Below are positions 1 through 38,360 of a DNA stretch of 38,360 nucleotides, one piece after another. The position numbers and the translations under genes were made by a program. The notes beneath the pieces were generated by a model, which was not told where the DNA came from, made no database searches, and was given only the letters and a program-made list of their open reading frames with translations. The stretch is from Oscillospiraceae bacterium (lineage in GTDB: Bacteria > Bacillota > Clostridia > Oscillospirales > Acutalibacteraceae), in NCBI GenBank assembly GCA_015066215.1, contig SVOU01000003.1, positions 1 through 38,360 of the forward strand. The letters run 5' to 3'. Numbering within the stretch: position 1 is the first letter of the stretch; each line of letters starts with the position of its first letter.

Positions 1-1218
1 GGTCCCGCAGGTATGGCGGCGGCTGTGGCCGCGTTTGACAGCGGTGTAACCGACGTGGTCATCCTCGACCGCGAGGAGCAGCTCGGCGGCATCTTGCGCC
101 AGTGTATCCACAACGGCTTCGGTCTGCACAAGCTCGGCGAAGAGCTGACAGGCCCCGAATACGCCGCCCACTATGCCGCCCTTGTCAAGGAACGCGGCAT
201 CAGGGTCTATACCGAAACCACCGTCACCAACCTGACCGCCGACCGCGTCGTGACGGCGCGAAGTCGCGACGGACTTGTGAAAATACAAGCGGGTGCTGTG
301 ATATTGGCCATGGGCTGTCGTGAGCGTAGCCGCGGCGCGCTCAATATCAGCGGCAGCCGCCCCGCAGGCGTGTATAGCGCCGGCACCGCCCAAAAGCTCA
401 TCAACATAGACGGCTATATGGTGGGCAAACGCGCCGTCATTCTCGGCTCGGGCGACATCGGGCTGATTATGGCGCGCCGCCTTTCTTGGGAAGGCGCCAA
501 AGTGGAAGCGGTGTGCGAGTTGTTGCCGTATTCGGGCGGATTGACCCGCAACATCGTGCAGTGCCTTGAGGATTTTGATATTCCGCTGTATCTCAGCACC
601 ACCGTGGTGAAAATTCACGGTGACAAGCGTGTGGAAGGTGTCACGGTGGCACAGGTGGACGAAAACCGCCGCCCCATTCCCGACACCGCGCGCTATATCC
701 CCTGTGATACGATTTTGTTGTCGGTGGGACTGATTCCCGAAAACGAACTCACCCGTGCGGCGGGCATCCCGATAGACCCCGTCACGGGCGGCGCGGTGGT
801 GGACGAGCAACGCCAGACCGCCGTCAAAGGTATTTTCGCCTGCGGCAACGTGTTGCAGGTGCACGATCTGGTAGACTATGTGTCCGACGAAGCCGAGTTG
901 GCGGGCGTCGGTGCCGCTGATTTTGTCAAAGGAACGCTTGCCGCTGAAAAAACGGTCAAAACCGCCGCGGGCAACGGCGTGCGCTACGTCCTGCCGCAAA
1001 CGGTCAGTTGTGACGGCGACGCCGTGTCGCTCTTTTTCCGCGTGAGCGAGCCGAGCGGCAAAGCGCGCCTGACGGTGCGATGCGGCGATGCGGTGCTGGC
1101 GACCAAAACCGCCTTGCGTACCGCCCCCGGTGAGATGGAAAAGATAACCCTCAAAAAAGGTGTGACGGCGGGACTTGCCGCCGACGCTTGTCTGACGGTG
1201 GAAAGAGAGGTGCTGTGA
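1..1218 (+). CDS. NAD(P)/FAD-dependent oxidoreductase, 5'-truncated by the window edge
   Basis: Open in frame from base 1 (GPAGMAAAVAAFDSG = end of a Rossmann GxGxxG motif). Internal second nucleotide-binding motif (AVILGSGDIGLIMARR) and FAD-type C-terminal ATG/GD region (GIFACGNVLQVHDLVDYVSDEAELAG). Followed by an overlapping DUF1667-type gene. Confidence 0.9.
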   Translation, partial: GPAGMAAAVAAFDSGVTDVVILDREEQLGGILRQCIHNGFGLHKLGEELTGPEYAAHYAALVKERGIRVYTETTVTNLTADRVVTARSRDGLVKIQAGAVILAMGCRERSRGALNISGSRPAGVYSAGTAQKLINIDGYMVGKRAVILGSGDIGLIMARRLSWEGAKVEAVCELLPYSGGLTRNIVQCLEDFDIPLYLSTTVVKIHGDKRVEGVTVAQVDENRRPIPDTARYIPCDTILLSVGLIPENELTRAAGIPIDPVTGGAVVDEQRQTAVKGIFACGNVLQVHDLVDYVSDEAELAGVGAADFVKGTLAAEKTVKTAAGNGVRYVLPQTVSCDGDAVSLFFRVSEPSGKARLTVRCGDAVLATKTALRTAPGEMEKITLKKGVTAGLAADACLTVEREVL

Positions 1219-1562
1219 TGAGCCGCCAACTGACTTGTATCCTCTGTCCGCGCGGCTGTGCGCTGACCGTGCAAGAAGCGGACGGCGCGTGGCAGGTGAC
1301 AGGCAACGCCTGTCCCCGCGGCGCACGCTATGGCATCGAGGAATGCACCAACCCCACCCGCACCGTTACCAGTATCGTGCGCGTGAAAAACCGCGATACG
1401 ATGCTCAGCGTCAAAACCGCCCACCCCGTGGCGAAAAAGGATACCTTCGAGGTCATCCGCTTCTTGCGCGGACAGCAAGTGTCTGCCCCCATCAAAGTGG
1501 GACAGGAACTGTTCCCCGACGTCTGCGGCAGTCCCATTGTCGCGACGAAAGACGTGGAATAA
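1218..1562 (+). CDS. DUF1667-type Cys-rich protein (oxidoreductase-associated)
   Basis: MSRQLTCILCPRGCALTVQ... CxxCPxGC motif and GNACPRGARYGIEECTNPTRTVTS. ATG overlaps the upstream stop (TGATG); the ORF-track start at 1188 is probably too early. Confidence 0.85.
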   Translation: MSRQLTCILCPRGCALTVQEADGAWQVTGNACPRGARYGIEECTNPTRTVTSIVRVKNRDTMLSVKTAHPVAKKDTFEVIRFLRGQQVSAPIKVGQELFPDVCGSPIVATKDVE

Positions 1563-1567
1563 AGCAA

Positions 1568-1596
1568 AAAGATGCACGAAATGTTCGTGCATCTTT
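1568..1596 (+). terminator. Intrinsic terminator after the DUF1667 gene
   Basis: AAAGATGCACGAA-atg-TTCGTGCATCTTT, a 13-bp perfect stem directly after the stop codon. Confidence 0.8.
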
Positions 1597-1706
1597 ATTA
1601 TATCTCAGCAAATTATGCGGCGCAGTACGCAAAAGCGGGGAAATTATTTTATAACCAAAAAGGATAGACGTAGCATGTCTTATGCCCTAAAATGACTTTG
1701 CGAAGA

Positions 1707-1740
1707 AAATCCACCCGAATTTCTTCGGATGGATCATTTT
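1707..1740. terminator. Possible terminator hairpin between convergent genes
   Basis: Imperfect inverted repeat AAAATCCACCCGAA-ttt-cTTCGGATGGATcATTTT downstream of the minus-strand AraC gene. Confidence 0.4.
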
Positions 1741-1854
1741 GCTTTATTACGGTACGCCGAGGACGTCACGCGCTGCAACGCACGCTACAGGGTGAAAAAA
1801 CGCACCTCTTTTTGTGATGGTTGGAGTATAATCTTGTTTGTTGTATGTATGTCT

Positions 1855-2733
1855 CTACGCTTTGGGCTTGTGAATAGTGCGATAGAAGCCGGGGGACTGT
1901 CCGTAACGTTTTTTGAAAGCTTTGTTAAAATAACTCACCGTGTCAAAGCCGGAAAAAACGGCTACATCCGTAATTGGGTTATCGGTGGTTTTCAGGAGAA
2001 TACAAGCATGATTTAATCGTTTTTCCAAAACATAGCTGGAAAACGGCATCTTCATGGTTTCACTGAACAGTTTCGAAAAATAATTTTTGCTCATATGAAC
2101 CATATCTGCCATCTCCTCCAGAGAAAGGTGCTCCCAATAATGGGCGTTGATATGGTCTACAACACGGATCACCGCGTGATGGTGGTTTTGTGAGCTATTA
2201 GAATAATTATGTTCAAATCGCTTTTCGGACTCATAATAACGGTAGACGATTCCCAACAATTTCATCAGATCTGTTTTAATGAACATTCTGTAACCGGGGT
2301 CTTTTTGCGTCCATTCTTTCTCAATGTTCAAAATAATAGGAACAAGTTCCTTTGCCACAGGCTCATCAGCTCGGAGAAACGGACGGTCACTTTCCCCCCG
2401 TTCAAAAAAAGCCTTCAAAAAAGAATAATCTATTTGGTTGCCATTCCATACCAGGTCAGCATTAAAAACGATTACTTTCAGAAAAAGGTTTTCTTCGTTG
2501 TAAGCCATGTGATATTCATGATTGTTGATAATGTAAATATCACCGGGGTGAAGCTCATATTTTTGATTGTTGTAGAGATAGTAACCTTTTCCGCTGACAA
2601 TGTAGTTGACCTCAAGGCTATCGTGTTTATGGACGTAGGGATTGTCAGAAAGTGCATCAGACTGTCCATGGGCATCATAAATGGCAAAGGGAAATTCGCT
2701 GCTTTTAATGACATTTTCTGCTTTATGTATCAT
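1855..2733 (-). CDS. AraC-family transcriptional regulator (cupin sensor plus HTH_18)
   Basis: C-terminal AraC signature (LSLEEMADMVHMSKNYFSKLFSETMKMPFSSYVLEKRLNHACILLKTTDNPITDVAVFSGFDTVSYFNKAFKKRYGQSPGFYR). N-terminal cupin-like HKHDSLEVNYIVSGKGYYLYNNQKYELHPGDIYIINNHEYH. Start assigned at MIHKAEN because of an AGGGAGGCG RBS upstream. Confidence 0.93.
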   Translation of the reverse strand: MIHKAENVIKSSEFPFAIYDAHGQSDALSDNPYVHKHDSLEVNYIVSGKGYYLYNNQKYELHPGDIYIINNHEYHMAYNEENLFLKVIVFNADLVWNGNQIDYSFLKAFFERGESDRPFLRADEPVAKELVPIILNIEKEWTQKDPGYRMFIKTDLMKLLGIVYRYYESEKRFEHNYSNSSQNHHHAVIRVVDHINAHYWEHLSLEEMADMVHMSKNYFSKLFSETMKMPFSSYVLEKRLNHACILLKTTDNPITDVAVFSGFDTVSYFNKAFKKRYGQSPGFYRTIHKPKA

Positions 2734-2951
2734 TTTTTTGCGCCTCCCTGTGAAATGCCTTGCCGATATTTTACACCAAAACGGAAGCAGATGCAACTTT
2801 TCGTTCACAAATCATATATTTGTTCAATTAATTGATAGGAAAGGTCAAGTTTTTTTCTTGTTATGTTGTTAAAATAACGACATTGGAATTTTTTATATTA
2901 AAAAATCAGTATGCAATCGGTGTTTGGAATGGCGGGAAAGTGAGGGTTACC

Positions 2952-4064
2952 ATGAAATTAGTATATCAGGAAAACTGGGATAAGATCAAGGAACGATTGA
3001 CACTGCTTTGGGACAATGAGATTTTGGATCGTCCCGTTGTTTCTGTGCGGTGCCTGAGAGACAAAAACAACCCGTACGGAAATCCCAACCTTAAAGTACC
3101 CAAGACATCAAAAGAGTATTATCTGGATGTTGCGTGTATGATAGAAAGAAATTTGGATGTCATCGAAAAAACGTATTTCGGCGGCGATGCCTATCCCGTT
3201 ATTTTCCCCGGTTGGGGTTGTGGAGGACATTCCAAGTATTTACAATCATGGGAAATGTATGAAAAACACACGCATTACACACCCCACACCATTTGGATGG
3301 ATCCGGTGATTGATGAATACAGTGATTTTGATTTTCATTTCGATAGGAACAATCCTGTTTTTCAGGCCGAATTGCAGAGCATGCAATATCTTGCCGAAGA
3401 AAGCAAGGGTAGATATATGGTAGCCATGCCGGACAATTGCGGCAGCTTCGACGGCTTGGGGAATTTGCGAAACAATGAAGATTTGATTGTGGATCTTATG
3501 GATCAGCCTGAAGAAGTAAAAATGGCCAGCGGTAAGTTGGTGGATGCTTTAATCCGGAGCGGAGACGAATTGTTCGAGGCGGTTCGGCGGGCTTGCGACG
3601 GCGGTTCTGCGCATGGATGGATGGGGACATGGTCTCCGGGCAAACACATGCAGTTGCAGTGTGACCTATCCGTTATGATCTCACCGGCTATGTATCAGGA
3701 GTTTATTCTGGAAGAAATTGAGAGAACCACGGCTTGGCTAGATCATTCCATTTACCATTTGGACGGCATTGAACAAGCCCGCTTTTTGGACTTTTTATTG
3801 TCTGTTAAAAAGTTGAACATGATCCAGTGGACCCAGGTGGAAGGTCAACCCGATGTCACACAAAATTTCCATCACATCCGGAGAATTCAAAAAGCCGGAA
3901 AAGGCGTTGTGCTGATCATCGATAAGTGCCAGTTGGAGGCTGTTCTTGATAATACATCTCCTAATGGGCGGATGTTGATTGTTAACGGTGCTGATGATCC
4001 ACAAGAGGCTGATGCCATCGTTGATTATGTCGCAAAGCATAGTTTTCAAAGGAAGCTTTATTGA
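2952..4064 (+). CDS. Uroporphyrinogen decarboxylase (URO-D)-like / methyltransferase-like TIM-barrel protein
   Basis: Translation MKLVYQENWDKIKERLTLLWDNEILDRPVVSV... with UROD-superfamily-like features (DNCGSFDGLGNLRNNEDLIVDLMDQPEEVK; ISPAMYQEFILEEIERTTAWLDHSIYHLDGIEQARFLDFLL). Divergent from the AraC gene. Confidence 0.75.
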   Translation: MKLVYQENWDKIKERLTLLWDNEILDRPVVSVRCLRDKNNPYGNPNLKVPKTSKEYYLDVACMIERNLDVIEKTYFGGDAYPVIFPGWGCGGHSKYLQSWEMYEKHTHYTPHTIWMDPVIDEYSDFDFHFDRNNPVFQAELQSMQYLAEESKGRYMVAMPDNCGSFDGLGNLRNNEDLIVDLMDQPEEVKMASGKLVDALIRSGDELFEAVRRACDGGSAHGWMGTWSPGKHMQLQCDLSVMISPAMYQEFILEEIERTTAWLDHSIYHLDGIEQARFLDFLLSVKKLNMIQWTQVEGQPDVTQNFHHIRRIQKAGKGVVLIIDKCQLEAVLDNTSPNGRMLIVNGADDPQEADAIVDYVAKHSFQRKLY

Positions 4065-4192
4065 AAATGTTGGATGCAGGTTGTGTGTGATCCTATCATT
4101 CTATCCTAATGGATGTATGATACGCGCACAGTGCTATTTGATAAATACTTAGTGACGATGTGATAGATACGGGAAGCCGCGTTTTACACACA

Positions 4193-4227
4193 AAAAAGAC
4201 AGAGCAGATTTTCTGCTCTGTCTTTTT
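4193..4227. terminator. Bidirectional intrinsic terminator
   Basis: AAAAAGACAGAGCAGA-ttt-TCTGCTCTGTCTTTTT, a 16-bp perfect stem between convergent genes. Confidence 0.9.
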
Positions 4228-4231
4228 ATTT

Positions 4232-6385
4232 TTATTGTGCTTCTTTCGGCGGGAGCATCGTCAAGCCGATGCGTTTTTTCGCGACGTCGACGCTGATGAC
4301 CCACACCTTGATGATATCGCCGACTTTCAGCACCTCGGACGGGTGCTTGATAAAGCGGTTGGTGATGCGGGAGATATGCACCAGTCCGTCCTGATGCACG
4401 CCGATGTCCACAAACGCGCCAAAGTCAATGACGTTGCGCACCGTGCCGGTCAACTCCATACCCGCTTTGAGGTCTTCCATACCCATAATATCCACCCGCA
4501 GCAAAGGCGGCGGCAGTTCATCACGCGGGTCACGCCCCGGCTTTTGCAGCTCGTCGAGCATATCCTTGAGGGTCGGTTCGCCAACACCCAACTTTTCCGC
4601 CAAAGCGGCAAGTCCCAACTGCTCGGCACGGCTTTTCAGCACCGCCGCACCGCCACAGGCGAGCTCCTGCTCGGTCAAGCCGCATAAAGCCAACAGCTTT
4701 TTGGCGGCGTCATAGCTTTCGGGGTGAACCGCGGTGTTGTCAAGCAATTCGCGGCTTTCGGGCACGCGCAAAAAGCCTGCACACTGCTCGAACGCCTTAG
4801 GTCCCAGCTTCGGCACCTTTTTGAGCGCGTTGCGGTTGGCAAATGCGCCGTTTTCCTGACGGTAGGTGACGATATTTTTCGCCACCGCCGCACTGACACC
4901 CGCCACGCGGGAGAGAAGCGGCGCGGACGCGGTATTGAGGTCAACACCCACGCCGTTGACGCAACCCTCGACCACACCGTCGAGCGCTTCTGACAACTGC
5001 TTTTGCGGCATATCGTGCTGATATTGTCCCACGCCGATGGCCTTGGGGTCAATTTTCACCAGCTCCGACAGCGGATCTTGCAGACGGCGGGCAATCGACA
5101 CCGCTGAACGCAAGGATACGTCATAATCGGGAAACTCCTCCGCCGCCAGCTTGGACGCGGAGTAAACGGACGCGCCCGCTTCGCTGACCACCATATAGGA
5201 AAGCCCGCTGTCCAGTTCGCGGATGACCTCGGCGGCAAACACTTCCGTTTCGTGCGAAGCGGTGCCGTTGCCGATAGCAAACACCGTCACGCCGTGCTTT
5301 TTCACCAAGCCTTTGATAAAGGTTTTCGCCTGCTCCACCTTGTTGTGGGGCGGCACGGCATAGATCACACCCGTGTCCAGCACCTTGCCGGTGCCGTCCA
5401 CCACCGCCACCTTGCAGCCCGTGCGATAACCGGGGTCAAGCCCCAGCACCACGCGGTTTTTAAGCGGCGGTTGCATCAAAAGCTGACGCAGGTTGACCGA
5501 AAACACCTTGATGGCGTCGGTGGACGCCTTGTCGGTCAGCTCGTTGCGCAGCTCGCGTTCGAGAGCGGGGAACAGCAGGCGATCGTACGCATCCTCCATC
5601 GCCTCGCGTACCTGTGCGGCGCAGGCGTTATCCGCGTGCAGATGAATACTGCCGAGAATGGTCATCGCCCGCGCGCGGTCAAAGGTGACGGCGACTTTGA
5701 GGATTTCTTCCCGTTCGCCGCGGTTGACCGCCAACACGCGATGCCCTGCAATCTTGCAAAGCGGCTCGGCAAAATCCGCATACATCTCATAAACGCCCAG
5801 ATCCTCGGCGGCACCCTTGGCGGTCAGCTTGCCGTGTGCCATACACACCACGCGCAAGCGCTTGCGCGCCCCCGCATCGTCGGAAACGCGCTCGGCGAGA
5901 ATATCCCGTGCGCCCGCCAAAGCCTCTTCGACCGACGGCACTTCCTTTTCCTCGTCCACAAACGCCGCCGCCAAAGTGAGCGGATCGTCATCCGTTTGAG
6001 CATAAATAGCGTCTGCCAGCGGCTCCAACCCCTTTGCCTTTGCCACCGACGCGCGCGTTTTGCGTTTGGGGCGGAAGGGGCGGTAAAGGTCCTCGATTTC
6101 GGTGAGCGTCACCGCGGCATCGAGCGCCAGTTCCCACTCGGGGGTGGCGGCACCCTGTTCAATGACGGCGGCGCGCACCTTTTCGCGCTGCTCGTCTAGA
6201 TTGCGCAGGTAAGTCAGCCGCTCAAACAACTCGCGCAAGATCTGATCGTCCAGCGACCCCGTCATCTCCTTGCGATAACGCGCGATAAAGGGAATGGTGT
6301 TACCGTCGTCGATCAGCTGCACCGTGTTGGCGACCTGATTCGGCCGCAGGTGGAACTCCTGTTCCAGCGTTTTTAAGATATCCAT
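4232..6385 (-). CDS. tex: Tex-family RNA-binding transcription accessory protein
   Basis: 717 aa. Tex N-terminal domain, YqgF-like (VVLGLDPGYRTGCKVAVVD), HhH region (ALKKVPKLGPKAFEQCAGFLRV) and C-terminal S1 domain (GMELTGTVRNVIDFGAFVDIGVHQDGLVHISR). Confidence 0.97.
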   Translation of the reverse strand: MDILKTLEQEFHLRPNQVANTVQLIDDGNTIPFIARYRKEMTGSLDDQILRELFERLTYLRNLDEQREKVRAAVIEQGAATPEWELALDAAVTLTEIEDLYRPFRPKRKTRASVAKAKGLEPLADAIYAQTDDDPLTLAAAFVDEEKEVPSVEEALAGARDILAERVSDDAGARKRLRVVCMAHGKLTAKGAAEDLGVYEMYADFAEPLCKIAGHRVLAVNRGEREEILKVAVTFDRARAMTILGSIHLHADNACAAQVREAMEDAYDRLLFPALERELRNELTDKASTDAIKVFSVNLRQLLMQPPLKNRVVLGLDPGYRTGCKVAVVDGTGKVLDTGVIYAVPPHNKVEQAKTFIKGLVKKHGVTVFAIGNGTASHETEVFAAEVIRELDSGLSYMVVSEAGASVYSASKLAAEEFPDYDVSLRSAVSIARRLQDPLSELVKIDPKAIGVGQYQHDMPQKQLSEALDGVVEGCVNGVGVDLNTASAPLLSRVAGVSAAVAKNIVTYRQENGAFANRNALKKVPKLGPKAFEQCAGFLRVPESRELLDNTAVHPESYDAAKKLLALCGLTEQELACGGAAVLKSRAEQLGLAALAEKLGVGEPTLKDMLDELQKPGRDPRDELPPPLLRVDIMGMEDLKAGMELTGTVRNVIDFGAFVDIGVHQDGLVHISRITNRFIKHPSEVLKVGDIIKVWVISVDVAKKRIGLTMLPPKEAQ

Positions 6386-6415
6386 ACTGCCTCCTATGTT
6401 AGGGTTTATCTACTG

Positions 6416-6979
6416 TCAAAGTCCCAGCCGCCGTGCCAGATGCAGCACCAGCGCCTGTGTTTTCGCGTCGGGAAGTTTGCCCTGCTCGACCCATTGGATC
6501 GCGGTGGCAAGCGGCACGCGCTCCACTTCCAAAAACTCATCCTCGTCGGGGCTTTGCGCTCCAAAGGACAGGTCGGTGGCGATAAACAGATGCAACACCT
6601 CGTCGGTGTAGCCCACGCTCGGAAAAAGTTCTCCGACCTTTTCGAGCGTGCCGCACGCGCCCGTTTCCTCTTGCAGCTCACGCCGTGCGCAGTCAAAGGG
6701 ATCTTCGCCCTTGTTTAGCTTGCCCGCGGGCAGCTCGGTGAGTATCTGCCCGTACGGATAGCGAAACTGCCGCACAAACAAAAGCTCTTGGGCATCGGTC
6801 AGCGCGGCAATACACACGCCGCCCGAATGGCGCACTACCTCACGCAGAGCGGTCTGCCCGTCGGGCAGACGCACCGTGTCCACCTGTAAGGTGAGAATGC
6901 GCCCTTCATATTTGTTTTCGCCCGCAAGGCGGACTTCGTCAAGATTCATAGCGGACAACTCCTTTGTCATATATACCAA
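6416..6979 (-). CDS. NUDIX hydrolase (ADP-ribose pyrophosphatase-like)
   Basis: Nudix box GKLNKGEDPFDCARRELQEETGACG; preceded by typical VRQFRYPYGQILTELPAGKL. An alternative start at MTKELSAMN is possible. Confidence 0.93.
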   Translation of the reverse strand: MVYMTKELSAMNLDEVRLAGENKYEGRILTLQVDTVRLPDGQTALREVVRHSGGVCIAALTDAQELLFVRQFRYPYGQILTELPAGKLNKGEDPFDCARRELQEETGACGTLEKVGELFPSVGYTDEVLHLFIATDLSFGAQSPDEDEFLEVERVPLATAIQWVEQGKLPDAKTQALVLHLARRLGL

Positions 6980-7005
6980 TATGCGGTAAGAAAGAAGGGG
7001 TTTTC

Positions 7006-7908
7006 GTGGAACGTATCGTGATCCCGACGCCCGCCGACAGCGGCGCGGTGCGGGGGTTTATCGGAGCATTAAGACGGCGGTATCGGTTTTTGGAGAGTTT
7101 TCCCATCGGCGCATCCGTCTGCGGGCGGGAACTGTTTTGTCTGCGGCTGGGGCAAGGGGATGAGCGGGTGCTGTTTGCCGCCGCATTTCACGCACAGGAA
7201 TGGCTCACGTCACTGCTTTTGTTACGCTTTTGCGAGGATATGTGCGCCGCGCTGGCGGGTGACGGTATGCTCGCCGACATTCCCTTTGCGCGGGGGCTTT
7301 GCGGGCGCAGTATCTATATGATCCCGCAGATGAACCCCGACGGGGTGGATATCGCGATACACGGCGCGCAAACGGCGGGGATATACGCCGCCAAAGTGCG
7401 CGCGCTCGGCGGTGATACCTATGGGGTGTGGTCGGCCAACGCGCGCGGCGTAGACTTAAACCACAACTATGACGCGGGCTGGGACGCATTGGCAGCGGCG
7501 GAAACTGCCGCGGGCATCACAGGCCCCGCCCCACGCCAATGGCGCGGGCCATATCCCGCGAGCGAGCCCGAAACCAAAGCGCTGATCGCCCTGTGCGCGC
7601 GGGTGCGGTTTCGCCACGTGATCGCGCTACACTCACAGGGAGAGGAGATCTATTGGCAATACGGCGACAACACCCCCGACCAATCCCACCTGATGGCAAA
7701 GATCATGGGGGCGTGCAGTGGCTATACGGTCGCCCAGCCGACGGGGCTTGCGTCCCACGGCGGCTTTAAGGATTGGTTTATCCAGACCACGGGCAGAGCG
7801 GGCTTTACGTGGGAATGCGGCAAGGGAGAAAATCCCCTGCCGCAAGAAGATTTGGAGCCGATCTATGCGCGTATGCAGGAAATGATGGCGCTGTCTGCGC
7901 TGATGTAA
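7006..7908 (+). CDS. M14-family zinc carboxypeptidase (cytoplasmic, DAP-amino-acid endopeptidase-like)
   Basis: Zn motif FHAQEW (HxxE); NPDGVD; RGVDLNHNYD; catalytic Glu region GFTWECGKGENPLP. GTG start at 7006 after an AGAAAGAAGGGG RBS. No signal peptide. Confidence 0.88.
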   Translation: MERIVIPTPADSGAVRGFIGALRRRYRFLESFPIGASVCGRELFCLRLGQGDERVLFAAAFHAQEWLTSLLLLRFCEDMCAALAGDGMLADIPFARGLCGRSIYMIPQMNPDGVDIAIHGAQTAGIYAAKVRALGGDTYGVWSANARGVDLNHNYDAGWDALAAAETAAGITGPAPRQWRGPYPASEPETKALIALCARVRFRHVIALHSQGEEIYWQYGDNTPDQSHLMAKIMGACSGYTVAQPTGLASHGGFKDWFIQTTGRAGFTWECGKGENPLPQEDLEPIYARMQEMMALSALM

Positions 7909-7909
7909 A

Positions 7910-8785
7910 TCAGTCCTGCGGCGGCAGCGGTGCCTTTTTGCGCCTGAGAAATTTAGGCAGCGGCAGCGTGCCCGCTTGCAGCATAAAATTGAGCTGTGCG
8001 CCGAGCAACAGGATATACATACACGCGTAAAGCCACAAAATCAGCACCACCACGGCGGTCAGACTGCCGTAAAGGTTGGCGTAGTTGCCGAAATGCTCGA
8101 TGTAAAAAGAAAACAGGCGGGAAAAGCCCAACCAGCCGACGGCGCTGATAAATGCCCCCGGCAATTCCGCCCACAAGGTGCTTTGGCGACGCGGCAAAAA
8201 GCGGTAGAGCAGTAAGAAAAATACCACCAGCAGCCCACCGCCGACGAGATTGCGCCAATCCAGCACGCCCCACGTGATGGAGCGCAACTGGGGAAACAGC
8301 TGCAACAGCCAGTTGGCAATGTTGTCGCCAAACACCAGCACGCCCAACGCCGCCAGCAAAAATACCATAAATAACAAGGTGAACACGATGGAAGTCAGCC
8401 GCAACGCAGGATAGCGGCGGCGCTCTTTGACGTCATAGACGGTGTCAAGCCCCTGTATCAACGCCACAAAGCCTTTGGACGCCGCCCACAGGGTGGTCAG
8501 CACCGTCACCCACAGCACCGCGCCGTTGTTATCGTACAGCGCCGACACCTGATCGTCGAGAAACACAGTGGACGAAGTGGGGAACAGCCCGCTCAAAAAC
8601 GCGGTGAGCTGTTCTTTGGTAAACGGCAGATACGGTACCAGTGCAAACAGCAGCATCGCCAAAGGGAACAGGGACAAAAACAGAAACAGCGCCGCTTTGG
8701 ACGCAAACGCTCCCGTGTGACAGGCGACCGTGCGCTGCCCGAAATCGCGTGCATAGTGCCAGAGGTTCAATAGCTTTTGTTTCAT
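7910..8785 (-). CDS. YihY/virulence-factor-BrkB-family membrane protein
   Basis: Multi-TM protein with BrkB-like arrangement (FASKAALFLFLSLFPLAMLLFALVPYLPFTKEQL; LPRRQSTLWAELPGAFISAVGWLGFSRLFSFYIEHFGNYANLYGSLTAVVVLILWLYACMYILLLGAQLN). Confidence 0.93.
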   Translation of the reverse strand: MKQKLLNLWHYARDFGQRTVACHTGAFASKAALFLFLSLFPLAMLLFALVPYLPFTKEQLTAFLSGLFPTSSTVFLDDQVSALYDNNGAVLWVTVLTTLWAASKGFVALIQGLDTVYDVKERRRYPALRLTSIVFTLLFMVFLLAALGVLVFGDNIANWLLQLFPQLRSITWGVLDWRNLVGGGLLVVFFLLLYRFLPRRQSTLWAELPGAFISAVGWLGFSRLFSFYIEHFGNYANLYGSLTAVVVLILWLYACMYILLLGAQLNFMLQAGTLPLPKFLRRKKAPLPPQD

Positions 8786-8799
8786 AGCCGCACCTCGCT

Positions 8800-9045
8800 T
8801 CAAGGAGCAGAAAACAGACCGAGCTGCGCGGCAAAAAAGGCTTCATCCTGTGGAGACAGCGCGGCGCAAAGATGAATGGCGCGCGCTCTGTCCAAACTGA
8901 AAATACCGATGATGGAACGTCCGTCCACACAGACGGCTCCCTGCGTCAACTCCACCGTTCCCTCAACACGGTCGCACAGATGCGCAAAATCGTGTGCCTT
9001 CGACGGCGTTGACAAAAAAATATCAGCTTGCAACAAGACGCTCAC
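8800..9045 (-). CDS. Divergent HPr-like protein
   Basis: About 82 aa (GTG 9045 start or nearby TTG). HPr-like layout around VCVDGRSIIGIFSLD, but no GLHARPA active-site motif. Confidence 0.6.
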   Translation of the reverse strand: MSVLLQADIFLSTPSKAHDFAHLCDRVEGTVELTQGAVCVDGRSIIGIFSLDRARAIHLCAALSPQDEAFFAAQLGLFSAP

Positions 9046-9166
9046 CTCTTTTGAAAGTATATAGTACCAGTATACCAAAAAAGTTGGAAAAATTCAACTG
9101 CCGCTTGAAAAAACCTCCGTTGTTCGGTATAATATGACCGAGAAAGCCAAAAGGAGGGGGATACCG

Positions 9167-10462
9167 ATGCGCGCGCTGTTTTATACGTTGGGTTGCAAGG
9201 TCAATCAATATGAAACCGAAGCGATGAAATATCAGCTTGCCGAAGCGGGCTTTGAAACGGGACCGTATATCCTTGGCGAAGCGGTAGGGGACAGCGTCGT
9301 TGTCGTCAACTCCTGCACCGTCACCGCCGAGAGTGACCGCAAACTGCGTCAACTGTTGCGCCGTTGTCGCCGCGAAAATCCAGTCTGTACGCTGGTGGTG
9401 ACGGGCTGTATGCCACAGGCATTCCCTGAAAAGGCGGCAGAGCTGACCGAAGCAGATGTGGTGTTGGGCAACGCCCGCCGCAGTGAGCTTTTGCCGCGTA
9501 TACAAGCGGCACTGGCGGAAAAACGGCGTCAGGTGGCGGTGACAGACCACACCGCCGACTATGAGCCGCTGTTTATCACCACCTTTGAAGAACACACCCG
9601 CGCTTTTGTGAAGATCCAGGACGGCTGCAACCGTTTTTGCTCCTATTGCATCATTCCCTATGCCCGCGGTCGCGTGCGCTCCCGTCCGCTTGACGACCTC
9701 AAACGCGAACTCGAAGCGCTCGCCCAAAAAGGCTATCGTGAAGTGGTGCTGGTGGGTATCAACCTGACCGCCTACGGACAGGACATCGGGCTGTCGCTGT
9801 GCGACGCGGTGGAAACCGCCTGTGCGGTGGAAGATATTGCCCGCGTGCGGCTCGGCTCGCTCGAACCCGATATGCTCACCCCCGACGTCATTGCGCGGCT
9901 GGCGACACAAAAGAAGCTCTGCCCGCAATTTCACGTTGCGTTGCAAAGCGGCTGTGACGAAACCCTCAAACGTATGCGCCGCCGCTATGACACGGCGGAG
10001 TACCGTGAGGTTTGCCAAAATCTGCGCGCGGCGTTTCCCGATTGCGCCCTCACCACCGACGTGATGGTGGGCTTTGCAGGGGAGAGCGACGCGGAATTTG
10101 CCGCGTCGCTCGCCTTCGTGAAAGAAATCGGCTTTGCCAAGGTACACACCTTTGCCTATTCCCGCCGCGACGGCACGCCCGCCGCCAAAATGCAAGGGCA
10201 GGTGACCGCTGCCGAAAAATCCCGCCGCAGTCGCGAGATGATCGCGGTGGCGGATAAAACGGCGGCCGCCTATGCCGCTTCTTGGGTGGGCAGAGAAACC
10301 ACCGTGCTGGCGGAAACACCCCAGCCCGACGGCACCACCGTCGGCTATACCCCCGCATATTTGCCGACGACGGTCAACGCCGCCGTCCCTGCGGGTGAAA
10401 CGGTGCGGGTAAAAATCGTACGTGCCGACGGTGAGCAGGTGTTCGCAGATCTGCTGTGCTGA
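9167..10462 (+). CDS. mtaB: tRNA (N6-L-threonylcarbamoyladenosine(37)-C2)-methylthiotransferase, radical SAM
   Basis: UPF0004 N-terminus (FYTLGCKVNQYETEAM), radical-SAM CxxxCxxC (CNRFCSYCIIPYARGRVRSR) and TRAM-like C-terminus. RBS AAGGAGGGGG upstream of ATG 9167. Confidence 0.95.
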   Translation: MRALFYTLGCKVNQYETEAMKYQLAEAGFETGPYILGEAVGDSVVVVNSCTVTAESDRKLRQLLRRCRRENPVCTLVVTGCMPQAFPEKAAELTEADVVLGNARRSELLPRIQAALAEKRRQVAVTDHTADYEPLFITTFEEHTRAFVKIQDGCNRFCSYCIIPYARGRVRSRPLDDLKRELEALAQKGYREVVLVGINLTAYGQDIGLSLCDAVETACAVEDIARVRLGSLEPDMLTPDVIARLATQKKLCPQFHVALQSGCDETLKRMRRRYDTAEYREVCQNLRAAFPDCALTTDVMVGFAGESDAEFAASLAFVKEIGFAKVHTFAYSRRDGTPAAKMQGQVTAAEKSRRSREMIAVADKTAAAYAASWVGRETTVLAETPQPDGTTVGYTPAYLPTTVNAAVPAGETVRVKIVRADGEQVFADLLC

Positions 10463-10526
10463 CGCTGTTTTTACGGGAAATCTCACAAAACCCTTGCCAA
10501 AACGCCCAAAAGGGTGTAAAATAAGC

Positions 10527-10548
10527 GAGCCGCCCAAAAAGGCGGCTC
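10527..10548. other. Hairpin between mtaB and the tRNA gene
   Basis: GAGCCGCC-caaaaa-GGCGGCTC, perfect 8-bp stem; no U-tract. Confidence 0.5.
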
Positions 10549-10554
10549 CCATAT

Positions 10555-10631
10555 CCGCCCGTGGCGAAGCTGGATATCGCAGTGGATTCCGATTCCAAAG
10601 GCCGGGGGTTCGAATCCCTCCGGGCGGGCCA
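10555..10631 (+). tRNA. tRNA-Arg(CCG)
   Basis: Acceptor CCGCCCG/CGGGCGG is perfectly paired. D-arm GCGA-agctggata-TCGC; anticodon loop TTCCGAT (anticodon CCG); T-arm GGGGG-TTCGAAT-CCCTC; discriminator G and encoded CCA. Confidence 0.92.
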
Positions 10632-10632
10632 G

Positions 10633-10664
10633 AAAAACCGACTTGTTTCGACAAGTCGGTTTTT
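10633..10664 (+). terminator. Intrinsic terminator of the tRNA-Arg transcript
   Basis: AAAAACCGACTTGT-ttcg-ACAAGTCGGTTTTT, 14-bp perfect stem with UUCG loop and T-run. Confidence 0.93.
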
Positions 10665-10674
10665 CAACTAAAAC

Positions 10675-10843
10675 CACCCTTTCGGGTGGGTGAAATATTG
10701 CTCCGCAATGTGAAATACTCACTTCGCTCGTGTGAAATCGCTGCGGCGGTGGGTGGATTTAATTTCACATTTTGCTTTAGCAAAATATTTCACCAAAGGC
10801 GTAAGCCTTTGATTTCACCGTGAGCGTTCGCGAACGATTTCAC
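10675..10843. repeat. Multi-hairpin repeat array punctuated by GTGAAAT / ATTTCAC
   Basis: GTGAAAT at 10690, 10710, 10732; ATTTCAC at 10762, 10787, 10812, 10837. Intervening palindromes include ATTGC-tcc-GCAAT, ATTTTGCT-tt-AGCAAAAT, CAAAGGC-gtaa-GCCTTTG and CGTTCGCGAACG. Confidence 0.85.
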
Positions 10844-10914
10844 TTAAAATATGTAGGGGTTCGAACATACGGGCCAAAAATTAAAAAAGCATCTAATTTA
10901 CACTACCCTTCCAA

Positions 10915-10952
10915 AAAAGAAAGACACCACCGCAAGGTGGTGTTTTTCTTTT
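10915..10952. terminator. Intrinsic terminator hairpin
   Basis: AAAAGAAAGACACCACC-gcaa-GGTGGTGTTTTTCTTTT; strong stem with A/T tracts on both sides. Confidence 0.75.
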
Positions 10953-11100
10953 CCGCACGGAGAGATTTGTACAAAAGAACAAACGGTATATCGTAGCGGA
11001 AGGCGTCCTCTTTTTGCTAAAAATGCTATACAAATAGGATAAAAATGGTTCTACGCAGCGAAAAAAGTCTGATTTTGCACAATAGTCGTCTAATATTACG

Positions 11101-11130
11101 ATGACAAGTGGAAGCGCCGCGTGTTATACT
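11101..11130 (+). promoter_or_regulatory. Candidate sigma-A-type promoter for the 11.3-kb operon
   Basis: ATGACA - 18 nt - TATACT, about 170 bp upstream of the first CDS of the operon. Confidence 0.4.
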
Positions 11131-11302
11131 AATAAATACAAAAAGATGGGTCAAACTATTTCTTTTTGTGCAGATTGCCACGGCGCTTGCGCGAAAAGCG
11201 GAGAAATCCACCTTGATACGTACGTTTTCTCGTGTGAAGCCGCGAATCTGAAAATGGTATAGTCCCAAAACTGTGACCTTTATCACAAAAGGAGGAAGAA
11301 TT

Positions 11303-12139
11303 ATGAAAAGAAAAGTATGGGCATTGATGGCAATGTTGTTGGTGTTCGCGTTGCTGGTGACCGGCTGCGGTGAAGCGGATACCACCGGCGGCACTACCAC
11401 GACCACCTCGTCGACGACTGCCGCCAACAACGGTGACAGCACCACCACGACGGAAGCGGCTACCACTACCACGACGGAAGCCACCACCACCACGACCACG
11501 ACCGCCACGCAGATTCAACTGCCGACGCTCGATCCCGCTACTTACAGAGCGAGTGATCTGCTGATGGATATGCTGCAAGAGGGCGAAGTGCCCGAGGATG
11601 CGCTGTGGAAGCCCGTTTTCCTGGATGCCAACTGCATCAGCGGCTGGAAAGAAATGTATGCTGTCACCGAGACCTTCTCGATGAAGGTGGTCGACTTCGC
11701 GCTGCCCTTTGTGTATCCTTCTACTGACAACAACGGTTTGATTCTCAACGCCAACCAGTGGGCTTCTGACAGCGCCTATTGGGATAAAGCGGGCGTTGCG
11801 TTCTACTGCCCCGGCCGTTGCCAAGCAGTGTTGCGCGGAAGCGACAAAAACGGCAAGATCGCGGCGGCATCGGATACCAACGCCGACGCGCTGACCAAGA
11901 CCGAAGGCCGCATTGAGATCTATCTCAACGACGAGCTGATCTGGCCGACTGACAAGGACTTTGCGATTGTCAACTCCACCACGGCTATCGACTTCCCCGA
12001 AATCGAACTGGACCTCTATCCCGGTGACGTCGTGGTTATCGCAGGCTACGGTGCAAAGCCCGGCGAGGATATCCGCGCCAACACCAACGGCACGTGGGAA
12101 AACCACATCCTGTTGGATCCCGTGATGGAGATTAAGTGA
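11303..12139 (+). CDS. Lipoprotein: signal peptide/lipobox, Thr-rich linker, one copy of the 'LNANQW/IWPTD' domain
   Basis: MKRKVWALMAMLLVFALLVTGCGEAD (lipobox VTGC), poly-Thr linker, then ASDLLMDMLQEGEV...LILNANQWASDSAYWDKAGV...RIEIYLNDELIWPTDKDFAIV...DFPEIELDLYPGDVVVI...LLDPVME. GGAGGAAGAATT RBS. Confidence 0.85.
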   Translation: MKRKVWALMAMLLVFALLVTGCGEADTTGGTTTTTSSTTAANNGDSTTTTEAATTTTTEATTTTTTTATQIQLPTLDPATYRASDLLMDMLQEGEVPEDALWKPVFLDANCISGWKEMYAVTETFSMKVVDFALPFVYPSTDNNGLILNANQWASDSAYWDKAGVAFYCPGRCQAVLRGSDKNGKIAAASDTNADALTKTEGRIEIYLNDELIWPTDKDFAIVNSTTAIDFPEIELDLYPGDVVVIAGYGAKPGEDIRANTNGTWENHILLDPVMEIK

Positions 12140-12173
12140 TCTATACTTATTAGGTATCGAGGGAGTGTGTGTG

Positions 12174-12304
12174 ATGATGTTTCGCGTACTGTGCAAACGC
12201 CTGTTGCCGATGATGCTTGCGGCAGGGCTGCTGTTGACCGGTTGTGGCGGCGCCGACAATACCGATGCCACCACGACTACAACCGGCAAGGAAAACGGCA
12301 CCAC
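12174..12304 (+). repeat. Leader repeat copy 1 (signal peptide/lipobox/linker DNA), paired with 13776..13906
   Basis: Manual alignment at constant offset 1602: about 4 mismatches in 131 nt. Confidence 0.9.
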
Positions 12305-13667
12305 AGCAACGACGCGGACCCCGTCCACCGGCATTGACCCTGACAAAAACAACCTGAAAGTGTTGTTTGTGGGTAACAGCTTCACCGAAATGAACAATAT
12401 GCCCAATATGTTTAAGAAGCTGGTCGAAAAAGCAGGTTACACGGTCACGGTAGATATGATCGCTTGGGGCGGCTGCACGCTGACGCGCTATGCCGACCCT
12501 AACGACGATGCCGGTGCAGCTTTCCGTGGAAAACTTGCGACGAGCCCGGACATTGTGTTTCTGCAGGATCATTCGACGGCGATCACTTCGGAAGACCGCC
12601 AAAATGAACATATTGAGGCTGTAAAAACGCTGGATGAAATGGTTCGTGCCAAAGGCGGAAAGAGTATTGTGCTTGCCCGTGCAGGCTGGAATCATAACTG
12701 TGTCAGCATACCTCCGTCCGAACAGAACGCCGAAGTTCTGAAACTCTCAAAAAGAGCCGGCGAAGCAATCGGTGGAGCACCGATTGCCGACGTTGCCTCG
12801 GCTTACGAATACGTGCGTCAGAATTTTGCGGATATCAACCTGTATTCCTCTGATGACGAGCATCCCAGCAAGATCGGCAGTTTCCTGACTGCTTGTGTGG
12901 CGTTTTCTACGCTGTATGATCACTCGCCGGTTGGCTTGTATAATGCCGGCTTGAATGATTCGGTGACCAATACGTTGCAGCAGGTAGCTGCACACGTGGT
13001 CTTTGGTCTTGAGGTGACGCCGCCCGATCCCGATTCGGATTCCGAGAGCACCAATGCTACTCCGTTGCCCGCAGGTACTTACAGCGCCGCCGAGAGCTTG
13101 AAAAAGTCGCTGGCCGCCGGTGACGTTCTGATGGATGAACCGTGGGTGCCTGTGTATTGCGACAAGGCCCGTGTAAATTGGGAGGTTATGCAGACCGGCA
13201 AGGAGACCTTCTCCTTCAAGGCTACCGATTGGGCGCTGCCTTACGTGCATCCGAAAGCTGACGGGGGCGTGGTTCTTAATGCCAACCAGTGGGCCGACGG
13301 TGGCTCCTGGTGGGATAGGGCCGGTATTATCTTTACTGCCCCTGCCGATCAGGACGTAATTCTCACTTCCGGAGATATCAAAACCATTTCCGCCGGAGGT
13401 GCCGGACAGTTGACTACCACAGAGGCCCGCGTTGCTATCTATTTGAACGGCACCAAAATTTGGCCTGCCGACGCTGACTATGCGGCAATCAACCGGAATA
13501 CCAGCGTCAACTTCCCGGAGCTGCCCTTGAGCTTGAAAAAGGGTGACATGATCGCTATTGAGGGTTATGGTGCTGTTCCCGGCGGAAAGATCACCGACAG
13601 CGTCAACAGCGCTTGGAACAACCAGGTGATCATGGATCCGGTCATCGTCGTACCCGACGACAAGTGA
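12174..13667 (+). CDS. Lipoprotein: SGNH/GDSL hydrolase-like domain plus C-terminal 'LNANQW/IWPTD' domain
   Basis: Lipobox LLTGCGG. SGNH block I-like VLFVGNSFTEMNNMP, oxyanion/Gly block WGGCTL, block V-like SSDDEHPSKIGSFLTACV. C-terminal GVVLNANQWADGGSWWDRAGI...VAIYLNGTKIWPADADY...MDPVIVV. Confidence 0.85.
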   Translation: MMFRVLCKRLLPMMLAAGLLLTGCGGADNTDATTTTTGKENGTTATTRTPSTGIDPDKNNLKVLFVGNSFTEMNNMPNMFKKLVEKAGYTVTVDMIAWGGCTLTRYADPNDDAGAAFRGKLATSPDIVFLQDHSTAITSEDRQNEHIEAVKTLDEMVRAKGGKSIVLARAGWNHNCVSIPPSEQNAEVLKLSKRAGEAIGGAPIADVASAYEYVRQNFADINLYSSDDEHPSKIGSFLTACVAFSTLYDHSPVGLYNAGLNDSVTNTLQQVAAHVVFGLEVTPPDPDSDSESTNATPLPAGTYSAAESLKKSLAAGDVLMDEPWVPVYCDKARVNWEVMQTGKETFSFKATDWALPYVHPKADGGVVLNANQWADGGSWWDRAGIIFTAPADQDVILTSGDIKTISAGGAGQLTTTEARVAIYLNGTKIWPADADYAAINRNTSVNFPELPLSLKKGDMIAIEGYGAVPGGKITDSVNSAWNNQVIMDPVIVVPDDK

Positions 13668-13717
13668 TTCTGATACCAACCTCGCCAACGCGGGAGTCTG
13701 GCAAAAAACATATTCTC

Positions 13718-13741
13718 TTGAATCTCGTGATGTAGATTCAA
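13718..13741. other. Inverted repeat upstream of the GH32 gene
   Basis: TTGAATCT-cgtgatgt-AGATTCAA, perfect 8-bp arms, flanked by direct repeats TATTCTCTTGA (13711) and TATTCTATTGA (13747). Confidence 0.5.
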
Positions 13742-13775
13742 AAACCTATTCTATTGACAAGGAAGGGGGTGCGCG

Positions 13776-13906
13776 ATGATGTTTCGCGTACTGTGCAAAC
13801 GCCTGTTGCCGATGATGCTTGCGGCAGGGCTGCTGTTGACCGGTTGTGGCGGCGCTGACGATACCGATGCCACCGTGACTACAACCGGCAAGGAAAACGG
13901 CACCAC
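13776..13906 (+). repeat. Leader repeat copy 2, paired with 12174..12304
   Basis: Nearly identical DNA encoding MMFRVLCKRLLPMMLAAGLLLTGCGGAD-TDAT-TTTGKENGTT. Confidence 0.9.
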
Positions 13907-15515
13907 CTCCACCACTGCTGCATCAACCGCAGCAAACGGTTCCGAGGGATCGACTACCGCGACCGACGGTGACGGCAGTATTTCTACCGGCGGCGATAGT
14001 TCCGTGACGTCGACCACCTCGACGACCAAAACCACCGCCACCACCAAGCCTACCACCGTTGCGTTCAAAAACGCCCTCAAAAACACGGTGAAGGGCAACT
14101 TCTCCACCGATCCGCTCCAAGCGGACGGCGAACTGTACGGCGAAGCAAACCGCAACCAGTTCCATTACAGCACCAAATTCGGTTGGGGTAACGACCCCAA
14201 CGGCTTGGTGTATTATGACGGCGAGTGGCACCTGTTCTATCAACATAACACGGAGTCCAACTATTTTGGCCGTTGCTGGTGGGGCCACGCGGTGAGCAAA
14301 GACCTGCTCCATTGGGAAGAACTTGCCCCCGCTCTTGCGCCTACCGACAAGTATAACATCTGGTCGGGTAGCTGTGTTGTGGACAAAAACGACACCACAG
14401 GCTTCTTTGACGGCGGCTCGGGTCTGGTGGCAATGTTCACCTATGCCGAAACCAACAACAATCAGTGCCAAGGTATTGCATACAGCAAAGACAAGGGACG
14501 CACGTGGACGATGATCGAAGAGCCGGTGCTCTATACCGACGGCGAGCAAGCCTTCCGCGATCCCAAGGTATTCTGGCACGAGGAGAGCGGCAAATGGATC
14601 GCCATTATTGCGGGCGGTCAGGTGCGTATCTATTCCTCGCCCAATCTGCAGGATTGGACACTGGAATGCAAGCCCTCCATCTGGACGGAATGCCCCGATA
14701 TGTTCAAGATGAAGGTCGAAGGCACCAACGAGACCAAATGGGTCATCAGCCTTGCAGGCAAAGGCTTTGTCGTCGGTGACTTTGACGGCAAGACCTTTAC
14801 CCCGCTGACCGGCTCCGTTATGGATGAGGACAGTCCCGACCGCTATGCGGGTCAGACCTTCTTTAACGCGCCCAACGGCCGCCGCATCGAGATGGTGTGG
14901 TTCGGTAGTTGGACTTATGGCACCGAGTTGGCGACGATGCTCCCGGGCAACGCCGTCTACTCTCTGCCCGTCGAGCTGTCGCTGGTGAAAAACGGCAACG
15001 ACTACAAGATCGTGCGCACGCCGGTCAAAGAAATTGACGCCTTGCGCGGTGAAAAGGTTTTCTCTGCGAAAAACGGCTACGTGAAAGCGGGTTCCGCCAA
15101 CCTGTTCAAGGATATTGCGGCGAAAACGCTGGATATCGAGCTCACCTTCGTGCCCAAGGGCGACGAAGTGATCGGTTTCAAGTTCCGCACAGGCACCGAT
15201 CAAGAAGTGGTCGTCAGCTACGATTGCAGCAAGAATAAGTTGTACGTTGACCGCAGCAAAACGGTCAGCAAGCCCAAGATCAAATCCTTCACTCGCAAAT
15301 ACAACACCGTCATTGAGCCTGATGCCAACGGCGAAGTCACCCTGCGTATTATGCTCGACTGGAACGGCGTTGAGATCTTTGCCAACGACGGCACTGTTAT
15401 GAGCGCGCTGTTGCTGCCCGACAAAGCGGCAGACGACGTTGAATTCTACGTCGAAAACGGCACGGCACAAATTGTTTCCCTTGACGCATGGCGCGTTAAA
15501 TCCATTTGGAAATAA
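13776..15515 (+). CDS. GH32-family lipoprotein (exo-fructosidase / levanase / inulinase-like)
   Basis: GH32 motifs: FGWGNDPNGLVYYDGEWHLFYQHN (nucleophile), FRDPKVFW (RDP), WTECPDMF (acid/base EC). C-terminal beta-sandwich. Lipobox LLTGCGG and Thr/Ser linker. Confidence 0.94.
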   Translation: MMFRVLCKRLLPMMLAAGLLLTGCGGADDTDATVTTTGKENGTTSTTAASTAANGSEGSTTATDGDGSISTGGDSSVTSTTSTTKTTATTKPTTVAFKNALKNTVKGNFSTDPLQADGELYGEANRNQFHYSTKFGWGNDPNGLVYYDGEWHLFYQHNTESNYFGRCWWGHAVSKDLLHWEELAPALAPTDKYNIWSGSCVVDKNDTTGFFDGGSGLVAMFTYAETNNNQCQGIAYSKDKGRTWTMIEEPVLYTDGEQAFRDPKVFWHEESGKWIAIIAGGQVRIYSSPNLQDWTLECKPSIWTECPDMFKMKVEGTNETKWVISLAGKGFVVGDFDGKTFTPLTGSVMDEDSPDRYAGQTFFNAPNGRRIEMVWFGSWTYGTELATMLPGNAVYSLPVELSLVKNGNDYKIVRTPVKEIDALRGEKVFSAKNGYVKAGSANLFKDIAAKTLDIELTFVPKGDEVIGFKFRTGTDQEVVVSYDCSKNKLYVDRSKTVSKPKIKSFTRKYNTVIEPDANGEVTLRIMLDWNGVEIFANDGTVMSALLLPDKAADDVEFYVENGTAQIVSLDAWRVKSIWK

Positions 15516-15535
15516 ATATATAGGAGGAAAACGGA

Positions 15536-18500
15536 ATGAAAAAGACATTAGCGTATCTTTTGGCAACGATACTCTGCTTTTCCATGGTCGTCACCGTGAT
15601 CGTCGCAAATGCGGACACCGGTGACTCCGGCGTGTATAACGCCAAAGCAGAGCTGTCTGCCATGCTGGACACCCTGACCGTTCCCAATGACGGCACCGAG
15701 TCCAAGGCGGCACAGCCTGCGGGCAAATGGCAGGCCTACGCCGTCAACCCCAACAACCCGAACGGTATCGCGTTCGGCATGGCAGGCGACCAGTGGCTCA
15801 AAGGCTTTGGCAACAGCGGAGCCAGCGTCTATTCCCAGCCCCGCATTCTCTTGAATGCCAACGGTGTCGTGTTCGATACCAACCCGTGGGCAGACGCTTC
15901 CTGGTATGACGGTGCCAAACTCAACTTCACCGCCTCCGAAGCGGGCACCTACGTGCTCTCCGGCGGCACCAACAAGCAGATCTCCAGCCTCTACATCGGC
16001 AAAGGCTCCGATGGCACTGACTACTATTCTCTGACCGCCGAAGGCGGCGCAGGTTTGGTGGCTATCTATAAGAACGGCACCAAGATCTGGCCGACCGACA
16101 AGGATTATGCCATCGTGAAACACGGCGCGCCCGTCGACTTCCCCGAACTGGAAGTGGAACTGGCCGCAGGTGACGTCATCAGCGTTTTCGGTATCGCAGG
16201 TAGCGAAACCGACGGCGTGCACGCCAACCCCAACCAGGCGCTCAACGGTAACATTGACGGTCTTGGCTGGGTCAGCACCTTCGGTGCGATCCTGATGGAT
16301 CCCCAGATCGCCAAGAAGGTGGACGGCGGCTCCGGCAACACTCCCTCCGACACCCCCGCTGTTTACAACCTGAAAGATACCCTCGCGGCGATGCTGGACA
16401 CCCTGACCGTTCCCAATGACGGCACTGAGTCCACTGCGGCACAGCCCGCAGGCGCTTGGCAGATGGTGACTGTCGACCCCAACAACCCGAACGGCAAAGT
16501 GTTCGGTATGGCAGGCGACAAATGGACCAAAGGCTTCGGCAACAGCGGCGCCAGCGTTTACAGCCAGCCCCGCGCCATTTTGGATGCCAACGGCGTCGTT
16601 TTTGAGGCGAACCCCTGGGCGAGTGCTTCTTGGTGGGATGCCGTGCAGGCAAACTTCACCGCTCCCTCTGCCGGCACCTACAAGATCTCTGCCGGTGACT
16701 ACAAGCAGATCTCCAGCATCTACGTTGGTCAAGAATCCAACGGCAATCAGCACTTTTCTCTGTCTGCCGAAGGCGGCGCAGGCTTGGTGGCTATCTACAA
16801 GAACGGCACCAAGATCTGGCCGACCGACAAAGATTTTGCCATCGTGAAGCACGGCGCGCCCGTTGACTTCCCCGAGCTGGAAGTGGAACTGGCCGCGGGC
16901 GACGTTATCGGCATTTTCGGTACCGCGGGTAGCGATACCGAAGGCGTCCACGCCAACCCCAACGTCGCGTTGAGCAAAGACTATGACGGTGTTTGGATCG
17001 GCGGTCACAACCGCATCCTGATGGATCCCCAGATCGAAAAAGTGGTCAAAACGACTGAGTCTTCCTCTACCTCGACTTCCACCTCTACCTCGACTTCTAC
17101 CTCTACCTCGACTTCCACCTCTACCTCTACCTCGACTTCTACTTCCACCTCTACTTCCAAGCCCACCACTAAGCCCACCACCGGTGGCAATACTGCCGCA
17201 GGTGTGACTTACGGTGCTTCGGATATTCTGCTCGAATCCCTGTTGGAAGGCGAGCTGCTCGAGGGCTCTGTGTGGATCCCCGTCAGCTCCGATGCCAACA
17301 CCACCGATTGGAAAGAGATGCGTGCCAACGTTGAGACCTTCACGGCAAACGTCACCGACAAATCTCTGCCCTACGTGATGCCGATGGAAGGCAAAGGCGT
17401 GGTGCTTAACGCCAACCAGTGGGCAGACGGCGGCGTCTGGTGGGATAAAGCGGGTATTATGTACGTCGCTCCCGAGGCGCAGGAAGTTATCCTGAAGGCC
17501 GGCGCCATCAAAACCATCAGCCCTGCGGCGGATATTGATGCCGAAAACTGCAGCATCTCCGAAGGCCGTGTCGCTATTTACAAGAACGGCACCAAGATCT
17601 GGCCGACCGACGCTGACTTTGTGGCGGTGCAAAAGGGCGAATCCATTGACTTCCCCGAGATCAAACTGTCCCTCAAGAAGGGCGACGAGATCGTGATCGA
17701 AGCCTACGGCGCAAAGCCCGGCGGAAAGATCACCGATAAGATCAACCCCAACGACTATGAGTGGCGCAACGCGGTCCGTATGGATCCCGTCATCTTCATC
17801 CCCGGTGCTACCGAAGATGAGGAGGACACTCAGAAACCTGATGAGGGTGCGGATATCAAAGCCGAGCACAGCGCTTCCGACATTCTGTTGGAGCAGCTGT
17901 ACGAAGGCGAAGTGCTGGAAAGCGCTCTGTGGAAGCCCGTTTATCTCGATGCCAACTGCCAAGACGGTTGGAAAGAGATGATCGCCAACGCCCAGAGCTT
18001 TGCGGCGAAGGCTGTCGATATGTCCCTGCCTTACGTGATGCCGATGGACGGCAAAGGCGTGGTGCTCAACGCGAACCAGTGGGCCGGCAACGGCTTCTGG
18101 GATAAAGCGGGCATTGTTTACACCGCTCCCGAGGCGCAGAACGTGATCCTCAAATCCGGCAAGATCGGCACGATCTCTCCTGCGGCGGATATTGATGCCG
18201 AAAACTGCAGCGTCAACGAGACCCGCGTGGCCATCTATAAGAATGGCAAGAAGATCTGGCCGAAGGATGCCGAATTCGTGGCGATCAAGAAGGGTGAATC
18301 CGTTGACTTCCCCGAGATCGAACTGTCCCTCAAGAAGGGCGACGAGATCCTTATTGAAGCTTACGGTGCCAAACCCGGCGGCAAGATCGACGATGAAAAC
18401 GGCAACGACTGGCGCAACGCGGTCCGTATGGATCCCGTCATCGCCGTGAAAGCGGATGCGGAAGAAAACCCCGATACCGGCGTGACTGTTATCCCCGTGG

Positions 18501-18565
18501 TGGCTGCGATGCTGTTGGCTTCCAGTGCGACCGGTCTGGTTGTTATCAACCGTAAACGTCGCTGA
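15536..18565 (+). CDS. Wall-anchored modular surface protein with four copies of the 'LNANQW/IWPTD' domain family and a Ser/Thr linker
   Basis: N-terminal signal peptide (MKKTLAYLLATILCFSMVVTVIVANAD). Two long-variant repeats, an (S/T)n linker, two short-variant repeats. C-terminal NPDTG-hydrophobic-RKRR sorting signal (ENPDTGVTVIPVVAAMLLASSATGLVVINRKRR). Confidence 0.9.
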   Translation: MKKTLAYLLATILCFSMVVTVIVANADTGDSGVYNAKAELSAMLDTLTVPNDGTESKAAQPAGKWQAYAVNPNNPNGIAFGMAGDQWLKGFGNSGASVYSQPRILLNANGVVFDTNPWADASWYDGAKLNFTASEAGTYVLSGGTNKQISSLYIGKGSDGTDYYSLTAEGGAGLVAIYKNGTKIWPTDKDYAIVKHGAPVDFPELEVELAAGDVISVFGIAGSETDGVHANPNQALNGNIDGLGWVSTFGAILMDPQIAKKVDGGSGNTPSDTPAVYNLKDTLAAMLDTLTVPNDGTESTAAQPAGAWQMVTVDPNNPNGKVFGMAGDKWTKGFGNSGASVYSQPRAILDANGVVFEANPWASASWWDAVQANFTAPSAGTYKISAGDYKQISSIYVGQESNGNQHFSLSAEGGAGLVAIYKNGTKIWPTDKDFAIVKHGAPVDFPELEVELAAGDVIGIFGTAGSDTEGVHANPNVALSKDYDGVWIGGHNRILMDPQIEKVVKTTESSSTSTSTSTSTSTSTSTSTSTSTSTSTSTSTSKPTTKPTTGGNTAAGVTYGASDILLESLLEGELLEGSVWIPVSSDANTTDWKEMRANVETFTANVTDKSLPYVMPMEGKGVVLNANQWADGGVWWDKAGIMYVAPEAQEVILKAGAIKTISPAADIDAENCSISEGRVAIYKNGTKIWPTDADFVAVQKGESIDFPEIKLSLKKGDEIVIEAYGAKPGGKITDKINPNDYEWRNAVRMDPVIFIPGATEDEEDTQKPDEGADIKAEHSASDILLEQLYEGEVLESALWKPVYLDANCQDGWKEMIANAQSFAAKAVDMSLPYVMPMDGKGVVLNANQWAGNGFWDKAGIVYTAPEAQNVILKSGKIGTISPAADIDAENCSVNETRVAIYKNGKKIWPKDAEFVAIKKGESVDFPEIELSLKKGDEILIEAYGAKPGGKIDDENGNDWRNAVRMDPVIAVKADAEENPDTGVTVIPVVAAMLLASSATGLVVINRKRR
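17059..17160 (+). repeat. Intragenic low-complexity Ser/Thr codon repeat
   Basis: Tandem TCTACCTCGACT / TCTACCTCGACTTCCACC-type units encoding STSTSTST. Confidence 0.9.
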
Positions 18566-18604
18566 TTCCCTGTTTTTAAGTTTCCTCTTTTTAAGAATTA
18601 AGCA

Positions 18605-18651
18605 GACCCGAGCCCCACCGTCCTTTGACGAGAAGGGGTGGGGCTCGGGTC
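18605..18651. terminator. Strong hairpin after the surface-protein gene (terminator/attenuator, no clear U-tract)
   Basis: GACCCGAGCCCCACC - 17 nt - GGTGGGGCTCGGGTC, 15-bp perfect stem. Confidence 0.65.
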
Positions 18652-18662
18652 ACTATTCCACT

Positions 18663-18679
18663 TACTATCAAGGATAGTA
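18663..18679. promoter_or_regulatory. Operator-like palindrome upstream of the Gfo/Idh operon
   Basis: TACTATC-aag-GATAGTA, perfect 7-bp arms, 26 bp before ATG 18705. Confidence 0.35.
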
Positions 18680-18704
18680 CTACAGCGAAAGGTGTTATGT
18701 ACCT

Positions 18705-19985
18705 ATGAAATCTACTATACGAGTGGCTGTTGTTGGCTGCGGCAATCGGGGCACAAACTCCTATGCGCCGTATGTCGATGCGTTTGAGGGCGTGGAGATC
18801 GTGGCGGCGGCTGAACCTATTCAGGAGCGGCGCGAGAGTTTTGCCAAGCGTTTTGGTTTGCGTCCTGATCAATGTTATGGAACTGCGGAAGAGTTTTTCT
18901 CGAAACCGCGTATGGCCGAAGTGGCGTTTATCTGCACACAGGATCAGCAGCACTATGACCACGTGATGAGTGCCATGCGGTTAGGCTATGACGTTCTGCT
19001 GGAAAAGCCGGTATCCAATGTGCCGGAGCACTGTATTGCCATTGCCGACGAGGCAAAACGGCTGGGGCGTAACGTGGTGGTTTGCCACGTGCTGCGTTAT
19101 ACGCCGTTCTATCAAAAAATCAAAGAGACCATCACGAGCGGCCGTATCGGTCAGGTGATGTCTTTGCATCAGTTTGAAGAAGTTGGCTGGGGGCACTATG
19201 CCCACAGCTTTACGCGAGGCTTGTGGAGAAATTCCGAAGAAACCTCGCCCATGATCCTGGCAAAATGCTGCCACGATATGGATATTATTTTGTGGTTGGT
19301 GGGCGAGGACTGCAAGCGCGTATCTTCGTTTGGACACCTGACCCATTTCAAAGCCGAGAATGCACCTGCCGGCAGCGAGCTGCGTTGCAACGAAAACTGC
19401 TCGGCATATGATACCTGTCCCTACAACGCAAAGAAGATCTACTTCTCCGACAAGTGGCAATGGGCGCAAGGCGCGGTGACGCTGGATCCCACGCCCGAGC
19501 GTGTGGAAGCCGCCTTGCAGGAAGGACAGTACGGCCGTTGTGTTTACCATTGTGATAACAACGTGGTGGATCACCAGATCGTCAACATGCAATTTGATAA
19601 AGATATCACCGCCTCGCTGACGATGTGTGCCTTCACCAACGATATGACGCGTGAACTCAAAATTATGGGTACCCGCGGCGAGATCACGGGCAACATGGAG
19701 AAAAACGAGATCCGTATCCGCGTGTTCGGCGAACCGGAAGAAGTTATCGATGTGACGACGCTCAGCACCGACCTGTCAGGCCACGGCGGCGGCGAGAACC
19801 GCCTGTTGCGTGATCTGTTCAACCAGACGAAGGGCGTTGCAGATGCGGTAAGCTCGCTGACCTCTATTGAGAAATCCGTGCAAAGCCACATTATGGCTTT
19901 CGCTGCGGAGCGTTCCCGTCTTGAGGACGGTCGCGTGGTTGCTCTGTCGGAAATCTATCAGGATTGCGCTTTGCCGACACCTTGA
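18705..19985 (+). CDS. Gfo/Idh/MocA-family oxidoreductase
   Basis: Rossmann N-terminus IRVAVVGCGNRGTNSYAPYV; EKPVS motif (DVLLEKPVSNVPEHC). Cys-rich insertion CNENCSAYDTC...GRCVYHCDNNVVDHQ. Confidence 0.93.
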   Translation: MKSTIRVAVVGCGNRGTNSYAPYVDAFEGVEIVAAAEPIQERRESFAKRFGLRPDQCYGTAEEFFSKPRMAEVAFICTQDQQHYDHVMSAMRLGYDVLLEKPVSNVPEHCIAIADEAKRLGRNVVVCHVLRYTPFYQKIKETITSGRIGQVMSLHQFEEVGWGHYAHSFTRGLWRNSEETSPMILAKCCHDMDIILWLVGEDCKRVSSFGHLTHFKAENAPAGSELRCNENCSAYDTCPYNAKKIYFSDKWQWAQGAVTLDPTPERVEAALQEGQYGRCVYHCDNNVVDHQIVNMQFDKDITASLTMCAFTNDMTRELKIMGTRGEITGNMEKNEIRIRVFGEPEEVIDVTTLSTDLSGHGGGENRLLRDLFNQTKGVADAVSSLTSIEKSVQSHIMAFAAERSRLEDGRVVALSEIYQDCALPTP

Positions 19986-20008
19986 TTGCAAAGAAAAGAG
20001 GCAGTTAC

Positions 20009-22231
20009 ATGGACAGAATCGTGCAAAATCTGAATATGGCGTGGGAATACCGTGAGGTGACACAGGACGCCTTTGCGCCCATACATATTCCGCACACAAT
20101 GTGCGAACTGCCGTTCAACTGCTTCGACGAAAAAAGCTATCAGACACAAGGCGTCTATCGCCGTGTGATATTTGTTCCCGCCGATTGGGCAGGACGCCGC
20201 TTGCGTTTGCGCTTTGAAGGCGTGATGACGCAAGCACAGGTGTTTCTCAACAACACTCCCGTCGGCGCGCACGATGGTGGTTATACGCCGTTTGAGGTGG
20301 ATATCACCGATGCCGTGCGATTTGGCGGGGATAATCAGCTGGTGGTGGAAGTGGATTCCCGCGAGATCCCTACCATTCCGCCCTTTGGCGGGCAGCTGGA
20401 CTATCTCACGTTCAGTGGCATCTATCGGGACGTGACCTTGCTCGTCACCGCGCCGCTGTACGTGGAAAATGCGCGTATCACGTCGCAGAATCTGTTGACT
20501 TGTGCGCCCGCCGTCACGGCTGAGGTGTTTCTCAACAACACTACCGCCGCCAAGACGGTGCAGGTACAGGTGACGGTCAGCGGGGCAGAAGGGGTTGTCG
20601 CCACGGGCGAACAAAATCTGCCCGTGCCGTTAGGCGCACAAAGCGTGCAACTGCCGCTGACCGTGTCGCAAACGCTCAACCTGTGGGATACGGAAAACCC
20701 GCATCTGTACGAGGTGCAGATTGCCGTTCTTGCCGACGGTGTTTTGTGCGATACCTATCATCTGCGCACGGGATTTCGTGAGGCGCAGTTTACCGAGCGC
20801 GGCTTCTTACTCAACGGCAAACCGCTTAAAATTTTCGGTCTTAACCGCCACCAATCCTATCCGTACGTCGGCTATGCGATGCCGGCGCGCGCTCAACGCC
20901 GCGACGCCGACATCTTGAAGGAAGAGCTTTGCTGTAATATGGTGCGTACCTCGCACTATCCGCAATCGCCGCACTTCTTGGATCGCTGCGATGAGATCGG
21001 GCTTTTGGTCTTTGAAGAATTGCCCGGTTGGCAGTTTGTCGGCGATGAGGCGTGGCAGAAAAAAGCGCTGGTGACCATGGAAGAGATGATCCGTCGCGAC
21101 TGGAATCACCCCGCTATTGTGCTGTGGGGTGTACGCGTGAACGAATCGCTCGATTTCCACGATTTTTATACCGAAACCAATCGCGTGGCACACGCACTCG
21201 ACCCCACCCGCCAGACGGGCGGCGTACGCGCTATTGACCACAGCGAATTTCTGGAAGACGTCTATACCGCCAACGATTTTATCTTTGACGGTACCAATAC
21301 CCCCCTGCGTGCACAGCAACAGGTGACAGGGCTTTCTAAAGACGTGCCCTATCTGGTCACCGAGTGCAACGGACATATGTTTCCCACCAAAAGCTTCGAC
21401 CAAGAAGAGCGACTGGTGGAACACGCTCTGCGTCACGCGGCCGTTCACGATACGGCGGCGCAGGATGATGCCGTCAGCGGTGCGCTGGGCTGGTGTGCTT
21501 TCGACTATAACACCCACTGCCAGTTTGGCAGCGGCGACAAGATCTGCTACCACGGCGTAATGGATATGTTCCGCCTGCCCAAATATGCCGCCTATTTTTA
21601 TCAGAGCCAATGCCCGCCCGAAAAGCGCGGCGTTCTGAAAGCGGCGTCGGTGGGATCTATGGGTGAACGCAGTAAGAGCGGTATTGCGCCCTTTACCGTG
21701 TTTACCAACTATGATTTTATCCGCATTTTCTCGGGCGAACGGTTGCTGGGTGAATATTATCCCGCGCGTGACCGTTTCCCCGGCCTTGCCCACCCGCCCA
21801 TTATCGCAGAAGAGGGTTTGGGCTTTTTGTGGGGCGAAAATTGGAAAGGCTTGCGCGTGGAAGCCTGGTGGCAGGGCCGTCAGGTGGAAACGGTGGATAT
21901 GGCGGCAAGCCCCCATACGGCACGCCTGACGGCTGTTGCCGATGATAACACCCTGTTTGCCGATGGCAGTGACGTGACGCGTGTGGTTTTCCGTTTGGAA
22001 GACCAAAACGGCAACCTGCTGCCGTTTACGATGGCAGTTTTGCAGCTATCCCTGGAAGGGAACGGCACCGTCATCGGTCCGTCGCTGTTGCCCTTGCGCA
22101 GCGGTACGGTTGCCGTGTGGGTGCGTGCAGGTGAACAAGCGGGTTCCCTGCGGCTGCGCGGTGTGGCGGCGGATATGGAAGCCGTCACAGAGATCACGAT
22201 GATTTCAAAGGAAGGAGTAGACTGCGTGTGA
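20009..22231 (+). CDS. Glycoside hydrolase family 2 (beta-galactosidase/glucuronidase-like), cytoplasmic
   Basis: GH2 sugar-binding and Ig-like domains; FGLNRHQSYPYVGYAMP...DILKEELCCNMVRTSHYPQSPHFLDRCDEIGLLVFEE; acid/base region VLWGVRVNES; nucleophile region LVTECNGH. No signal peptide. Confidence 0.93.
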   Translation: MDRIVQNLNMAWEYREVTQDAFAPIHIPHTMCELPFNCFDEKSYQTQGVYRRVIFVPADWAGRRLRLRFEGVMTQAQVFLNNTPVGAHDGGYTPFEVDITDAVRFGGDNQLVVEVDSREIPTIPPFGGQLDYLTFSGIYRDVTLLVTAPLYVENARITSQNLLTCAPAVTAEVFLNNTTAAKTVQVQVTVSGAEGVVATGEQNLPVPLGAQSVQLPLTVSQTLNLWDTENPHLYEVQIAVLADGVLCDTYHLRTGFREAQFTERGFLLNGKPLKIFGLNRHQSYPYVGYAMPARAQRRDADILKEELCCNMVRTSHYPQSPHFLDRCDEIGLLVFEELPGWQFVGDEAWQKKALVTMEEMIRRDWNHPAIVLWGVRVNESLDFHDFYTETNRVAHALDPTRQTGGVRAIDHSEFLEDVYTANDFIFDGTNTPLRAQQQVTGLSKDVPYLVTECNGHMFPTKSFDQEERLVEHALRHAAVHDTAAQDDAVSGALGWCAFDYNTHCQFGSGDKICYHGVMDMFRLPKYAAYFYQSQCPPEKRGVLKAASVGSMGERSKSGIAPFTVFTNYDFIRIFSGERLLGEYYPARDRFPGLAHPPIIAEEGLGFLWGENWKGLRVEAWWQGRQVETVDMAASPHTARLTAVADDNTLFADGSDVTRVVFRLEDQNGNLLPFTMAVLQLSLEGNGTVIGPSLLPLRSGTVAVWVRAGEQAGSLRLRGVAADMEAVTEITMISKEGVDCV

Positions 22232-25125
22232 GAAGTCGAATCGGATGCTTGACAAAACGCCTTGTCGGCACGGTGTGTGCGCTGTCCCTGTTGCTGTCTG
22301 TGGGCGGTATGTGGGTCGCGGCAGAAAGTGAAAACGCGGTGCCGGACGAAGACCGTTTCACCGAGAGCCTGATGGATCGCGAAAACACGTACGCCGCGTA
22401 TGAGCTGGCCAATGCGGATCGTCCGCAGGGCACTGCGACCATAGAGCTGTTGCCTGACGCGTTTGCGACAGAGGAGCTCCTTCCGGCTATCTATGAAGAA
22501 AAATCGGCACTTTCGTTTGTCGGTGAAGGGGAGTCGGCAACGGCCACCTTCTCGGTGCAAACTGCCGGTATGTACGAGCTGCAGTTTGTGTATTATCCCA
22601 CCCCCGGCAACAGCCGTGAGGTGGAGATCGGCTTGGAATTGGACGGTTTGTTCCCGTTCAGCGAAGCGGCCGCGATCACGTTGGAGCGGGCGTGGAAGGA
22701 CAAGACTGCCATCCAAACCGACCCCATTACCGATAATCAGTATAGTCCCCGCCAAGAAGAGGCACCGATGTGGATGACCGCGCGCCTGAAAAATCGCGAC
22801 GGCAGTTATCGGGGGGCCTATCGGTTTTATCTGTCGGAAGGCGAGCATACTCTGCGCCTGACCGCCTTGCAAACCGCGTTTGCTTTCGGCGGCTGCGCTT
22901 TTGTGCCGTCTGTGACGGTGCCTACCTATCAGGAATACATAGCACAACACGGCGCGCCGCAAAACGGCACGCATATAGAGGTCTTGGAAGCGGAGGCGGC
23001 GTCGCTCAAATCCGACCAGACGCTGGTTCCCGCCAACGACCGCACCAGCCCCAACACCTCGCCCTATGACGTCGCCAAGATCCGTATGAACGTGATCGGT
23101 GCCAACTGGTCGGCGACGGCGCAGTGGATCGAATGGTCGTTTTCGGTGCCCGCTGACGGCTGGTATCGCTTAAACTTCCGTTATCAGCAGGACGCGATCA
23201 AAGGTATGCCTACCCACCGTCTGCTGACCATCGACGGCGCTACGCCCTTCAAAGAAGCGCTGACGGTGAAATTCCCCTACACCGAGCGGTGGGATTCCGT
23301 CGGCTTGCAGGATAGCGAGGGCAACGAAGCAGCGTTGTGGCTGACCGCAGGTCCGCACACGTTGCGTATGGAAACCACGTCGGGCGAGCTGACCGACTCT
23401 ATTCGTCAGCTGGACAACGTGGTGTATGATCTCAATGAAATTTATCGCCAGATCATTATGATCACGGGCGTATCTCCTGATGAATATCAGGACTATAACC
23501 TGGTTGCCAGCATTCCGAAACTGCTCGAAACGCTGTCTGCCTGCGCGGTTTCTCTGCGCAGCGCCTACGACGACGTGTCGGCACTTTCCGGCGGCAAGGG
23601 CAACTATGCGGAGCTGCTCAGCCGTTTTGCTTATCAGCTGGAAGATTTCGTGGAAGAAAGCGACACGATCGACCTGCGGTTGACCGAGTTCAAGGATAAT
23701 ATCACCGCACTGTCGGCGTGGCTGTTGGATATGAAGCAGCAGCCGTTGATGCTCGACACCATCACGGTGAGCAGCCCCGGCGTGGAGCTGCCGCGTGCCA
23801 CCGACACCTTCTGGGAGCGGTTGAAGCACGAGATTATGGCGTTTTTCGTGTCCTTCGTGGCGAACTATGACATCGTCGGCTCGGAAGACCGTCAAGAAAA
23901 CATCACCCTGTGGCTCAATTCCGGTCGCGATCAGGCACAGGTGATCAAATCGATGATCAACGATATGTTCACCGCCGAAACGGGTATCGGCGTCAATATC
24001 AAGCTGGTCAACGCCAGTTTGGTGCAGGCAAAGCTGTCGGGCAATTCCCCCGACGTGTCCATTATGCAGGGACGCGGACAACCCGTCAACCTGGCGGTGC
24101 GCAACGCGCTGCTGCCGTTGGATGAATTTGAAGGCTTTGACGAGGTGCTGACGCGTTTTCAGGAGTCGGCGGTCATTCCCTATCAGCTGGACGGCAAGAC
24201 CTACGCGTTGCCGGATTCCCAGAGCTTCTTTATGATGTTTTACCGTAAAGACGTGCTGCGGGAGCTGTTGCTGACGCCGCCCCAAACGTGGGATGAACTG
24301 AAAGCCGTGTCCTCGGTGTTGCAGCGCAACAATATGGAGATCGGTCTGCCGTATACCAGCATCGACGCCAGCGGCGCCGTAGACTCGGGTATGGGTTCGC
24401 GCAATATTTTTTCCGCGTTGCTGTTGCAGGCGGGCGGTCGCGTTTATAACGACAACCTTTCCGCAACAGAGCTGTCTACCCCTGTTTCTCAGCAGGCGTT
24501 TATCGACTGGACGGAGTTTTATCAGCTTTACGATATGCCGCTCGCCTACGATTTCTATAACCGCTTCCGCACGGGCGAGATGCCGATCGGTATTGCCTCT
24601 TACACGATGTATAACTATCTGGCAGTTGCTGCACCCGAGCTGCGCGGTCTGTGGGATATGGTGCCCATTCCCGGCACCAAAAAGGCAGACGGCAGCATTG
24701 ATATTTCGCAGGGCGGTGCAGGCAGTGCGTGTATGATCCTGTCCGATACCAAACACCCCAAGGAGTCTTGGGAGTTCCTCAAATGGTGGACGGGCGCGGA
24801 CGCCCAGATTCGTTACAGCAGCGATATCGAGGCTGTGATGGGCGTGTCGGCGCGTTATCCGACCGCCAATATGGAAGCTTTTGCCAGCGTAAACTGGACG
24901 CGGCAGGAGATGGCCAACCTCAACAAGCAGTGGTCTGCCGTGAAGGAGATTCCGGAAGCCATCGGTGGTTATACGCTGGTGCGCGGCTTGGATAACGCCT
25001 TCCGCGAGGCCGTTTTGGAAGGACGTAATGCCCGCGAGGCGTTGCTTGTCTGGGATCGCAGCATCAACGATGAGATCCGCAGAAAACGAGAGGAGTTCCA
25101 TTATGACATTGATGAAGCGTCTTAA
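22228..25125 (+). CDS. Large extracellular solute-binding protein with two N-terminal jelly-roll/CBM-like repeats
   Basis: GTG start overlapping the GH2 stop. Signal peptide without a lipobox Cys. SBP core ENITLWLNSGRDQAQVIKSMINDMFTAETGIGVNIKLVN...ALLPLDEFEGFDEVLTRF...PYQLDGKTYALPDSQSFFMMFYRKDVL...PQTWDELKAV. Followed by ABC permeases. Confidence 0.85.
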   Translation: MRSRIGCLTKRLVGTVCALSLLLSVGGMWVAAESENAVPDEDRFTESLMDRENTYAAYELANADRPQGTATIELLPDAFATEELLPAIYEEKSALSFVGEGESATATFSVQTAGMYELQFVYYPTPGNSREVEIGLELDGLFPFSEAAAITLERAWKDKTAIQTDPITDNQYSPRQEEAPMWMTARLKNRDGSYRGAYRFYLSEGEHTLRLTALQTAFAFGGCAFVPSVTVPTYQEYIAQHGAPQNGTHIEVLEAEAASLKSDQTLVPANDRTSPNTSPYDVAKIRMNVIGANWSATAQWIEWSFSVPADGWYRLNFRYQQDAIKGMPTHRLLTIDGATPFKEALTVKFPYTERWDSVGLQDSEGNEAALWLTAGPHTLRMETTSGELTDSIRQLDNVVYDLNEIYRQIIMITGVSPDEYQDYNLVASIPKLLETLSACAVSLRSAYDDVSALSGGKGNYAELLSRFAYQLEDFVEESDTIDLRLTEFKDNITALSAWLLDMKQQPLMLDTITVSSPGVELPRATDTFWERLKHEIMAFFVSFVANYDIVGSEDRQENITLWLNSGRDQAQVIKSMINDMFTAETGIGVNIKLVNASLVQAKLSGNSPDVSIMQGRGQPVNLAVRNALLPLDEFEGFDEVLTRFQESAVIPYQLDGKTYALPDSQSFFMMFYRKDVLRELLLTPPQTWDELKAVSSVLQRNNMEIGLPYTSIDASGAVDSGMGSRNIFSALLLQAGGRVYNDNLSATELSTPVSQQAFIDWTEFYQLYDMPLAYDFYNRFRTGEMPIGIASYTMYNYLAVAAPELRGLWDMVPIPGTKKADGSIDISQGGAGSACMILSDTKHPKESWEFLKWWTGADAQIRYSSDIEAVMGVSARYPTANMEAFASVNWTRQEMANLNKQWSAVKEIPEAIGGYTLVRGLDNAFREAVLEGRNAREALLVWDRSINDEIRRKREEFHYDIDEAS

Positions 25126-26071
25126 AGAGAATTATGCATGGAACCGCTCGCGCAGAGAGGATGCCCGTCGCACGCGCATCCCCTTCAAGAAGGAGCTGCG
25201 TCAAAACTATCAGCTCTATCTGATGTTGATGCCGTTTCTGCTTTTGTTCTTGCTGTTCATCATTCTCCCCATCGTCAGTGCCGTGGGATTGAGCTTTACC
25301 TACTATAACATCTATGAAGAGCCGATGTTCAACGGCTTCAAAAACTACGTCAGCCTGTTTGCCAACGACGACGTGTTTTTCATCGCCTTGAAAAACACGC
25401 TTGTCTTCGCGGTGATCACGGGCCCTGTCAGTTATGTGCTGTGCTTTTTTATCGCGTGGCTCATCAACGAGATGTCGCCGCGTGTGCGCGTGCTGATGAC
25501 CTGTATCTTTTACGCGCCGACGCTGGCGTCATCGGTGTTTTTCATCTGGCAGTTCATTTTCAGCGGTGACTCTTACGGCTTTATGAACAGCATATTGATG
25601 AAACTGGATCTCATCCGTGAGCCGATTCAGTGGCTTGCCGACGCGCGGTACAGCTTGGCCGTGCTGATGGTCGTGCAGATCTGGATGAGCCTCGGCACCA
25701 GCTTTTTGGCGTTTATCGCCGGCTTCAAAGCGGTGGATCCCAGCTTGTATGAAGCGGCGGACATCGACGGTGTGCGCAACCGCTATCAGGAGCTGGCGTA
25801 TATCACCCTGCCCATTATGAAACCGCAGTTGGTGTTCAGCGCCGTGATGCAGATTTCCGCATCCTTCTCGGTGAGTACCATTTCTATGCAGTTGTGCGGT
25901 TTCCCCAGCACGAAATATTCCGCGCACACCATCGTGTTGCACATTATGGACTACGGCAATATCAAATATGAGATGGGCTATGCCTGTGCGATTGCCGTGG
26001 TGCTGTTTGCCATTATGCTGTTGGTCAAATTCTTGGTTGACCGCGTGTTGGCGTTGCTTGGTTCAGAATAA
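25103..26071 (+). CDS. Sugar ABC transporter permease (LplB/UgpA type)
   Basis: Multi-TM; MPFLLLFLLFIILPIVSAVGLSF; EAA-like loop YEAADIDGVRNRYQELAYITLPIMKPQLVF. Start ATG 25103 overlaps the SBP 3' end. Confidence 0.95.
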   Translation: MTLMKRLKENYAWNRSRREDARRTRIPFKKELRQNYQLYLMLMPFLLLFLLFIILPIVSAVGLSFTYYNIYEEPMFNGFKNYVSLFANDDVFFIALKNTLVFAVITGPVSYVLCFFIAWLINEMSPRVRVLMTCIFYAPTLASSVFFIWQFIFSGDSYGFMNSILMKLDLIREPIQWLADARYSLAVLMVVQIWMSLGTSFLAFIAGFKAVDPSLYEAADIDGVRNRYQELAYITLPIMKPQLVFSAVMQISASFSVSTISMQLCGFPSTKYSAHTIVLHIMDYGNIKYEMGYACAIAVVLFAIMLLVKFLVDRVLALLGSE

Positions 26072-26089
26072 ACGAAAGGAGGGCGTATT

Positions 26090-26959
26090 TTGTTCGGGAT
26101 AAAAAAGGCTTCGACACGCAACCGCCACGCAAACCGTACGCGGTTCGGTACCTTTATGATCTTTCTGTTTTTGGGTTTGCTCGGTGCGTTTATGATATTG
26201 CCGCTTTTGTACGGTATTCTCAACGCCTTTAAGCCGCTGGAAGAGATCTATATCTATCCGCCGCGCTTTTGGGTGCGCAACCCCACGATGGAAAACTTTT
26301 CTATGTTGTTTAAGCTGGCGTCGGGACTGCAAGTGCCGTTCAGCCGATACGCCTTCAACAACATATTCGTTTCGGTAGTCACGACGGTAGGACACGTGGT
26401 CATCTCCTCGATGGCGGCGTTTCCGCTCGCCAAATACAGATTGCGTATTGGTTGGCTGTTCAAGGTGGTGGTCAGCTGTCTGATGTTCAGCTCCGCCGTT
26501 TTGTGGATCCCGCAATACGTGATTATGTCCCGCCTGGGAATGATCGACACCTATTGGGTGTATATCCTGCCGGCGTTGCCGGCACCGATCGGTGTCTTTC
26601 TGATGAAGCAGTTTATGGAGCAGATCCCCTTCGTTTTGGTGGAATCTGCGACGATTGACGGCGCAAGCCAGTGGCGCACCTTCTGGAGTATTGTGATGCC
26701 GCAGGTCAAGCCCGCGTGGCTGACCTTGGCGCTGTTTGCTTTCCAAGGTGTCTGGAACCAGAGTCTGCAAGGCTTGGTGTTCAGCGAAGAGTTAAAAATG
26801 TTGGGTGATGCGATCAGCCAGATCATGGCGGGCGGTTTTGTCCGTATGGGCGCATCTATGGCGGGTAGCGTATTTATGATCATACCGCCGTTCCTGTTGT
26901 TCTTGGGAACACAAAACCGCGTTATCGAAACGATGGCGCACTCGGGTATCAAAGGTTAA
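26090..26959 (+). CDS. Carbohydrate ABC transporter permease (UgpE/LplC type)
   Basis: TTG start after an AAAGGAGGG RBS. Multi-TM; EAA loop VESATIDGASQWRTFWSIVMPQVKPAWLTL. Confidence 0.94.
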   Translation: MFGIKKASTRNRHANRTRFGTFMIFLFLGLLGAFMILPLLYGILNAFKPLEEIYIYPPRFWVRNPTMENFSMLFKLASGLQVPFSRYAFNNIFVSVVTTVGHVVISSMAAFPLAKYRLRIGWLFKVVVSCLMFSSAVLWIPQYVIMSRLGMIDTYWVYILPALPAPIGVFLMKQFMEQIPFVLVESATIDGASQWRTFWSIVMPQVKPAWLTLALFAFQGVWNQSLQGLVFSEELKMLGDAISQIMAGGFVRMGASMAGSVFMIIPPFLLFLGTQNRVIETMAHSGIKG

Positions 26960-26982
26960 CCTACGCGAAGGAGTGAATACGG

Positions 26983-29067
26983 GTGACACGTTTTATACCG
27001 AAAACCGTGATAGCGGTGCTGGTCATTATGTTGTTATTGACCCCCGTTTTTCAAGTTGCGGCCGCGTCGGTTGACGAAGGATACGGCTATAACAGCTACG
27101 ACGAGTCTGTACCTGCCCCTGCGGGCTATCAGGACGACCTGACCGTCTACGGTCAGGTGTCGCCCGAAGGGTCCTTCGGTATGGCGCAGGATATGGCGAC
27201 CTATGACGGTGAACTGTACGTGCTCAACAGCAAGATCGGCATTATCACGGTGCTCAACGCCGATCTGGAATATCAACGCAGCATTCGCTTTACCCGCGAT
27301 GGGGAAGAGCTGTCCGTCGTGGGTGCCAACGGTATGTTTTTGGACAAGACCGACGACGGCTTGCAGATCTTGCTGGCAGATACCGAAAACCAGCGGGTGT
27401 TGCGCGCCGACGCAACGGGTCGCGTGATGCAGGTCTATCAAAAACCCACGGAGGAATTGTTCCCCCAAAAACAAGAATTTCGTCCTACCAAGGTGTTGGT
27501 AGGCAGCGATAAAACCGTTTACGTGATCTGCCAGGGCGTCTATAAAGGCGCAGTCACGTTCTCTGCCGACGGTGAATTTCTCGGCTTTTACGGCAGCAAC
27601 GATATTGATATTACCGCGGCTATGCTGTTGGAGCATTTTTGGAAAAGCCTGATGAACCAGGAACAGTTGGGTCGCGTACAACAAAACGTGTCCATTGAGT
27701 TTACCAATTTCGCGGCAGATTCCCGCGGGTTTATCTACACCTGCACCCGCGTCACCGATAACTCTATGGGCGAGATCAAACGCCTCAACGCCAAGGGCAT
27801 CAACCTGTTGCCTGTGGACAATTACGGCGATCTGGAAGATGCGTGGATCAAGAGCGAGCATCAGGACACCGCATTTGTCGACATCGTGTCGATCAACGAC
27901 AATTTGGTGGCGGCGTTGGATACCCAGCGCGGTCGCGTGTTCCTGTATAGCAACGACGGTATGCTGCTGATGATCTTCGGCGGCAGCGGACAGTTCCAAG
28001 GGACGTTCCGTACCCCTTCGGCGTTGGAATGTATCGGCGACAGTATCTACGTGTTGGATCCTTACAAGGATTCCATCACACGGTTTGCTCCCACGTCCTA
28101 CGGAACGGCGCTGTTGACGGCGTCGTCCCTGTATCAGGACGGACGGTATGCCGAGTCGCTGGATCTGTGGAAACAGGTGATTCGGCAAAACGGCAACTTT
28201 GAAACGGCGTACGTCGGCATCGGTCGCGCGCTGATGGGACAAGAGGACTATGCCGGCGCGATGGACTATTTCAAAAAAGGTCAGGACCGCACGGGTTATT
28301 CCCAAGCCTATAAAGAATATCGCAAGACCAGCGCACAATTTCTGGTGGCGCCGATGCTCATAGCCATCGTGGTGCTTTTGGTGGTGTATGGCTTGTATGC
28401 GCGCTATCTGCGCGGACCGAAGCGTGAAGTAAGCCTGACAACCGCCTCGGTAGCAAGACGGTGCAGCCACACGCTGCTGCATCCTACCGACGGTTTTACA
28501 GCCCTGATGAACGCGCCGCGCCGCGGGATTTCGGTGCTGTGCGGTATATTGATCACCTGCCTGTTTGGTGTGGCGATCCTTCACCGTCAGGCAACGGCGT
28601 TTGTGTTTAACGAAAACAAGCTGGAAGAGTTGGATATCCGTATGATCTTTGCGATCACGGTGATCGTGTTCTTTGCCTTCGTGCTGTCCAACCGCTTGGT
28701 GTGTACGCTGTTTAACGGCAACGGCGCGGTGCGCGAGATTATATGCGTCTGTGCCGTATCGTTGATACCGATGATGTTGGCGATGGTGCTGAAAATCGCC
28801 ATCAGCCATTTCCTGTCGCTGGATGAAGGCGGTCTGCTGACTGCTTTGATGGTGATAGGCATTATGTGGTCTGTGTTGCTCCTGCTGGCAGGTATGCGAC
28901 AGATCCACGAATACGATACCAAGCAAGCGGTGCTGTCGGTGATATTCACCGTTATCGGTATGATGCTGATGGCGTTTATCGGCTTGCTGGTCTATGGACT
29001 TTACAACCAGATCGCCGCATTTTTCGGCGCGATCATCGACGAGATCTCGTATATTGGTATGACCTAA
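26983..29067 (+). CDS. NHL/beta-propeller plus TPR-like plus C-terminal Yip1-like membrane domain protein
   Basis: Signal-like N-terminus; NHL-like repeats (DMATYDGELYVLNSKIGIITVLNADLEYQRSIRF; ILLADTENQRVLRADATGRVMQVY; PTKVLVGSDKTVYVICQGVYKGAVTFSADGEFLGFYG). TPR-like AYVGIGRALMGQEDYAGAMDYFKKGQDRTGYSQAYKEYR; then several TM helices. Confidence 0.75.
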   Translation: MTRFIPKTVIAVLVIMLLLTPVFQVAAASVDEGYGYNSYDESVPAPAGYQDDLTVYGQVSPEGSFGMAQDMATYDGELYVLNSKIGIITVLNADLEYQRSIRFTRDGEELSVVGANGMFLDKTDDGLQILLADTENQRVLRADATGRVMQVYQKPTEELFPQKQEFRPTKVLVGSDKTVYVICQGVYKGAVTFSADGEFLGFYGSNDIDITAAMLLEHFWKSLMNQEQLGRVQQNVSIEFTNFAADSRGFIYTCTRVTDNSMGEIKRLNAKGINLLPVDNYGDLEDAWIKSEHQDTAFVDIVSINDNLVAALDTQRGRVFLYSNDGMLLMIFGGSGQFQGTFRTPSALECIGDSIYVLDPYKDSITRFAPTSYGTALLTASSLYQDGRYAESLDLWKQVIRQNGNFETAYVGIGRALMGQEDYAGAMDYFKKGQDRTGYSQAYKEYRKTSAQFLVAPMLIAIVVLLVVYGLYARYLRGPKREVSLTTASVARRCSHTLLHPTDGFTALMNAPRRGISVLCGILITCLFGVAILHRQATAFVFNENKLEELDIRMIFAITVIVFFAFVLSNRLVCTLFNGNGAVREIICVCAVSLIPMMLAMVLKIAISHFLSLDEGGLLTALMVIGIMWSVLLLLAGMRQIHEYDTKQAVLSVIFTVIGMMLMAFIGLLVYGLYNQIAAFFGAIIDEISYIGMT

Positions 29068-29091
29068 TCCGAAGAAGGAGAGATGCAAGGG

Positions 29092-31350
29092 ATGAAAACA
29101 AAACGATTCCTGCGGTTGCTGGCGGCTTCGACAGCGGTACTGCTGATACTCTCTGTTTTCGGGTGTTCTTCGGCAGACAGCGTACAGGAAGACGACAAAA
29201 CGCCGCCGATGGAACGGGGGGTACGGTTGTCGGGCGACGGATTTACCGAAGTTGCCGCCAACGACCGCTTTGCGCTGTCGTGTGATACGGAAAACGGCGT
29301 ATTGCTTTTGCTGGACCGTCAGACGGGTCGGCAATATCGCAGCAATCCCGAAAACGTCAAGGACGATCCGCTTGCCAAGGGTATTACGCGCACGAATATG
29401 AGTTCGCAGCTGCTCATCACCGTGGCAGATCAAAAAGGCAACATCGATCCTTATAACTCTTCCGTGGATGCGGTGGGCGAGAACGGACTTGTGGTATCGC
29501 GTACGGAAAACGGGATCATCTTGGACTACAACTTCAAACGGCTGGGCATCAATATCCCGCTGGTCATCACGCTGAGTGATGAGGGGATCAAAGCAAGTGT
29601 CTTGCTCAATGAGGTGCAAGAAACCAACGAAAAATATCGCTTGGTCTCGGTCGGCGTGTTGCCGTATTTCGGTGCCGCAAACTCCGAAGAAGAGGGCTAC
29701 GTGTTGTTGCCCGACGGCAGCGGTGCGCTTTTGCGTTTCAACAACGGCAAAACCACCTACGGCTATTACACCAAGCCTGTGTATAACAACGATGCCTACG
29801 AGAGCGGGCAATTCGGCTCCAACACCGGCGAAGCGGTGATGCTGCCGCTTTACGGTATGCACTATGACGCGACCGAAAACGGCAAAGAAGCCGGTTTCGT
29901 GACGCTGGTTTCCGAGGCGGCGGCGATGGCTACCCTCAACGCCACGCCTGCGGGTGTGAATTGCAGTTATAACAACGCCTATTTCTCCTTTGTCTATCGC
30001 ACGGCAAAGGAAGTCAGTGTGCTCAGCCGTACGTGGGCAGAAAAAGCCTTCAATATGGTATCGAAGTACACGGCAACGAGTGATAACCCGACGATGGAAT
30101 ATTGTTTCCTGCAATCGGAAACTACGGGCTATACCGATATGGCGCGCTTTGTCAGCGACCGTCTGCAACAGATGGGTGCCACTCCAAAAGCCGCCACGCC
30201 TTCGCTGGTGCTGGACGTTTACAGCACGGTGGTCAAGTTGGGCTACACGCTGGGTATTCCCCACGACAAGTCGGAAGTGATCACCGATTTCGTTCAAACA
30301 GAGGCGATCTTGCAGGATATGCAGGCGCACAACGTGACCTTGCGGTTGCTGGGCTGGGACGAAGACGGTGCCGTGGGCGGCAGCGTGCGCAACGATTATG
30401 ATCCCGCGTCGGTCGCAGGCGGTGATAAAGGACTCGAAGCCCTGTTTGCCGCCGCTGACAAAATGGGCGTGCCGATCTATCTGGAAGCAGAGCCGATGCG
30501 GTTTACCGACGGCACGTTGCAGTATAACGCCCTGTTCCACGCCGCCACCCAGATCACGAACAAACCCATCAAGGTGTATACCTATCGCCGCAGTACGAAC
30601 GAGCGCAACACGTTGGTGGATACCTATTCGCTGTTGTCACCGCAGTATCTGCCCGAGGTGGTAGGGGATATGAACGCCTCGTTGCCCGACGGTATGCATT
30701 TGTCGCTGGGCTCGCTCGGACAGTACACCTATGCGGATTTCGGTAAGCAGTTTTTCAGCCGTGAGCAGACGGCAGACGTTGCCGCCTCGCTGATTGCACA
30801 GGTGGCAGAAAACCGCAAACTTTACGGTGAAAATCCCGCGTGGTACGCACTGCCGTATATGCAAGTGGCAGCAGACGTGCCGCTTTACAGCAGCAAATAT
30901 AACTATTTTGATGAATCCGTTCCTTTCGTGCAGTTGGTACTGCGCGAGCTGATGACGGTGTCCACCCCGTCGGTCAACCTGTCGGGCGAGCCGCAAAAGG
31001 TGTTTTTGCGGGCGGTGGAAACCGGTTGCAATCTGAAATTCTCCTTCATCGGTTGCTCGTATGAGGAGATTCGCGATACCCAGTTGAACGTGTTGTACGG
31101 TGCAGAATACGCCCTGTGGAAAGACGAGGCACTGCACTATCAGAAAGAGCTGGAAACGGCGCTCGACGGTCTTGGCAACGTGTCCATTAGCGAGCACCGT
31201 ATGCTGACCGACACGCTGGTATCGGTCATTTACGAAAACGGCGTCGAGATTTTGGTCAACTATGGCCGTGAAGCCTGTACCGTGGGCGAAGATACGGTAG
31301 AGGCGCTCTCGTGGTTGCGCCGTACGCAGACGGGAGGTGCCGACGTATGA
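29092..31350 (+). CDS. DUF5696-like lipoprotein
   Basis: Lipobox-like LILSVFGCSS. Long extracellular domain (DRFALSCDTENGVLLLLDRQTGRQYRSNPENV...; YVLLPDGSGALLRFNNGK...). Family name is from remembered architecture and context, unverified. Start 29083 or 29092. Confidence 0.65.
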   Translation: MKTKRFLRLLAASTAVLLILSVFGCSSADSVQEDDKTPPMERGVRLSGDGFTEVAANDRFALSCDTENGVLLLLDRQTGRQYRSNPENVKDDPLAKGITRTNMSSQLLITVADQKGNIDPYNSSVDAVGENGLVVSRTENGIILDYNFKRLGINIPLVITLSDEGIKASVLLNEVQETNEKYRLVSVGVLPYFGAANSEEEGYVLLPDGSGALLRFNNGKTTYGYYTKPVYNNDAYESGQFGSNTGEAVMLPLYGMHYDATENGKEAGFVTLVSEAAAMATLNATPAGVNCSYNNAYFSFVYRTAKEVSVLSRTWAEKAFNMVSKYTATSDNPTMEYCFLQSETTGYTDMARFVSDRLQQMGATPKAATPSLVLDVYSTVVKLGYTLGIPHDKSEVITDFVQTEAILQDMQAHNVTLRLLGWDEDGAVGGSVRNDYDPASVAGGDKGLEALFAAADKMGVPIYLEAEPMRFTDGTLQYNALFHAATQITNKPIKVYTYRRSTNERNTLVDTYSLLSPQYLPEVVGDMNASLPDGMHLSLGSLGQYTYADFGKQFFSREQTADVAASLIAQVAENRKLYGENPAWYALPYMQVAADVPLYSSKYNYFDESVPFVQLVLRELMTVSTPSVNLSGEPQKVFLRAVETGCNLKFSFIGCSYEEIRDTQLNVLYGAEYALWKDEALHYQKELETALDGLGNVSISEHRMLTDTLVSVIYENGVEILVNYGREACTVGEDTVEALSWLRRTQTGGADV

Positions 31351-32240
31351 AAAAACCTCATCGTCGTATGTCCTTGGCCACACGGCAGGGCTTAAGCGGG
31401 TTTTTGTTCATCTCTCCGTGGTTGGTCGGTGTCACCGTTTTCTTCCTGATTCCGTTTTTCAGCACCATCATCTATGCATTCGGCAAGGTGCAGTTCGTTT
31501 CGGGCGGTGTGGAATATGAGTTCACCGGCTGGGAAAATATCCGCGAGGTGTTTTTCCGCGATCCCGACAACTTCCGTATGATTCTGGAAAATCTGGGCTC
31601 ATCCATCGGCAGCGTGTTGCTCGTGTTGGTATTTTCTCTGTTTGCCGCGTTGTTGCTCAACCAGAAATTCCACGGTCGCGCCGTTGTGCGTGCGCTTTTC
31701 GCATTGCCGATCATCGTGTCCTCCGGCGTGTTGCTGATGGTGTTCAAGGAAGACCTGTTTGCACAGTCTATGATGTCCGAGCCGGGCACCATCTTCCAAA
31801 GCTCCGCGTTGGAAGATACGCTGACGAATATGGGATTGGGTCACGAGTTCGTCACCTTTGTCACCGACTTCGTCGATAATATTATGGACATCATCTGGAA
31901 ATCCGGCGTGCAGATTTTGCTGTTCTTGGCAGGCTTGCAGGCGGTTCCGCGCACGTTGTATGAGGTGAGTTCGGTGGAAGGCGCCACGGCGTGGCAAACC
32001 TTCTGGAAGATCACCTTCCCGTTGCTGGCTCCCTACATCGTGCTCAACAGCGTCTACTCTATCATTGATTCCTTCACATTCTATGACAATCCCGTGATGG
32101 AAAAGGTCAACAAGTTGTTTGGCGAGATGAGCTATGGACACGCATCTGCGCTGTCAATTGCCTACTTCCTGCTGATATTCTTGCTGACGGCGACGGTGCT
32201 GGTGATCTCGTCACGCCGCGCGTTCTATCAGGAAAAGTAA
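31347..32240 (+). CDS. Sugar ABC transporter permease (second pair, UgpA type)
   Basis: Multi-TM; GFLFISPWLVGVTVFFLIPFFSTIIYAFGKV; EAA-like YEVSSVEGATAWQTFWKITFPLLAPYIVLN. Confidence 0.94.
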   Translation: MKKPHRRMSLATRQGLSGFLFISPWLVGVTVFFLIPFFSTIIYAFGKVQFVSGGVEYEFTGWENIREVFFRDPDNFRMILENLGSSIGSVLLVLVFSLFAALLLNQKFHGRAVVRALFALPIIVSSGVLLMVFKEDLFAQSMMSEPGTIFQSSALEDTLTNMGLGHEFVTFVTDFVDNIMDIIWKSGVQILLFLAGLQAVPRTLYEVSSVEGATAWQTFWKITFPLLAPYIVLNSVYSIIDSFTFYDNPVMEKVNKLFGEMSYGHASALSIAYFLLIFLLTATVLVISSRRAFYQEK

Positions 32241-32279
32241 TCTTTCGATATCCGAAGCACAGGAGGTGCGGACGTTTTG

Positions 32280-33230
32280 ATGACAAAACTGAATATGAAT
32301 GTGGATTGGAATCGGTTGGGAAGCCGAGCCGTCAAGCGGTGGATCTGGCCGTTTTGCCGTGCGATGATCCTGTTCGGCATCTGTTTCCTACTGCTCTATC
32401 CGCTGTTGTTTATGTTTACCAGCGCGTTTCGCAGCCGAGAGGATATGTGGGATCCCTCGGTGGTGTGGATCACGCGCAACTTCACCTTGGAACATCTCGA
32501 AACCCTGATCGACGTGATCAACTATCCCAAAGCCCTCACCAACACGCTGCTCATCAGCGTAGGTACTGCAACGTTGCAGATGCTGGTGTGCTCGCTGGCG
32601 GGATATGGCTTTGCGCGGTTCCGCTTCAAGGGCCGCGAGGCACTGTTTTTGCTGGTGATATTCACCATCATCGTGCCGCCGCAGGCGATCATCAACGGTC
32701 TATATATGATTATGCGCTTTTTCCATATCCCCATATATTCTCTGTTTGCCGGCTCGGTCAATATGCTGGACACGCCGATGGCGTTTTGGGTGCAGGGACT
32801 TTTGGGAATGGGATTGCGCTCGGGCTTCTTCATATTTATCTATCGACAGTTTTATCGAGGAATGCCTGCCGATCTGGAAAACGCCGCGCTCATCGACGGT
32901 TGCGGTGCGTTCAAAACTTACTTGCGCGTAATGTTGCCAAATGCTATTATGGTGATGGTGACGGTGTTTATGTTCTCACTGGTGTGGCACTGGAACGACT
33001 CCTACACGACCAGTATTTTGTCACCTAACAACCAAACGCTGTCGGTGGCGTTGGCGGATCTGCGTATCATCGTCTTCCGACTGGACGGTGCAGGCGAAGA
33101 GGATCCGATGATCACGCAAGTGCGTGTGCAGGCGGGTGCGTTGCTCTCGATTTTGCCCATGCTGATACTGTTTATGTTTACCCAAAAAACTTTCACAGAA
33201 AGCATAGAGCGTACGGGCATCGTCGGATGA
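32280..33230 (+). CDS. Carbohydrate ABC transporter permease (second pair, UgpE type)
   Basis: Multi-TM; EAA loop LENAALIDGCGAFKTYLRVMLPNAIMVMVTVFMFSLVWHWND. ATG 32280 after an AGGAGG RBS. Confidence 0.94.
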   Translation: MTKLNMNVDWNRLGSRAVKRWIWPFCRAMILFGICFLLLYPLLFMFTSAFRSREDMWDPSVVWITRNFTLEHLETLIDVINYPKALTNTLLISVGTATLQMLVCSLAGYGFARFRFKGREALFLLVIFTIIVPPQAIINGLYMIMRFFHIPIYSLFAGSVNMLDTPMAFWVQGLLGMGLRSGFFIFIYRQFYRGMPADLENAALIDGCGAFKTYLRVMLPNAIMVMVTVFMFSLVWHWNDSYTTSILSPNNQTLSVALADLRIIVFRLDGAGEEDPMITQVRVQAGALLSILPMLILFMFTQKTFTESIERTGIVG

Positions 33231-33241
33231 TCCAAGCGTTC

Positions 33242-33278
33242 CGATCATCGCCGTTTGTGCAGCTGACGGCGATGATCG
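33242..33278. other. Intercistronic hairpin between permease and solute-binding protein genes
   Basis: CGATCATCGCCG-tttgtgcagctga-CGGCGATGATCG, 12-bp perfect stem, no U-tract. Confidence 0.7.
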
Positions 33279-33315
33279 CAACAAAAGCTGCGTATTTAGA
33301 AAAGGAGTGCGACTA

Positions 33316-34662
33316 ATGAAAAAGATGACTCGATGGATCAGCCTGTTGTGCTGCCTGCTGATGGTTCTCGCGTTCTTGGGCGGCTGCGGTGACAACGGCA
33401 ACGGCGATGACACCGATACCACCAAAACCACCGTGGCGGCGCCTAACTATGGCGACCGTCCGCTGGAAGACAACGTGAACACCGACCAGATTGGCTTTGA
33501 AAAGAAGGAACTGGCAAACGCCAACGTCACCCTGTTCCTGCCGTATGAGCCCACCGATGATGCCAAAGAGCGCATCGCGGCTTATGAAACCTATTACGGC
33601 GGCAAAGTGAATCTGATCACCTGCTCTTGGGACGTGCGTATTTCCCGCTTGGCACAGTTGATCCAGTCCGGCGACTCCCCCGACGTTGTGTCGGTGGTGT
33701 GCAGTGATATGCCCACCTTCGCGGTGAAGGGTCTGTTGGATCCTATCGACGGCTATACCGATCTGACCAACAAGGTGTATCATCAGGAAAGCAACGACGG
33801 CATTTACAGCTTTAACGGCAAGCATTATGCGCTTACCACCTTCGCCGCTCCCTATGCTATCTTCTTCAACCGTACTATGTTCAAACGCGCGGGCGTGACC
33901 GCTCCCGACGAGCTGTACAAAGAGGGCAACTGGAACTGGGATACCTTCCGTCAGACCGCTCTGGATATGAGCGAGGACACCGATCAGGACGGCTTCAACG
34001 ACGTGTGGGGCTTCGGCACCTGGCGTGACGACATCTTCCTGACCGCCAACGGCACCGACCTCATCAAAATGGAAGACGGTTATCCCGTGCTCAACGTGAC
34101 TGATCCCAAGGTTTCCAAGGGTCTGCAACTGTTCCAGGATATGTTCTACACCGACCTGTCCATCCAGAAAGCACACTGGGGCTGGTACGAAGGCTTCCGC
34201 GATAAGAAAGTGGCGATGGTCTTTGAAGGCGCCGATTGGCAGATCAGCCGTCTGCTGGCCGAGGGCTTTGAAGATGAGATCGGCATCGTGCCGTTCCCGA
34301 TGGGCCCCGACGCCACTGAGCAGGTCAACTATGTTGCCAATACCGGCTTCGGCCTGGGTAAAGACGCCCCCAACAAAGAGGGCGGCGCTGCCTTTATCGA
34401 ATTCTTCCTCGCCGAAGGCTATAAGAGCATGATGCAGGGCAAAGGCTGGTCTCACCTGACTGATGACCAGTACGATATGCTGCACAGCATGCTCAGCCAA
34501 AAGGCTGTTGTGTCTTTGACCACTGCCTACGGTGATTTCTCCACCAAGTTCTTCAACCTGACCGACGATCTGCGCGCGGGCAAACCTGTGGGTACGCTGC
34601 TGCAATCCTACGCCCCCGTTTTGCAGGCGGAAATCGACAAGGTGGTTTCTTCGGACGTCTGA
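33316..34662 (+). CDS. Extracellular solute-binding lipoprotein (family 1 type)
   Basis: Lipobox LAFLGGCGDN; VTLFLPYEPTDDAKERIAAYETYYGGKVNLITCSWDVRISRLAQLIQSGDSPDVVSVVCSDMPTFAVKGLLDPIDGYTDL; DTFRQTALDMSEDTDQDGFNDVWGFG. Confidence 0.93.
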   Translation: MKKMTRWISLLCCLLMVLAFLGGCGDNGNGDDTDTTKTTVAAPNYGDRPLEDNVNTDQIGFEKKELANANVTLFLPYEPTDDAKERIAAYETYYGGKVNLITCSWDVRISRLAQLIQSGDSPDVVSVVCSDMPTFAVKGLLDPIDGYTDLTNKVYHQESNDGIYSFNGKHYALTTFAAPYAIFFNRTMFKRAGVTAPDELYKEGNWNWDTFRQTALDMSEDTDQDGFNDVWGFGTWRDDIFLTANGTDLIKMEDGYPVLNVTDPKVSKGLQLFQDMFYTDLSIQKAHWGWYEGFRDKKVAMVFEGADWQISRLLAEGFEDEIGIVPFPMGPDATEQVNYVANTGFGLGKDAPNKEGGAAFIEFFLAEGYKSMMQGKGWSHLTDDQYDMLHSMLSQKAVVSLTTAYGDFSTKFFNLTDDLRAGKPVGTLLQSYAPVLQAEIDKVVSSDV

Positions 34663-34686
34663 TAGCACTTGAAGGGAGAGTTTACT

Positions 34687-37275
34687 ATGAAAAACCGTTA
34701 TTTTGCACGGCGCATTATCGCCCTTGCCTGTTGCTTTGTGATGGCGATAGCGATGACGGGCTGCGGCGCGGATGACGGCGGCGAGGTGAGTACGACGACT
34801 GCAACAACCACAACAACGGCCGCCGATGCTCCTTCTAACGATGGCGGCGATAAGGGCACGACGGCTGCGACCGGCGGTACGACGACCACGACCACCGGTA
34901 CGACGAACGTGCCGACGGATACAGAAAGCAAGCCCAATCCGCCGACGCGTATTCCCGCGGCGCCGGATAAGCCGTACGTGGATCCGACGACGATCAATGC
35001 GGTGGGCGCCCCTGCACCCGAATGGATGCGCGAGGGCGAGATGTATACCCACGGCACCTATCTCATCCCCGGCGATTTTATGTATGACCTCAACGAGTGG
35101 GCACCCTATTTCAACTTCATTACCGGCTCTGCTTGGAACACCGATACCAACAACACCTACCGCGAGCTTGGTGTGAAGAGCGACTCGTATTTCGACCCCT
35201 ACCACGTTTTCAGCGACCACAACATTACCGTGATGACCGCGCGTGGTGAGTACGTGCAATCAGACTATATCGAGCCGGGTCGCAACGACTTGTACGTGGT
35301 TTGCCACAACTGTCCCGATATGACGCTGCCGTGGGCGTATGACTATATCGACCGCGCCATGTCCTTTGGACAGACGGGTATGTTCTTTGACGATATCCGC
35401 GCTCCCTATGAGAGCATCGCCAAAGCGTATAATACCTGCTACTCCACCAACCACAAACATACGTTGACGGGCACCAATACCTACAACTATTTCCACAGCA
35501 CCCTGCCCGCCATCTACGACTACGTCAAAAAGCAAAATCCCAACTTCTACGTACTGCTCAACGGCGGCAACCCCATGTCGCCCGCCGATGACGTGAGTAC
35601 GCCCAAAACGGTTTGGCCGTTTGCTGACGCACTTATGTGGGAGCACGCTATCTATGACGCCAACACCACCAAGTGGTGCTCGTGGGCGATGCTGAAAAAT
35701 GCGGCGGAGATTTTGAAGCCCGGCATCGACAACGGCAAGGTGGAATTGCTCCTGTCCTATTCCTACAACAAGATGACCAAGCAAAAGGCCTTGGATGCCG
35801 TGAAGTATACGCTGGCCTATTGCCGCCTCTACGACTATATGTGGAGTGATTATAACACTCTGCTGACCTCGCCGCTTGGCTTGGATCAGGTCAAAGAGGT
35901 CTACGGCACCAAGACCGGCCCTGCGGGCGCCTATGGCGTGTTCTACGGTCGCGTGGTGGAGGCAACGAGCGGTGCGGCTATTGCGGGTGTGACCGTGAAG
36001 GCTGGCAATGTCAAGGCGACCACCGACGATAACGGCTACTTCTCCATCAGGACGCCGAAAAACACCACCACCGTGACCCTCACTTGCGACGGCTATAAAA
36101 CCACGTCGCAGCGCTTGACGGGCTATCAGGATAACCTGAAAATGGAAAAGACGAGTGGCAAGACCTATTATGTCGCGCCTTTCGGCAGCAACGACAACGA
36201 CGGTCTGTCCAAAGCCACCCCGTGGCGCAGCATCAACAACGGTGATGCGAAGGGTATTCTCAAGCCCGGTGACACGGTCGTGCTGACCGAGGGTACGTAC
36301 AGCGTGCCCAACCAAACGGTCTACAAGTCTTCCGGTACCGCCGATGCGCCCATCACCTATATAGCGGACGGCTACGTGGTCGTGCGTACGGCACAGGGCA
36401 ACGGTTCTCCGTTTGTGCTGAAAGGTAACTATACGGTGTGGGACGGCATTATCTTTGAAGGCAGCCAAGCGGGCGTGAAGAGCCTGATGACCGTCGTCGG
36501 CAACTATAACCACATCCGCAACTGCGAATTCGGTGATACCGCGTTCTATAACGAAGCCAACAAGCTGTCGGCTGAGTCGGCGGTCACCATTCGCGGTGAA
36601 AACACCAAGTTCCACCACAACGTGCTCGGCAGTGACGTCTATGCGTCGACCGCGTTGCGTGTGGAGGCGAAATCTGCCGAAATCCTGCACAATACCTTTG
36701 ACGGTACCTTGACCGCAGGCGGCAAAACCAAAACGGCACTCACCCTGACCAATGCGGGCGACTCCATCGTGATCAAGAACAATATGTTCAGCACCTACGA
36801 TCAGGCGTACGCAAACGGCAAGGGAGCCACCTTTGCGGGCAACTTCTTCAACAAGACCTCGCGCGATGCGGCTTGTGCCGGCGACAAGGATCAGTTGGAC
36901 AAGGATCCCTGTTTTATGTGGCAACTCTCGGGCGACTATGACCTCAAACGCACCAGCCCCGCTGTCAATGCGGGCGTGTATGCGGGCTTTGCCTATCGCG
37001 GCTCTGCTCCCGACATCGGTGCTTGGGAGACCGCCTACAACGACAACTATGATGCGGTGCTCAACGGCCGCGTGATGACGCGCGTCTTTGCCAACACGGT
37101 GGTGCTGCTCAACACCTCGCTCGCTGAGCAGGTGGTTTCGGTACCGCTTGGCGTGTCCGGCGCGCAGCTCAAAGAAGTTTTGGGCGACAAGATCTGGACG
37201 GCTGACGGCAGTGGCAACCTTCTGGTGACGGTGCCCGCTGACCGCGCACTCATTTTGGTCGGCGTGGACAAATAA
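34687..37275 (+). CDS. Multidomain lipoprotein: TIM-barrel GH-like domain, carboxypeptidase-regulatory-like domain, right-handed beta-helix
   Basis: Lipobox MTGCGAD and Thr-rich linker. Barrel-like segment (YDYIDRAMSFGQTGMFFDDIRAPYES...FYVLLNGGNPMSPADD). VFYGRVVEATSGAAIAGVTVKAGNVKATTDDNGYFSI. YYVAPFGSNDNDGLSKATPWRSINNGDAKGILKPGDTVVLTEGTY followed by beta-helix-like N-rich repeats. Confidence 0.8.
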   Translation: MKNRYFARRIIALACCFVMAIAMTGCGADDGGEVSTTTATTTTTAADAPSNDGGDKGTTAATGGTTTTTTGTTNVPTDTESKPNPPTRIPAAPDKPYVDPTTINAVGAPAPEWMREGEMYTHGTYLIPGDFMYDLNEWAPYFNFITGSAWNTDTNNTYRELGVKSDSYFDPYHVFSDHNITVMTARGEYVQSDYIEPGRNDLYVVCHNCPDMTLPWAYDYIDRAMSFGQTGMFFDDIRAPYESIAKAYNTCYSTNHKHTLTGTNTYNYFHSTLPAIYDYVKKQNPNFYVLLNGGNPMSPADDVSTPKTVWPFADALMWEHAIYDANTTKWCSWAMLKNAAEILKPGIDNGKVELLLSYSYNKMTKQKALDAVKYTLAYCRLYDYMWSDYNTLLTSPLGLDQVKEVYGTKTGPAGAYGVFYGRVVEATSGAAIAGVTVKAGNVKATTDDNGYFSIRTPKNTTTVTLTCDGYKTTSQRLTGYQDNLKMEKTSGKTYYVAPFGSNDNDGLSKATPWRSINNGDAKGILKPGDTVVLTEGTYSVPNQTVYKSSGTADAPITYIADGYVVVRTAQGNGSPFVLKGNYTVWDGIIFEGSQAGVKSLMTVVGNYNHIRNCEFGDTAFYNEANKLSAESAVTIRGENTKFHHNVLGSDVYASTALRVEAKSAEILHNTFDGTLTAGGKTKTALTLTNAGDSIVIKNNMFSTYDQAYANGKGATFAGNFFNKTSRDAACAGDKDQLDKDPCFMWQLSGDYDLKRTSPAVNAGVYAGFAYRGSAPDIGAWETAYNDNYDAVLNGRVMTRVFANTVVLLNTSLAEQVVSVPLGVSGAQLKEVLGDKIWTADGSGNLLVTVPADRALILVGVDK

Positions 37276-37283
37276 TGAACTTA

Positions 37284-37315
37284 AAAAACCGCCGCCTCGT
37301 TTGGCGGCGGTTTTT
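37284..37315 (+). terminator. Intrinsic terminator of the large operon
   Basis: AAAAACCGCCGCC-tcgttt-GGCGGCGGTTTTT directly after the stop at 37275. Confidence 0.92.
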
Positions 37316-37339
37316 GTCCTTTGACAGAAAGGAAACAAT

Positions 37340-38360
37340 ATGCAACGGAAACTTAGTGAACGCGAAAACTTTTTTCGCGTAATGAAAGGTGAAGGGTTTG
37401 AGCGTATTCCGCTGTTTTTAACCCTGTGTGACCGTTTGAAAGAACGATTGCGTACGGAGCGTGGTGTCACAGACTCACAAGCCTATTACGGCATTCCCTT
37501 CGTGTACGCAGGCCCCGCACCTTCGCGTTATCCGGTGGATTACACGCCCTATTACCGTGACAAACAGGTGGATTATATCGGCGAATGGGGTGACGGGCAC
37601 CGCTATGGCAGTATGGAACATTTCACCCACTTCATTCCCTGTATGGACACCTTTGAAACGCCCGAACAGGTGCGTGCATTTCCGCTGCCTGACGTGCTTG
37701 CGGATTATCGCTGGGAAAATACTGCCGCCGAGGTGCAAGCACGCAAAGAACAGGATAAAATCGTCATCGGCAGCATCAATATCGACGTTTTTGAGCCGGC
37801 GTGGTATCTGCGCGGCTTGGAACAGATGCTGATGGATTTTTACGACGACGAAGAGATGGCGTTTGCTTGCCTTGACCGCATCGGTGAATGTAAAGAACAG
37901 GTGGCGGTGCGGTTGGCACAGGCAGGGGTGGACGTTATCGTGTTTGGCGACGACGTAGGCACGCAAAACGGGATGATGATCTCGCCCGCTATGTGGCGCA
38001 AATATTTGCAGCCGCGCCTCAAACAAATTATTCGCCGTGTGAAAGAGACGAGCCCCGACGTTTTGTGCTATTATCATTCCGATGGCGACATCCGCGACAT
38101 TTTGCCGGAACTGTTGGATTGCGGTATGGATATTCTCAACCCCATCCAGCCTGAGTGTATGAACCCCGTCGACATCTATACGCAGTATCACCATCGCGTG
38201 GCGCTGTGGGGAACTATCGGCACGCAAACGACTATGCCGTTTGGCACCGTGGGTGACGTGCGCGAAAAGGCGTTGGAAATGCTGCAGCTCGCTAAAAAAA
38301 GCGGGCGCTTGGTGTTAGCGCCCACTCATTTGCTGGAACCTGAGGTCCCGCTGGAAAATA
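37340..38360 (+). CDS. Uroporphyrinogen decarboxylase (URO-D) family protein, 3'-truncated by the window edge
   Basis: Open from ATG 37340 (RBS AGAAAGGA) to the window end, absent from the ORF track. MQRKLSERENFFRVMKGEGFERIPLFLTL...DVIVFGDDVGTQNGMMISPAMWRKYLQPRLKQIIRRVKE...CYYHSDGDIRDILPELLDCGMDILNPIQPECMNP. Confidence 0.92.
   Translation, partial: MQRKLSERENFFRVMKGEGFERIPLFLTLCDRLKERLRTERGVTDSQAYYGIPFVYAGPAPSRYPVDYTPYYRDKQVDYIGEWGDGHRYGSMEHFTHFIPCMDTFETPEQVRAFPLPDVLADYRWENTAAEVQARKEQDKIVIGSINIDVFEPAWYLRGLEQMLMDFYDDEEMAFACLDRIGECKEQVAVRLAQAGVDVIVFGDDVGTQNGMMISPAMWRKYLQPRLKQIIRRVKETSPDVLCYYHSDGDIRDILPELLDCGMDILNPIQPECMNPVDIYTQYHHRVALWGTIGTQTTMPFGTVGDVREKALEMLQLAKKSGRLVLAPTHLLEPEVPLEN

Follow-up and report, generated by a model that had tools for sequence, protein, structure and literature searches.

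A conserved eight-gene module of Bacillota with two predicted sugar importers and a DUF5696 lipoprotein of predicted GH129/GH101-type fold

Eight genes at 22228–34662 of the analysed stretch of DNA form a real conserved module of Bacillota and not a chance arrangement, as tests on 130 loci and on 399 genomes indicate. The window, by which we mean the whole stretch of 38,360 bases, is one complete contig (G000:C99) of a 1.5 Mb draft genome that is 81% complete. We think it fairly likely that the module serves the capture and import of glycans at the cell surface, by means of two importers, a shared ATPase and accessory surface proteins. SBP1 and permeases A and B would make up one type I (MalFG/CUT1-like) importer, and SBP2 and permeases C and D, paired by position, would make up the second; both would draw on a multitask MsmX/UgpC-type ATPase whose gene lies elsewhere. 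The CBM-like domains of SBP1 may hold polysaccharide fragments, the DUF5696 lipoprotein may bind glycan rather than cut it, and the NHL/TPR/Yip1 protein may anchor the surface parts at the membrane. Linked extracellular hydrolases (GH2 in the window; GH10, GH43, GH26, GH38 and others in relatives) would release the oligosaccharides taken up.

As far as the open-access literature shows, the near-obligate pairing of components, the accessory protein of predicted GH129 fold and the CBM-bearing SBP are undescribed. The open-access papers searched contained no description of the eight-gene set, in line with the suggestion of an earlier, sequence-only reading that the module may be conserved but functionally undescribed; searches there for DUF5696, for bacterial Yip1 with NHL and importers, and for pseudo-GH129 gave no relevant result.

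Gene order and conservation of the module

All eight open reading frames were found in the order given by the sequence-only reading, and Pfam agrees with it. The first gene encodes SBP1 (22228..25125, plus strand as for all genes of the module), a giant secreted solute-binding protein of 965 aa without a clear lipobox, in which Pfam detects SBP_bac_1 (85 bits). It is followed by permease A (25103..26071; MalF-like, EAA loop EAADIDG...ITLP), permease B (26090..26959; MalG-like, ESATIDG...IVMP), a membrane protein with NHL propeller-like, TPR and Yip1 parts that is presumed to be an extracellular scaffold (26983..29067), the DUF5696 lipoprotein (29083..31350), permease C (31347..32240; MalF-like, EVSSVEG...ITFP), permease D (32280..33230; MalG-like, EAA-type loop ENAALIDG...VMLP) and SBP2 (33316..34662), a lipoprotein with an SBP_bac_1 match of 79 bits. 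Pfam finds BPD_transp_1 in all four permeases. In the NHL/TPR/Yip1 protein the Yip1 part is assigned by Pfam and the TPR match is sub-threshold; the NHL call comes from weak similarity to solved NHL propellers and from one NCBIfam NHL model. Starts were refined from ribosome-binding sites for permease A (25103), permease C (31347), permease D (~32280) and SBP2 (~33316).

The gaps among the eight genes range from –23 to +85 nt, all genes lie on one strand and their ribosome-binding sites are good. Directly upstream, on the same strand, a GH2 glycoside hydrolase gene (20009..22231) overlaps the SBP1 gene by 4 nt and is itself preceded by a gene for a Gfo/Idh/MocA oxidoreductase (18705..19985, plus strand). 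Downstream, a gene for a secreted lipoprotein (34687..37275, plus strand) is the last before a terminator-like hairpin (37289–37307). Given the close spacing, the ribosome-binding sites, the flanking genes and the hairpin, the whole arrangement fits one predicted operon. The downstream lipoprotein has a CarboxypepD_reg-like domain and then a region resembling PDB 7v6m; it gave no match to a catalytic family and is probably a carbohydrate-active enzyme. On the minus strand, a 1168-codon open frame (27034–30540) runs antisense to the NHL/Yip1 and DUF5696 genes; it has no Pfam match and is most likely an effect of composition.

To follow the neighbourhood across Bacillota, ORFs were labelled around DUF5696 genes in regions from the sampled genomes and in 80 regions from named genome records. 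With eight lone-DUF5696 loci set aside, 130 Bacillota loci were counted; they are not all independent, as some regions may be one genome present in two collections. The gene immediately before DUF5696 encodes NHL/Yip1 in 124 of these 130 loci, and the gene immediately after it encodes permease C in 127; permeases C and D occur together in 122. SBP1 and permeases A and B are all present in 112 of the loci, and 105 contain an SBP2-like gene; in the remaining 25, some of them at contig edges, SBP2 was not detected. Exceptions to the conserved order are mostly due to contig edges or to a spurious ORF between two core genes. The strong conservation bears out the similar neighbourhoods in other Firmicutes to which the sequence-only reading had pointed. 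Named genera with the module are Paenibacillus, Cohnella and Bacillus, and it is also present in Clostridia MAGs. In many loci of the three named genera NHL/TPR and Yip1 are separate ORFs and SBP2 comes first, whereas in the window the two parts are fused and SBP2 comes last. A second NHL/Yip1-DUF5696-C-D cassette, cut by the contig end, is present in the source genome (G000:C79:32000-45532, L069).

The sequence-only reading would have given way if its accessory genes stood beside permeases only sporadically. This is not the case for the module lineage, although a separate lineage of lone DUF5696 genes does exist. It comprises eight loci (L084, L086, L088, L089, L090, L093, L094 and L096) from Acutalibacteraceae, the family of the window, and has no adjacent permeases; the neighbours, where checked, include a sigma factor, FtsK/SpoIIIE, an inorganic pyrophosphatase and a two-component system.

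Predicted folds of DUF5696 and SBP1

The window DUF5696 protein matches its Pfam family (PF18952) with 478 bits against a gathering score of 25.6. A structural model built on 44 homologues (mean pLDDT 88.6) was compared with solved structures by Foldseek, and the matches were DagB (5opq, 8rzk; E 7e-30), NagBb (GH129, 5wzn; E 1e-23), GH101 (E 1e-17) and GH36. A sequence profile, which is independent of the model, also recovered DagB (5e-16) and NagBb (2e-8). As judged from model and profile, DUF5696 is a GH129/GH101-fold protein. The Pfam family Glyco_hydro_129 (PF11308) has no match in this protein and none in the source genome, and no DagB relative was found among plasmids. The predicted fold, together with the CBM-like N-terminus of SBP1, had been missed by the sequence-only reading; it offers a role that can be tested for a Pfam family so far without an assigned function.

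The nucleophile of NagBb, D435, corresponds to D486 of DagB, which also needs D202, E517 and E531 (PMC5698469). Our alignment of DUF5696 to solved GH129 chains ended before the nucleophile and was bridged through a Bacillota GH129 relative (L210) and the DagB numbering (PMC5698469). This placed the nucleophile at position 544 and DagB E517 at position 583 of the window protein, with moderate certainty of the columns, the register resting on motif spacing and a low-scoring local alignment. Position 544 is Ser in the window and Asp in 88 of 132 module members, with Ser, Thr, Tyr, Asn or His in many members; the conserved nucleophile Asp looked for as a mark of GH129 is thus not seen. Position 583, the equivalent of the acid/base, is Glu in the window and Glu or Asp in 66/132. 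Several other acidic residues are retained far more often (D211 in 124/132, D237 in 121/132, D552 in 118/132 and E646 in 125/132), so that the catalytic centre may have shifted.

Catalytic residues of glycosidases are normally invariant. Variation in the columns equivalent to catalytic ones is something that a working glycosidase family is unlikely to tolerate, which favours a binding role: DUF5696 is probably a former glycosidase, predicted to bind glycan and not to cut it. It resembles NagBb (GH129), the GH129-like DagB and the GH101 glycosidases in overall fold and in significant profile similarity, but differs from them in that the canonical catalytic positions are not conserved, in its linkage to importers and in an identity of only ~12%.

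One alternative, to which we give distinctly less weight than to the capture-and-import reading, is that DUF5696 does cut glycans outside the cell, by means of changed catalytic residues, as a trimming enzyme co-transcribed with two ordinary importers. Its fold would suit such an enzyme, as would the four conserved acids and the Asp that two thirds of module members, and all members of the lone lineage (8/8, where Asp552 is likewise present in 8/8), carry at the nucleophile position. Moreover, the catalytic acids of the GH129-like DagB themselves differ from those of NagBb (PMC5698469). The substitutions at position 544, including the Ser of the window, argue against this alternative, as does the constancy of DUF5696 while the linked hydrolases vary.

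In the model of SBP1, two jelly rolls with the CBM6/CBM35-like fold occupy residues ~60–385, a helical bundle ~385–505 and SBP_bac_1 ~560–910. The ~540 residues before the SBP domain give almost no Pfam signal and have 46% mean identity across 86 loci. Pfam CBM_35 matches were obtained in 8 of 40 SBP1 homologues; the window SBP1 has no Pfam CBM match. The closest solved chain to the C-terminal half is Lin1841, a Listeria SBP (PDB 5ysb; E 6e-11), which SBP1 resembles in this half but from which it differs by the N-terminal CBM/helical region.

Permease pairs, ATPase and co-inheritance of the parts

The EAA loop is the contact of a permease to its ATPase. We found it kept in all four permease families (122/125, 122/124, 125/131 and 123/127 sequences, as counted by a regular expression). 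The expression missed the loop of the window permease D, which was read by eye; an apparent loss of the motif in that protein was rejected, as the motif is present with residues outside the expression. In the permease tree A, B, C and D are separate lineages, with A grouping with C (MalF-like) and B with D (MalG-like). Each pair therefore holds one MalF-like and one MalG-like BPD_transp_1 subunit, as expected of type I (CUT1) importers with EAA loops and family 1 SBPs, and this fits the double transporter proposed in the sequence-only reading.

A six-frame scan of the window found no ORF with both Walker A and the ABC signature, in agreement with the sequence-only reading; signature-like matches occurred only in SBP1 and in a 66-aa frame, neither of which has a P-loop. 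The same reading had placed the ATPase elsewhere, and the source genome does encode a MalK/UgpC/MsmX-type ATPase on another contig (G000:C62:6685-7818, 487 bits), the one protein of this type over the curated cut-off. An ATPase of the MsmX/UgpC type exceeds the cut-off in each of the 24 module genomes tested, and 20 of these gave exactly one match at E<=1e-100. No importer-type ATPase lies inside the module in any of the 130 loci. Candidates for one in L168, L186, L188, L191, L199 and L204 were rejected: their ABC signatures belong to downstream exporter-like proteins of 651–742 aa with 5–6 predicted TM segments, and two of these were counted inside the module only because a remote SBP-like match had stretched the interval. 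These proteins, seen in several Paenibacillus and related genomes, are most like ABC exporter halves.

With EAA loops, two heterodimeric pairs and a lone MsmX/UgpC-type ATPase, the module is predicted to encode two type I sugar importers with a shared multitask ATPase. In transport terms the module is a variation on an established type. BPD_transp_1 heterodimers, a family 1 SBP, EAA loops and an ATPase encoded elsewhere are likewise features of the MsmX importers of Bacillus subtilis, and the energy supply follows the MsmX/MsmK multitask-ATPase pattern (PMC5730181, PMC7658222). The module departs from MsmX systems in keeping two permease pairs and two SBPs as one set, and in having a CBM-bearing giant SBP as well as NHL/Yip1 and DUF5696 proteins, which are not known importer parts.

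We then compared the occurrence of the components across 399 Bacillota genomes, taking full-length DUF5696 at E below 1e-20 and the SBP1 N-terminal profile at E below 1e-50. DUF5696 was found in 41 genomes, SBP1 in 43 and neither in 356; these genomes are phylogenetically non-independent, and co-occurrence is no proof of physical association. SBP1 is present in all 41 genomes with full-length DUF5696, other contigs included, and DUF5696 in 41 of the 43 with SBP1, the two exceptions (G098 and G141) being drafts split into 90 and 140 contigs. The link is more than adjacency, since the three best copies of DUF5696 and of SBP1 in G058 and G037 are in part on separate contigs. About one in ten sampled Bacillota genomes (41/399) carries the module, often in several copies. 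Because the pairing of SBP1 and DUF5696 is almost without exception, polysaccharide use may depend on these accessory subunits, which are not known from sugar importers.

Across the 86 loci that hold the full set of eight, the pairwise divergences of any two components correlate (r 0.89–0.98). Common ancestry contributes to this correlation, which shows co-inheritance and not contact. Permease A is more conserved than C in 99% of locus pairs and B more than D in 97%, and the half with A, B and SBP1 is more conserved than that with C, D, SBP2 and DUF5696. We infer that the faster-changing half faces a variable substrate.

These data also bear on the view, to which we likewise give distinctly less weight, that two independent importers for two sugars merely travel together, with NHL/Yip1 and DUF5696 serving C/D only. 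The module does consist of two cassettes, SBP1-A-B and NHL/Yip1-DUF5696-C-D, that swap order (L112, L120, L122, L124 and L125) or lie apart, and the unequal conservation of the two permease pairs is in keeping with separate roles. Near-perfect genome-wide co-occurrence speaks against it, as does the correlated divergence, though shared ancestry alone can give such a correlation. A module that works chiefly as a signalling sensor at the surface, with NHL/Yip1 as relay and transport secondary, is improbable: the accessory proteins are unusual and histidine kinases flank the module in 4 of 68 relatives, but the conserved core has no kinase or DNA-binding domain and the EAA loops kept in all four permease families argue for active transport.

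The capture-and-import reading can be carried further, to all eight proteins forming one surface complex in which NHL/Yip1 would be a scaffold joining two importers that share an ATPase and are fed by a former GH129-type glycosidase that has become a glycan-binding subunit. We advance this tentatively, as a candidate Gram-positive counterpart of Sus-type uptake and less probable than the general reading. Sus-type uptake in Bacteroidota combines lipoproteins that bind glycans at the surface with hydrolases and an importer. The likeness is one of functional analogy only; Bacillota ABC permeases replace the outer-membrane SusC/SusD, and no homologous parts were seen.

Linked hydrolases and neighbouring surface proteins

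The module often adjoins hydrolases for different plant or host glycans. Among the flanking genes of 68 relatives scanned we counted GH10 (12), GH43 (9), GH30 (4), GH38 (4) and GH9, GH26, GH95 and alpha-L-fucosidase (2 each). In two loci (L129 and L131) five to six consecutive SBP2-like matches follow the module, which suggests an expansion of binding proteins.

Farther upstream in the window, three secreted proteins (11273–12139, 12165–13667 and 15536–18565) have an unnamed repeat domain in common and surround a GH32 gene. The largest of them (15536–18565) carries several copies of the domain and ends in NPDTG, a hydrophobic stretch and RKRR, like a sortase anchor. Two neighbouring secreted proteins begin with near-identical signal/lipobox sequences (12165–12260 and 13776–13860; MMFRVLCKRLLPMMLAAGLLLTGCGGAD), apparently a sign of recent local duplication.
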